From Phorcus lineatus (Eukaryota; Mollusca; Gastropoda; Trochida; Trochidae): 64,000 nt of DNA. The stretch is from NCBI GenBank assembly GCA_921293015.1, contig OV121095.1:32461484-32525483 (forward strand). Direction: 5' to 3'. The position numbers and the translations under genes are program-made. This document shows positions 1-64,000 of the stretch, in pieces. Numbering within the stretch: the first letter of the stretch is position 1; each line of letters begins with the position of its first letter. The notes under the pieces were generated by a model. It was not told where the DNA came from. It was given only the letters and a program-made list of their open reading frames with translations, and ran no database searches.

Positions 1-15
1 TAATTCTTAATAAAT

Positions 16-340
16 GTTTACCAAAATGATGACGAAAAGTTTTCATGTGAAAGTATACAATTGAGTGTAACTTCATCATGAAATGATTCAGAGATAATAT
101 CTATGAATGGATTTTAAAAGATTTTCTTTCTAACAACTTAATATATGAAACACCTCATGGCTTGTCTCTGTTGTCATTTATAAACTTACACGGATTTGGA
201 ATGATAGTTAAAAATGAAAAGTTACGATCAAGATGTTATTAAATCTACATTCCTGAAAAGACACCCAAGGATTGTGATTTATACAATGTACTGTAAAAGC
301 ACGCCTTAATGTGACACAGAGTATGTTTATGATTTTTTAA
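16..340 (+). repeat. 5' arm of a segmental duplication (partner near 52381-53430)
   Basis: This stretch aligns base by base with the region upstream of C1q gene C. Shared blocks include 'aaatgatgacgaaaagt' against 'aaaatgaagacgaaagt', 'tctatgaatggattt', 'tttataaacttacacgg' and 'ggattgtgat'. The partner copy carries two extra insertions (52495-52970 and 53106-53373) that are absent here, so this copy shows the pre-insertion state. Homology resumes at about 6137, after the LINE, and runs into the C1q-A exon 1. Confidence 0.75.
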
Positions 341-645
341 AATACTTAAATTTAAATCAATATAGCATATGTCTTGAGTTTAACTCAAATCGTCCCTCAA
401 AACTTGCACCTTTTCTCTAAAATGTCAAAATTATGATATTTTAAGACTTCCGGTCGTGCATGGGAAGAAACAGGTCACGTTGAAGACGCGCTCCGCCGCC
501 CGCAGGTTTATCGTAAGCAATCCAGTCAAATGATCATATGAAAACCCTCTAATGAAATAACGAAAAATAGAGACTGGTACAGCAGACATTTACAAAGTAT
601 TATTTCAAATATAAATATTATACATTGTGAGCAGAAAGCGGTAAT

Positions 646-1401
646 ATGACTACGAGAGCGAACGCGGCAAGCATGGAAGAAATTGTTAAAGCCTCTGAGA
701 AAAGACTGCGTGAACTCATCTTAGAGGTGAAAAACGATTTAATAGACTCTATCGATGGCGTTAAGCAAGAAGTTAACGAACTAAAAACCAAAGTTGACAG
801 TATCGAACACGATGTCGCGGTACATCACGACGAGACGGTCGAACTCTGCGAGGAACTATCCACCATGAAGCAAGCCTACAGCAACCTTGAGCGCCAGGTG
901 ACTCTCAAAGACATACACGATAGAAAACCCAATCTTCTATTCTATGGCCTGTCAGAAACTTCAAACGAAAATGTAGAAAACAAGCTCATAAACTTTTTTA
1001 TGGAAAAACTAAATTTCAGTCAAGAAAGAGCAGACCAAATTCTCATTTAAACGGCGCACAGACTCCCTTAAAGTGAATACCAGCAAAAACACAACCCGGC
1101 GGCTCCGCCCAGTATCATCGCTACGTTCGTGAGAATAGCGGACCGAGAAGAAGTGTATCAGGCCCGGAAAATACTTCGAGAGCAGACCGGAAAGTTTAGC
1201 ATCCAGACGGACCTACCCGGAATGTTAAAGAAGAGACGGGCTATAGTTAGCAGGAAAGCTGCGGATATCCGAGAGAAGCAGAAGCTGTGGACGAGGGTGA
1301 GAGTTGTAGGAACGGAGGTCGTTTCTAAGTTTCTAAGGACCCAAATACCCGACCCTCACAGTGGAACAAATATGAGTAAACAGTTATCAGGTTATGAGTG
1401 A
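646..1401 (+). pseudogene. LINE ORF1p-like nucleic-acid chaperone, frameshifted
   Basis: The first part (646-1050, 134 aa) begins with ATG, is highly charged, and has heptad-like spacing over residues 20-85, consistent with the coiled coil of L1-type ORF1p. It continues into an RRM-like segment with 'NLLFYGLSET'. A stop at 1048-1050 is followed, after a frame change, by an open frame to 1401 with 'FVRIADREEVYQARKIL', which matches the second half of the same ORF1 RRM fold. In intact elements this protein binds LINE RNA as a trimer. The break plus the frame change mark it as non-functional. The family call rests on pattern and on its position just upstream of ORF2. Confidence 0.7.
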
Positions 1402-2168
1402 ACATATCTTTTCCCAGTTTGAGTGACAAATCTTACTCTTTATATTTAACTGTTCCTTTTTTGTTTTTTGAATGGACATACAATTCCTGTTTTTTTAAGT
1501 TTTAAGTTTTATTGTGCAGTTCATTCCAGAAAAGTTAGTCCATAACTTACAGTCCATACCACACAAAAAAAATCCGTGCAAAGGCATGTTACTAAAACAG
1601 TACAAACAACACAGCTCTGGATACTGTTTGTAAAACTGTGCTGTTTCATTGAGTTAGTCCTGTGCCAACATGTTTGTCACTAACCCGAAAGAAAATCTGG
1701 TGAACTTTTTATTTTTGTCCTTCTAAGGCAAATACTCGAAGGTAATTCAAAAACTCTTATTTTTATAATCAAGTCATGTCGTTAGTCATGTTTACCACAA
1801 TCAATTATTGTACAAATAGCATCGACTCCAGTAAGCACGGGAACCGCTCAACACGTGGTTTGTGCCGCTTTACAAAGTGTGTTTGTGTATCCTCTCTGGA
1901 TTATTTTTGTGTGAACTGTGCTTTTTCATAAGGACATTCTTTTGGGATTGGGATGGGGGGTGCAGGCATTCTCCAACTTTTGTTTACTGGAGCAAATGAC
2001 GGAAGTCAATGCGTCCCCTTTTTACTTATGTATATTCTTGTTGATTATTACTTTATATTCCCTTTCATTTCATAACATGTTTTGTGACACACAAACATCG
2101 GGTCAGCTATGGTTGTCCCACTATTTCATCAATTCACGCAACTTTGATGGCATCTTACATGACTTATA

Positions 2169-5100
2169 ATGACACCTAAACTTGATATTTACTCTGCAAA
2201 TTGTCAAGGGCTTAATAATGAGAAAAAGAGAATTGATGTTTTTGAAAATTTGGAAAAAAGAAAAGGCAACATATACTGTATTCAGGATACTTATTTTACT
2301 AATAGCATGGAACAGAAGATAAAATCGGAATTGAATTCCACAGAAGTCAGATTTAGCTCTCATACAAGTCAATCTAGAGGTGTAGCCATTCTGTTTCGAG
2401 ATAATTTTTAATTCGATTAAGTAAAAAAGTAAAAACAGAACAAGAAATCTTAAGTATTGCAACTGTTTATGGTCCTAACGTAGCCACACCAGATTTTTAT
2501 GTTGAAATAAAAACCAAAATACAGAGTCTGGAAACTGAAACAAATATCATATGCGGTGACTTTAATCTAGTCCAAGATCAATCAAAAGATACCTTCAATT
2601 ACTTGCATATAAATAATCCAAAATCAAGGGAAGCGGTATTTGATATGATAGAAGAACTGAACCTATACGATCCTTGGCGCGAATCTAATCTAGATACAAA
2701 ACGTTACACGTGGAGAAAACCAAAACCATTAAAGCAAGCACGTTTAGACTTTTTCCTTGTAAGAAGAAATCTAGAAAAGTCAGTTGTTACAACCAAAATA
2801 GAGCCAAGTTATAGATCGGATCATTCCATGATTTTAATACACATAGAGTTTACACATCTTGAAAAAGGAAAAGGCTTCTGGAAATTTAATAACAGTTTGT
2901 TACATGATACAAAATACGTGCGCGAAGTCAAGGGTATTATTTAAGAGACCGTTGAACAGTATCACTGTCGAAATCAGGAAGGCGATAAAGTGTTAAAAAT
3001 AAGTGAACAGCTTTTTTTTCGAAACATTGCTATGCAATATTTGAGGCTACACGATAAAATATTCAGCTTATAAGAAGAAAGAAAGATTAAAACTAGAAGG
3101 TGAATATAATGAAAAACTTGGAAGAAAAATTAGATAGTGTTGCGACTGAGGAGACAAAAACAAAATTGTTACAAGAAATCAACATTATAAAAGAGCACCA
3201 AATCGAACTTAATACATACAAGACGGATGGAATAATGTTAAGATCAAAGGCAAGATGGTATGTAAAAAGGCGAGAAACCTACAAAATTCTTTTTATCTTT
3301 AGAAAAACAAAATTTTATAAACAAAGCGATAACTAGAATGGACACTGATAATGGGCAGATAAGTGAAACAAAAAATATCATTGATTACGCAAAAAACTTT
3401 TTTCAAACTCTGTATACAAAGAAAACTGTAAAAGATGTTGACCTTGAAGCGCTCTTCATAGATAACAAAATACCTAGGTTATCTGACAATGATGCACTTA
3501 CGCTTGAAGGGGAATTGCAATATGATGAAGTTCTTGTAGCATTGAAAAATATGAAAAATGAGAAAAGCCCCGGCCCTTCCGGTTATACAACTGAATTTTA
3601 TAAATTCTTTTGGAACGATATCAACACCTACCTAATTGACTCATTGAATGCAGCATATAAGAAAGGCGAACTTTCAATAAGTCAAAAACAAGGGCTTATA
3701 ACAGGCATTCTGAAAAAAAAATAAATCAAAGGAGCAACTAAAAAATCATAGACCCATTTCATTACTAAACATTTCATATAAAATAGCTTCAGCCGATATC
3801 GGCTCGTATTAAGAACATATTACCCAAGATAATAAGTGAAGACCAAAAGGGATTTATGAAAGACAGATACATTGGAGAATGTACGAGACTGGTAAATGAT
3901 ATAATGGATTTTACTGAAATTACGAATAAACCAGGACTTTTGATATTGATAGACTTTGAAAAAGCTTTCGATTCAGTAGAATGAATGGTCGTTCATCGAG
4001 AAGTGTTTTGACTTTTTTAATTTCGGACCATCTTTAAAAAATTGGTTAAAAACATTTTACAATAACATAAACTCTAGTGTTCTGGTTAATGGATTCCCAT
4101 CAGAGTTCTTCCAAATCACCCGAGGTTGTAGACAAGGCGACCCTCTTTCGCCCTATATATTTCTTATTGTAGCTGAAATTCTAGCCCACATGTTAAGACA
4201 AAATAAAAAGATTAAAGGAATAACAATGATAGGTATTGAATATCTATTAACTCAGTTCGCTGATGATACCACCATCATTTTGGACGGCTCTGAAAACTCC
4301 TTTAGAGAAACATTGAAAGTACTCGAAACATATGCATCTTTCTCCGGACTCAAAATAAACATTGACAAAACTAAAATCATCTGGATAGGTTCGAAACAAT
4401 ACTCAAGTTTACAATATTGCAGAGAATACAACTTAGACTGGACTCAAAAACCATTTGTATTATTAGGTATTTTATTTCAACATAACAAGGCAGAAATGGT
4501 AGAACGGAACTACAAGGATAAGCTCAAGTTAATTGAGAAAGAAATGAAATTATGGTCCTTGAGAGACCTTACACCTTTAGGAAGAATAACTATTCTAAAA
4601 AGTCTAATTCTACCTAAACTTAATCATCTTTTTACCTCTCTCGCAAATCCAAAAATAGACACTATAACAAACCTGCAACGAAAATGTTTCTCATTTATTT
4701 GGAAAGGCAAACCTGACAAAATAAAACGATGTCTAATTACAAAACCATACAAGGAAGGTGGCTTGAAAATGCCTGCTATTTTCGAAACAATCAAATCGCA
4801 GAAAATATCATGGATAAGAAGGCTATTTGAACAAGATTCAAATATAAACAACCTTTTATATACATTTAATCAAACAAATACACTTTCCCCTGTTGAAATG
4901 GGACCAACTTATCTTAGAGCACATTATATCCCAAAACTCAGTAGTCAATTTTGGAAAGATGTATTTTATGCTTGGTCTGAATTACAAGAAAAGAATACAC
5001 ATGAGAGAGAACAACTCGGCCGGCAATACATTTGGGCAAACGATAATATAACGATTGAAAATAACCCGGTAGTATATGACCACTATTGGCAATCCAATAT

Positions 5101-5917
5101 TAAGTTCATAAACGACTTTTTAAAAGACGATAATACATTTCTATCATACAATGAATTCATAGAAATGTACGGAGTTAAAACAAACTTTCTTGAATATGCA
5201 GGCTTAATATCCTCACTGAAGAAATACTCAAAACGATGTTCTATAAGTAAGCAGAAAGATTTGCCCTTTATTCCTTCAAACTTAGAAATACTTTATAAAA
5301 CTAAGAAAGGATGTAGTATATTTTATTCCCGATTACTCAAAGACGATTCATTCCAAAAATTATATTACCATAGGAAATGGGAAGAAGAATTAGACATAGA
5401 TATCACACGAGAAGTGTGGAAAACGTACAATTCTATACCTTTCCAAGCAGCTTAAAGCACTAAACACAGGTGGTTCCAATACAGAGTTCTTCATAGAATA
5501 CTTACGACGAATAAGGACATGTACAATTACAGGTTGATAGAGTCTCCACTATGTACATTTTGTAATGTTGAAATAGAATCGATTTTTCATTTACTGTATG
5601 AATGTAGATGTGTCAAAAGACTGTGGCAAGATTTACTCGAATTGATTGAAAGCAAAACGGGCACTTGTTTAAGATTAAACGCAGAAAAAGTTATTCTTTG
5701 ATTCAAAGAAAGAAGAAATAACGTATTGAATTTCATTTTCATACTGACAAAAGAATACATTTACTCTCGAAAATTTACTAAAGTTTTACCTTCCCTCACT
5801 GGCCTCAAACCAAAATTGAAACAGAACTACCAACTGCATAAATTAAACGCCTACTCCCAGTGTAAATATGATTTATTTATCTCATTCTGGTCATCCTGCC
5901 ACAATCTATTTATCTAA
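2169..5917 (+). pseudogene. LINE ORF2: AP endonuclease + reverse transcriptase, broken
   Basis: Starts at ATG 2169 just downstream of a short spacer. In order: an APE-type endonuclease (2169-2940) with 'YSANCQGLN' at the start, 'ICGDFNLV' near 2550 and 'SDHSMI' near 2820, the last being the conserved SDH catalytic box; a reverse transcriptase (about 3340-4420) with 'DFEKAFDSVE', 'GCRQGDPLSP' and 'QFADDTTI', the last containing the catalytic DD at about 4262; a connector; and a C-terminal CxxC-H-C knuckle ('CTFCNVEIESIFH') near 5550. At least six stops or frameshifts split it (for example near 2410, 2942, 3337, 3724, 3983, 5455, 5701). Domain order fits the Tx1/L1 group; cDNA priming and integration would have been its role. 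Confidence 0.9.
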
Positions 5918-6030
5918 ATATATGTCATATCAAATGTGCTATTGTGACTGAACGTGTGGATCAATGAAATGATAACCTGCTGTACCCAAGAAAAAGAAAT
6001 AAAGTGATAAAAAAAATGATATTTTATTGT

Positions 6031-6206
6031 TTTCAATTATAATTGAAAAACAGTCATATAAATGTAAGGAAGTAGAAATTCTACGTCCAGTATACATATA
6101 TATCAGTTGAATGACCTACATAGTACTACCAATCACTATTTGTAAATGACACAACTTGCTCCAATCCTATTGGCTTTTCGATAGATGCTAAACATTTCTG
6201 TGAAGC
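6031..6206 (+). other. C1q-A upstream region
   Basis: Short AT-rich stretch between the LINE tail and the C1q-A TATA box. From about 6137 ('atttgtaaatgacacaact') it matches the sequence upstream of both promoter copies of C1q-C (from 53532), so proximal promoter sequence is conserved between the paralogues. Confidence 0.6.
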
Positions 6207-6213
6207 TATAAAA
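6207..6213 (+). promoter_or_regulatory. TATA box of C1q-A
   Basis: TATAAAA lies 60 bases before the ATG at 6273. The same box occurs at the same relative place in C1q-C (53602-53608), and comparable boxes precede C1q-B (27242-27248) and the decayed copy D (19988-19994). The surrounding 'gtgaagctataaaatg' and 'gtgcagctataaaagg' show conservation beyond the box. 'caggttcttcg' some 30 bases downstream is a plausible start region. Confidence 0.65.
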
Positions 6214-6272
6214 TGTCGAAGTCCTTTTCAGAGAGCATTCAGGTTCTTCGCCTGTAAATATTGTTGACTGAC

Positions 6273-6543
6273 ATGACGATAATGTTCTGTGTCATCGTTG
6301 TTTTTGCTTGCTTACAGTCTTTAGTGCACTCTGAAACGAGCGTTGGTCAAATATCAAAATCAACGACTTCATGTGGTTCTATGATTGAGAACGTCCTCCG
6401 ACTTGAGAGGGCAGTCACAAACATGAGTTTGGAATTGAAGCTCACCAAGGCAAACTTAGAAACCACCAAATCTGACCTGGCCACCACAAAACAGAACTTG
6501 GCAAATGCCATCGAGATAATAACCAACTAGACTGAGAAAACAG
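6273..6543 (+). pseudogene. C1qDC gene A, exon 1 (nonsense codon before the splice site)
   Basis: Encodes a signal peptide (MTIMFCVIVVFACLQSLVHS) then a coiled coil carrying the cluster signature 'CGSMIENVLRLERAVTNMS'. The exon would end at CAG|GTAAGT (6543/6544), phase 1, as in genes B and C. In gene C the corresponding codon is TCG (Asn-Ser-Thr); here it is TAG at 6528-6530, which ends translation five codons before the donor. The exon is 271 nt against 274 nt in gene C and lacks four codons near its end. The only downstream C1q exon with the right phase is at 16515, nearly 10 kb away. If transcribed, it would yield only a short secreted coiled-coil peptide of 85 aa. Sequencing error at one base cannot be excluded. 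Confidence 0.75.
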
Positions 6544-7572
6544 GTAAGTTAGCTTTTCAAAAAGAAGTTGTTAAATCAATGTTGTTTTCACTGCTGCATC
6601 TTGTGACACCCCAACAGTCTGTCCTTATCTCAATATTTGGCAGGTGTTTACATAAGAACAAAGGGGTATAGGGTCCATTTTTATCGAAGGGAAGTTAATT
6701 AATGATTGTACTCTAATGTCTCAAACAAGGCATTTCCAAAAGTATTACAATCTATTTTACCCATAAGGTTGTTAACCTCACAGGTTAGGAAACTTATCTT
6801 TTTCCTTTTTCGAGTAAGTATTTTGTTTACATCGCGAACCAATTCCCAGATTTGATTTTTTATGAACTCTAGATTCTTATCAACGTTCATTGTTCTCTTT
6901 TCCAAGATAACATTTGCCAAATATTATTTTTCTTATAAGTTGTCGATCCTTGACGTTTCCGAATTGACACCAGAAACAGATCTATCACTTTTACAATGAG
7001 CTTCAACGATTGTTGAAAGAATGAAATCCTGTAACTTAGTGCTTTCACAGATATGATTCAGCGACACTCTCTCTTAAAAACTAAATAAGTTTCTTTCCAT
7101 CAGCAAGACCTAAGTAATGTTATTGTGTTATTATTTATTGAAATGTTAATGTTGTACATACAATATCATATAACGCATCGATAGATTTGTGATTCATTTA
7201 AATTTACGTATGTGTGTTTCCAAAGAATGTTGAATTTACAGTTATATATAAACATTTGTCTCCTGGTGTAGCCAGTGCAACGTAAACAAATAGCCGTCCT
7301 CTTAAAAAATTGTTAATTCTCTTTTAATTTTTTTAATGTTTAACTTCATAAAAAGAGAGAGAGGGACACAGAGAGAGAGAAAGAGAGAGATTAATTGTTC
7401 ATGGTTTATGTGTAAATATTCTTAAGAATGAAAGACTGAATCTTAGCATGTCAATTCATTACAAACCGGTTTAAAACAAATGTGATCAGGCGTTAACAAT
7501 ACCAAGGGACGTAGTTCATGGCATCTTAGCATACCACTATAACTATAATAACTTTGTGAAGGAATGAATGCG
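6544..7572 (+). other. Presumed C1q-A intron, 5' part
   Basis: AT-rich. The first 90 bases and the stretch from about 7390 ('attgttcatgg', then 'aaaccggttt') match the C1q-C intron near 54180-54340. A GA-rich simple repeat lies at 7353-7391. No open frame here looks coding. Confidence 0.6.
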
Positions 7573-7700
7573 ACCGAAATACATAAACGTATAACCCATG
7601 TGTATGGCAAAGGAGCCCCTCAATATTCTACTGTTGCAAAATGGTCTGCTGAGTTTCAGCGGGGTCGTAGTTCCATGTTGGTTTCTATTTCTAGATAGTT
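7573..7700 (+). pseudogene. mariner transposase N-terminal fragment
   Basis: A 42-codon open stretch reads TEIHKRITHVYGKGAPQYST then VAKWSAEFQRGRSSM before a TAG. This is the helix-turn-helix region of mariner transposases, whose hallmark is YG-x-x-AP-x-YSTV-x-x-W-x-x-FKRGR. No catalytic D,D(34)D region or inverted repeats follow, so it is a small relic inside the C1q-A intron. Confidence 0.8.
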
Positions 7701-8526
7701 AAGGACTCAGCTCGCATTTATGTTCCGCTGATTATGATTATACAGTTGTTAACAAAAGATTCCAAATTTTCAAAATTAGTTAAAACAATTTGGTGTTCAC
7801 TTAAGATCATTTATCAAAAAGTGAGATTTTTCCAGAAAGTGGAGAAAAAAACTTATTTTTAAAACATTCTTAGAGTTAATACTCATAGCACTACATGTAC
7901 ACACTAGGCAAGAAGTTATTCAAAGCTCGATCATGTTATAAAAATGTTATTTAAGGTAGTGTTTTGTAAAAACCGCAAGACATATCAGAATGGTAACCCC
8001 ATTGTCTATTTAACCAGATATTTTTTTTAAATTGTTCAATTAATATTTATTGCAAAAATAAGAAAATCGCAATTTTCTATGATGCTCTTTTTGGGGTATG
8101 CCAAAATTGTTCCTGACATTCCATACAATACAGTACACAATACACGTTACTAATCTGTGGACACGAATTGCAATGAGTTAGGCGCCCCTTATATGATAAT
8201 GACTGCATTGGGTGAAACTGGCAAGGGATTCAAACCATGTACAGTTAATGCAGGCTTTATGCATATTTATCTATTTCACTTTATCAAGACATAATATTAC
8301 TATACAGTTTTAGTTAATGAATGTTAGAGTACAAAATCTATTATGATCATCCGACCTTTTTATTAACAGAATTACGACACTTTAATGTCAATTTGTACAC
8401 CTTTTTCAAGCATATCGATAGAAGGGAGACAGATATTTAATTGTAGATATGTTTCAAATTTACAAATGAAATAACAATGAAACTTAGCGAACCGTTTTCG
8501 AGGATTGCGATATAAAGTATATATAG
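7701..8526 (+). other. C1q-A intron, middle part
   Basis: Non-coding. Blocks around 7960-8060, 8090-8140, 8210-8290 and 8457-8520 align with the C1q-C intron at about 55270-55800; for example 'acaaatgaaataacaatgaa' is shared. Alignment breaks exactly where element E1 begins at 8527. Confidence 0.7.
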
Positions 8527-8657
8527 AGAATCTCACCCTCGTGTCTTCAGATATCATATATATCAACACTCGTTGATAAAAGTTAAAAATATCCAAGGTA
8601 ACTTTTAACAACGAGTGTTGATATATTTGATATCTGAAGACACGAGGGTGAGATTCT
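8527..8657. repeat. Near-perfect 131-bp hairpin at the E1 end
   Basis: Arms 8527-8575 and 8609-8657 are reverse complements over 49 bases with one mismatch; pairing continues into 'aaaagtta'/'taactttt' inside. The arm begins AGAATCTCACCCTCGTGTC. The loop is only about 15-20 bases. RNA copied through it would fold into a long stable stem. Confidence 0.9.
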
Positions 8658-9272
8658 ATTTATCATCCAATATCATTTTCAATATTAACTTTAAAAAACC
8701 AAAACACAGACACGTAACTCTTTGTCAATTTTACTACGGTCCGGCGTATGAATACATCACAATTTAATAAGGTACTGCAGCACCCAGGAACTCATTACGT
8801 CACCGTAGTATTATCAAAGAACATTAACAAATAGTCCTTCAAAAAGTTCAAGATATTGAGAAAAGTTTGAACAAAATTAGTTTCTTCCTTAATGATTGTC
8901 AAATTTCGAACACCGAATGATCAGATTTGATTCTGATTAGATATGAATTTAAATTGGAAAGTTGATAATGAAATTTGGCGACCGGCATAGTCAACAGTTT
9001 GAGGGCCGAGATGGCGGGTGGACAGTTACTGAGAATCGCTCTCACTGTCACTTTCAATGACATGTCTTCGTCGCTTGTCAGTCCTGTAATTGTTCACATT
9101 TATTGTGAAAGAACCACCAGCAATGTAGCTGGAACCAAAAATAGACTGAAGGTGATCACGTTTCGATGAAACAGTCATCGTGTTTGATGAACTTGTGTTG
9201 TGGGAAACAGCGACATGTTTCCATCGTTGACCTCGTTATAACGAGGGGCATATGGCAGAGCAGGGACTTTGT

Positions 9273-9989
9273 TTACAGCCGTGGCTCGTTATAGAGCACA
9301 AGTTGACCTGACTTTGAGGAATTTGACAGAATTGATGAAATTTGACTGTGCTGATCATCGCTTATGTGTGAGTAGTTGTTGATGCTGTGAACATTTTTAT
9401 GGCCGGTTATCTGCATGATGTGTAACCATAACAATGGCGACGTAGGTAACGCTCGATAGATGAATTGATTCAAACTATTGGCCATCATTTTTTTTTTAGA
9501 AACAACAAACATACACAGAAGATTGTTTAGAATTGAGGCTGGTAATTTGTGAATAGGACGAGTTTCACCTTCTGTTGCCAGGAATTGGGTCAATAGGTTA
9601 ATGTCTCTCAAAGTTTTTCTAGCGGTATTTTTGTTGTCTTAAGCTTGTGCAGTAATTAAGGCATCAACATCATTCTGACTTACTTTGGCAAATCTAGAGT
9701 TAGTTGGTTGTGGTTCAGGAACACTGAATGGTGGTTCTGTAACTCTAGAACTTGATGTTGCAGTAGATGTGTTTGATGGTGTTGATATTGTTGACGTCTG
9801 CCCACCTGATGATTTATTGTCATTAGTTTTTACTAACGAAAGCCTATGTTGCATCACCACGACTTCGTAATCAATCTCATCAATGACACAACGATAACTT
9901 CCTTCACCTTCATCAGATAAGACAGTTACTTGGCCAGTATCATCAATCGATACCTTATCCCCTTGATGGAAAATATTCATGTCGGCCAT
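9273..9989 (-). pseudogene. Crypton-like tyrosine recombinase, internally deleted, one in-frame stop
   Basis: Read on the minus strand from ATG 9989. Residues 1-55 form a small beta-rich module ('GDKVSIDDTGQV', 'YEVVVMQHRLSLV') followed by a Ser/Thr-rich linker and 'FAKVSQNDVDALI'. After a TAA at 9639-9641 the same frame continues with 'NKNTARKTLRDINLL' and 'IHKLPASILNNLLC', typical of the start of Crypton-type (DUF3504-like) recombinases in molluscs. It then jumps to the very C-terminus, 'ITGHKNVHSINNYSH', which holds the GH..(x)..Y motif with the nucleophilic tyrosine. The central domain with the first Arg and the HxxR box is missing. DNA strand exchange would have been its role; this copy cannot act. 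The domain identification is from motif memory, not a search. Confidence 0.7.
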
Positions 9990-10069
9990 GTTTGTTTACC
10001 TCTCAAAATGTAAATGAAAATAGTTCCGTTATATTATTAACCAATCAGCAATTAGCTCAAAATTTGTCA

Positions 10070-10128
10070 AAACGATATCTCCTAGGAGATATCGTTTGAT
10101 CTTCCACAAGCGATATCTCCTGTGGAAG
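10070..10128. repeat. Palindromes in E1 subterminal region
   Basis: 10070-10097 is a perfect 28-base palindrome centred on CCTAGG with half-sites AAACGATATCTC. Immediately after, 10101-10128 has arms CTTCCACA/TGTGGAAG around another GATATCTCC. The triple GATATCTCC pattern could be a recombinase-binding site array. It lies 80-140 bases upstream of the E1 ATG, next to a CCAAT box (10041-10045). Confidence 0.8.
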
Positions 10129-10147
10129 CCAATATTGGATGATAAAT

Positions 10148-10348
10148 ACATTTGTATACATAGATATGTTTACAAAAACAACAAATGAGATAACAATTGA
10201 GATATACATGTATTATACGTTGTGTGAATGGCCTTTAGAGATTCATTGAGCTAAAAACTATAGGTGATTCAAAAATCTTTCAATAGAGTTTACTTCGAAA
10301 GTGGTGCCTCGGTAGTCCAAAAAAGTCAGGATTGCAATTTTCCTCAAA
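10148..10348 (+). other. C1q-A intron, resumed after E1
   Basis: Aligns with 55800-55960 of the C1q-C intron, for example 'gtgtgaatggcct' and 'ttcgaaagtggtgcctcg'. In gene C exon 2 starts about 150 bases later; here it does not, and homology ends near 10348. Confidence 0.75.
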
Positions 10349-10648
10349 TCGGTTGTATTCGGGGAAATTGTTATTTTCGGGGTGCGATCAAAATTATTTA
10401 TTTTAGAAAAAATATCTAACTTAACTATAACCCCCAAAAAATGTTTTTAATCATATTAGTTTACAAATAATGGATAAAGGAAATTCGGTTGCGAATTGTT
10501 AGAGTTAGAGTTTGAAGAGTTAACTTGATTTTCTTTAAAAGCACATAATTCTATCTTTTGTTTAGATCTTTCTGAATTCTCGGTCTTTTTTACGCAAGCT
10601 GCCATTTGCAATCGAGTCGAAGGGAAGAAACTCTAGTCCCCACGTAAG

Positions 10649-10726
10649 ATGGACGACAAGCAGGCGAAAGAGCGCGAATTTGAATGCGCTGACGGATTGT
10701 TGAAATTTGTTAATTTGAAAAGAAAG
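10649..10726 (+). CDS. Possible short first exon, unidentified
   Basis: ATG GAC GAC AAG opens 26 codons (begins MDDKQAKEREFECADGLLKF) ending at a consensus donor AAG|GTATGT at 10726/10727, phase 0. The context is more GC-rich than its surroundings, with 'tccccacgtaag' just upstream. A hairpin (10898-10981) follows. I recognise no family; it could be the N-terminus of another transposon protein. No continuing exon was found. Confidence 0.25.
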
Positions 10727-10897
10727 GTATGTTTATACATACTAAGCCAATTTCACCGTCAAAGTCACTTTCACTTTTTAATTGCACTGCGAGCAATAAA
10801 AGATAACTTATTTAATTCAATTGCCAGGAGTTTGTATGCATGATAATTACAAAATACACTACATCATAAAGATATTATCATGCTCGTTGCGGTGGTA

Positions 10898-10981
10898 GAT
10901 ATCCTGCAATTGGAATAAACACTATGCGTTTAACTTGCCAAGGCTAGCAAAAAACAATGTTTATTCCTTATGCAGGATATT
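10898..10981. repeat. Hairpin, 24-bp arms
   Basis: GATATCCTGCAATTGGAATA (from 10898) pairs with the segment ending at 10981 that reads 'ttattccttatgcaggatat'. Similar in style to the hairpins in elements E1, E2 and E4, but no flanking inverted repeat was found. Confidence 0.75.
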
Positions 10982-11744
10982 CATCATCCCAAAGCACACT
11001 CGCGTGATAACCTCTATATAAACATTCATCTTTGACCAAGGGTACATGATAAAACCTAAAAGCCTATCTTAATGCACACCGAATGCACCTTCTTCAGTGA
11101 ACCTGTCCCTTTAACACGATATTTAGTATCCCGTATTTTCATGTTGAGTCCCTAACTTTGATTAAATGTTTAGAAAATGAATCCCTCTATTTAACATTTT
11201 ACTCAAGATTTTATAATTTTTTTTGGTTTTGTAATATTTATCAATTATAGTATTTGCATCTATGAAACATTGTCAGTTTCAAATAAGCACTTTAAAAACT
11301 GTTAGTGCACGTTGCCTTTTCGAAATCTCTCTAATCATCTTTGAGAAAGTTTTATGCTTAATTGTAAATTAACTGTATATTATATATTAATATGTAGTTA
11401 AATCGTTTATTTCTATAGGGAACACGTAGGCAATCTGCCATGGTACACATGATATTGGTACACATATTTGTGATAAATATTTGCTCATAATAAAAACATG
11501 CATATGGCAACACGTTTCATTAGTTCAATGCTGCAACTGGACAGCAATAGGTTTGAAGGGTAAAATTAATATACATGTATACCAAAGGTCATTTTAGTAA
11601 ATCTTTAATTATTTCATTATTTCATTGATAGTTTATTACTTGCAATATTTAGCTAGAATGAACCCTGATATGTGTATGATATAAGTTCCCCAAACGCTAG
11701 TGGCAGAAACAAAGCAATATCACTACAAAAATGACTTGGTTTCC
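10982..11744. other. No gene seen
   Basis: AT-rich non-coding DNA with many stops in all frames. Nothing recognisable. Confidence 0.6.
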
Positions 11745-12311
11745 GGATCACTGAAACCAACATGAAACGACATGGAAACCAGTATTTCCACTTAGTATCC
11801 AGATAGGTTTCTATAGATTCATGTTGGTTTCCATGAAAACTGAAACCTACTTTTGCCCCAGATCCGGATGGTATCCATCACCGTTCTTTACACACTCCTC
11901 CAAGTAGGCTCCACTTGGTTTCCGTGATTGAAGTTTCATGTTGGTTTCCATGAAAACTGAAACCTACTTTTGCCCCAGATCCGGATGGTATCCATCACCG
12001 TTCTTTACACACTCCTCCAAGTAGGATCCACTTGGTTTCCGTGATTTAAGTTTCATTGTGGTTTCCTTGAAACTGAAACTTACTTTTGCCCCAGATCCGG
12101 ATGGTATCCATCACCGTTCTTTACACACTCCTCCAAGTAGGATCCACTTGGTTTCCAGGATTTTAGTTTTACTGTAGATTTACACTTGGTTTCCTTGTTT
12201 AGTCAGTTTATTGTATGTTTCAACCTGGTCTCCATGTTCAGGTTTATTCTAGGTTTCAACTTTGTTTCCGTGTTTTGTTAGTTTATCGTAGGTTTCAAAC
12301 TAGTTTCCATA
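11745..12311. repeat. Tandem repeat array, 117-bp unit plus shorter degenerate units
   Basis: Three head-to-tail copies of a 117-bp unit: 'ggtttcc' anchors at 11826, 11943 and 12060 are exactly 117 bases apart, and 'ccccagatccggatggtatc' recurs in each. Copies 1 and 2 are almost identical; copy 3 has a few changes. Downstream the array degrades to 50-60 base units built on 'aggtttcaacttggtttcc'. Flanking bases before 11821 are diverged versions of the same motif. Confidence 0.9.
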
Positions 12312-13645
12312 TCAATTCTTTTATTTCGGTTTGTAGGCCATCGGCCCATGTACAATACATGTTAACAATTTTTATGATTTTGTAGAGTAGACAATAAAGT
12401 TATACAACGATAATTTATAACATGGTTAATTCATTGACATTCTTCTATAAGCAAGCGCTTCTCTGATGAAATTAGAATATTTTACAAGGGAATATTGTTA
12501 TGTAGTGAGATTAAAAGTAAATTAGAATATGGGTTTTTAGGAAATATTCAGTATATTTAAAATAAGGTTAGAATAGTTAAATATTATTTCAAAGTAGCAA
12601 ATGTGTAGACAAAAGACATAATAGGACAGGTGATCAAAAGGTGCGTGTTCTTTAGTTATTAATCATGAGGAACAAGGAAGAGAAATGAGTTTAGGCCAAG
12701 TATTCTGACATATGTGACATTTGGTCAATTGGAATTTACGACCAAGCCAAACATGTAATCATTCTTATGTCAAAAACAGCTTGGTAAGAAGAATAAATGA
12801 GAGATAAAATGCATTATCGTGACGTTATGAATTACTAAGCATTTGCTAAAGTGTATTATTCAATTAGAGAAAGTAGGTAGTGACGTCACAAAGAGGTTAA
12901 GGTTCGAAGTTATCGAGGTCGAAGGTCAGAGTACACTTCTGACTGACATATGTCATAGGGTATAGTAAAGAAATGATTGGTCAAGAGAAAAACACACCCA
13001 TGAGAAGATTAATGTGATCAAGGGTTAAAAAGGGGATGCACGGTCAGTTAGAGTAACTTTTAGGAAGAGCAGAGCTGACCCAGGAAGAGTAAGAAGTTGG
13101 ACCAGGGAGGCCAACATCGGATAGGATGGGTAATGTATGAAGGGAGTAAAGTAAGTATGGGGTTAGGGTTAATAGTTAGGTAGGTAGGTAGGAATAGGAA
13201 TTGTGTACTGATGTAACTGCTTTAACTGTTTTTATAATAAAATAATGAAAAACCTTTCCTTGTATTTATTTACAAAGTGTACCTCTTGCAGGCTTATAAG
13301 CGAGTTCCCCACGTCAAGCGAGTAAGCGTGGCGAGAGGAAGTAGTAAATAAAAGTAATATATGACAATATCTACAATTACTAGTTAAAATATTATGATAT
13401 TGAGTAACAAAATTTAACTGACCATTTATAAGAATGTATTTATCCCTTATTACATCATAAGCATTACATTCGAACAAGAAATGTATAGCACTTTCAGTTA
13501 CACCACAATCACACATTTTACACCTCTTATCTACATTCACACCTCTAATATTGCAACGTAGAGGGAGAGAATTTAATCTAAGAAGACAAATATTTCTTCT
13601 TACAGATACTTGGTTGATAAAATTAACATAAAACTTATATATTGT
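12312..13645 (-). mobile_element. 5'-truncated LINE fragment inserted in the tandem array
   Basis: On the minus strand the fragment begins mid-ORF at 13645 and ends at about 12312 with 'ggccgatggcctacaaaccg' and 'aataaaagaattgat', a 3' end typical of molluscan CR1/RTE-like LINEs. It is flanked on both sides by the same 60-base piece of the array (12251-12310 and about 13646-13705; five differences). That is either an unusually long target-site duplication or insertion between two array units. Confidence 0.7.
13232..13645 (-). pseudogene. LINE ORF2 C-terminal zinc-knuckle fragment
   Basis: About 137 codons open on the minus strand, ending at 13232. They contain 'RRNICLLRLNSLPLRC' then 'CKMCDCGVTESAIHFLFEC', a CxxC...H...C knuckle as found at the C-terminus of non-LTR reverse transcriptases. 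There is no reverse-transcriptase domain; the fragment is 5'-truncated, as is usual for LINE insertions. About 900 bases of 3' UTR follow. The open frame runs on into the tandem repeat up to 13705, but those residues are not part of the element. Confidence 0.7.
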
Positions 13646-13705
13646 AGGTTTCAACTTGGTTTCCGTGTTTTGTAAGTTTATCGTAGGTTTCAAATTAGAT
13701 TCCAT

Positions 13706-14757
13706 GTAGTGTTAATTGTGTGTTATTTATGTTGTACAATGAACAAATACATTAATTACCATAAAATATTTATTGCAATAAAGACAAAAAACATTCATGG
13801 AAAGTTAAAATACCTACAAGGTAAAATGTAAGTGTGAATTTATGGTGGTTCACAGTGTATGCCGATGTTTTAAAGATTTTATAGAAAATATTACCAATCC
13901 ATTCACTATCAACATTTATTCAAACACACAATTTCAAAGAAGGAATTCATCTTTAAACGAGTAGTAAGAAAACGTAATTTTTCACTTTTTATGAAATCTC
14001 CAATCTTCATTGAAATAATTATTTTATGACAGCTGTGAATATAAATATATGCATATGATGGTTTAGAAATGCCTTTAGTTATTCACTGCAAAATTAACAA
14101 TCTACAAATGTGCAAAATATACACAATTCACCCTGTTCACTTTTCAGATGCTTTGGATTGGTCTTTATTGGTCTTTATTCTGAAACAGAAAACAATTGTA
14201 CAGATACTTAAAATATTCATATGAGTACATGAAGTTGAGACACATTCAATCTTCCACAGTTACTCTTTTCGAAAGCATACATATCAATTAGGGAAAGTAG
14301 TTAACAATACACAATTGCTATTTGGATTGACTCTGCAAAGTGGTCGGAAGTCAACAATCAATCCGTATGCTTATTTAACAATTGAATGTACTTACGGCCT
14401 TGCAACCCTCCTTGTTTCGTCAGTGAACACCTCAGATAAGCAAATTGAATTGAAAATGAAATTGATATAATATATCTCTTATTTTGAATTTCGATAAAAA
14501 TCAGCAATTTTATTTTCAAGTTATACTAAAATATGTTGGATTTATCACCATAACAACAAAAAACAATAAGACATATAAAATGATAAAAATGAAGTAATAA
14601 TCTGTTACAAAGCCGTCATAAAATTATTATTTGTAGATAACAAAAGATTTGATGACATTTGAATCGGTATATACGTTTAACAGTTATTTCAGGTTCATAC
14701 ACTATTCATTGTTTTGAGTGTTGGAAAAAAAGGACCAAATATTGTAATTAAAGAACT
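13706..14757. other. No gene seen
   Basis: AT-rich non-coding DNA. 'tggattggtctttattggtctttattc' at about 14155 is a small internal duplication. Nothing else recognisable. Confidence 0.55.
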
Positions 14758-14855
14758 TACTGTATGTTTGACCTCGTTTATAAGTCGACCCCCCTCCTTG
14801 ACCCCTCAATTTCTGGTATAAAAAACTCGACTTATACACGGTAATATACGGTAAT
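14758..14855. mobile_element. Short palindromic MITE-like element
   Basis: About 98 bp whose ends are inverted: left 'ttactgtatg' with 'tataagtcgacccc', right 'ctcgacttata' with 'atacggtaa'. Almost the whole length can pair, with a C-rich middle. Elements built on TATAAGTCGA and TTACCGTAT are common in animal genomes. No coding capacity. Confidence 0.6.
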
Positions 14856-16514
14856 TGAATAAATTATGTTTAAGCACAAAAATTATTTCTCACAGCAGGC
14901 AATGTCTTCAATTGCCAAACTTGCAACCAAGTGCATAGAGTAATATCAGTAAAACTTACAATAGTAATACTGATTGGTAAATAGAGAGCAACTCACATTG
15001 AATAAGCATTACTGTAAGGCACTGTATGTATCTTGATGGTTCACACTAAAATTAACGTCATAACATCAGCAACATGGTTAATCTTCTAAAAGTTGACATA
15101 AGTCAAGCAGAGTTTTAAAAACCAATTGTTTCATTTTCATCTAGCAAAATAATATTCTTTTGCATAAGTTATACTTTAAAATATCTCATTTTACAATATT
15201 CTTAAAAGTTGAATACAGGAAAACCATTAAGTTTGAGACTTGCACATTAAATAGTATCCAAAGAAAAACACAAACATTTAGTTGAAATCGAAAGTTTAGT
15301 TGAATCATGGTATAACAACTGTTACTTTTCCCATCTTTTTGAAATTCTACTATTTGACAGAAAACCTACATAATTTCAATGAAAACAAAAAGATATAGTA
15401 GAAATTGACGGAAATATGAAATCCCAAAATAAAGTCAAAAGCAATTGGTGTCAAGTACATCCAGTTGTGACATCTTGATCCCGACTTCATGCCTAATCAA
15501 GCTTGAAAATAGTTAACTCAAATGAGGCATGCATAAAGGGCATGTTCCGACAAGGGAGAGCAACGAAAATGTGCCAACTGCGATATACACGGAAACCTTT
15601 CTTAAAGGATTTTACAATACAATGATGTTAACATCCATTCTATATCCTTTCTAACGTTAAAATCGGAATATAACAACATCAAGACGAAACACATTTGATT
15701 TTACTCTTTTTCAAAATAAAGTCGCACATCTGACAACATTGTAGAGCATATGCATATTTTCCTATAGAGTTCGGCTATTTTCGTCTGTGACGTGATTTCA
15801 GTGATGTAAAGTCAAATCAGATGTTCTATTCGAGTAGAGACTTCATTTTACTAATTGATATTACAATCCTAGATTTTTCTTGATTATAACTAAGTTTTCC
15901 TACTGAAAAATTCAACGATTTTGTCTGGTTCTTTGGCTAAAGTAACTAGGTACTTGGTGCTGAATCCCACTGTATTCATATCATTAATATATCCGTGGCG
16001 CGTACATTTGAAATATCAGTCGTTTGTTCAATAAGCTGTTTTTGTTTATATAATGATGCAAAAAACTATCATTATTACCGTCTAGCTCATTTTACAACCG
16101 AAATAGATGAGAGTCCCGAGGGGTGCAAGGGTGAGTCGATCAGCCTGTCAATATTCATGAACTCTTTGTATTTGCAACTTTCATAAACGTATTGTTGTGG
16201 TTAGAAAAATATAATCATGACTTTAAAGTTGCCTTTGCTTATCAATGTATAATCTTAAAATTCCTCCAACATCTGCTTTTTGGCTTGTTGACAAACACGT
16301 TGCATACGTACTGAGTTTGGGCTAAGAGATGATAAGTTAAGGACTTGAAAATTGGCTTTTAATAAAACATTTAATATGGGAATGTAGTCTTATTGATGAA
16401 ATAAAATGTCCCAAATTATAAGTGAAAAGTATTCAATTTTGCTTGGCATAGATGATAAATCATTTACCATACCGGATAATTTGACAGAAAGTTCAATGTG
16501 ATTTTTCATTTCAG
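14856..16514 (+). other. Non-coding; last 230 bases are C1q intron sequence
   Basis: AT-rich with no credible ORF up to about 16270. From there ('cttgttgacaaacacgt') to the exon at 16515 it aligns with the end of the C1q-B intron (30190-30390), including 'aaaatgtcc' and the pyrimidine tract. So exon 2 of A shares intron flank with gene B. Confidence 0.65.
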
Positions 16515-16906
16515 GCCTGAACAGGGAAATATCCTTTCAAGTCAAGCAGATTAAGCGTCCTTACACGCCAGGTGCCTTCGAACCTCTCAAGTTTGATGAC
16601 GTCACACTGAACAAAGGTGGAGGTTACAACCCCGCTTCCGGTATCTTCATTGTTCCAATAACCGGAACCTATCTTTGCTGGGCCAATATCGTAGCTCATA
16701 GAAAAGATATTTTCCGTCTGACACTGATGAAAGAAGGAAAAGAGCTTGTAAGAGATTATCCTGGAAATGAACTAGGTTCTGGAACTGCCACTATCACTTA
16801 CTTGATGTTACATTACAAGGGTGAGCATGTCTGGTTCGCTGTCTATGGCGGTTCCTTTAACATTGCTGGAGAGATATTCTCTAGTTACGGATGTCATATA
16901 ATGTAG
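16515..16906 (+). CDS. C1q-domain exon (exon 2), C1qDC gene A or an orphan exon
   Basis: Intact C1q globular head of about 130 codons. It follows a good acceptor (TTTTTCATTTCAG|G at 16514/16515), enters in phase 1, and stops at TAG 16904-16906; AATAAA follows at 16922. Landmarks: 'ISFQVKQIKRPYT', 'GYNPASGIFIVPITGTYLCW' (the conserved strand with the aromatic-Gly-Tyr core), 'LMKEGKELV', 'GEHVWFAVYGG' and the terminal 'SSYGCHIM'. Compared with B it ends a few residues early. The head forms trimers and binds ligands in bivalve innate immunity (family knowledge). The nearest upstream exon 1 (6273-6543) carries a stop, and homology suggests this exon derives from a B-like rather than a C-like gene, so it may be an orphan. 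Confidence 0.8.
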
Positions 16907-16927
16907 TGTAACATTCAGTGTAATAAA

Positions 16928-17650
16928 TGGAACATGAAACAAACATTGTCAGTTCGCTGTTATTTCAAGAAAATGATTCATGCAATATGACCAAATCAAA
17001 CTTCTCTCATACTAAAAACGTGTGACTTCATCTGAGAAATGACTTGCACGATAACAAGTAAAATTTAGTTCAAATCTCTTATCGATGGTACATGACTTTC
17101 CCTTCTATATTGTCTGCCATTTTATAAGTTACAACCATTGATATAATATCCCTTTATATCAAAATTATCCTGCCAATTGGAGTCCTACAATCATGACTGT
17201 GATTGTTTGTTACCATCTGCCATATCTCAATCTTGTACAAGGCCTTGTACAGTTTGAATTAGCAAGGGAAATAATGATCCAAAGAATTAAGCCTCTTATG
17301 TAAAGAAAATAAGCACTTGTGCTATTGTTTTGCAGAGAATATCAATCATGATAGCATCACTGGTGAATACTTTCATAAGCCATGCTTCTCTTGGTTCCCG
17401 GCAAGAATGGAGAGGAAATTTATGTTTTCACTGGTCATTTGTCAGTTTTTTTAATTACCTTGCATGTTGATTGGTTGACGTAATTTCTTAAGTCTCATTC
17501 ATAAATTGTCTAGAACTTCTGTTATGATTTAAGACCTGCATTTTAAAAGTAACTCGTCAGTCTAACATTCATACTATAAACTTAATCTTTAACGGTGAAT
17601 ACAGAACATAATGCAAGACTGACAAACTGTTAAGAACATCAGGTAAAGCT
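16928..17650. other. No gene seen
   Basis: 3' flank of the C1q-A exon. AT-rich with no recognised feature. Confidence 0.55.
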
Positions 17651-17934
17651 GAGGTGAGGTGAGTGATTTTGGGTTTAACGCTGCTTTCAAGAGTATATCA
17701 TTTATATCACGGCTGCTAGTATTATGACAAGGAGAAAGCCCTGACCGAATCAGCTGGAACTAGCACACCATGGGTGGTACTCTGCTGCAATTCATTGTAG
17801 CATTGCACCCATAATTAATTGCGTGTAGAACAGTTTTCAACTGCAGATAAAGTTGCCGAACACCTGACGGAATTCGAACCATGAACCTCTTGATCCGAAG
17901 CCGAAAGCCCTAACCATTGCGCTATCCAGCCCCT
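17651..17934 (-). mobile_element. tRNA-derived SINE copy S1
   Basis: Read on the minus strand: a tRNA-like head from 17934 with an A-box-like 'tagcgcaatggttaggg' and a B box GGTTCGAATTCC (17869-17880), a central region with 'accatgggtggtac' (plus-strand reading), and a 3' tail 'gggtttaacgctgctttcaa' near 17671. Two other copies in the window (24488-24800 minus, 53106-53373 plus) share the same order, so this is a real family, similar to the 'tttaacgccgctttcaa' SINEs common in molluscs. Confidence 0.85.
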
Positions 17935-19159
17935 CAGTTAAACTAAAGTAGGCTAAAAAGCTTGTCCTGTTGAGTTGAGGAAATGCAACATGGCCTATAT
18001 TAGAAAGTGTTATAGACTGATGGGAGTTTTTACTTTGACTAGAATTATAGCAGCAATTAATATTACAATTACGTTCAGTAATATCATGATAAACACATGA
18101 GATTCTAGCTTTCCAAAGACAATATCAGTTTGAATAAAATTCGATACCTAAGGGATACATGTTTGATTTTATGTAAGGATCAAGAGACAGATTTGTGGTC
18201 GAGACAACAAGCGACCTGACTACTTCAGCATTCTGTGTAGAACTTGCATTGTTATGGTTTTCTTTCGTACGAAAAAAGTCGTGCTGTGTAATTTAAAGCA
18301 TGTACCAATGGTCATTACGATCTCACAATTCAATTGTTAAGAAATGGAAAGTTATTTGCTAGACACTTTTGAAAAGCCTTACAGAACAACTTTTACAAAC
18401 AGGTTCTTGATCTCAGGTAAACAGTGCCTTAATCACTTTTTTACAAAATAAATATATTGATTGATATTTATAAATATTGACTTCAGGTCATAGTTTTTAG
18501 TCGTTACAATGATGGGATCTCAAGAAACGTGTGAGTAGTACCTAAATAAATTGTAGAACCTAAATAAAACAGTTACAAACGATCCATTTAATTGAATTGA
18601 ATAGACCAAAATATCAATCGTTCTTACCTTCATGATACAACATCTTCTTATTTTGATGATTTGATTGGATTTTGTGATCTTGTCTCATAAATGGTATTTG
18701 TTTCACCTTATCAAATGTTTATAATGAATGATCTATGTTTATTTGTGTGTAATGCTTTGCAAGTGAGTAAATATGGATTAACAAGAGGAAACTTGCTTTG
18801 GTTGCTACAAATCTTGCTTCCCTCTGATAACATAACCATGTTACAAACGGTTTCCGTCTCCTAATAATCTGAGGAAATTTCAACATAGGTAACACGATAC
18901 GTCACTTTCATTTAAGTTTATCGTCATATGTCCTAGTTCTAACTGTTTGTTGATGAATGGTGTCCTTGCAGATTCAGAAATGTATATATCGGAAAACACA
19001 CAGTGTATGCATTGTAACGTTTAAGAGGTTCACCAAGGCACTTGAAGTTCATGAAGTTTGTGAACAGATATCAAAACTAAAGCATGCGGGTGTCAATTAA
19101 TGTTAATTATGGATCAACAAAGAGTTATCAAACTTGAATACAGCATTGACCCAAATCAT
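17935..19159. other. No gene seen
   Basis: AT-rich non-coding DNA. I see no feature I can support. Confidence 0.55.
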
Positions 19160-19545
19160 CAATATCTGTTGTGCAAGATCTACCTTTTGTAAATCTCATT
19201 GTAGTCTATCCACCATGTGTTCGACCTGATTCATATCCGGACCTTTCGCAGCCAGGGGTAACCAGTCAACACATTCTTGAAACAGGACGTTTATTATTGT
19301 TGCTGCGCGATAGGGGCCAACGTTGTCTTCCTGCAGCAGAAAGTTGTTGCCAAAGACGTTTCTTACACAGAAGGGACGTCTCTTCCAGTACAAATGGTAT
19401 GTCACTTCATTGATGTTTCTTTCCACCACCAAAAGTAGAGTTTCACCATCAAATGGATCACGCCCTGGACGAATAATGACCCATCTCCATCAGCGACAAC
19501 ACCACCTTTCAACTCATATATACATATATTTGATTTGTTCACTGA
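19160..19545 (-). pseudogene. Tc1-like transposase C-terminal relic
   Basis: Minus-strand frame 19432-19196 reads 'NFLLQEDNVGPYRAATIINV' then 'GPDMNQVEHMVDRLQ'. These are the degraded Tc1/IS630 motifs F-QQDNA-RPH-A and P-DLNPIEH-WD-LQ, with the second catalytic D of DDE in 'QEDN' and the final E in 'VEH'. The preceding frame (19587-19402) holds a weak match to the strand before it. No N-terminal domain or inverted repeats are found. Confidence 0.75.
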
Positions 19546-20139
19546 ATTGTTAAAAAAAGTTGTTGATAACTTTGAAGTTATCTTCACAGAGTTTTGCTTA
19601 TCATTTTCACAAAAAAAGTATAAGTCTTTATAGATTGTTGCAATATGTTTTCTTTTAACTTCAAAAAGTAATCATCACTGATTATTTTGGTACAAGCTTC
19701 ACTTTATATTTCCACTATAAGATGAAAATGATATGTCGATTGCAAAAGCCAAAAATACAACCTTATGACAATTGATGTTAAATAAAACACGTGGAATAAA
19801 CAGGTAAAACAATAGATGATATTAAGGATGTTACGACAAATATACTTTATATACGAACATAAGTCGTACCTCATTCAAAAACTGTCTAGATTTTACACAA
19901 TCATAGCATTGTTCTGTAACGTTTCTTTGCCACATCTCTCTATCCTATGATTGGCATGTCTGCATCTTTCAGTTCTTCTCATGTTCCTATAAAATCGTTT
20001 ACGTTTTAGGTGAGTTATCAGGGAGAGTTTCTGAAGTATTCGTCGAGGGCGAAGTACCTTCTTTTCGTCTTTTGGGGGGCCTTATTCACACTTGAAATTG
20101 ATGCTGAAATGAAAGTAGCATATGCCTTTATCATCGGGT
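19546..20139 (+). other. Upstream region of decayed C1q copy D, with TATA box
   Basis: Non-coding. TATAAAA lies at 19988-19994, preceded by 'cctatgattggc', resembling 'cctattggc' upstream of the A and C boxes. This marks the remains of a C1q promoter. Confidence 0.5.
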
Positions 20140-20390
20140 AGTATGCTTGATGACATCCGCCGTGTTGAGAGGGCAGTTTGCGATATGACTAGGAAGGTCA
20201 ACCTCACCAAAATCGAACTTACTGCTTAGAAAGACTTAAAAAAAACCTAAATGGATCTTGAGGTAACAAACATATTCCGAAAGATCCTAGACAGGAAGCT
20301 TCCAAATGGTATGTCAAGATTGTCCCAATCGGACACCATGGATGAAACTATCGAGGAATTACAGATATTACAGTTTTACAGGGTATAAGT
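20140..20390 (+). pseudogene. Decayed C1qDC exon 1 (copy D)
   Basis: The open stretch reads 'GSMLDDIRRVERAVCDMTRK' and 'VNLTKIEL', a clear relative of 'GPMLDNILRLERAVNNISWE' in gene B. It is interrupted by TAG after about 30 codons, has lost the signal-peptide frame, and has an A-run where coding frame is lost. The signature Cys-Gly is changed: the codon preceding the conserved Gly no longer encodes Cys. Later residues ('DTMDETIEELQ') match 'LDIMEERMEEIA' of gene B. It sits between the TATA at 19988 and the C1q remnant at 22294. Confidence 0.7.
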
Positions 20391-22293
20391 GAGTTAACTA
20401 TTGAACATGTAATTGAAAATATCAATTGTTGCTCAATCATCGCTCATTGAAGATGTATTTCATAAATGATTATCTCACTGACGTTGAACGTCAAGTAATC
20501 TTAATATAAATACACTGTTGTTACGTTTTTCTTTTCTGAATATTCGTGTCAATAAATCAAATACAGAGACAAATTATTAGAATAATGAATTTGACATCTG
20601 GAATAAGAGTTGAAAAAGGGAATGGGTAAAGTTGCCTCAGTAGGTTATGCCAATTAATAAACTATCAGTTATCTACAATGAGTGGTAGATTTTGAGAGAA
20701 GGAATACTTCTAAGTTTAACTAGCTAAAAAAAAGTCTGTGCTTGCAAAAATAATTGCTGGTGTTGGTATAGGTTAATCAGTTCATAAGGATTTGAGTATA
20801 CAAGGGGGAAACAGTATAGCTTTCTGTTATTCCGTTGGATTATAAGAAGTTAATAGTATTTTATTATATGAAAATAATCATTCTACACGAACTGCAATCA
20901 GCGTTGACCTAAATAAGTAACCTGATGATTATTAGCTATCACTCAAATAGCTTATCTATCTTGGAAGTGAAAGTGTTCGACACAAGACCTTAATATTATT
21001 CACTTTGATATTTAAAAAATAAACATCTCCTTAAGTAGATTTAATCAATAATTATACATGTTTGTTTATATCAAACAAACAATGAACGTTTTCTTTCATT
21101 CTCATTTTAAACATCTTCATATAAGCTCCATATTGAAATTCTCCATGTTTTGAAAGTTTTAAATGTAAAATAATTTATTTGTGTACAAATAAAGCGGGAT
21201 ATTTTTTATTTGATGTAAAGTACACTTCTCTGTCCATCAGTGATTAATGTGACAATGCAGAACCATTAATCCCGAACAACCCCATATATATATATATCTG
21301 TAGAAAATGACAAAAAGACCAGTATTCGCAGAACATGCCGACAGTTCAACCCTTTTAGTAGAGGAATCGTAGACCTTCAATAATTATATTTTGCAAGTTG
21401 GTAGTCGTTTATGTTTATGTTAAAAAAAATATTTGATATTAAGAGTACAGTGTGTTTAAATAAATGGGTACTTATTTCTGTAAGGAAAACATTTTAGTAT
21501 GTTTTTTTAACATGTTTTCTTCATCAAAATCGATTTGTATTGTGCTTTAACTTCTTACATGAAGTTTCATCCACAATGGCTGTACAAGATCTCAATCCCA
21601 AAATAAACGATAAGTAGGCTTGTAATGAATCAATGAAACGATTAAGTTGGTAAAACACCTGGACAGCTGGATTTGCATTTCCTTTTCAACTTATTACATG
21701 TTGATTTTTATGCAAGTTTTGTCAGCGAAATATGGTAAATTAATGTTTTCAAAGTATTAGTTTTTTTTATATTCAAGAAGTTATAATAAAAATAATATGG
21801 TAAATTTAGCTTTTTATTCTTTAAATATAAACTGATTTCATATATTCAATTGTCGATTGTATCAAACGTTATAAAGAAAAACGTTTGATTTGATATTTAA
21901 TTTATGTAGAAATTGTATGATATATAATTAAGCGTTTAACCAGAAAATCATTGATACAGTTGATTCCTTTTACTTTTATGTCAGGATACAATGTGCCTTT
22001 TTACGGTTCATCTTACATCGATGCTAGAGTGCATGGTGGAGAAAGTCTGTATCTGAGATATATAATCCAAATCGTACCAGGGTGACATAATGTCTACAAA
22101 AACTAGTTTATTTCAAAAGATAAGATCTAGTATACGATAACATTGATCTGTGTAGTAGCCTAAGAAGACATAATAATTAAACAAACATCGATATTATTGT
22201 CAAATTAAAAAAGATTTCCACATAAGGCACTGAAAGTAAAGCATCTCAATAAAATGGAGGCTGTCTCGAAATAACTTTATGGGTTCATTTTGG
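20391..22293 (+). other. Presumed intron of copy D
   Basis: AT-rich non-coding, no ORFs. A short (TA)n run is at 21284-21296. The size (1.9 kb) matches the introns of genes B and C (2.7 and 2.0 kb). Confidence 0.45.
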
Positions 22294-22416
22294 GTTCATC
22301 TTTAGATGACCTGCAAAGAGGGGAAGCATGTCTGGTTTGTTATCTCAGGCAGTTCCTTGGCCATGTACGGAAATCGCCATTCAAAATATGGCTGTAACCT
22401 GATGAACTTAAAATGA
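22294..22416 (+). pseudogene. Decayed C1q exon 2 (copy D), C-terminal part only
   Basis: From 22324 the frame reads 'KHVWFVISGSSLAMYGNRHS' then 'KYGCNLMNLK' and TGA (22414-22416), which is the last third of the C1q head, ending with the same 'YGC-x-LM-x-x-K' tail as gene B. Just before it, 'LDDLQRG' is in another frame because of one extra G near 22321. The first two thirds of the exon are not recognisable. Confidence 0.75.
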
Positions 22417-22534
22417 TAAATGGCATCAGTCCCACAGGTTGTTATCACTCTGTTCAAGATTCATGTTACAACATTTTATCTTTCGAATAAGTTAATATCC
22501 AGAACATAATATCATGAATAACAATTCAAGGAAA

Positions 22535-22650
22535 TGCTGGCACCATTGGTGGTACTGAACTGAAATTCAGTGTACCATTGTATCCAAACATGATTGCTAA
22601 CTACCTTGCAGGTTTCAAACACAGGTACTCTTGCCCCGAAGCACATATTG
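22535..22650 (-). mobile_element. SINE fragment S4
   Basis: Matches the central part of S2: 'ggtggtactgaactgaaatt' and 'cagtgtaccattgtatccaaa' against the corresponding S2 region at 24650-24690. Head and tail are lost. Confidence 0.6.
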
Positions 22651-23026
22651 ATAAGGGGCGTGTCTAAACATAACGATCACCTTTTAGTTGTTAATATACT
22701 TAATTCACACTCTCAAATATGTAGATATGTAATATAAAAACCTAACTGACCAGGGCATTATGCAAAATCTTAGTGGTCTCCTCAATATTACGATATTTAC
22801 AAAAACAAAAAACTTTCCTTATAGTCGTGATTTTAAAGACTGTCAGATGCCATGTCATAACTTTCTCATGACTAGTGAATAGTTCACTGTAATAAACAAA
22901 ACCAAATTTACTATATACAACTTATTTTTCTTCTTATATTTTACTGGAAGGTCGATTTTGTAACACATGTGAAAAAACGGTTGATGCCCCATTTTCATCA
23001 CCAAAGGTTGGTTTTTAATATCATAA
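22651..23026. other. No gene seen
   Basis: AT-rich non-coding. Confidence 0.55.
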
Positions 23027-23060
23027 GTTACCATGTGTCCACGAGTTTGATATGGAAATA

Positions 23061-23132
23061 TATCATGTGTTCGAGTTAAATATCAAACGAGAACGAAGTT
23101 CGAGTTTGATATTTCACTCGGACACATGATAT
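23061..23132. repeat. E2 left hairpin
   Basis: Arms of about 32 bases, 'atcatgtgttcgagttaaat' paired with 'atttcactcggacacatgat', four mismatches; the apex is built from 'gagaacgaagttc'. Confidence 0.85.
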
Positions 23133-23316
23133 ATCTCCATTTATTACACTCTCGTTGGAGATACTACAGTTGTGAAACAATGACGTTATTCAACACTGTT
23201 GTGAAACATTGCACGTGAAAGCGATCGCATCCGGAACTATTTTCCTATTATTTGTCACATGACAAGTTATCATGATGTAAATCAAAATAGCAATTAACAT
23301 TCCTCCCAATCAAATA

Positions 23317-23574
23317 ATGCAAATTAGTTGTCACAAAAATATCCAAAGCATAAATAATTACTGTCAGTTGTCCGAGAAACAGCACAGAGATATCAGCACA
23401 ATTATTAATCAACGTCCATCTTCTTCAAATGTAAATATGTCCTCTGAATCCAGGTCAAGCGGGCTTTCGTCAGTAGATCGGGCAAAGTCATCCCTGCCGA
23501 TTTCGGTAGATTCTTGTCAGCGTCAGTGCTTCCAAATTTCGATCGATCAACTCAAACTTCGGTGGTTTCGTTAG
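23317..23574 (+). pseudogene. Crypton-like tyrosine recombinase, C-terminal fragment
   Basis: Opens with 'MQISCHKNIQSINNYCQLSE', closely matching 'MQITGHKNVHSINNYSHISD' of E1. This is the final recombinase segment with the conserved His and the nucleophilic Tyr; the Gly before His is replaced by Cys here. It continues with a Ser-rich tail to TAG-equivalent loss of frame near 23574. The catalytic Arg boxes are absent, so it is not active. The strand agrees with the orientation of E2 relative to E3 (shared right end). Confidence 0.7.
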
Positions 23575-23990
23575 CAACTGTCTCATCAATGTTAAATTCA
23601 TCGGCAACAACAAGGACAGTGTTCCTCCCACTGACACTGACTCAAACTAAATGAATCGCGCTTCAAAACTCACATTCCAATGACGTAATAACCACGTGAC
23701 ATTCATTCACACAACTCAGTAACGTTCATTCAAGTAATTCAGTGACTGATGTTATGTTTAGTTAACTCGCCAATTTGTGTTCGTAGTGACCAAAACACGA
23801 ATAAGTACCTTCCATTTGAATTGTTCAAAATTAAAGCTGTTATAAACGGACTTACTCTTGGCCTATTTCTCCAATGCAGTCTAAGACTTGTATTCTTACG
23901 CACAAATATAAGAATTGAGAGTAAACATGATTTTGATTTTATATTATTAATTTAAAGAGTGTAATAAATAAAATACTAAACGTCGTCCAG

Positions 23991-24094
23991 TTTAATAACA
24001 TATTTATGAAACTCGTGGATAGTATTGGTATTTAACTCGCTTTCGCTCGTTAAATACGACTACCATCCACTCGTTTCATAAATATGTTATTAAA
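23991..24094. repeat. E2 right hairpin
   Basis: Arms of 34 bases with three mismatches ('tttaataacatatttatgaa' and complement) and an inner stem 'tatttaactcgc/gctcgttaaata' closed by a TTTC loop. Sequence to either side of it is shared with the right end of E3. Confidence 0.85.
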
Positions 24095-24144
24095 CGGAAC
24101 GTCATTTAGTATTCTCAATATCAAACTCGTGGACACATGGTAAC

Positions 24145-24487
24145 GTATTTATCTCGACGAGGACCCTTATTTATGGCTTGAAGGATTGGGTGGGTCAAAA
24201 TGGCGGTTGATCTTGTCAATGGTTTTTTTTATCTTTAAATTTACAAATATGATTTTTATATCACCGTTTAGAGCACAAAAAGTATAGTCTAGTATCGTGC
24301 AGCGGTACTAGACGGAAATTACGGACTAACGAACTTGAATAAATATAACGACTAATGCGGGACTTTTTAAGTTTTGATTGTTTGGTCACGGGACCTCATA
24401 TATACGTTCCACCTTGAAAGGGCGCTAAAATCGCCGTAGATGCCTAACTGTCATGGCGGACTGTCGTGAAGGATGCGATTGAGCTTG
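24145..24487. other. No gene seen
   Basis: Slightly more GC- and CpG-rich than average ('caaaatggcggttg', 'catggcggactgtcgtg'), which suggests promoter-like or transposon-derived DNA, but no open frame exceeds a few codons. Confidence 0.45.
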
Positions 24488-24800
24488 AAGGTGAGTTGGG
24501 GTGAGTTGGTGTTTAACGCCGCTTTCAAGATTATTTCACTTATATCGCGGCTGCTAGTATTATTGCAGGGAGAAAGCCCGCAACACCATTGTGGCTATGC
24601 CTTGCGGTGAAACCTGCGAGCATCGGCTGGAACTAGCGAACCATGGGTGGTATTGCGCTGAATTTCAGTGTAGCATTGCACCCAAACCTGACTGGGTGTA
24701 CAACAGTTCTCTACTGCAGACAAAGTTGCCGAGCCCCTGGCGAGATTCGAACCACGGACCTCCTGATCCGAAGCCGAACGCGCTATTGAAGTGTCGGACT
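24488..24800 (-). mobile_element. tRNA-derived SINE copy S2
   Basis: Best preserved copy. The minus-strand head begins near 24800 with 'caatagcgcgttcggcttcg' and B box GGTTCGAATCTC (24743-24754); the body has 'gaaccatgggtggtattgcg' (plus reading) and 'gtgtagcattgcacccaaac'; the tail is 'tttaacgccgctttcaa' at about 24511 with a 'gtgagttgg' end. The short ORFs over it are accidental. Confidence 0.9.
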
Positions 24801-26309
24801 CATAGAACATGCAGGTATCACAACATAATGCTCAGGTTGGTTTTAATTTTCGATATGAATGAAAAATCGGCTATGACCTCGACTACAATATGTATAGAGA
24901 TTGGTTTTCTAGTTTACAATTCCAATCTTCAGCTCACTGATGGACAACCTCGCTACGGGCAAATGAACCGTTAGGCCAAGAGCAAGTCATGTAACTAATT
25001 GCGAAGGTTTTTTCGCACGAACATTTCCTTTTTACAAGAACTGACTTGTTCCATTAAATAAAAGCGAAATGACTTCAATTAGTGTAAAATACACTGAGCT
25101 ACTAACGGTAGGTTTCAACAAACAAGCGTAGCGTAGTCTTTGTTTACCTAACAGTGGGACAAGGGAGGTAACTCTTGGCAGTACGTCGTCTCTATTACTA
25201 GGGTTGCGCGTGACCCAGTTTAACATAGAAAAATATACCTACGGCACGTGACCACTTTTAGCCAATGAGTAGCCGAGATTGCTGTCCAAGTCGAGATAAT
25301 TTTAGTTGTGAACTGTGTCAGATATATCAAGTGATGTACAATTGTTAGAAAAAATCAAGCTTTAATAATTTGATAATATGTATCTTTGAGCCAGCATTGT
25401 ACACGCAGCAAGTTTTCAATAAAGAAATTGGTATATGTAACATCTAAAATATATTTGTGGTCAATCTTTAACATGCTCTATGCATGTACTCAATCCAGTC
25501 TTCATCTGCAGTTACCATTTATTTGCACATACAGTGTTTAAAAGTGCTTTATTTTAGACTGAACGATTTTTTTCATATTCTGGTGAGATATTCAATTCAA
25601 ATTAGATCTCTTATATTCTATTTGCAATGCAAACTTACATCAGCATAATATCATGTTATTGAAAAGTATTTAAAAAATTAGAAAATCATGTATGTTCACT
25701 GAAATGTTTTATGTTATACTGTGAAATGATAATTATTTCTTCGCAATACAATTTACACAAAAATGTAATCACTTTCTAAATATTTTTTTGGTTGCAATCA
25801 AGTTTACTATTTCAAATGATAAATGTAGATTGATTAATAGGTAAACCATTAACTGCAACATTGTTAACAGGATTTTTTTCAGTTAAATTAGTTAAAAAGG
25901 CATAACAAATACCTGCATATTATTTTATTTCACTTTCTATTTTAAAAAGGATTTCAAGTTAAATTTCAAGCAATTAATTTGATAGATTTCTGTCATAACT
26001 ATTCAACATTTGAGGTTTATTCATTAATAACCCTACAAAAGCAATGATAAGCTGTCAGTGAATATGGCATAGTTCCGCTGACAACAATTTTATTTGATGT
26101 AAGAATGTTCTTAAGGAGTTAAGTGTCCTCATGAGGGAACTCTAAGTTAAAGTGAAAAATGTCACTTCTAAGACATCTCTGAAAGTCAGGAACGTTTTGA
26201 TGGAAACTAAGAATTTTTAGTTTATTTAAGAATTGTAACGGTTATGTAAATTCTAAGAATTCTATCTACTTGATTATTTATCTGGTCATCATGAAACTCG
26301 CAAGTTTAT
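24801..26309. other. No gene seen
   Basis: AT-rich. 'acaagggaggtaactct' near 25160 resembles a motif widespread in mollusc repeats, and the flanking 25000-25250 is richer in GC, so an old repeat may lie there. Otherwise nothing recognisable. Confidence 0.45.
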
Positions 26310-26590
26310 TATGTTACACTGTACAAAGGTGTAGGTTACAACCTGACTTCTGGCATCTTCAAAGTATCAGGCACAGGAACCTGCCTCTCCTAGTACAAAT
26401 TGTGATCCCTTATCAGACTTATTATACTTTTGCCATCAAACTCTTGAGAGGTGAGAGGTTTTACTAGCCACCCAATCAACTACTTGACGACCTGCGAAAA
26501 GGCAGACCATGTCTGGTCTGATCTCAGAGGCTCAACCACAGGAATCTAAGATATATTGCACCGACATACGATTAGTGCAGGGAAGCACAT
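26310..26590 (+). pseudogene. Decayed C1q exon 2 (copy E)
   Basis: 'GVGYNLTSGIFKVSGTGTCL' is the C1q strand 'GGGYNPTSGIFTVPRNGTYL' of gene B, followed by stops; 'DHVWSDLRGSTTG' near 26505 is the 'EHVWFDVFAGS' strand. At least two frameshifts and several stops separate them. It lies 0.7 kb upstream of the gene B promoter on the same strand, so it is a dead tandem neighbour. No matching exon 1 was found. Confidence 0.75.
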
Positions 26591-27241
26591 AGTGCTTTGT
26601 TTAGTATAATTTGAATGGTTCAGAGATCAAGTTTTCATAGCACTTGTGAAATGAGCAGTGGTTAGTGTGTATTCTATTGAAATGCCCCGCTATTTGGCTT
26701 GTGGTTCGTTTATCTATAAACTTTAAATTACTTATGGACGTAATCATTGACATTTGAAAGGGGATTGTTGAGTCATCTATTCTGTGGCAACTGTAAATGG
26801 CCAAAGGGGCAGAAACCCAACAATCTCCATTCTCAGAAAGGTCTTTTTAATACAAATGTCTAAACAAAAATAACTAAAGCGTTGACATATCATACAGTAA
26901 AGGAAGACGTTCGTTATAAAACCAACTGGCATTGTTGTTGAATAATTCACATACTTCATAATACAGCACAAAACACAATACATGTACATAAAGGTTCAGG
27001 ATCCTAATAAAAATCAAAGCTGAAAGAATTTTAAAGATTTATGGTTCCCTGTGACGTCTGTTTACAGAGTAATTATCGTATCAGGCCTAGATTGATATAC
27101 TCTGTTGTGATTTGATTTATTACGTATTTTCCGCAACATCTGCTTTATGATTATTTTCAGGTGTAAGGATACAAAGCGAACATTGAATTGTGATCCAGTC
27201 AGGTGTTGAAAGGTTATACTTTTTAATCTGACACATTTTTC
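26591..27241 (+). other. Upstream region of C1q-B
   Basis: AT-rich non-coding sequence. No repeat or ORF that I can support. Confidence 0.5.
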
Positions 27242-27248
27242 TATAAAA
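27242..27248 (+). promoter_or_regulatory. TATA box of C1q-B
   Basis: TATAAAA lies 69 bases before the ATG at 27317, with 'ttttct' upstream. A start around 27272 would give a 5' UTR of about 45 bases. The upstream ATG at 27257 is in frame with the gene but would lie too close to the TATA to be in the mRNA. Confidence 0.65.
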
Positions 27249-27316
27249 GCTACGACATGCAATGCTTGAAACACAAAAAAGTTCATGAGCTTTGGTGCCA
27301 TCGCAAATATAATCAA

Positions 27317-30300
27317 ATGGAAATGAAATCTTCTCTCTTCAGTTTGATTGTTCTCGTCTTCTTAGTGAAAGGTTTCAAGTCTGAAACTAGTGTTGCAAAT
27401 CAGGCATCTAACTCGGGTGCTACCTGTGGTCCTATGCTTGATAATATTCTCCGCCTTGAGAGGGCTGTTAACAATATCAGTTGGGAGTTGGAACTCGCCA
27501 AGACTGACTTAAAGACCACAAAGATTGAACAAAAATCAACAACCCGGCGCTTGGAGACCACTGTTAAAGATTTTGAAACAACAAGGACAGACCTGGTCGC
27601 AATAAGGGCTGCTTTGAAATCCACAGAAGATAAATTGGCAACAGTCATTTCAACATGTTCTCGTCTGGACATCATGGAAGAACGGATGGAGGAAATAGCG
27701 AACTCGACTGAGAAAATAGGTAGGCCATTTATCTTAATACAGCATGAAATGTCATTCACAATAAAATTATCATACTCTGATTTGATAGTAGTGTATCAGT
27801 GATTGTGAGATCATCTCCCAAGGGATTTGAAGGCGGGATAGCCGAGTGAGAGTTGGACACTCTCCCGATTCAGCTAGAAATGTACCTCTTTCCAGAGCCA
27901 GTTGAATTGCTTTAATTTAACCCTGCCTCTTGACCTCGCAAAAAGCGACTCGTCCTCGTGTCAAGCCATTTGGAGTTAAAAAGCACCTTAGTTCGACGTA
28001 CTTAGGGTGTAGTTTGCACTAGGGAGTTTCCTCGGCCCCATATTGGGGGCCAAATGTAACAGAAGAGATTGTGAGATCACCTCCCGTGGGCTTCGAACCC
28101 GGGTCCTCCAGGTGATGGTCAGACACTTTACTGTTACGCAAAGAGATATCCCTCTTCCAGTAAGAATGCTTTTATTTCAACATATGAGATGAATAATGCG
28201 GTTTATCATCCTGCTACATCTGCGTATTTAATTCGGCTGAGATCCTTCCCAATCCCTGCACTGATATCTTTCTTTGGCATGATAACTCATTCTCTTCAAA
28301 CAGAGTTAGCTTCGTCATAAATTCCTATACAACCTCTGTCTTAATACGAAGGTTCCTTGGGCTTTCGGCAGTTTCCAATACCGGCGCAATATTGCAAAAT
28401 AAACTACCTGGCAATATTTCAGCCTGTTAAAACATCTAATGCATGAATAAAATATTTGTTGACACACAGGCCTATATACAATGATGTATTCGCACGATAA
28501 GGCGTATGTGTTTTTTTAAAGTGCAAGGTGCATATTCGAATAAAGTTTAGCTTTTGGAAAGCTTATGGAAATAATTAAGACGATTTAAATGAAAAGTTTT
28601 GAAACGGCATTGCTGATTGCACAATTAACTTTGATTTCATCCAATCAGATTTCTAAATTTCTAGAACAAGGAACCATCGAATTATGACAGAGGTAGTAAA
28701 TGAATTTATGACGGGGCTACCTTTGTTGGGAGAGAAAGGTGATTACTATGTATATGATAAATATTCACCAAACATTAGTTAAAAGCAAAATTAAAACTAT
28801 TGAGATGATCAGTTATGGTGCATTGCGCGTTAAAACGATATTGCAGATTGTCATATAATAAAAAAAGATCACTAAAATGATAAACATGAATTTATCTTTT
28901 AACATCTGAAAACAACAATCAAAAAAACTTATTCACAACATTGTACAAAAAATATATCCTAGTTCCTTAAACGAGGAGACATTCAACTGAACTAATCCGT
29001 TCAAGAAAGGATCATCTAAAGTGATAGGCAAGGCAAGCAGGACAAACGCTGAAGCAAGAAACTCAATATTTATTCTTTTTTCAATGCAGTAAAAATAAAC
29101 TAGCCTGATGTCAGATTTATTTGGAAAGATGAATATATATTTCACCTGAAAAGAACTATCAATATGTTGATCTCCTGATTTCAGTGAAGTTTGTTTTTCC
29201 AAAGCACATATCAAATAAACTTTGAAAGAAAATTCATAGTGATCAAAATTTTGACTTTTTTATTTTAATAACAAACTACAACTTTGATACCATTCAAGAC
29301 ACTCCAAATCTTGAACAAAGCTTTTATTTTGCGCTTAATCATGAATTTTATTGTCGACCACATTGGCATAACCTGTCGTAAATTATCTCCAAATTGTTAA
29401 AACACTTTCTATTTATTTTCAGTTTAGAATTTTCTGTATTTAGCAAATGTTTCCCTGAAAGTTTGCTTTGCAATCACAAAGCTCCGCTTTCGTTATCAGT
29501 AATGTTGCACTTGAAGGCGCCGAAACGTCGTCAACATGATTTTATCTTCTTTTTTTAACCTTGCTATTTTTATTACGCCTTTTGTTCATATCAAAAGAAT
29601 GATTACATTTAAGATGTAATTTTAAAAATCATTCAACAATACACTAAAACTGGTCTCTCAAATCCATATAGGACCTTGTTCTTGTACTTGTCAGAAAAAG
29701 CCACATCGGTCGTAACTAGATCGACAGATGCATCAATGATGCCAGAAAGGTTATTAAATGTAGCTCTCAAGGTAACTCACGACTATTGCATTTCGGGTAG
29801 ATTTTCCTTATATGACAGGAATCGTGATCTTGTCCTGTCGTTAAGTAGCGGAAAATGACTTATATGGTATATCTATTAATAGGTGTTTTTGAATAGCTTG
29901 TTTGCAGCGACGATGCAGTTTCATTGATTGTTTAACTTTGGCGGTTCAGCTATCATAATATTTACATTGCTATGCATGGATCAAAAAGAGATAGCGCAAA
30001 AATTAAAAGTAAGTCGTATGTTCAATCTTTATTGACGTCATGATATGCATGTATTCAGCTTGTCCTAAAATACCACGACAATCAAAATGTGAACGAAATA
30101 TGTCAAATATAGGATGTCTGGCTTTAACAATAAACTGAAGTTAAAATCTTGCAGCTCTAATCAATCAAACACAAAGTCTGTTGTGGATTGGTTCGTTGAC
30201 AAACACGTGGTACAAGCTGTTCCTTAGACATGTGCGGACGTATTAAGGCGTGAGAATGGCATTATTGAGAATGAATTAAAATGTCCAAAATTATCAGTGC

Positions 30301-30800
30301 AGAGTTGATTTTGAATTGGTATGTATGATACATGACTTACCATAGTGTATGATTTAAAGTTTGATTTACGAATATAATTTTTAATTTCAGGAGGGGACAA
30401 GGACATTTCTTTCCAAGTTAAGCAAATAAAACGTCCCTACACTGTTGGTCAATTTGAATCTCTCAAGTTTGATGATGTCACACTGAACAAAGGTGGAGGT
30501 TATAACCCCACATCGGGTATCTTCACTGTTCCCAGAAACGGAACCTATCTTTGCTGGTCCAATATTTTGTCTCAAACGTCAAATAATTTTTCACTAAGAC
30601 TGATGAAGGAAGGAAAAGAGATTGTAAGGGGGTATACTGGAGCGGATCAAAGTTATGGAACCGCCGTTATCACCTACTTGAAAACATTTACTGAGGGAGA
30701 ACATGTCTGGTTTGATGTCTTTGCGGGTTCTTTGAGCATTGCTGGAGAAAACTATTCAAGTTATGGATGTCATCTGATGTACGTGAAGCATTCAAGTTAA
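27317..30800 (+). CDS. C1q-domain-containing secreted protein (gene B), intact, 2 exons
   Basis: Join 27317-27719 and 30391-30800 (813 nt, 270 aa). Donor ATAG|GTAGGC and acceptor AATTTCAG|GAG are consensus, phase 1. Residues 1-22 are a signal peptide (MEMKSSLFSLIVLVFLVKGF, cut near SETS). Cys at about residue 37 in 'CGPMLDNILRLERAVNNIS' may link subunits. Residues 40-130 are charged with heptad Leu/Ile: a coiled coil replacing the collagen stalk of C1q, as is usual in bivalve C1qDC proteins. Exon 2 is the whole C1q head with 'GYNPTSGIFTVPRNGTYLCW', 'GEHVWFDVFAGS' and 'SSYGCHLM'. ATG 27317 is chosen over 27257 because it starts the signal peptide directly. AATAAA overlaps the stop (30799-30804). 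It probably acts as a secreted, trimeric pattern-recognition lectin-like protein; the ligand is unknown. Confidence 0.9.
27800..28160. mobile_element. Composite tRNA-like SINE in C1q-B intron
   Basis: Left part (plus) has 'gggatagccgagtgagagtt' and 'ggacactctcccga', a type II tRNA-like head. Right part (minus) has a B box GGTTCGAAGCC with flanking 'acccgggttcgaagcccac' at about 28088-28106. Both parts begin with 'gattgtgagatca(t/c)ctccc' (27801 and 28068), so it looks like two related units joined. The body includes 'cttgacctcgcaaaaagcga' and 'cctcggccccatattggggg'. Confidence 0.65.
28161..30390 (+). other. C1q-B intron
   Basis: AT-rich non-coding. The last 200 bases align with those upstream of the exon at 16515. 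No other gene is seen inside. Confidence 0.7.
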
Positions 30801-30804
30801 TAAA

Positions 30805-31269
30805 TTGAAGGCATCTCTCAGATGATAACCAAAAAGCAAACATTGTTAATTGTGATATTTTTTGAGAAAATGATTTATGAATATGACATATCAAAACCTG
30901 TCACTGTGTACCAGTACATAAGGTTAACACTTTCCTTTTCATATAAAAGTAACGAATTTATATTTACAAGAAATAAGGATTCCAAGGAATATTAACTTTA
31001 AGAACATCCATTCAGATAAGATGCTGCTATGTTGAATATCACTCTGCCTTATTAGAGCCTTAATATCACGATAAAGGTTTTTATCCCATTTTCTTCGCCT
31101 AAAACATGTACAAAGGTTAGTACGGTTTGAAAATGCAAGAGAGACATAGGTCGAAGACCCTAACTTATTTTAGGCCTGTTTCATCGTAACCGTATGAAAC
31201 GTAACACAAAGAGCCTTTACTATTATTTTGTATCGAACTGAAATGTATCATCATCGGAAGGGGGTGTTG
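30805..31269 (+). other. 3' flank of C1q-B
   Basis: AT-rich; nothing recognised. Confidence 0.55.
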
Positions 31270-31649
31270 GAGAGGTTAAGTATTAGCTTTTATTATCAAT
31301 ATGGTTGATGATAAGCGAGTTAATATTGTCGATACGAGCACATGTGCACATATCACTTTTGGCGTATCTGATTGGTTAAAATATGACCTTGACCTCTGTG
31401 AACGAGACGAAGGACCACTTTCTCCATTCATATATTTGTACTACGTAGCGTAAACTTCATTCACTGTTTTCAATCTCGATGAGACGAGATTACAAGTCGG
31501 GAATCATAACAATAATAAACGCTTTCTTCATAATTAAATTGTCACAAAATAAACTAACGTCAACAAATACTAACTTTGTATACGTTATTTTCCAGTTTTC
31601 CTGCAAAATTTTGTTGTAATCACAAGTCTACGTAGCACTAGCCGACAAT

Positions 31650-31890
31650 ATGGCGACGTTTTTGCTTGTCAACTCTCTTATTGAAATAGACGGCAAAGCT
31701 TAAGGTAGGGTGATTGACATAATTCAGCCACGTGGAAGTTTTAATGTGTTTGTGATTCGTAAGGAAGCAGAAACAATCGAACAAATTCCTCGTTACCGTT
31801 TGAGATTTTTACTCAACAGTCAATATCACTATCGGGTCAGGTGTCGCTCTCGCTCAGGTAATACAACATTTGACACTCGTTTATTTATTT
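31650..31890 (+). pseudogene. N-terminal module of E-family transposon protein
   Basis: From ATG 31650: 'MATFLLVNSLIEIDGKA', stop at 31701-31703, then 'GRVIDIIQPRGSFNVFVIRK' and 'IEQIPRYRLRFLL' in the same frame. The spacing of 'V-x-ID ... G-x-V-x-x-(I/L) ... G-S-(F/Y) ... V ... RL' is shared with residues 8-55 of the E1 protein, suggesting a small SH3- or KOW-like beta module. That fold is my inference. Confidence 0.5.
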
Positions 31891-31897
31891 ATTTATT

Positions 31898-31940
<43 letters not shown>
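31898..31940. repeat. (AT)n microsatellite with TTTA prefix
   Basis: Pure AT dinucleotides preceded by 'tttatttatttattta'. The open frame across it is an artefact. Confidence 0.95.
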
Positions 31941-31945
<5 letters not shown>

Positions 31946-32290
31946 TTATTTCTCGCCCGTTAAGATACTTCAGTGTATCGATATTAATACCGCTGCACGT
32001 ATGGCGTCCTAATATTGTATGGTTGTGATGTCACAATATGTTCGCATCGCCGTCACAATGGCGGCTTATTCGCAGAAATGATTCAGTTAGTACATTTTCG
32101 ACAATCATGCTTGATTACTAAGGTCGAGTAATAAATAGAATACTATACCTCCTTCAATTTAATACATTTTTTTTATTAAACTTTAAAATGATTTGGTATC
32201 AAATTCGTATTAGCTCGTTTTGTACTGAATCATTAACTCGGTTAGTAAAACTAATGTTAAATGGAAGGTCGTTAAGTATCCTCTAACTAT

Positions 32291-32519
32291 GTTATAAAAT
32301 ATACAAGTGTCAATTTGAATAATTTCCTTATCAGAGAAAACGGTAGGTAAAAACGACTGAGCGAGGAATTCTGCACGTGTAGCATGTTGAAAGGTACAAG
32401 CTAAGACATTAAACCCGACTGATAATTTATACGTAAGATTTGACACAAAACGCACACTACATAAATTAGCTTAGAGAAACTTGCTCCAATACATGCAAAT
32501 CTTGCTTCGCTCAGATTAT
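32291..32519. other. No gene seen
   Basis: Between E3 and the MADF element; non-coding. Confidence 0.5.
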
Positions 32520-33172
32520 ATCTAAAGGCCACCCCACACCAACACAGCGCAGCGCAGAAAATTGCGCATGTTGATTTATGATTGATAACCCACACCAACG
32601 CAGCGCGTCGACAGCGCGCCAGCACCAAAATTTATGAATCGCATAAAAAGTTATATTTGCGCGTGGCCCTTTGACGCATCGGGGAATCTCCTACTTCTGA
32701 CGTCATCTCCGTTCGTCTTCAGGAACACGTGTTTGACAAAATTCTTTGCTACAATGCCCAAAACACATATCAATGAAGAGTTGCTAATCGATGAAGTACA
32801 AAAACACCCATGGCTATTTGACATATTCTTGTCTGTACTGCAAAAAAGTATGCATCCAAGAAGTTCTTGTATTTTGGTGTTGTTGTTTACGTCTCCAGTA
32901 GACGTACATCAGCATCAGTGTTTTCCTTTAGCGATCCATTTCGTATTGATCAGTCGGGACCGATGATATAAATGTGACAGTCGTTCTCTGGTCACTCTTC
33001 CATACGCGAGAACGATTATAATCTTAAAACAAGATCTCATTGGTCAATTGTTCTTTATATTATTTCGCTGCATTGACGCGCTGCGTTAGTCTGGGGTTAA
33101 AAAAAACGTATGCTACGCGCTGAGCTGCTGGCGCGCTACTGGCGCGCTATGTAAGTGTGGGGAGGCCTTTAC
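32520..33172 (+). mobile_element. Inverted-repeat element with MADF-like ORF (PIF/Harbinger-like?)
   Basis: Ends TAAAGGCCACCCCACACCAA (from 32525) and its near-complement 'gtgtggggaggccttta' (to 33171). Both ends carry GC-rich subterminal repeats of 'cagcgcgc/gcgcgctg' (32545-32620; 33110-33150). It encodes an MADF-like start (32754). PIF/Harbinger elements carry a second gene of Myb/MADF type, which suggests that superfamily, but no DDE transposase is present and a 3-base target duplication is not clear. Confidence 0.65.
32754..32966 (+). pseudogene. MADF-domain N-terminal fragment
   Basis: MPKTHINEELLIDEVQKHPW then 'LFD': the pattern (L/I)-I-x-x-V-x-x-(H/Y)-P-x-L-(Y/F)-(D/N) is the first helix of MADF/Myb-SANT-like DNA-binding domains. 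After about 25 residues the match stops, and the remaining codons are hydrophobic and not domain-like, so the frame is probably broken there. In Harbinger-type elements such a protein helps import and target the transposase. Confidence 0.5.
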
Positions 33173-33433
33173 AATTTTTGAAGAGGAACCTCGGAGACAA
33201 GGGAAGATGAATTCAAGAAGAAGACTGGAGACTGTTGTTTGTGGTCGACCATTTCTTTTATTTGGCGTTGATGGACATGTTATAAAGGTCATCCCCGAGC
33301 CGCTGGTACAGTCACAATTTGGAGACTCAGCTCCAAACTGTGTCCAGGCTGGGGTGTACAAAGGCAAAACTACATAGTGGCTTACGGGAAAGGTGCACAG
33401 GCAGGTCCGACAGCAAGTCTGGCGACCTGTGTT
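33173..33433 (+). other. Short unidentified ORF in unique sequence
   Basis: A 56-codon ORF (33207-33377; MNSRRRLETVVCGRPFLLFG start) has codon-like composition and is more GC-rich than its surroundings, but no family is recognised and no splice or promoter signal is apparent. Both strands are open here, which weakens it. Confidence 0.2.
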
Positions 33434-33508
33434 GAGTCTAAAGGAAGTCTAACAGGAGTCTGTCACGAGTCTGTAACGAGTCTGTAACGAGTCTAAAGCG
33501 AGTCTGAA
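33434..33508. repeat. 12-bp tandem repeat (ACGAGTCTGTA)n
   Basis: Six to seven imperfect units of 'gagtctgtaac' and variants ('gagtctaaagc'). Confidence 0.85.
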
Positions 33509-36500
33509 GAGAGAGAACCTCTCTACGTATTTAAGCACATAGATGTTATATAACATCATCCAATATATTGCTACGCAACTGGTTTTGCATGCCACATGCT
33601 GGATGTTGAACAAAGGGAGCTGATTGTGTTAACAGCTTAATAAATGTTATGAGAGATTGAAAGGCCGAATATTTCAGGTGACGCAATCACTGACCGTTGA
33701 TTTGTTGAAGATGCATAAGGCGATATCGGTCGAATGAACAGGCGTTTGCGATTTACACATGGAGTACAGTTCACAAGAATATGCTTTTCATGAAAGAATT
33801 TCTAATCGATATTAAATATAAAATTTGGAAGAAATTCGGACGTGTGTTTATACGATGACACGATCATGAAATTAAGAAATGCTGACAATTATTATCAAGA
33901 ATCAACATATCAAAAATCAAAATATATACTAAGTCCTCATTCTTTTATCCTTATAATGTTTATATTTAATTTCTTAAATCATAATGTTTATATGTTGAAA
34001 ATTTCATGTCAGGCAGTCACGCACTTACATGGTCGGATCCATGATATTCCGTGTATAACTGAGCATGTGGATTTCCACAAAATTTGCCTAAGCCCACCTT
34101 TACCACTCATAAATCATTTTATATTCATGATATTTAAAGACATTGGTGGACGCGCTCCTGATGTTCTAAACAACCGTTACGTTCGTAACTCGTAAATGTC
34201 ATTATCAAAACCGTGTTTGATATATTGATAATAATATTGATAAATAGTTCAAGATTTGATCTGAATACGGTTTTTTATATGACTTGATCAGAAATATTTC
34301 TTTCCAATGTATTCATTACTTTTTCTTATGGAAACCGTAAATAATATTCAAAAACTTATAAATGACTGTTGCTTTCAACATTCATAAAGATTTATTATTA
34401 TTCTCAGCACAATAATCTTTTTTTAAACTAGAGCATCATTATTATGCAAGAAATATATACTTTAATTTGAAGATATATACAAATGTATACTTTCCCCCTA
34501 AGAGACCACTTATGAAATTACATAAACAACAAGATCACAAATACATTAAATTATTTTTTATTGCTAGTTGATGGGTTGATTTTGAAATCAATATCATTGG
34601 GCATACTTGCCTATATTATATAAATATAATACTAGGAATTGACTTTCATTTTGAGTTGGATGAATGTAATTAATTTCTATGTAGAAATAGAACATCATAA
34701 CTGCGAAAAATTCTAAAATGAATGGAATAAAGATTTCGAGCCATTATAAGACACATCTGTTCCCAGACAGTCAAGGCTCATAAGGCATTGAAAACGTTTT
34801 CTCTCAATGTGCTAAAATTACTATTTTCAAGGTTACACAAAAAGAAATAAAATCATGATAAAGATAGATTACGGAATAATTAATAAAAATCAATATCAAA
34901 ACCACGAATAAAATAAAAATAATCATATATGCACTATTTAGGTATAATATCCCCTCGTAATGTGCTATGCCTTTCACGATCAGTTAAATCGAAACCACCT
35001 TTCGTAATCAAATTGATCGCGTACCAATACTGACTGAATCAGATTGCTAAGGCATAAGTACAAAATTTCATACAGAGAGTGATGTCCTTGTCGCATTAAA
35101 CGATTATAATATCATATTAGACAATAATTGAACCTTCTGGTATTATCAAATAAAATTGGATATATGTGAGCTAATTATATATATTTCGAACATACCACAA
35201 TAAAACGAAGTTTCGCTTTGACAAAGCTAGAAAAGAATTTTGTTCATTGTGCAATTAAAATCAATGTTATGAAACTATATCTGTCTAATTTCCTATTGAA
35301 ATTCATTACACTCAGCAAAAACGTGTAAAAATTTATTTCAATATGACTAACGAGCCTGTTTTTTAATGTTGGAAGTTTTCAAACCTTGTGTTTCCCGAAC
35401 TTGACGGTGATTACCGTCTAGTCGGTTCCTATGTTGTGCAACCAGTTGCTGGTCAACAAGTGGCCAATAACTTCAACCTTTTGAGGTCTTGGTAATGAAA
35501 ATAAATTTTCCGGAACCGGGGTTTCTTCCTCTATCGTTACGGTAAGAACATCTCTAAGCGTGACAGGCTGGCTTCGCGTACCCTGAGTCACCTAATTTCG
35601 TGGTAAGTCGCTGACGTCATATTCTCGCCTTTGCACGCTAACGTTTACCCTTCGAGACAGGAAGTCCTTAAATGTAATTTTTTTCAACTTTAAATTTTTA
35701 TTGTAAAATTGGTAAATTCTCCTTTAAGCTTAATGTCTTTTTGACAAATACTCTGGAATATATATATTGACTTTTTGTCTCGTAAATGTGATCTCAAGAA
35801 TTGTGCGAGTGGTATTAAAACAAAATTCATGCGTTGAAAATACACCATATTATTTAACATTTCTTGCTTTCATGAAACAATTTTTATCTGTAAATCATTT
35901 GAAATGTTTACTTTTATTTTTTTGGCAGCACAAGTAAGGAAACGACGGTGTAAGTGAAATATCAAGTATCTTTAAGTAACACAAACATTAACCTATCTTG
36001 CAAAAGTATTGGGGCTTTGAATTGTGGTAAAACCTAACATACGAGAGATATGCCCTGTAGGGTAGCACTAGATTACTTTTGTTGTCCAAACGATTTTTGA
36101 TTTATTTTATGATGAATAAGGATTTTGGTTAACAAATGTCAAATGGCGTGTCAATTAATCTTTATTCAATACAATTTGAAAGATAATGCAAAATAATGCA
36201 ATCCAATATACTTATAATTAAAAAATGTTAAATGTCAAACAATATTAACGAAATGTGCTTTTCTGTCACTCTCTCATGTTAAATACGTGATATATAAACA
36301 TTGCAAAAATCTGAATTACAACAAAAAGTTTAATAAAGATGAGAATTTAGCTATCGAGGGACGGAAATTATTACAATTATTTAAAGTATTGTTTATGATC
36401 AACGGATATATGAAATCACAAGAGCAATTTCTGTAATCTTACAAACAGTGTTCATTTTAAAGTTATCATATAGTGAGAGAATGTCGGGTTTTGAGGTAAT

Positions 36501-36997
36501 TAGCGTTAGCCATGATTAAAACTAGTCAACACTACAACCGTGGGAGTTTCTGATGCTGTCTGTGACAGTTTCATATTTGTCGTCGTCTAAATAATAACCT
36601 AATGACTTTGAAGTTGTCATTCTTTTCTTTTTCCTGTCTTTTATAACGTAAATAATACTGAAACATCAAAAATATATGGCTGATTGTTGACTACAAATTA
36701 CTTTTCGTATATGAGATTATATTTACCGTTTGCAATTTTCCTTATTTCTTCTTTCTTAATTATCCAGTGTTCCTAACCCCATCCAGCAAAATACCTCCTG
36801 GAGCGACAAATGCTCAGATGGTAATTTATTTTTTACATGTTAGTTCCAATTACTTTATTTTTTTAAGATAACTTCAGAATTGGTTTAGTAAAAATGAGAA
36901 GTACATAGATGTGGCAATTTTGAGAACATTGAATCTTTATTTAAATGGATTTCCTAGTTAAACACAGGACAAAAAGTAGTGGAATCCGCTTACCAGA
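33509..36997. other. No gene seen
   Basis: 3.5 kb of AT-rich DNA. ORFs such as 33842-34195 have AT-driven composition (Ile, Phe, Asn, Tyr). A GC-richer island at 35380-35660 ('gaccggaacc'-like, 'cttcgcgtaccctgagtcac') reads 'VFPELDGDYRLVGSYVVQPV' for about 40 codons but is unidentified. Confidence 0.5.
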
Positions 36998-37215
36998 TTC
37001 CTTCCGGATCCCTCCGGATCCCTGCAAATTTGGTATACTGGGATCCGGTGACGGATACCTCAACGGATCCCAGATCTGGCCAGATTCCAATGGATACCTT
37101 AACGGATCCCTGCAAATTTGGTATACTGGGATCCGATGACGGGTACCTTAACGGATCCCGGATCCGGCCGGATTCCAACGGATACCTCAACGGATACCGA
37201 CTTGTACGGATCCGG
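36998..37215. repeat. Minisatellite, 88-bp unit rich in GGATCC/GGATACC
   Basis: 'ctgcaaatttggtatactgg' occurs at 37022 and 37110, 88 bases apart; within and around it the hexamer-like words GGATCC and GGATACC recur more than ten times. It is open in several frames on both strands because of periodicity. Confidence 0.9.
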
Positions 37216-38699
37216 TGCCTGACACCTATTACCAGATCCTGTCTTATTTCTAGAGTGGTCAAGAATTGAACAATGAAAGGTTCACACCTCTAGTAGAATT
37301 TATTTTTCATTCTTGTTAAAAGACAATTTTTCCATTTTTTTAAAACTTAATTGACTTCACCATTTTGGGTATTTACATTCATGACAAAAATAGGGCAACG
37401 GTCTCTGTAGCTAATCAGCCTTTGTATTGTTGGTGTTCAAGACTTAGATTTATACCTGTTAGGTCTCAAAGAGAAATACATAAAAAAGATTGTCCAATAT
37501 CAGTACATTAAACAAGATGCTTTCACATATAATTGGAATAAAATCAATAAAACTAAATATTATTCCTTAAATCATGAAACAAATAGAAAGCAGATCCTTT
37601 TTACAAATTGCAGTTAGGGAGTAACTATATTTCTATTCTTATTCACACTTTTAGCCATAAAAATAAAATAATTATATTAGTTGTCAAATACAATTTCTAT
37701 ATATAATTGCCCTCTCATTTCTTGTGGAAATATTTTCTGTAAGCACTAAAGGCACTTCAAACATCATTTCTAACCAACTTTCTTCATCCAACTACTGACT
37801 ATCAATTTGCTGTCCACTCATCCCTAATTAACATCAGCCAAACCCGTGCAAATTCGCAAAGAAATCGCAATGATATCAGGTTTTCGCATGCCTGTCCCAA
37901 GCTACTATGAGCCAACTAATAATAAACTGCAGTCTTGACGAGGTGGGTGATAGACTGTAACATTGCTAACAATTTTATGTTCACATTTTGCTTCTTCATA
38001 AATTGTGATACTGACATGAACTTCAGCTTGTTTGAATCATCATTAGAACATGAATATGATTACATTGACCATTTCAATAAGCTTTCAAATAAACCCCTGC
38101 CAAACTTCAGGTTTAAAAATATTTCTATATGTTGTTCCAAGTGAAAAAACTAAAAAATACTTCACGTTACTTGAAGCCTGACCTTGACATTCAACTAAAA
38201 TTGAACTTTAAAATTAAATTAAAGCCATAAATTAAATCAACATGCAATTTAGATAGTGAATAAATGTAACATTGTTATATTTTAAATCCCACTACAATTT
38301 CAACCTTTCTAAGCCTCTGTGCCCAATTCCTAGAAGAACTTATTTTCATTCTAGATGAAATTACTATCATTTTCTTTCTAAAAAATCTGCATCTAAAAAA
38401 TTCCTAATTAAGTTATATGTCATCTCAATTGTTTTGTTGACGCCATAATGAGAAAAAAGAGTTTTCAAATTCAATTGAACTTTTTAGTTTCAGAGAGCTA
38501 AGTACAGTATTACATAATGGTAGTCACGCTTGAACGCACAAGCTTGAGCATCCAGCACCTGTCAGCCTATTCACATATGTTACCTTGACTAGGTAATTAG
38601 ATTGAAACAAACAAAGGATTTGCTTTTTGTTTGTGAAGCTAATTCAGAGATTGTATGCTTCTGTAACAGGCAAACTATAAATATCCATTTGTATTGGCC
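37216..38699. other. No gene seen
   Basis: AT-rich, many stops. Nothing recognisable. Confidence 0.5.
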
Positions 38700-39569
38700 C
38701 TCATAGGCCAGTAGAAATTTTCCAAATTTAAGTGAACCCGGAAATTTTCGATAACAGACAAATGACTTAAAAAAATTAAAGGTTACATGTCCCTTTACCT
38801 CAGAAAAAACCCATCCAAAATCAACCATGGGCAAAAATAGTTATGACCACTTGAAAATGTACCTAAAAGTTGTGCAGAAAGCTCTCCATATAAGATCAGT
38901 TGTGTGACTACTATCGCCTGAGTTATTTCCCTTCATAGCAACTACCAAAATGGCTGAAATTGTTGTTGACAACATAAGTTTGGAAGCGGTATATTATGAC
39001 TTTTAAAATGAAAATTGTGAATATTTTTTATGGGAAAGTATTTTAACAATTATATAACAGGTTTAGTCTATGCAGATACCATAAAATAATCAGATCTTTA
39101 GTGTTTGTTTTATCTATATCTTAGCTTTCTAAATTGACAACTTCTTCTTCATAAAAGCCTTTTCTATAAGAAATTATTATGAACTACTAATGTTATGATA
39201 AGGAAAATGTTAAAGGAGATGAATTACATTAAATTTCATTTGAAAAATTCTAAAGATAAATTGGGGGGGAAAAGTTCACACACCTCTAAAGAGCTAAGCA
39301 TGCAATCCTACTGATACTACTTTCTCGCCGACTTAATTATTTCTTATGAAGAAAGCGTCTGTTGATCAGTATTTTTGTATGACCATTTGAAGTTAACATC
39401 AACTTAATTTTAAATATGATAATGAACTTATTAATCTTTTCAATGCTAAAAATAGTTTTCCTTACTAGACCATACATCAATTTGTTTTATTTTAACTTCA
39501 TTATGTTTCTATCAGTCAATTTCGGCATTAGAAAATACTAATTTGGGTTATTCATGCAAAGTTACAAAA

Positions 39570-39595
39570 ATATATATATATATATATATATATAT
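39570..39595. repeat. (TA)n microsatellite
   Basis: About 13 TA dinucleotides. Confidence 0.95.
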
Positions 39596-40910
39596 TGATA
39601 TAAACAGAAATTTTATTATTTTTATTTAACTGTAAATGTATCTCCATTGTATTTTATAATGACCAACCTACAATGACAAAGGTCCCACTAATTGGAAAAC
39701 TCATGGGCTCAATGTCCTCTTCATCTCAAAAGCAAATAAGGTTCTGCTAATAAATACACAAATCACTTGAGATATTTAATAAAAATGCTATCAGTTTCTA
39801 TCTAACACTAAGAATTGACCATCAAATATTCTATGTTTAACAAATTATTTGGATGAAAAATACATTATGTCAATAAATTTTCCCATTTAAAATGTTCTCA
39901 AATCTTAAATGCTTTTACAGAAACATTAATCTCGAAAGCCTCTTTCAATGACATATATCATAATACAAGACCTTACAGCTGAACTCAAATTAAATAAAAT
40001 TCAAGCACGCATGGTTGACTGAGTATCACTCAAATAATTTGAAAAGGTATGATAGTTGAATCCTGTGAGACGCATATCAGGTTTTTTGTTTGATTCTTCA
40101 GACATCTCTCTGCATCATTTGTCAATCTAACAAACAAGGAGATACTTTCTCCAGTGTGCTCAGCACTTCGCATCTAAGGGAGGATAAAGGCTAAAGTGCA
40201 GACCAATATTTCATATAAACAACGAAGGCGCAGATAATGCATATCTCTCGATTTCTAACAATCCACACTCGGATAATCTACCTTGCATTAAATCAATATG
40301 AACTACGATATAAAAAATATTTATAAGAGAAGAGAAAAGAGAAAAAAACGGCAACCGCTATCATAATCCAATAACAATGTTTATACTACATTTTTTTATT
40401 ATGTTATAAGAGTGCTTTAATATACAACATTTCATCCCTTATTATCAGTTCAGTGTTAATGTAATTTCAAAAGCTGCGCACATCACATTTATCCGTTTTC
40501 AACTGTTCATATGTTTTAGTGCACAACTGACCATAAAATTAGATATCTCTAATCCGACTGTCTTAAATTTTGTCATTGTTGATTACAGGTCAGTTGCATT
40601 TCTGACTCAAAGTCCAAGGGGTGATATAGTGTAGAGTGTGAGAACACTTAGTCACCGAGGATGTAGTAAAATGACCAATGTTAGTGTGGACAACAAATGG
40701 ACCACCACTTCTTATTCAATTATAAGAATACTGCCAATATAAAAACTAAGAAAAAGAATAGAAATTTAAATTTTGTACCCTGTATCCATCTTGTCACGCA
40801 TTGCCTATATTTGCACCAGCCCCAATGCCTTGCTAAGATAGGCCTTGTCGCATTTCACATTTCACATTCACAAGGATTATACCCCCCTAAAATGAAATAA
40901 AAACTATTCT

Positions 40911-41545
40911 CCCATAATTGATTGAATTAGGATTTTCATCAGGAATAAAAATTATATCATTAGATTTACTTGTTATCTTAGATATACAGATGCATATTCC
41001 TGTACTCTAGATATGTCAATACAGAGTATATTTTTCAACAAATATATATTTCATAAAAGGATTCCGATTTTCTATATTAATCCCCCCCCTAAAAAAGACA
41101 TGTTATTCAGTCAAGAGTAATAATAGCCTTTAGAAGTATGTCCTGTTGCATGAATTTAAATTGTAATTGCAGCATCAGCGTTTAGTGCAACAAATAAACG
41201 TTTTATAAAATACTCCAATTTTCTTTGATTTTTCCTATTGTTTACAAAAAAACAGGCATGATGTTCAGCCATTAGCATAAATCACCCTTAAAAGTCTGTA
41301 ATATTGCATGATCTATCATTCTAATCACTACAACATTTTATTTTTCAACGTAAACACTTTTCATAAATTATTCCAATTTTCTTTCATTTTTTATGCTTTT
41401 TCACCCCAAAACAACCCTACAATAGAAATGAACTTAGGAATTATGTAATGTTGCTTGATCTATCATTCTAGCCAATTCAAAAGTTTGTTCTGCAATACAT
41501 ATATTTTTTAATAAATAACTCCTAATTTCCTTAATTTTTTAATGT
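40911..41545. repeat. Diverged tandem repeats, about 150-bp period
   Basis: Units start near 40911, 41061, 41212, 41370 and 41520 with versions of 'tccaattttctttgattttt'. Shared inner words are 'ttgcatgatctatcattcta' / 'ttgcttgatctatcattcta' and 'cataaattattcc' / 'taaaatactcc'. Units are quite diverged, so the array is old. It abuts the right arm of the 3-kb inverted-repeat element. Confidence 0.75.
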
Positions 41546-41879
41546 TTTTGCCCCAAAAATGCATGTTGCCCATGGTTGATTTTGGTTGGGTTTTTCATGG
41601 TTCATTAGCACTGCTATAGGGGCCATTAAAAAACAAAATTTGTCTGTTATCGAAAATGTCCGGGTTTTTCATGATTTCTAATGGCCTATTATGGATGTTG
41701 CATTTTCCTTCAGTCAAAGAGAAGCTATAGACAAAACAACAAGTTTCAGATGTTTTGCAATGAAGATTAACTTTTTAGCACATCTTTTCCTTGATTCATA
41801 ACTATAAAGCATTGGACAGAGGGAAAATTTTGTATTTTGTATCTTTGCATCTTTCCTTAATTTGCTTTGATAGGCTAAA

Positions 41880-41987
41880 CTAGAAACAGTGTTGTTGATT
41901 GAGCAATGTCGATGGATTATCATTTTGAATCTTGTATGACCAGAATCTGATTGCATTGTAGACTGAGACAGGATTGGTGTAGCCAAA
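41880..41987 (-). CDS. Candidate terminal exon, unidentified minus-strand gene
   Basis: On the minus strand, after 'taacctgtaacag', 35 codons read FGYTNPVSVYNAIRFWSYKI and on to TAG at 41880. A stronger acceptor (tttccctttctttcag) lies 13 bases earlier but puts a stop in frame. The residues have protein-like composition, unlike the AT-driven ORFs nearby. Joined in phase 0 to 42258-42329 it would extend that exon. Unidentified. Confidence 0.3.
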   Translation of the reverse strand, partial: FGYTNPVSVYNAIRFWSYKIQNDNPSTLLNQQHCF

Positions 41988-42257
41988 CTGTTACAGGTTA
42001 CTGAAAGAAAGGGAAAACTGAATGAGACATTGGAGGCAGAGGGAAGTCAAATCTAGTTAAAATTATTGATGTATTAATAGACACTTTCATATTCGGTCAG
42101 ACAAATATTTTCATTTTTACAATATATGAACAAAGTTTGAGTGTTGTAATTTACAGATGTGCGTAGCAGTACTATTTATTTACACTCTTAAGTCACATAA
42201 GATATCACAAAAGTTAAAGTTTTGATTGAACTGTTCTTGTATTGTCAAAATACTCAC

Positions 42258-42329
42258 ATCTTGATACTGATCAGCTAAGGTATCATGGTTGTCACTCCAT
42301 ATTGGTCCATTGTCTTCATCTTCACACAT
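42258..42329 (-). CDS. Candidate exon, unidentified minus-strand gene
   Basis: 24 codons from an ATG: MCEDEDNGPIWSDNHDTLAD then QYQD, ending at donor GAT|GTGAGT. The acidic, balanced composition is typical of real coding sequence. No acceptor in the right phase is seen upstream, so it may be a first exon or part of a decayed gene. Confidence 0.3.
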
Positions 42330-42617
42330 GAAAATTTAATCATAAGATTTTCCAAATTTTCAGAAAATTTCTTTCACAGAGAGAGAGGAAGGCATAGGTC
42401 ATTAAAGGGGGGAGGGAGTACTATGTTCTACTATGTTTTCTCTTTGTTCTTCTAGGGGAGAGATACACATGTGTTGTACTGCTACTTTTACTGCTTTTAT
42501 CTGACATGATGCATTACCCCCACATATATATGTAAGGAGGTAAAGGGACTATTTCTTCTTGGATTTTCATAAATTGTGAGGGGGGGGGGGGCGCATCTAC
42601 TAATGCCAAGCACCTAC

Positions 42618-42656
42618 CATCAACATGGAATCATCCATTACTTGGTGCATTAATGC
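42618..42656 (-). CDS. Candidate 39-nt micro-exon
   Basis: Flanked by an excellent acceptor (ttcattttcattgcag|G) and donor (ATG|GTAGGT); open only in phase 0, giving ALMHQVMDDSMLM. Compatible in phase with 43085-43159. Confidence 0.35.
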
Positions 42657-43084
42657 CTGCAATGAAAATGAAGAACAAGAACAAGTATTCATTCACAAAG
42701 TATAGTTCATAGTTAATTATTACTTCATTGATAATAATGAATTTGTTGAGAACAAATTATTTTGAAAAAAAATCATCTATATTAAAAAAGACTTAGATCG
42801 AAAAGAATTCATGAATTGATGAACAAATCAGTTTGAAGAAACATTGAATTTTTATGAAATTTCTTTAAAAAGAAAATAATGAATCAAAAATGACTTTTTT
42901 TAATAATTGAAGAATAAAAAAACATTGATAAAAAATTATATTGAAGAAAATATATATAATTACTAAGTAAATGCCTTTCATGGCTATAATTAAATTGACA
43001 TAAACATATCACTTTTGTGTAAATATTATCCTCCATACATATAGAATTTTGCAGGAAATACAGGGTTACGTTTTTACATCCTAC

Positions 43085-43159
43085 ATTTTGAGCCTGGTGG
43101 CATAGTATCATAGTGATATAGTTAATGAAAGCAATGACAAGCTTTTTGTCTTCCAAAGT
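43085..43159 (-). CDS. Candidate exon, unidentified minus-strand gene
   Basis: 25 codons: TLEDKKLVIAFINYITMILC then HQAQN, bounded by 'gaggtaaaag|A' and AAT|GTAGGA, phase 0 at both ends. Joined to the micro-exon it reads '...CHQAQN-ALMHQVMDD...', a continuous helix-like stretch. Confidence 0.3.
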
Positions 43160-43946
43160 CTTTTACCTCAAGAAAGCATAGTTGTCATCAAATTGACTTT
43201 AATATTAGTCATTACGTCATTAAGTCAATATAACACTTATTTGAAATATTTTTCCAAAGCCTTTTTTTTCATTAATTTCATTATTTCATGATATATTATT
43301 ATAAACCTAAGATGCTTGAGATCGATGGTTTGAATGGAACAGTTTATACAAATTGGATCAGTTAACTTGTGTGCAGGTTAGCGTCTCATAACCACAGCAT
43401 GCAGTGTATCTATTATTCCATGTAGGCAACAATCACTGTAGGCATTAGTACACCTAACCTCCCATCCCACATACCTCTTTCCCTGTTGTTACAAGCAATT
43501 ACAGAAAAGATCTAACTAGACATGGTCATAAATTTGTGTATTGAAGGAATACCCCAAATGAGTTCAATATACATACAATTGCTGGCAAACTAGTCAGATG
43601 AAAGGCCAGCAGGCCTAACGAGCTAGTGTATTCCAAAAAGTGGCTTGACCAGTTGATTTGATTTTTATACAATGACATTTGGGTTATACAATTGTGCCAT
43701 AAACATTGCTCGTCTGAATACTTTTTACTTATTACCAGATGAGTTTTATTATATTTTATCAATCACTACCTTTAAAGTGGGCAGTAAAGCCGCTTTACAT
43801 TTTAGCAGAGGAAGAACATGTTTAATGTTATTATCCTTAACACAAAAAGAGAGATGGTTTATTTTAATGAATAATAGAATAATCATTTAAAGATCTACTC
43901 AAGTTTCCTATTTTAAAAATGGAAAATGTCTACTAAACTGACTCAC

Positions 43947-44121
43947 CAAGATTTGATTCAACATAAGCTTTAAGATAGTCAACATTGTTTGACAATAATG
44001 ATCTTCGAGGTGAAAAACAATCATAAATGTCATATATGATCAAATTTTCCTTACAAAACTCAGATGTTTGATGCTTATTATTATCATTTATAACAGAAAG
44101 TTTGTCACACTTTAAGCATGT
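43947..44121 (-). CDS. Candidate exon, unidentified minus-strand gene
   Basis: 58 codons open to the strong donor CTTG|GTGAGT at 43947. Contains 'CLKCDKLSVI', 'FCKENLIIYDIYDCFSPRRS' and 'NNVDYLKAYVESNL'. Three cysteines and a good amino-acid balance argue for coding origin. The phase (1) does not match the next candidate exon, so either an exon is missing or the gene is decayed. A transposase-derived origin is possible. Confidence 0.35.
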
Positions 44122-44321
44122 TTATATATACTTTTTAATGGTTAGCCAGTTGAGAAAAAACCTACAGTCCCAGGTTTGATCCCATGCTTAGATTGATACA
44201 TTTGTATCTGTCTTTTAATGATAAATTGCAATTTTAAAGAGTGTCTTCACTATGAAACTAACATTAATTTCAAAATACAAATTACTATCATATCATGTGT
44301 ACACAGCTGGACCTGCAAGTG

Positions 44322-44615
44322 TTAAAACTGAACATCCATTTGGCATGATAAACACCTCTGCATTTGCACACAAAAGATACTATGAGTTATCATGAAATGA
44401 ATATCAAATAAAACTTTTCCCCATGGCTTCAAGTTGCGCAATTCTTCCTCACTGGCTAATCCAAACCTTACCGCTTCCCTGTCAATATTTGTGTTTTGAG
44501 AGCAGTGTCCTAAATGGCAATAACTTGCAATTCTCATAACATTTCTCATTGGATTATCAAGATTTGTTGCAGCAGCCTTGACGGCAGGATAAGAAAAGTT
44601 GTGGAAATAATACAA
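44322..44615 (-). CDS. Candidate exon, unidentified minus-strand gene
   Basis: Contains 'YPAVKAAATNLDNPMRNVMR', 'SYCHLGHCSQNTNIDREAV' and 'GLASEEELRNLKPWGK'. Most of the 97 codons look coding; a possible donor GCG|GTAAGG interrupts at about 44474. I do not recognise the family. It lies immediately 5' (minus sense) of the other candidate exons and next to a MITE. Confidence 0.35.
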   Translation of the reverse strand: MYYFHNFSYPAVKAAATNLDNPMRNVMRIASYCHLGHCSQNTNIDREAVRFGLASEEELRNLKPWGKVLFDIHFMITHSIFCVQMQRCLSCQMDVQF

Positions 44616-44741
44616 GGCCTATCTTAGCATGTCATTGGCACAAGTCAGGCCCCCGTATGGGAAGATGACTAAAGTTTAACAAAAGAACTAGTGTGTATTG
44701 ATAGTATTTGATACACACCACACAAAAGCTCAATTGCATAA

Positions 44742-45026
44742 GGTGGCTGATTTCTGCCATTTGCATCGTTGCATTATCGCAGCCTAGGGCAAAACAGCGA
44801 AATAGAAATGCAAAATAGCGAAGATGCAATGCGAAATAGGGAGGGTGCAATGCGAAATAGCGACGCAAAAGTGCTTTGTGTCTTTACTACTTCGCATCGC
44901 TACTTCACATAGCCCTTTCACTATTTCACATCGCCATTTTGCCATTTCGCGTCGCTACTTCGCTATTTCGCTACAGGTTGGGATATCACAAAATAGCAAA
45001 GACGCGAATGGCAGAAATCAGCCACC
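44742..45026. mobile_element. MITE with 19-bp inverted repeats and GCGAAATAG-rich interior
   Basis: GGTGGCTGATTTCTGCCAT at 44742-44760 is perfectly inverted at 45008-45026. The interior alternates 'gcgaaatagcga' (44795-44870) with its complement 'tcgctatttcgc' (44888-44972), so the element can fold on itself extensively. No coding capacity; the ORFs across it are repeats read out. Confidence 0.85.
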
Positions 45027-46509
45027 ATAGGTGTACCATTCACCACAAGCTGAAATCTTTCTGGATTCACAATGACACTGCACCATCTTTAGATTTTCAT
45101 AGGTCATGCTACCTTGACTCTTTGTCAAAGTTCATCTATTTAACAGATAGCTTTTATCTTTTGAAAGATGAAATGACCCTAAGCATATGGGAGGCCATTT
45201 TGATAGTAAGTATTCACTGTAACTGATAATCTTATGGCTTTATTTGCATTACAAAACAAAACTTGAGTGACTTTGAATCCATAAACTCATTAACATACCC
45301 AGCTCTTCAAATCAACATTTCCATTTCATGGCTTTGGAGTTGAACATTGGCCTAACTTGTTTTTTTTTCTGGAAACAAACTCACAACAACACACTTTACC
45401 CTGATCCTGTGAATCCATGCTGCAATTGAATATATGAAATGGTGAATAATACAACAAAAAACACATCAATTTAATGAGAACTTTCTGTATGGGAAAGTGG
45501 CGTGAAACACATCATCAGAAGATGAGCTATCACGACAGTCCCCAATATGACTGAATTGCTTCATATGTATAAAAATCAATTGTGGGGTGAAAAACACTAT
45601 ATAAAGCATTTTGTAATCAAGGCTCATCAGAAGATGATATATCACGGCGGTCCCCAATATGACTGAATTGTTTATACAAATATCTCCCATAAAAAATTTT
45701 TCGAAATTTAACCAGAAAGTCGACTAAGATATTAGTATGCAGTTCAACCTCAAATATAAACATGACCTACATTAAAAAGTGTGTGAAATCATCCTTTCTC
45801 AGGCAATAAACTGTAGGGTACAAAAAAATTATATTCATACTAATGACTTTGAGGGAAATGAAGTTGATATTTTTTCTCTAAAATGTTATGAAATATAACC
45901 TAGCAATATTAGTAAGATTTTCTAAATAAAAAAACTGGTTGGAGATATTAGCAAAATGTTTTATCTTTCTAGCCATGTGTTGATTGAAGTGGGATGGGGT
46001 TTTTTTTATTGACAAATATGTTTTGTTTTTATTGATCCAAATCATCGGCAAGCCACAACAGATAGGTTTAAGATCTAAACTTTGGGTGCGCATTCATCGC
46101 ACATGAACCAAAGTTTAACATCATTGACTGATATATCAAAATGCCTAATGACTATTACACGTAAACATATATGTACATGTAACAGTATAAAATCTAACCT
46201 AATTAGAAACATTGATCTTTTGACCTGACGATACTGTAACGAATGGATACGTACGTCTTTGAAACAATGATGATGTCACATTTGGTATACGATTTTGATG
46301 AAAACTAAATAGAATGCAGCTGCAAGATTGTAATTGTTTAGGAATGGATTTTTGCACTATTTGTTCAAACGCAACCATTTATTTCAGTTTAATTTTACTA
46401 TTCATAATTGTGATCTTCAACTGCTTAAACCATTTTTTAAAAGTAAAAAAAGCCCTCTTGTTTTGATCACAAATGTATCAGATTATTCATTTGTCAACTT
46501 TTTTTTAAG
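45027..46509. other. Mostly empty; a 50-bp direct repeat
   Basis: AT-rich. 'catcagaagatga' with 'tccccaatatgactgaattg' occurs twice, at 45512 and 45627 (115-base spacing). Nothing else recognised. Confidence 0.6.
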
Positions 46510-46627
46510 TTACAAAACAAGCTGTGTTGGACCCATGCGTGTTAGTTTGTCATACGAGTACTTGTTCCTATTCGCACCTGCGACTTTGCGGATTTCATTG
46601 ATTGTTGTCAGTTGTAATCTGAGAGAC
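46510..46627 (-). CDS. Candidate 3'-terminal exon, unidentified
   Basis: On the minus strand from 'cctgtgaaag|G': SLRLQLTTINEIRKVAGANR then NKYSYDKLTRMGPTQLVL and TAA. The composition is strongly coding-like against AT-rich surroundings, and it uses CpG-containing codons. It would be the end of a gene whose earlier exons lie beyond the Tc1 element. Unidentified. Confidence 0.3.
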
Positions 46628-46825
46628 CTTTCACAGGTATGAGTATAGTATATCTCAACATGTTATCAACAAAACAGGACCTAACACTTAAGTGTAATAT
46701 ATATTGATTGAATCTGATGAAATCGCTGTATGTTTTTTTCCATTCAAACCGTACCTGAAAGGTTTAATAAATGCCTTGTTGGTTGATGTCAACATATTAA
46801 GCTATATATCTTTATATGTAAACTA

Positions 46826-48322
46826 ACGTGCAGAAGAAACGTTCCTTTACATTTTTCCTCTATAAAATATAAGACACAAAGACAATAAGTATGTTTAATA
46901 CTGATTACCAAAGTAACCGTTGACCATGTTAAAAAAAAAAATCCCCGGTTAGCTTAAACATGTTTCTAGGCCACATTTCCACATGAGGGTCTTTTGTCCA
47001 GTTTTCGATCACTTGTCCTCAGACTAAATACGACACAAAATGTTCTTAAGGATGAGGAAATCAATAGTAGCGTGTGTGTCCACCTCTGGCGTTGAGGCAT
47101 GCTTCAATACGGCTTGGCATTGATTGGACAAGTCGCCTGATCACGTTATCTGGTATCCGTTGCCATTTTCCTGTAGGGCGTGGATAAGGTCATTTTTGGT
47201 CATTGGAGGTTGTTGTCGTTGTTTCAACTGACGTCCGAGTTGGTCCCAGAGGTGCTCGATAGGAGACATATCAGAAGATTTCGCTGGCCATGGTAGGACG
47301 TCAATGTTGTTGGTGTAGGAAGTCTCTTGTGACAGCAGCGGTGTGGGGAGTCGGATTGTATTGTTGAAACAAGATTCGCTGATCGCAAAGGGCAGTACAA
47401 CAAGACGCTAAATAACGTCAATGTACCGACGGGCATTCAAGTTGACTTGAACAACAACCAGATCGGTTTTTGTGTTGCCGCAAATGCCTCCCCAAACCAT
47501 CACACTGCCGCCGCCATACGGTTCCACTTCTTGGACACAACATCTCGCAGTCCGTTCACCTCGCCGTCAACAGACACGACCATCAGCTTTGTTCAATTGG
47601 AACCCGCTCTCCTCTGAAAACAGTATTCTGTATCAATTCCGGGGCTGCCATTGGCGAACTTGTCTAGCCCAGGACAATCTACGACGTCGATTTTCACGCG
47701 TCAACGTCATCACCTTGAACGGTCTGTAGATGCGGAGTCCATGAGCACGAAGACGTCTGACTATTGTCCATCTGCTGACGCGATGACCTAGACTATGCTC
47801 TGCTGATGACGTCATAGTGACGAACCGATTCCTCAAAAGAAGCACCCGTAAATACTCTTCCTGGGGGGTTGTGACTCATGGTCTGCCGCTCCTGGGCCTG
47901 TCTGCTGTCCTGCCAGTTTGTCTGTAACGTACGGCCAATCTACCAAATGTCTTTATGGCACAGCCCATGATTCTTGCAACGCGAGCATGAGTGACTCCAA
48001 CTTCCAGCATACCAATTGCTCGCTCTCCTTCCGCTGACGTCAGTCGAGGCATGTTTTCTTTGTCACATGAGTGCATATGGTGACAAGTTTCAATTCAGTT
48101 CATATTTTATACAAAAATTTCATACGAGTATTTGTCTACGCATCCGGGAAGTTTTAGCGTGCAAGAACATATTTATTGTATAATACGTGCAACACATGCA
48201 TGTTCTTTGGGTTTTACCTAACTGTGCGTTTCGGTGATGTGTTCAAATCCCTGTTTCTAGTTTACAACCACAAGAACGAAAACTGCGATAAAATTTATTT
48301 TGGGGACGTTTCTTTTGCACGT
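46826..48322 (-). mobile_element. Tc1/mariner element, inactive
   Basis: About 1.5 kb bounded by inverted repeats ACGTGCAGAAGAAACGTTCC (46826 on) and its complement 'ggggacgtttcttttgcacg' (48302-48321). The left repeat is preceded by TA. It contains one broken transposase gene. Length and structure are standard for Tc1. Confidence 0.85.
47065..48076 (-). pseudogene. Tc1-type (IS630) transposase, several stops and frameshifts
   Basis: N-terminal helix-turn-helix: 'MPRLTSAEGERAIGMLEVG', 'RIMGCAIKTFGRLAVRYRQT', 'RTADRPRSGRP', the last being the GRPR-like linker. A second HTH with 'VSRWTIVRRLRAHGLRIYRP' follows. After a stop near 47633 the DDE domain reads 'RILFSEESGFQL' (first Asp replaced by Glu) and the remaining strands 'VWGGI/QQDNA' are scattered over frames down to 'MPSRIEACLNARGGHTRY' near 47080. 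It would cut and paste the element at TA; it cannot do so in this state. Confidence 0.85.
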
Positions 48323-48726
48323 CAATATATATGAAATGGTTGACGCTAGCTTCTCCTTACATCCTACAAAGTCAATTTAAGAGACGGTGGGAAACTGTTA
48401 AAAATGTACCTTATTTTGAGTACGTTCGATGACTATTTACATGTGAAAATGGCTAATCCTTTTTCAAAGATCACAAAATGATGTTTCAAAGTCATATAAG
48501 TTATGATGCACGAGATTTATTTCTTCAAATTCTCCCCAATAAACATCAGTCTTTGCCAAATGTATTATATTTAGAGTATCAAAACATCTCATTACTCAAT
48601 TCTATCGTCCGTAGTTTTAGAGGATAAACACTATTTTTGTGTAATTCCCTTTTAATCATTTGAGGTAGGAAAATGAATTAGATTAGCTAATTCAACTGTT
48701 CGTTGTACGTTCAGTCTGATAAAAAT
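48323..48726. other. No gene seen
   Basis: Non-coding, AT-rich. Confidence 0.5.
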
Positions 48727-49035
48727 CGAGGAATAAAAGTTTTTTTTAAATTTTACACTGGCGGGATTCGAACCTATCTATCAGGGTCTTTCCTCTCCGT
48801 TACGGTCTGAAAACAGACGAACTGCTCGCATGGTCTGACACCAGTTTAGCGCAGACAAAACCTAGTCTTAGGTGGACCAGTTACATTTCACGTTTAACTA
48901 ATGATTCACGGGAGTAACTTGAACGTGAGAACTACGTATACGAAGCTTCTTTCAGACCGTTGTGGAGAGAAAGCCCCTGATAGATAGGTTCGAATGCCGC
49001 TAGAGTAAATTCTATAAAAACTTTTATTCCTCGAA
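48727..49035. repeat. Long inverted repeat of a tRNA-like sequence
   Basis: Left arm 48727-48811 and right arm 48951-49035 are reverse complements over about 85 bases. Each carries the B-box-like 'ggttcgaat(c/g)c' and 'tctatcagg', and ends in 'cgaggaataaaagttttt'. The left copy continues on the minus strand into an A-box-like region. It looks like two SINE or tRNA-like heads in head-to-head orientation, or a foldback element built from one. Confidence 0.85.
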
Positions 49036-52000
49036 CCCGGTCGATTTGAATCATATGACTGATTGTGCGTTCGTTTAAAAACCTTTTTTATGATTAAAAA
49101 CATTGTTTGCAATTGGAGAACTTTATTTTTGTTTTCGTGAGATCACTTTATTTATCTAATACTGCCCCTTTAAGACATGATTGAATGAGAACATCTGCAT
49201 TTATCCTCTACAATATTTATAATGAAAACTTTCAAATGTAACAGTTACGGTGCATACATCAGTTGATAAGATTTCATTCCCTTGTTTTTCCTTGTCCAAT
49301 ACGGTTATGTGATTTCAGAGACTATTTCAGTCACTTTTGGTGAGAATTGTATCAAATATTTTTCAAAATAGTGGATTTTACATTTCATTGAACTTGGATG
49401 TTTCGTGCTCTATTTAAATTAATGACACCGAATTTAGGATATTGTACCTAAATTTTAATTGACGATAATTTAATAAGCATTTTGATAAAATATATGATGA
49501 ATTACATCTGTAAATAAGACTGACAATTTATGTTTTACCTTGAGTATATGCTTGTACATGTAAAACAAAAAAACACAAAAAAGGTATAACAAAACGGCGT
49601 TTTGTTTTTCATAGGTTTGAGACCGGCAGGTTTGAGTATTTATTTATATTGGCAGAAAAAGGAAATCTAAAAGAGACAAGATAGTAATTCTTAAAACATA
49701 TATACCCTTTTCATTAAGTATTAATGTTGTACACGTTGACGTTATGAGAAAAAATAGCATGCACTTTGAAAGCATGTAACGAAAATTCACATAGATAAAA
49801 GTCTTCTTTTTAAAAATTGTATTCGATTATGGATATCTGCAAAGGAAATGATCTCAGAGGGTCTTTTGATTCCATTTCCATATTGAGGGTGGGGGGGGGA
49901 TGCTGAGGTTAGGTTTCAAACAATGAAAAAATGTTTTCTATTAAAATCAACAAATACATATTTTATTAACGTTTAAAATTTATGACAACCTTGGTGCATT
50001 TTTACAGTCATTGTCGTATTATAAACTGTCATTATGAACTTGTTGTATTCACACCTCCAATGTTTCAGATACAGGATATGACACTTTACCATTGTCGAAT
50101 GATGCAACATGTGGGCTTCTCATTGAAGTGCTAGCTTTATGTTAACAGAGATGTTTGCTCTTCTCTTTATGAATAAAATTGATCTTAAGCTTTTTACTAA
50201 TCTTTGTCAAAATTTGTTGAAAATTAAAAATTACGAAAATAAAATGATACTCATTTCATGGATTTGCTTCCTATAGTAATGGTAATATTTTCGAAAATTA
50301 AAACATTAAGGGACAAGTTTGTTGACACAAGGCAACATTTTTATTTTACATCTAAATAGGTGATTTCTTGTTTTCCCCGAACAAACGAATATTAAAAACT
50401 TGTCTGAGTTTCATTAAAGTTCAGTTTTCATTTAAATAATTTCGTTTAAATATGTTCTTCCACGGAATACTTATTCATTTATTTCATCTTGTTATAACTA
50501 ACTCATATAACTGCAGTGTTAATTGAAGGCAAAATGGGATGATTAGAGAGAAAAAAAATAACTCGGAATAAGTTACTTATGTATTATAATATGGCCATGA
50601 GAGTTTCAACAATCAAAAAAAAAGTAACTGCTTTGGTAATAACATAAAAGATTGACTCAGTCTCAATATTGCATAGAATTCCTCTAATCAGATTGATTTG
50701 TTCAGTTATATTTAATGATGTTTACAAAATATAATGAAAGAACAGATTTGCGTAGTTCACGGTTTAAAGGGTTTTAGGGAACTGCACTTTACATAACTGC
50801 AAAATAATAATTATTTAGCACAAAGTCATATACAAATAGCAATTGAGAGTTGATTGAATTTCAGTTGAAAAAGCATTATAGACTATTGTTTTAACATGAC
50901 GGAAATCTTTTTATATCTGGCGAAAAAAATAAAGTTGAACATAATATCCAAAAAAGAAACTTAATGGTAATTTTGAGAATTTTGGAATCTCATCAAAACG
51001 GTTAAAACCATACAACCATTACATTTCCTTCCAAAATGTTATTGTTATATGATTGTAAACAACTTCAGTGACAAAAAGGTAAATTTGTACCTTTTGTACC
51101 TTTAAAAGGCATTTGAAGGCGTTTTCGTAAAAAACGTCATATAGAAAACATGATGAATCAATTCACAGGAGAGTTAGCGTAAGAGCATGTGGTACTTATA
51201 ACCAAAAGAAGGCAATCATCGTTTAAAATTTTGTTATTCGAGTTTGCATGGAAAAGAGGTTATCGAAAGCGAAGAATTAGTGGCAAAATGGAACGTCACT
51301 GTACGTCAGCTTGAAAGCCTCGAGTCACGATATGCATTTTCCTGACAATTGAGCGTTCCTTAAAGTGCCATATTTTGCCTTTGGGTCCGTTCCTGCAAAA
51401 ACAAACAAGAGCTCTAGATGTGTCCTTCCAAGACTTACCACCAAAGCCAAGAATCTCTTCAACCGGGTCAGTCGCTTACGTCAACGTGTTGTCAAAATCA
51501 TAGATACTTCACAACACAGTCCTCTTTTAAGAAAACATTTTGACTTAACTTACCAGAATCCTTCTCGTGAAGAGGTTATGGGACCAAGAAGGTTAGTTTT
51601 CATCCCAGTTTTGTGCAATTTCCAAGTGCGTATTCGCCTTCAGTGCTGTTGCAAATCAAAAACTTGAACCTTAGAAACTTTTACAAAGTTTGGTTCAATT
51701 GTGACAATGACAATTTCGTATGCAATGGGGGGGACAGGAAATGACGTGTCTTTGTACTGTTTACCGTCGCAAAAATTGACATTGTGCCAACAATTTCAAT
51801 CGAAAGGTCGACTGATTCGGCTGAAGCAAACTTCTTCAGACTGCACATACGCCAACAGAGGAAGTAGTTCCAGCATGATTGCGCCCATTGGAACCTCAAA
51901 CTCTGTAAGTGACCTTTCAAAACCTTAGATCTGTACCCCAATAGAACATTGATGGAACAAACTCAACCGACTTGAACGTCAACGTCTCTACAAGCAAGGG

Positions 52001-52380
52001 CAGCCAAAGCTCAGACCACAATTTTCCATTAGAGCAGCTAATTCACTAATTCAATTAAGTTCTCATGTAAACAGATTCAAAAGAATTTTTTTTCTTATAC
52101 TATTTTGAATATAAATACATATAAATTCAAATGAAAATCTTTTAAAAGTTGATTGAGAAATTCTGTTCAACCATATGTTATACGACTTCGGTGATTCATT
52201 CCGATGAGGAATAAATGCAACATATTATAATTTTTCCACCAATAATGGAATTTTTTTAGAAATGCAAAATATCAAAATTGCGATTTTTGTACCGTCTGTC
52301 TACTTCTTATTAGCATTTATATCCAAGAATAAACGAATCTTACAGATTTTTCATAGTTTTTTTAATTTCGAAATGGCATC
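49036..52380. other. No gene seen; one weak ORF at 51365-51667
   Basis: AT-rich. The ORF at 51365-51667 contains 'TTKAKNLFNRVSRLRQRVVK', possibly a basic leucine-rich helix, in GC-richer surroundings (51270-51980), so an old gene or transposon fragment may lie there. No family is recognised. Confidence 0.4.
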
Positions 52381-52494
52381 TTTACCAAAATGAAGACGAA
52401 AGTCTTCATGTGAAAGTCAACAATTTAGAGTGACTTGATCATAAGATTCAGGGATAATGTCTATGAATGGATTTAAAAGGATTCTTTTTCAGAC

Positions 52495-52970
52495 GTTAGA
52501 CCATGGCTCCTTTTGTTGTGAACCGTGGTCTAACCAACACCATTTTCAGTTAAACTAAGGTACTTTTTATGAGTAAGGTATTTTGAAAAATTTCTGACAA
52601 AAAACTGAAATTAAAATGTGCATTTTATTACTTAAGGACAAGGACATAATTTGTACACATTGAGCAGCATTTCGGGTAACTAAGAAGTAAAGCAAGTAAA
52701 ATACACTCTTGTCAAAAGTACTTTATAGATGCATTAACGTAGATCTTCTCTGCCGAAATTCGGCACTCGAAGTCCGTGAAGGTAATGTCAACTTGATTTT
52801 TAAAAATGTTGATCATTCTTAATGATCGAGGTGTTATATCTCTGGCCGTTGTTAAAGTAGGTTAGACCGTTCGTGTCCGTGGTTCGTTTCAGTTGATTAA
52901 ACAACTCCTCTCCGCGTCTTTCTCTAATCAAGACCATCAACCACTAAATAACATACACTCGTGGTCTAAC
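52495..52970. mobile_element. Foldback/inverted-repeat insertion (GTTAGACCA ends)
   Basis: Begins GTTAGACCATGG and ends 'cgtggtctaac'. The left end is itself a hairpin ('gttagaccatgg' with 'ccgtggtctaac' at 52525), and 'gttagaccg' recurs at 52862. The paralogous site at about 135 lacks the whole segment, which proves insertion. No coding sequence. Confidence 0.8.
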
Positions 52971-53105
52971 TATAACATAGATTATATATCAAACATTTCA
53001 TGGGCTGTCTATATTTTTCGTTTATAAACTTACACGGCTTTGGAATGATTTGTACCATCAAAAACAAGGAACACGATTTTATCAAAGCTACTTTCCTGAA
53101 ATAAC

Positions 53106-53373
53106 AGTGGGCGGGAAAGCGCAGTGATCAGTGCGTTCGGCTGCGGATCAAGAGGTCCATGGTAAGAAACCCGACAGAGGCTCGGCAACTTTCCCTGCGT
53201 TAGAGAACTTTTCTACAGGTTTGGGTGCAATGCTACACTAAAATTCAACGTAGTACAACCAGCAGGTTTCAGCGTAATGCATAGCCAAACGGTGTTACGA
53301 GCTTTCCTAGCAGCAGCGATATACGTGAAATACTCTTGACAGTGGCGTTAAACCCAAAATCGCCTCACCGGAA
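53106..53373 (+). mobile_element. tRNA-derived SINE copy S3
   Basis: Plus-strand orientation: head 'gtgggcgggaaagcgcagtg', 'ttcggctgcggatcaagagg', body, and tail 'agtggcgttaaacccaaaat'. It is absent from the paralogous site near 255, so it inserted after the duplication. The B box is degraded. Confidence 0.85.
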
Positions 53374-53552
53374 AAAAACCCAGGGATTGTGATATATAAC
53401 ATGTAACATAAAAGCAAGCCATAAAACAATCTTCACATAAATAATGTTGAATAAAACACTTTAGAGGAAAGTGATAATATGGCAGATGTTGCGGTAAGAT
53501 AATACTTCAGATAAGCATCTGTCAGACGTAATCTTTGTAAATGACACAACTT

Positions 53553-53760
53553 GCTCCAAACCTATTGGCTTTTCGATAGAAGTTAAACATTTCTGTGCAG
53601 CTATAAAAGGTAGAATTCCTTTTCAGAAAGCATTCAGGTTCTTCGTCTGAAAAAATGTTTGATTGACATGGCGATAATGTTCTGTATAATCGTTGTTTTT
53701 GCTTGCTTTCAGTCTTTAGTACACTCTGAAACGAGCGTTGGTCAAATATCAAAATCCAAG
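53553..53760 (+). pseudogene. First (upstream) copy of the C1q-C promoter and exon 1 start
   Basis: Tandem copy of the 207-bp unit that follows at 53760-53965. It retains the TATA box (53602-53608) and ATG 53669, encoding MAIMFCIIVVFACFQSLVHS and the first 30 or so codons, then runs into the second copy's upstream sequence and stops soon after (TAG near 53787). So the better promoter feeds a truncated reading frame. Confidence 0.8.
53602..53608 (+). promoter_or_regulatory. TATA box, upstream promoter copy of C1q-C
   Basis: 'gcagctataaaagg'. The equivalent in the second copy is 'gcagctaaaaaagg' (about 53806-53819), which has lost the TATA. Confidence 0.7.
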
Positions 53761-53883
53761 CCTCCAAGCCTATTGGCTTTTCGGTAGACGTTAATCATTT
53801 CTGTGCAGCTAAAAAAGGCTGAAGTCCTTTTAAAAAACCATTTAGCTTCTTCGTCTTATTGTTGATTGACATGACGATCGATA

Positions 53884-56479
53884 ATGTTCTGTATAATCGT
53901 TGTTTTTGCTTGCTTACAGTCTTTAGTGCACTCTGAAACGAGCGTTGGTCAAATATCAAAGTCAACGACTTCATGTGGTCCTATGATTGAGAACATCCTC
54001 AGACTTGAGAGGGCAGTCACAAACATGAGTTGGGAGTTGAAGCTCACCAAGGCAAACTTAGAAACCAGCAAATCTGACCTGGCCACCACAAAACATAACT
54101 TGGCATCTGTCATAGATCAAAGACTCGAGGAAATAACCAACTCGACAGAGAAAGTAGGTAGGTTCGATTTTCAAATGGAAGTTGTTCACTTAATGTTGTT
54201 TTCACTGCTGCATAATGTAAACTATAAGAGATGTAAAGATAATTGTTCATGGTATATGTGTACAATATTCTTAAAAATAATAATTGGAGATGAATCTTTG
54301 CAAATCAGTTCATTGCCAACCGGTTTCAAACGAATGTGATGATAGCGGTTTTATACATGTAGCTTTTACAATGGCATTGGACGTAATTCATGGCGTTATT
54401 TTGAACACCACTATTAAAAAAAACAGAAAATGCGACGTCAATATTATTAATTTTATGTTCAGTTCAGTTTGGGCTTATGACCTTTAATTAAAGATCGTTC
54501 TTTGATTTTCATCTTTGCACATTTGATAGAATGAACAGATTGTAAACTGGGAATTGAAGATGGTTGCGCATTCATCTATGTGCTCACTATGGGGGGGTAC
54601 ATCTATAATTTGGAATTTTGATTTGTTGTTTACGTATCCGCGCTCTTGCTTTAAAATTAACCGTTTAGCCAATATATTCCTCTCCGGCTCCAAAACCAGC
54701 GCATTTTATAACATATATAACATATTTCTTAAGGCAAAAGATATGTTTTCCATTAATTTTAATTTTGAGCTATTTCTCAAAGTAAATTAACCATCTCAAA
54801 TGTGTTGGCATGTTCTGCAATTTGCCCAATTTCATTTTGTGATTCTTCCACCTTACTTGAATTCATTGCCATTAACAGTTGTTACCGATTTTAACTCATA
54901 CGTTAATAGCTTCTAGCGCATACTTTAATTTTGGGCAATTCGCCTGAACAGGGTTCTTACTTTTGGGAAGATGTTTGGATTGCAGGGGTTAAAAATAGTG
55001 ATAATAAGTAAGGTTACCAAATTGTTTCTGTTGGCTACGTTTAAAAAGAAATCCCGTTTTAAAAGAATAGGCTTTTGATATACCATTCTATATTAACGTA
55101 CCAGGGGAGCCTCAGGTATTTAATGTTTCTGCTAGCTCGTCTTCTGTTCAAGTCATATGGGTTAGAGGGGTGCGATGGCTTAATTACGAAGGGATCTGAG
55201 CTCGTCTTACTGTTAAGCTAATTCATTTTAGTGGCAGATTCCAAGAATGTAAAGGACTTCTAGTTCATCTAAGCGATTAAATTATGGAGTATATTGTCTA
55301 TTTAACCCGATGCAGAAATATGAAAATTTCTATTTTCTATGTTTGATCCGATGCTCCGTTTGGGAATGTCAAAGTTATTCCTGGCATTCCACATAATTAT
55401 CCGTTGTATATGTTGTTAAACTTTTGTTCAGCAGCTGTATGAATGATGAATGTACACAATAGACGCCACTTATCATAAAGGCCCCATTATAATCACTGCA
55501 TAGTGTGAAACTGGTAGAAGATTCAAACTATGTCCAGTCAATGCAGGCTTTAGATATATTCATTCATAGTTTAAGTCCATGAACCTAAGAGTACAAAATT
55601 GTTTCTGATAACCCAACCGTTGTAATAACAGAATTGCAACGCTTTTATGTTAATTTGTACACCTTTTTCAACATATTGATATGATAAGACATATTCATTA
55701 TACTATACACAGTATAGATATGTTTTAAACTCTAAACATTTACAAATGAAATAACAATGAAACGAAGCGAACCGTTTTGTAGCATTGTTATATAAAACAT
55801 GGATATGTTTACAAACACAACAAATGAGAAAACAATTGTGAATGGCCTGAAGGGATTCGTTGAGCACAAACCACAAGCTAATAAAAAAATATATCTAAGG
55901 GGATTCGAAAAACTTTCAATAGGGTATACTTCGAAAGTGGTGCCTCGATAGTCCCTAAAATAAGAAAACAACCATAATCTATTTTACCCAATTACGTAAT
56001 TTGCCATTTTACGGTATGACCGTAAATATTCATAATCACATTACTTACCTCATATCTTCTTGGTTAAAATGATGAATTAATTAACGTAGATTCATGTTTT
56101 TTCTTCTTCAGGAATGGAGGAAATCGCTTTTCAAGTCAAGCAAATAAAAGCTGCCTACACTCCTGGTAATCAAGAACCCCTCAAGTTTGATACAGTCTTA
56201 CTAAATACGGGTGATGGTTACAATCCAGCTTCCGGTATTTTTACGGTACCACGAACCGGAACCTACTTTTGCTGGGCCAATGTTTTACCAGATAATAAGA
56301 ATAGGTTCTCTGTGAGCCTGATAAAGGAAGGACAAGAGATTGTTAGAAGTTATACTGGACGTGAACAAAGACCTGGATCCGCAACCATTACTGTCCTTAT
56401 GAAGTTTGGAAAGGGAGAACATGTCTGGTTTGATCTCAGAAAGGAAACTACACTAGAGCTGGAGGGGGGCAACAATTGA
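53884..56479 (+). CDS. C1q-domain-containing secreted protein (gene C), 2 exons, C-terminally truncated
   Basis: Join 53884-54157 and 56112-56479 (642 nt, 213 aa). Donor GTAG|GTAGGT, acceptor TTCTTCAG|GAA, phase 1. Signal peptide MFCIIVVFACLQSLVHS, then 'CGPMIENILRLERAVTNMSW' and a shorter coiled coil than gene B (91 against 134 codons). C1q head: 'IAFQVKQIKAAYT', 'GYNPASGIFTVPRTGTYFCW', 'LIKEGQEIVRSYTG', 'GEHVWFDLRKE'. ATG 53884 is used because an inserted CGAT puts the homologue of gene A's ATG (53871) out of frame. TGA at 56477-56479 replaces a Ser codon; the frame stays open afterwards through SYGYCMMNVK to TAA 56510-56512, where AATAAA (56508-56513) overlaps. Loss of the last beta strand probably harms folding, so it may be a recent pseudogene. 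Confidence 0.8.
54158..56111 (+). other. C1q-C intron
   Basis: Non-coding. It aligns in blocks with the C1q-A intron (6544-7500, 7950-8526, 10148-10348) but lacks E1 and the mariner scrap. ORFs at 54284-54790 are not conserved as proteins. Confidence 0.75.
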
Positions 56480-56513
56480 AGTTATGGCTATTGCATGATG
56501 AACGTTAAATAAA

Positions 56514-57086
56514 GTAGTTTTTCATCTTATTTGTATCTGATACCGAAAAATGATGAATGTAGTGTGTTTTATTGTTGTTGCAGATATTTTGTACAACCTA
56601 CAGATGGACAGATGGATCTATTGCATTTAAAAATCCCGTCATATTGTTAATACTTTTTTTTTTAAATAATTCAGTTATTCCTCAAATGTCCGTTTTGTTT
56701 ACATTGTATTTTATGTCCAGTGGCTCGTAGACGATGAGAGATAAATACGAGCCACTGGGTCAAGAAATCGATTATAAATTTGAATATTTCATTAACAAAC
56801 TTTTTATATGAATAAGAATACTATTACATGTAGCATGGTTTGATAACAACCCATTCTATCTTAAGATGGGGGCTGATTCGCATTTATAAGATGATACATA
56901 TACAAATGCTTTGAAAAACTTAATAAAGGCATTTTTTACTAGGGAAAGATCATCGAATTGTAACTTTTTTGGCAGAGCATTAATATCACAAATTTGATAT
57001 TCAAAATGTTTATTTTTGTAATACAATATCTCCATCCATCCATCCATCCATCCATCCATCATATGCACGCTGAAGCGCTACCAACA
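56514..57086. other. 3' flank of C1q-C; hairpin and (ATCC)n repeat
   Basis: A perfect 13-base hairpin CCAGTGGCTCGTA/TACGAGCCACTGG lies at 56717-56758, in the style of the E-element hairpins. (CATC)n microsatellite at 57030-57060. Otherwise AT-rich. Confidence 0.8.
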
Positions 57087-57151
57087 TAATTAACCTATCG
57101 CCAGACGAGAGTTAACCACGCCCCTTGAAATCAAGGGGGTTAACTCTTGTT

Positions 57152-57256
57152 ATGTCCGACAAACAAAAGCACGTTGCCATTGACGCCAATGCTATTGACA
57201 CCGACATTCAGAGTGATATAACCGACATTCAGAGTGATATAACCGCTAATTTATGA
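57152..57256 (+). pseudogene. Short ORF at E4 left end with 21-bp tandem duplication
   Basis: 34 codons: MSDKQKHVAIDANAID then TDIQSDI twice, then TANL and stop. The repeat 'ccgacattcagagtgatata' occurs at 57201 and 57222, an in-frame 7-residue duplication. Probably the N-terminus of the lost E4 protein. Confidence 0.4.
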
Positions 57257-58150
57257 AAAACCAAACAAAAAGATCAATTGAAAAACAAAGTAAAGGTTTT
57301 GTTATAATTGTTCGAATTCATTTCCAAGACATTTGGCGAAGGATAATTATTTTTGCACAGAAAAACGAATGCGGAAGTACTGTAAATGGGTAATGACGGA
57401 CATACCGGATCGTAACTATTTTTAAGCAAATATCGTATTTTGTTCACATCTTGGACTTTTCCTTCATCTATATTGGTAAAATGTTGCCATTTCTTGAATC
57501 TTGCGTATTTCTAAATAAGGAATATATAAACCCGTTGCCCCACAAAAAGTAAATAACGATAATAAAAACGGGAGATGAATGAAGTCTTATAAAAACCTAA
57601 AACAAACTAAAAATGAGCATTACAAATTTGAAGACTTTTCTTTTATTGTCGGAATTTAATATTGTGAATTAAAATAACTCAATAACATTTATTGTTTAAT
57701 TGTGTCCAATTTAGTGTAATGACTTTATTTTCATTTCAGAACTGAATTAACAATAATTAAACATAATGTCCTGATCAAGGAATCTCCTCTTAATCTTTAA
57801 AATATTTTATTATTTTGTGTTAAATAACAGAATTTTAAGGAAAGTGCACATTTAAAAAAAATTAAATTCTGTCAAATCCAGTTTATACTATTCAGCATTG
57901 ATGTGGACAGTTATAGATATCGTTGTTTTTTTCAAAAGTATATCTTATAATTATTTGAATTGGGAGGAAAACATAACCTACATGGCTTGGGCTTAATAAA
58001 CTAATTATCTATTTTTTGAGTTTTTGAAGATTTTTTAAAAATAAGAAATAAATTTGATCAATATGACAGTTTCGATCTGTCAATTAACAAGCAAAGATTA
58101 ACGAACAATTTGGGTTTTTTAAATAGTACAGTATTCGCCATTATGTTAAG

Positions 58151-58250
58151 GATAACATACAAGTAACCGTACATTCGTGAAAAAGAATGTACGAGCCGCG
58201 AAGCGGCGAGGACATTGTTTTCACGAATGTACGGTTACGAGTATGTTATC
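58151..58250. repeat. 100-bp hairpin inside E4
   Basis: Arms of 33 bases (GATAACATACAAGTAACCGT... and complement ending 'gtatgttatc'), two mismatches. The apex is the inner palindrome GCCGCGAAGCGGC. Confidence 0.9.
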
Positions 58251-58414
58251 TGACTTAAAATACAGCCTAGTTTAAAGTGTTTTTTGTATGACCTGCTTTG
58301 GTTTATGATAATAACATTCGTATTTCATTGCATAATTATAACACAAAAAACGTTTTTCAATAAAACAAAATCCTTTAACAAAATTTGAGATGGTCCCAAC
58401 TGGTTCACCGGTCA

Positions 58415-58575
58415 TTCTTAATGCACGTGCAACGTAACCATCTTGCCGGTACATTCTTAATGTACGTGCAACGTTACCATTTCGCCAGTACATTCTTAAT
58501 GCACGTGCAATTTAACCATCTAGCTAGTACATTCTTAATGCACGTGCAACGTTACCAGCTTAATTCACGTGCAAG
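58415..58575 (+). repeat. 39-bp tandem repeat, each unit with a CACGTG E-box
   Basis: Core 'cattcttaatgcacgtgcaa' recurs with anchors at 58424, 58463 (variant TACGTG), 58502 and 58541, and a shortened last CACGTG at 58566. The period is 39 bases. Each CACGTG sits in GCACGTGC. The array ends 33 bases before a TATA box. Confidence 0.9.
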
Positions 58576-58607
58576 ACGTTTGAAACCGCAATCAGCTTGG
58601 AATTTGG

Positions 58608-58614
58608 TATAAAA
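58608..58614 (+). promoter_or_regulatory. TATA box downstream of the E-box array
   Basis: 'ggtataaaaggaagg', 37 bases before ATG 58645. With the repeat array it forms a compact promoter-like unit; a start near 58638 would leave a very short leader. Confidence 0.55.
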
Positions 58615-58644
58615 GGAAGGTGGTCTTAATTCAACTTAGACATT

Positions 58645-58818
58645 ATGTATGGCAATTTTGTTGTTGAGTGGGAAGATATGGCCGAGTATCCACACTTCGA
58701 AGACATTTCTTCAGAGGATGATGTTGTGTTATCAAATAATGAAACCAGTTCCCTTCCGGGGACCATCTCAAAATTATTATTGCTCAATTGTCCACATAGA
58801 AGCAGTAGATTCTTGTAG
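58645..58818 (+). CDS. Short acidic ORF behind the E-box/TATA promoter, unidentified
   Basis: 57 codons: MYGNFVVEWEDMAEYPHFED then 'ISSEDDVVLSNNETS', ending TAG 58816-58818. The acidic start has coding-like composition; the last 20 residues do not, so the true frame may be lost after about residue 40. Probably the N-terminus of an element-encoded protein. Confidence 0.4.
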   Translation: MYGNFVVEWEDMAEYPHFEDISSEDDVVLSNNETSSLPGTISKLLLLNCPHRSSRFL

Positions 58819-59940
58819 GATAATGTATGATTGAAACAATACAATGACGTTACTGCTGTATTTTAAATGGTAAAACAATAGGAAGGGATTTTAGAATTGA
58901 TGGAATAAAATATTATTTAAATTTTAGATAAGAATATGGGCACAAGGTTGATAAGTCATTCTACATTGTGAAACATTAGGAAACTCAGACATCAAATTTA
59001 AAACACTTTATTGGATATTGAGGAAATTATTTGCTTCATACTGTAGCAAGAAACATTTAAATTAAAAAATTTGTTAATATAGAATGCAAACTGACTTATT
59101 TGTAATAAGTATCATTGGTCAGTATTCCTAGAAACATGACAATAAAACCAGGGATTTAAACTGTAGGATAAGATATTTTCTTGAGATCCAAAAGAGGTCA
59201 GTCACGCAATATTTCCAAAGAAATAGTATTTTAGTAGTAATAATGATAGTAATCAGTGTGATGTATATTTAATACTAATACTAAAAATGCATGATGAACA
59301 TAGGCATAGTTATATTTAATAAACGTTTTGGATGATAGCTCATTTAGCGTATATAGTTTTGTTTAATAGTTTCTAGTATCTGGTGACATTTAAACATAAT
59401 TAATCCAGTTTCCAGTCAACAAAGTTCATTTCTTATAACATCCTAGTTTCCCCTTAAAGTAAACACAGGCCGTGCATGCATGGGTGTATCAATTACAATT
59501 ATCTGTTTTTGTGTTTAAAAAAGTACATAATACAGAATACCTTTTCATAATCCAAAATAGTTTGTGAATGTTTTTAAACTGCTGTACTTAATTATCAAAA
59601 TCTTACGCCTTTTCTTCATTCTTATCGCGACATAATAAGTTAAATATGCATCTATGAATGCGAAAAAAGTAAATTTTGGAAACAGTTTTAGTTACCTACC
59701 ATAGGTTTTGTTCTTTTTAATTCACAAGTAAATCGGGGAGAAATTTAGAAAATCTATCCTTGACTGTCATCGCTTCGAATTTTCCCGTATTAACGTCCTT
59801 TTGCACTGAGTGACACAGTCCTATATTAAGATGACACACGTTTGAATGTTAACTGTGGTATTTAGACAGTATTGAATAAAACTCTCGAACACTTTTCGTG
59901 TTTGAATTACATATTGTAACTGAGTATGCAGGGGAAATCA
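58819..59940. other. E4 interior, no gene seen
   Basis: AT-rich with no ORF of note. Confidence 0.5.
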
Positions 59941-60076
59941 AACAAGGAAGTAAATCACGTTTTTTGTTTGTCGGACAAAATGGCGTCTGCAGTGATGCGC
60001 TTAGCGGGGTGAATATACGACCCTCTGTGATTGGTCGGAAAATATATTTGATTGACAGGTGGCGATAGGTTAATTA

Positions 60077-61619
60077 CCCTAGTCTTAACGCAAGCCTACA
60101 GGTTTGTTGCTAGAACAACATACTGCTTTACTAGATTCCAATTTCCTGATAGGTAAACAGGGGCACATTTTGAAGTAAGTCTCTTACCAAAGTAGACACC
60201 AAAGTCTCGTCTTGTGTGAGGCACCCTACAAACTCTTAGATCAACAAGCAAGTATGGCAACAGACCACAGTTATTTCCAATTATTTCTATCATCATTGTC
60301 TTTCTATCACACCCACTATATCTGGTTGGCCATTGAGCTTTTGCACACTCACTTACCTGCCTCAGAATACTTTCAGTCACAAAATGACAACACATTTTGC
60401 GCCTCCAAAGACCGGTAGCCAGGGTAAACAAATATCACCCTCATGTCAAGGCCGGTCAGTCACACCCGGCCTTCAACTAGGGGTAAGATTGCCTCCTCAC
60501 ATCAGCACCATAACAGTAAATTCAAGATCCAGAAAAAAAATTCACACACGCTACAGTATCAGACCTTTCAATTGCACCATCACATGCATCAAAATGATAA
60601 TTACAAGTCAAAGGAAAAGTTCTCCACTTGCAACTACAATGTCTCTGAATTGTCTCCGTTTTGTTGTAAAAGTTAACGTATGCCGTGAATAACATTTCTA
60701 TCCTAGAAAAAATATATATAAACATAATTATAACCTAAAATAATAATAAGAAAAATGGCTTTTAACAATGACAGTGTTGTTTACACGTTACCATAGACAC
60801 ACTGACATTACAGCCAATCAGAAAATAGATCATCTGTTTTGCCAGGCACTGTAATATGTAAGTTTGACATATGTCAGAGTTAGACAAAAACAAAAAGAAT
60901 TAGCTGAAAATTAGATTTCAGTTGTGGAAAATTGTGTGATTATGTACATGTAAGTAAGAGGTCATTACTCAATGGCAGGGGGAAGCTTTTGATTAGATGC
61001 ACAAGAGCTGTCTTCTTTCACGGTAGTGTAACATCAAAAGTTTCGATTGTTTCAATATTTTGAAATTAGGTACATGTATGAAGCTTCACGCTACATGCAA
61101 TGCATATTTGTGTACACTGAGAAAACATTAAAAAATTTATTGTCAGACCACTAAAATTAGTAACAAAGTCATTTGAAGGATTAAACAAATTCATCATTGA
61201 AATATCACTGTTATAAAAATGACTTTTCCACATTATTGTTTTATGGTCTGAAGCCATATTTAACAAAACAAAAGAAATTCGACAAAATATTTCTTCAATC
61301 CAAAGATGTTTTTGTTCATTGTTGAAGGGTTTTGGTATAATTTACTTTAATGTTTGTGACAAAACACGAAAAGATATATATGTTTTTATTTTAATCTTAT
61401 ATGTAAGTTATACTGCTTTAGAAAGAGTGACACCCGGGTCTGTCTAAATCAAACTGTTTCATTGACTGATACAATTTATTAAGCAAATCTATAGTTGACT
61501 TTGTTACATGGAAAATAAATCAAATAGTATTTCTTCATGTCCCCCAAAAGTTTAAAAGAAAACTTCATTAAATTTTTCATGAGGCCTGACTCTGTTCTGT
61601 ACTAATTGTAATGACTATC
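60077..61619. other. No identified gene; weak exon-like ORF at 60384
   Basis: From ATG 60384, MTTHFAPPKTGSQGKQISPS then 'CQGRSVTPGLQLG' runs to a consensus-like donor GGG|GTAAGA near 60482. The composition is coding-like, but both strands are open here and no family is recognised. The rest is AT-rich. Confidence 0.35.
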
Positions 61620-62853
61620 CTTAAAAATCAAAAGGACAACTATTTGTAGAAAATATGAAGAAGGTGGACTAAGAATGATAGATGTCGGATCCTTCATAAT
61701 TGCACTCAAACTATCTTGCCTAAGGAGGTATCTTTAAAAAACTCAACTCATAATCCAAGTTTATTCCCATTTAATAGATATTTCTTCTAGGGGCAAATAT
61801 TTGAAAGCACATATCTATAGATTACTCTTTTTGGCACGAAATATTAACTTTATGGGGTAAATACTATAATCAACAGCTTGTTATAAATAAATCTCAGGTA
61901 TAGGAAATATTAGCTGAACCCTTATGGTTAAATCATCAGTTCAGACACAGCAATTTACTAATTAAAAGCTGGTTCAATAGAGGTATTCACACAATAAGAG
62001 ATATTTGGGGAGATAATAATTCTTTGCCTTTTAATGAAGTTAAAACTCTTTATGGTATCAAGGGAACAACCCTTGAATACAACAAGATGATTTTGAGTAC
62101 CCCCAAAATATGGAAACACACTCTCTTATCGAATAATTTGTGTAATCAAAATCTTTCAGTGAGCCAAACTCTTCAAGTTCTACTTTCTCAAAAATAAGGA
62201 TGTGGAAATGTCAATGACAAACTAATTGCTGATGACTCTCCACTGAAAGTTTGTCAAAAATGGCAAAACGAACTTAACTCAAATATTCCATGGAATGTTG
62301 TTATCAGAAAATACAGAAATTGCACTACAGTGTAAAACTTTTAGATTTTCAGTATAGATTTATCAATATAGCAATTTACACAAGAAAAGAACTGATGCAA
62401 ATGAAAATAATTGATACAAATATTTGCTCTTTTTGCGAATCAGAACCTGAAAGTCTGCAGCATGTTTTCATTAAAAGCATTTTAGTATATGGATTCTGGA
62501 GAAAAGTTGAAGATTTTATGAATCAGCATATTACACATCTGAATATTGTCATCTCTGACTTAACATTTTTATTCTGTAACAGTTCAGCCAGCCTTCTGGT
62601 ATCTCATATCATACTAATTGCTAAAAAATATATACAATATATACATATCTCAAGTATTAAGAGAAACAAACTATCTATAGTGTGTTTTATAAGTGTTGTC
62701 AATAATGTTTTTAATGTTGAAAAAATCTTGGCATGTAAAAATAATGCATTACCATCTTTCAACATGAAATGGAGAGCCTTAAAAATTATTTACATTAGTT
62801 ACCTTTATTTATATTTAATGATTGCTTCATCATTTTCCAAACTAGTGATGTGA
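61620..62853 (+). pseudogene. LINE ORF2 C-terminal fragment (Tx1/L1-like)
   Basis: Near 61650 'YEEGGLRMIDVGSFIIALK' matches the '(E)GGL-M-(P/D)' post-RT motif also present in the LINE at 1-6 kb ('YKEGGLKMPAIFETIK'). After several frames, 62290-62853 is a 187-codon open stretch with 'LDFQYRFINIAIYTRKELMQ' and 'CSFCESEPESLQHVF', the C-terminal knuckle in which the final Cys is missing. Endonuclease and most of the RT are absent: a 5'-truncated, decayed insertion. Confidence 0.75.
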
Positions 62854-63464
62854 AGTGTCTTTTTATGCCATCAGATGTACACCCGCCGAATTGAAATGAA
62901 TAACAAGATTTGAAAAGAAATTGTGATGACTAAAGGAAAGGGCACTGAACTCAAAATAATTCCAGAAGTATTCTGCAAATTGTATGACTGTTGCTTTCAG
63001 TAAAAGTAAAAATTCATAATGCAGGGTGAAATATGTTTTGATGTCAATGAATTTTATAGTGAACTTGATAACAGCTTTTTTCAACTGCATAACACCTGAA
63101 ATTAAATTTATCACTTCGTTTAGCACAAGCAATGCATTCAGTTTTTGAAAATATAAATCTGATCAGGCTTTTAGTGAAAAGATCAACAAAAAATATAACA
63201 CAAATTAGTACTCAAAAGAAAGTATACAGTTGTCTCCATAGGCATAAACTCTAAACAAATAAAGAGAATTTGTGAAATGATTTTTTATTTTAATAGAGTG
63301 TTCAATCTTACGCTAAAATATCGTACACACAGTTAATCGAATATTGAATGTTCTATTTTATGGACAGTCAAAGACTAGAGGTATCAAATTGTACGTTTAC
63401 ACATTGAAAGAGATCACATCAAGCGTCATTCATATATCACAAGAGACCCATATCGAACTCAATT
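62854..63464. other. No gene seen
   Basis: AT-rich non-coding. Confidence 0.5.
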
Positions 63465-64000
63465 GATGACGTCAGGGGTGAGCCTTTGCCATACCTGTTG
63501 GAGACATCGTTCCACTCCTGTGACAGGCGACACTGGCAGTCTTTCACTTGTCTATCCAGGTTGTCCAAAAGGTGCTCAATTAGATTCATGTCGGGAAAAC
63601 AATATTAGCTTTTTGCAAGAAGTCGTTTGCAATTTTGCGGTGTGAGGACACGCATTGTCTTGCTAGTAAATAAGAACTCTTGTTGGTGGAAAAATGGAAT
63701 GACAACTGGTTTGCAAAACTTCATCCCTGTATCTGCAAGCATTCATGTTGCCATGAATAACCACTAGCCTCGTCTTCAGATCGCCGCAATTCCAAACCCC
63801 AAACAATAGCTATGAATGCAAATGGTCCATAACTCGCCTGTACACCCGATCCCGGCTATCATCTTTGTATATGCAAAATCGATTCTCGTCGGTAAACATT
63901 ATACGTGCCAAATCTCTTAAACGGTCGAAACCGCCTTGACCACACAAGTCAACGGCGTCGGTTTTGAAGGGTGAGAAGAACTCCACTTTAGGTCGACGAA
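63465..64000 (-). pseudogene. Tc1-type transposase relic, cut by the window edge
   Basis: Read on the minus strand from the window end: 'RDLARIMFTDENRFCIYKDD' (first catalytic Asp in FTDE), 'VYRRVMDHLHS', 'KTRLVVIHGNMNACRYRDEV', 'LIYQQDNACPHTAKLQ' (second Asp in QQDN) and a damaged end. Stops and frame changes are present. The N-terminal half would lie beyond 64000. It differs from the 46.8-48.3 kb element in sequence, so it is another Tc1 lineage. Confidence 0.85.

Follow-up and report, generated by a model that had tools for sequence, protein, structure and literature searches.

Recombinase relics bordered by inverted repeats and palindromes that may represent an unrecognised branch of Crypton-type transposons

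In the excerpts available from Kojima and Jurka 2011 (PMC3212892), animal Cryptons are described as mobile elements in which no terminal repeats were found; for CryptonI, neither direct nor inverted terminal repeats were seen in 50 copies compared. The same source reports that animal Cryptons have given rise to non-autonomous derivatives. With no known terminal repeats (same excerpts), it is difficult to study how such elements locate their ends and targets. Among the titles and abstract beginnings of the open-access papers listed, none pointed to an animal Crypton with inverted repeats. Here, we describe two dead mobile elements, E1 and E2, from a window of 64,000 nt of an animal genome (the whole stretch of DNA that was analysed), whose inverted-repeat, palindrome-flanked recombinase relics may belong to an unrecognised branch of Crypton-type transposons. 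The span given in the initial annotation, 8527-24144, was found to contain two separate insertions, approximately 13 kb from each other, with other sequence including a C1q exon between them.

E1 occupies approximately 8528-10153, and its features were as follows.

8517-8527, unstranded: left flanking duplication GTATATATAGA, 10/11 identical to 10154-10164
8527-8657, unstranded: palindrome of 131 bp, abutting the left inverted repeat, its outer edge being the insertion boundary (DNA fold z = -19.6)
8657-8673, plus strand: left copy of the inverted repeat, subterminal, on the 3' side of the gene
9276-9638, minus strand: second part of the recombinase remnant, with MQITGHKNVHSINNYSHISDDQH at 9348-9416; the middle of the enzyme is missing
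9639-9641, minus strand: in-frame stop codon separating the two parts of the gene
9642-9995, minus strand: N-terminal part of the gene (MADMNIFHQGDKV...), with no family match
10070-10097, unstranded: perfect palindrome of 28 bp, close to the 5' end of E1
10132-10148, minus strand: right copy of the inverted repeat, separated by 5 bp from the insertion boundary and lying towards the 5' end of the gene
10154-10164, unstranded: right flanking duplication GTATACATAGA, partner of 8517-8527
55738-55841, unstranded: empty paralog of the insertion site, from alignment of the E1 flanks

An empty site had been proposed at 55795-55805, and both flanks of E1 indeed aligned there (8051-8525 to 55311-55805 with 65% identity; 10158-10324 to 55797-55960 with 73%). 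The inverted pair of E1 was perfect, as annotated, its length being 17 bp instead of 16 bp. Judged from the empty site, the insertion begins where the palindrome does, so that the left repeat is subterminal and not, as had been assumed, the terminus of the element. A mismatch between repeats and boundaries had been named as grounds for abandoning the proposal, and such a mismatch is present on one side of E1: both repeats lie inside the insertion, the left one approximately 130 bp and the right one 5 bp from its boundary. No long palindrome was found outside the right repeat, the ends of E1 thus being asymmetric and not uniform. The 10/11 duplication was the best match between the two 24-bp junctions; an equally good match arose in 15/4000 random pairs and in 59/4000 AT-matched ones. 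The gene begins 143 bp from its end repeat, and its frame, interrupted by a single stop, continues directly into the recombinase piece.

E2 (23027-24144) is bounded by two inverted pairs, nested as listed below.

23027-23053, plus strand: left outer inverted repeat, forming a perfect 27-bp pair with 24118-24144
23055-23138, unstranded: left palindrome, separating the outer from the inner repeat (repeat/palindrome search, DNA fold)
23139-23152, plus strand: left inner inverted repeat, forming a 14-bp pair with 23956-23969
23281-23571, plus strand: recombinase remnant, with IPPNQIMQISCHKNIQSINNYCQLSEKQH at 23299-23385; N-terminal and middle parts are missing
23956-23969, minus strand: right inner inverted repeat, partner of 23139-23152
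23972-24116, unstranded: right palindrome (E2R), homologous to 32137-32282
24118-24144, minus strand: right outer inverted repeat, partner of 23027-23053

The outer pair was recovered exactly as annotated and the inner pair was present with 14 bp, one more than had been given; the shared reading ATTTAT(C/T)A of the inner repeats of E1 and E2 was likewise recovered. Comparison of the E2 junctions revealed no convincing flanking duplication. As palindromes are present on both sides of E2, the orientation of the gene relative to them says little. E2 may lie nested at the centre of a palindrome older than itself, the outer repeats being the arms of the latter.

Both elements encode the stretch G/C-H-K-N-(V/I)-x-S-I-N-N-Y that had been annotated, and pairwise BLASTP gave an E-value of 2e-11 over 39 residues. 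The fragments aligned to the end of the integrase region (Pfam Phage_integrase) of a viral-contig protein, and the spacing between H-K box and tyrosine was the same in the E1 and E2 fragments and in this integrase. Weak PHROG matches, exclusively to integrase families, were obtained for three of five fragments (one being a sub-piece of another), and for 0/10 shuffled controls. Judged by these alignments and matches, E1 and E2 appear to encode the C-terminal end of a tyrosine recombinase. Of the R-H-R-Y tetrad, only the H-K box and the catalytic tyrosine survive, the part with the other residues being missing. The annotated identity as tyrosine recombinase thus draws on the Phage_integrase-region alignment and the PHROG matches; the Pfam scan of the E1 and E2 frames gave no recombinase match. 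A profile search against PDB gave 0 matches, as did Rfam at the gathering threshold and the tRNA search. Pattern searches of viral contigs yielded 7 stretches with 0 relatives for the E1 part and 30 stretches with one relative, an integrase, for the 39-residue E1/E2 alignment, while the E1/E2 alignment A2 yielded 145 stretches with 0 relatives in genome contigs. A motif of DUF3504 proteins, whose animal members the E1/E2 protein may resemble, was found in one stretch of the viral and five of the genome contigs, 0/6 being a DUF3504 protein by eye. The 39 alignable residues are too few for a tree, and a placement with CryptonA/DUF3504 is putative.

In E1, both repeats remain along with the 5' and 3' portions of the gene, whose middle is gone, and in E2 both repeats and the 3' portion remain; the copies known are those within the window, where no full-length recombinase copy was seen. 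Over 32 aligned codons, E1 and E2 differed at 9, 4 and 22 first, second and third positions, respectively (p = 3e-4; pS 0.86, pN 0.27), and over all 39 codons at 15, 8 and 28 (pS 0.83, pN 0.35). This predominance of third-position differences implies that both recombinases were long under selection at the protein level and derive from long-functional genes, and the signature favours a resident recombinase gene over casual capture.

We tentatively prefer the reading, at somewhat less than even odds, that E1 and E2 are dead copies, with internal deletions, of a Crypton-like family of DNA transposons in which an inverted repeat and a 3' palindrome belong to the element itself as its ends. Complete members of this family would encode a Crypton-like tyrosine recombinase. 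Their ends would be asymmetric, with an inverted repeat of 14-17 bp near the 5' boundary and a matching 3' repeat followed directly by a palindrome of 130-150 bp as the outer 3' end. Full-length copies would supply the recombinase in trans, which would bind the inverted repeats, pair both ends and cut via its active-site tyrosine, so that the element would be released and then reinserted. The palindrome, extrudable as hairpin or cruciform, would mark the 3' end, and copies with both ends but without the middle of the gene would move as passengers. We infer that the mobilising enzyme of E1 and E2 was this Crypton-like recombinase. In favour of this reading are the integrase-like alignments, the codon signature, the retention of both repeats around the gene remnants, the joints of repeat and palindrome, and the homologous right ends of E2 and E3 with their preserved hairpin pairing. 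Against it count the lack of a recombinase match in Pfam and PDB, the E1 palindrome not being clearly related to the others, the non-uniform ends of E1, the unclear alignment of the untranslated parts, the lack of a recombinase piece in E3 and the lack of a convincing duplication in E2. The weakest step is the 11-bp flanking duplication, which plain site-specific recombination does not explain and which is not expected of a tyrosine recombinase. Possible, but doubtful, is the further proposition of an animal Crypton-like branch whose recombinase would work on inverted ends capped by palindromes, producing a target duplication of approximately 11 bp, with cut-and-paste-style ends in contrast to the repeat-free animal Cryptons.

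It is this duplication, together with the empty site, that brings into play foldback or MULE-like elements which were moved by a DDE transposase in trans and captured a Crypton-like recombinase gene. The 11 bp in E1 are near the 9 bp given for MuDR-type elements in the excerpts of PMC3627910, the long palindromic arms would fit, and MarCry-1_FO, with 16-bp repeats and TA duplications in the excerpts of PMC3212892, provides a precedent. As to the long terminal inverted repeats at both ends by which foldback elements are defined, E1 has a palindrome at a single end, whereas E2 has one at either end. Against this reading, no transposase match was found in the scanned reading frames of E1 and E2, and the ends of E1 are asymmetric. 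Moreover, two recombinases that are near synonymous saturation yet selected, in similarly built elements, would need either an old functional association or two captures. We consider such a capture unlikely.

The preferred Crypton-like family also had to be weighed against chance, that is, old recombinase pseudogenes lying beside independently inserted palindromic repeats. The window was shuffled by a Markov model 30 times, and inverted pairs separated by 500-2000 bp were counted; pairs of at least 14 bp arose 1.2 times per shuffle and pairs of at least 17 bp 0.07 times (2 in 30), the longest being 19 bp. The 27-bp pair of E2 is decisively non-random on its own and the 17-bp pair of E1 suggestively so, while the 14-bp pair of E2, of a length that chance supplies, carries weight only because palindromes adjoin it on both sides. 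The initial annotation overlooked that the inner repeats directly adjoin palindromes 84-146 bp in length, and that a third related end is present elsewhere in the window.

32128-32283, plus strand: E3, consisting of GTAATAAAT and a palindrome, 70% identical to the right end of E2

For E3, no recombinase piece, no 5' end and no known partner repeat were found; an N-terminal similarity to E1 (31650 onward), considered as a sign of a third recombinase copy, was rejected, since shuffles gave equal scores in 1889/2000 cases. The repeat motif T(A/G)ATAAAT lies within 2 bp of the palindrome at four ends (E1 left, E2 left, E2 right and E3), which argues against chance. TRATAAATRGAATMY spans the joint of repeat and palindrome, being exact at E1 and E3 and having one mismatch at E2R; 0.01 exact matches are expected, for a motif that was derived from these same ends. 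The homology between the right ends of E2 and E3 takes in the repeat motif and was matched by 0/300 palindrome-preserving shuffles. Within their hairpins, 9 of 59 pairs were changed on both sides, compared with 0-3 when slid; these double changes keep the pairing, which also speaks against chance, although arm-to-arm conversion could give the same outcome.

When palindromes were compared without the repeats (36 comparisons), shuffles were as good in 4/300 cases for E1L-E2R, 33/300 for E1L-E2L, 257/300 for E1L-E3R and 1/300 for E2R-E2L, so that any resemblance between the left and right palindromes of E2 is weak. The E1 palindrome is thus not clearly related by sequence to those of E2 and E3, and this, along with the many other foldbacks in the window (25 listed), is on the side of chance. 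That the four palindromes are one sequence family was rejected, the apparent support having come from stretches that included the inner repeats; for the palindromes alone, only E2R-E3R was clear. Alignment of the untranslated parts of the three elements, on the 5' as on the 3' side, did not clearly exceed shuffles (best case 20 versus 19). Palindrome centres were also discarded as recombinase core sites, the folded loops measuring 13, 3, 4 and 8 nt as opposed to one fixed spacer. Altogether, chance association appears improbable.

The end plan of the proposed Crypton-like family would resemble that of Helitron2/Helentron-type (HINE-like) non-autonomous rolling-circle elements, and E1 and E2 could be elements of that type which acquired recombinase pieces. 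In the plan given in the excerpts of PMC3627910 and, for oyster, PMC7492417, the inverted repeats are asymmetric: a short one lies close to one terminus, while the matching copy directly precedes a hairpin at the 3' side, as at the left end of E1 and the right end of E2; E3 shows the same repeat/hairpin joint. However, the 3' repeat is 20-30 bp from the end in these descriptions, as opposed to approximately 131 bp in E1 and a palindrome of approximately 145 bp in E2R and E3. The 5' pairing segment, sought as an exact complement to the 5' repeat within 40 nt, was present in 0/2 elements (E1, best 4 bp, with 1763/2000 shuffles as good; E2, none). The 11-bp duplication of E1 also argues against this origin, although Helitron2 families with target-site duplications exist according to the same excerpts (PMC3627910). 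No Rep/helicase match was found in the scanned frames, and neither E1 nor E2 contains a tandem-repeat array; a rolling-circle origin is distinctly improbable. Tyrosine recombinases are also encoded by DIRS- and Ngaro-type retroelements, and DIRS elements bear inverted terminal repeats. That E1 and E2 are remnants of this kind is scarcely credible despite the joint occurrence of recombinase and inverted ends, considering that the scanned E1 and E2 frames gave no reverse transcriptase or RNase H match (a weak argument, both copies being internally deleted) and that the E1 gene starts 143 bp from the end repeat and runs but for one stop into the recombinase piece.

If the reading as a Crypton-like family holds, its recognisable ends, its empty site and its palindromes, in which double changes keep the pairing, would allow direct tests of how an animal Crypton-type recombinase excises and integrates DNA, and repeat-annotation programs would gain a signature by which to recognise copies with a decayed gene.

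Among the described systems, the comparison being limited to the excerpts of the cited articles, Starships are moved by a recombinase (the DUF3435 captain), as proposed for E1 and E2, and have short flanking repeats, and Icarus, a putative captain-less Starship, has inverted repeats at its edges (PMC9594970, PMC12506042); by description, they are giant, fungal and use another recombinase family. Helitron2/HINE elements depend on a rolling-circle enzyme. MCi-2 of Mucor combines a partial Crypton recombinase with flanking duplications of 11-12 bp, but is fungal, has no recognisable inverted repeats and carries a Fanzor protein (PMC3627910). MarCry-1_FO, a mariner/Crypton composite from Fusarium, holds a Crypton-type recombinase within 16-bp inverted repeats, but carries a DDE transposase and TA duplications (PMC3212892), neither of which was seen in E1 or E2. 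Cryptons are characterised by no target-site duplication and at most short direct repeats; E1 has the 10/11 duplication (59/4000 AT-matched pairs) and E2 has none. With CryptonA, E1 and E2 share a tyrosine-recombinase gene as the only gene seen, and CryptonA also has non-autonomous derivatives; they differ from it in their inverted repeats (17, 14 and 27 bp), their palindromes and the 11-bp duplication of E1.

The region 8527..24144, described in the initial annotation as holding inverted-repeat-bounded elements with Crypton-like recombinase relics, contains two distinct insertions separated by about 13 kb, each with a tyrosine-recombinase remnant: E1 (about 8528-10153; minus strand) and E2 (23027-24144; plus strand). 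The annotated perfect inverted repeats were recovered as a 17-bp pair in E1 and as a 27-bp and a 14-bp pair in E2, and the common repeat start ATTTAT(C/T)A was present in both elements.

8527-8657, E1 left palindrome, 131 bp, abutting the left repeat
8657-8673 / 10132-10148, E1 inverted pair, 17 bp, perfect
9995-9642, minus strand, E1 gene, N-terminal part
9638-9276, minus strand, E1 gene, second part, containing MQITGHKNVHSINNYSHISDDQH
23027-23053 / 24118-24144, E2 outer inverted pair, 27 bp
23139-23152 / 23956-23969, E2 inner inverted pair, 14 bp
Gaps between E2 outer and inner repeats, filled by palindromes of 84 bp (left) and 145 bp (right)
16502-16903, 30378-30797, 56090-56476, copies of C1q-domain genes, flanks also duplicated

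Thirty Markov shuffles of the window, searched at a spacing of 500-2000 bp, yielded inverted pairs of at least 14 bp at 1.2 per shuffle and of at least 17 bp at 0.07 per shuffle, the longest being 19 bp, so that on length alone only the 27-bp pair is decisive.

The E1 gene is interrupted by a single stop codon between its two parts, only the end of the E2 gene is retained (IPPNQIMQISCHKNIQSINNYCQLSEKQH), and the middle of the enzyme is absent from both. Pairwise comparison of the two proteins revealed a 49% match over 39 residues (E = 2e-11). In single comparisons with a 442-residue viral-contig integrase (Pfam Phage_integrase at 269-420), E1 aligned to residues 398-426 (E = 1e-5) and E2 to 396-426 (E = 4e-5), with the H-K box histidine and the tyrosine nine residues downstream in register in both, in line with the proposed recombinase C-terminus. 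Nothing closer than this integrase was found in the viral and prokaryote collections, and neither a Pfam scan of the E1 and E2 frames nor a PDB profile search gave a recombinase match. PHROGs returned weak matches (E 0.02-0.25), all to integrase families, for three of five fragments, one being a sub-piece of another, no match of any kind for the E1 N-terminal part, and a single family of unknown function for the 39-residue E2 piece; among ten shuffled fragments, integrase matches occurred in none and unknown-function families in two.

Over 32 aligned codons, differences between E1 and E2 at positions 1/2/3 numbered 9/4/22 (binomial p 3e-4; pS 0.86, pN 0.27), and over all 39 codons 15/8/28 (pS 0.83, pN 0.35). 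The codon pattern indicates that the recombinase genes were formerly under selection and, with synonymous sites close to saturation, points to two old lineages whose protein was working for much of the time since their split.

The window is animal DNA with several C1q genes, LINE-type retroelement remains (2405-5452, endonuclease and reverse transcriptase in separate reading frames) and dispersed SINE-like repeats, among them three copies of one repeat (17652-17912, 24489-24785 and 53130-53367; one inverted; about 70-73% alike); the C1q family and the repeats make a molluscan origin likely. Duplication of the C1q-gene flanks supplied an empty site for E1, 8051-8525 corresponding to 55311-55805 and 10158-10324 to 55797-55960; the paralog is 65-73% identical, leaving the E1 boundaries uncertain by a few bases. 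Its target region, 55733-55811, is weakly self-complementary (67% over 81 bp). The E1 flanks GTATATATAGA (8517-8527) and GTATACATAGA (10154-10164) match at 10/11 positions, a match equalled in 15 of 4000 random 24-bp pairs and 59 of 4000 A+T-matched pairs; a duplication shorter than 11 bp, or none, is also conceivable. Read from the empty site and the flank match, E1 would extend from 8528 to 10153. The view of the repeats as E1 termini held on the right, where the boundary lies 5 bp outside the repeat, and failed on the left, where it is the palindrome's outer edge. No comparable duplication was found at the outer edges or palindrome edges of E2 (best 7/11 each), and the 9/11 match at its inner-repeat edge is due to the motif GGACACAT recurring in the palindromes.

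Folding was stronger than that of dinucleotide shuffles for the palindromes of E1 (z -19.6), E2 (-8.8 and -9.5) and E3 (-4.9), a bare third end at 32128-32283. The 3' end of the E1 gene faces the palindrome; E2 has palindromes on both sides, so that gene orientation adds little. E3 is 70% identical to the E2 right end; it opens with the inner repeat's GTAATAAAT and stops at the palindrome's end, just short of the E2 outer repeat. Among 59 hairpin pairs in this alignment, with the structure taken from E2 right itself, 9 had changes in both partners yet still paired, and 32 had none; of the rest, 7 carried a change in one partner only, 10 no longer paired and 1 coincided with a gap. When one arm was slid by 1-3 columns, 0-3 double changes were counted. 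Arm-to-arm conversion could also have produced the double changes.

When the ends were compared including inner repeats, E1 left-E2 right, E2 right-E2 left and E2 right-E3 beat all 60 palindrome-preserving shuffles; none of 33 other pairs did, five unrelated foldbacks included, and for 26 of these more than 10 of the 60 shuffles scored as high. With palindromes alone (300 shuffles, 36 comparisons), E2 right-E3 was clear (0/300), E2 right-E2 left (1/300) and E1 left-E2 right (4/300) were borderline for that number of comparisons, E2 left-E3 (7/300) equalled a pair with an unrelated foldback (7/300), and E1 left gave no signal with E2 left (33/300) or E3 (257/300). A single palindrome sequence family was rejected, only E2 right-E3 staying clear. 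The palindromes-alone comparison shows homology between the ends of E2 and E3. What E1 shares with these two is the layout, the ATTTAT(C/T)A start of the repeat and a short joint, a relation of palindrome sequence not being demonstrable. The joint motif TRATAAATRGAATMY is exact at E1 and E3, and has one mismatch at E2 right and at a C1q 3' end (16921); 0.01 exact matches are expected by chance, but the motif was derived from these same ends. Imperfect palindromes at 44739-45029 (about 290 bp) and 48726-49034 (about 310 bp), 68-69% self-complementary, showed no clear relation to those of E1, E2 and E3.

Further inverted-repeat structures were seen. The 2,990-bp stretch 57087-60076 has a 17-bp perfect inverted pair (TAATTAACCTATCGCCA) at its ends and a 16-bp pair farther in (57153/59962). 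Inside it lie a foldback at 58142-58262 and, at 58413-58561, tandem repeats of 39 bp; it has no frame of at least 95 aa among those listed, and is probably another non-autonomous DNA transposon. Two nested 20-bp perfect pairs about 2.9 kb apart (38744/41638 and 38815/41566) suggest a further element at 38744-41657.

The selected recombinase, the inverted repeat with its ATTTAT(C/T)A start, the adjoining palindromes and the internal gene loss give E1 and E2 the look of non-autonomous DNA-transposon copies. From two remnants and one bare end, we tentatively consider, at slightly under even chances, that the gene was resident in the element and the ends are its own. The element would then have been moved by the recombinase itself, with the ends needed in cis, and copies having lost internal gene parts would be non-autonomous.

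The gene of E1 and E2 is presumably Crypton-like, but both elements have inverted repeats. Animal Cryptons are reported without terminal repeats and fungal ones with short direct repeats, and a single mariner/Crypton composite has 16-bp inverted repeats (PMC3212892). MCi-2 elements are described as carrying part of a Crypton protein and showing duplications of 11-12 bp, and Helitron2 ends as having a 3' repeat directly before a hairpin (PMC3627910); oyster Helentrons have repeat-plus-palindrome ends of this kind (PMC7492417). A Helitron2-type 5' pairing segment, sought within 40 nt of the 5' repeat, was absent from both E1 and E2. The Helitron2 plan fits the 3' side of their ends, the hairpin here being several times longer; the end plan thus resembles that of Helitron2/HINE but departs from it in hairpin length and in the absent 5' segment.
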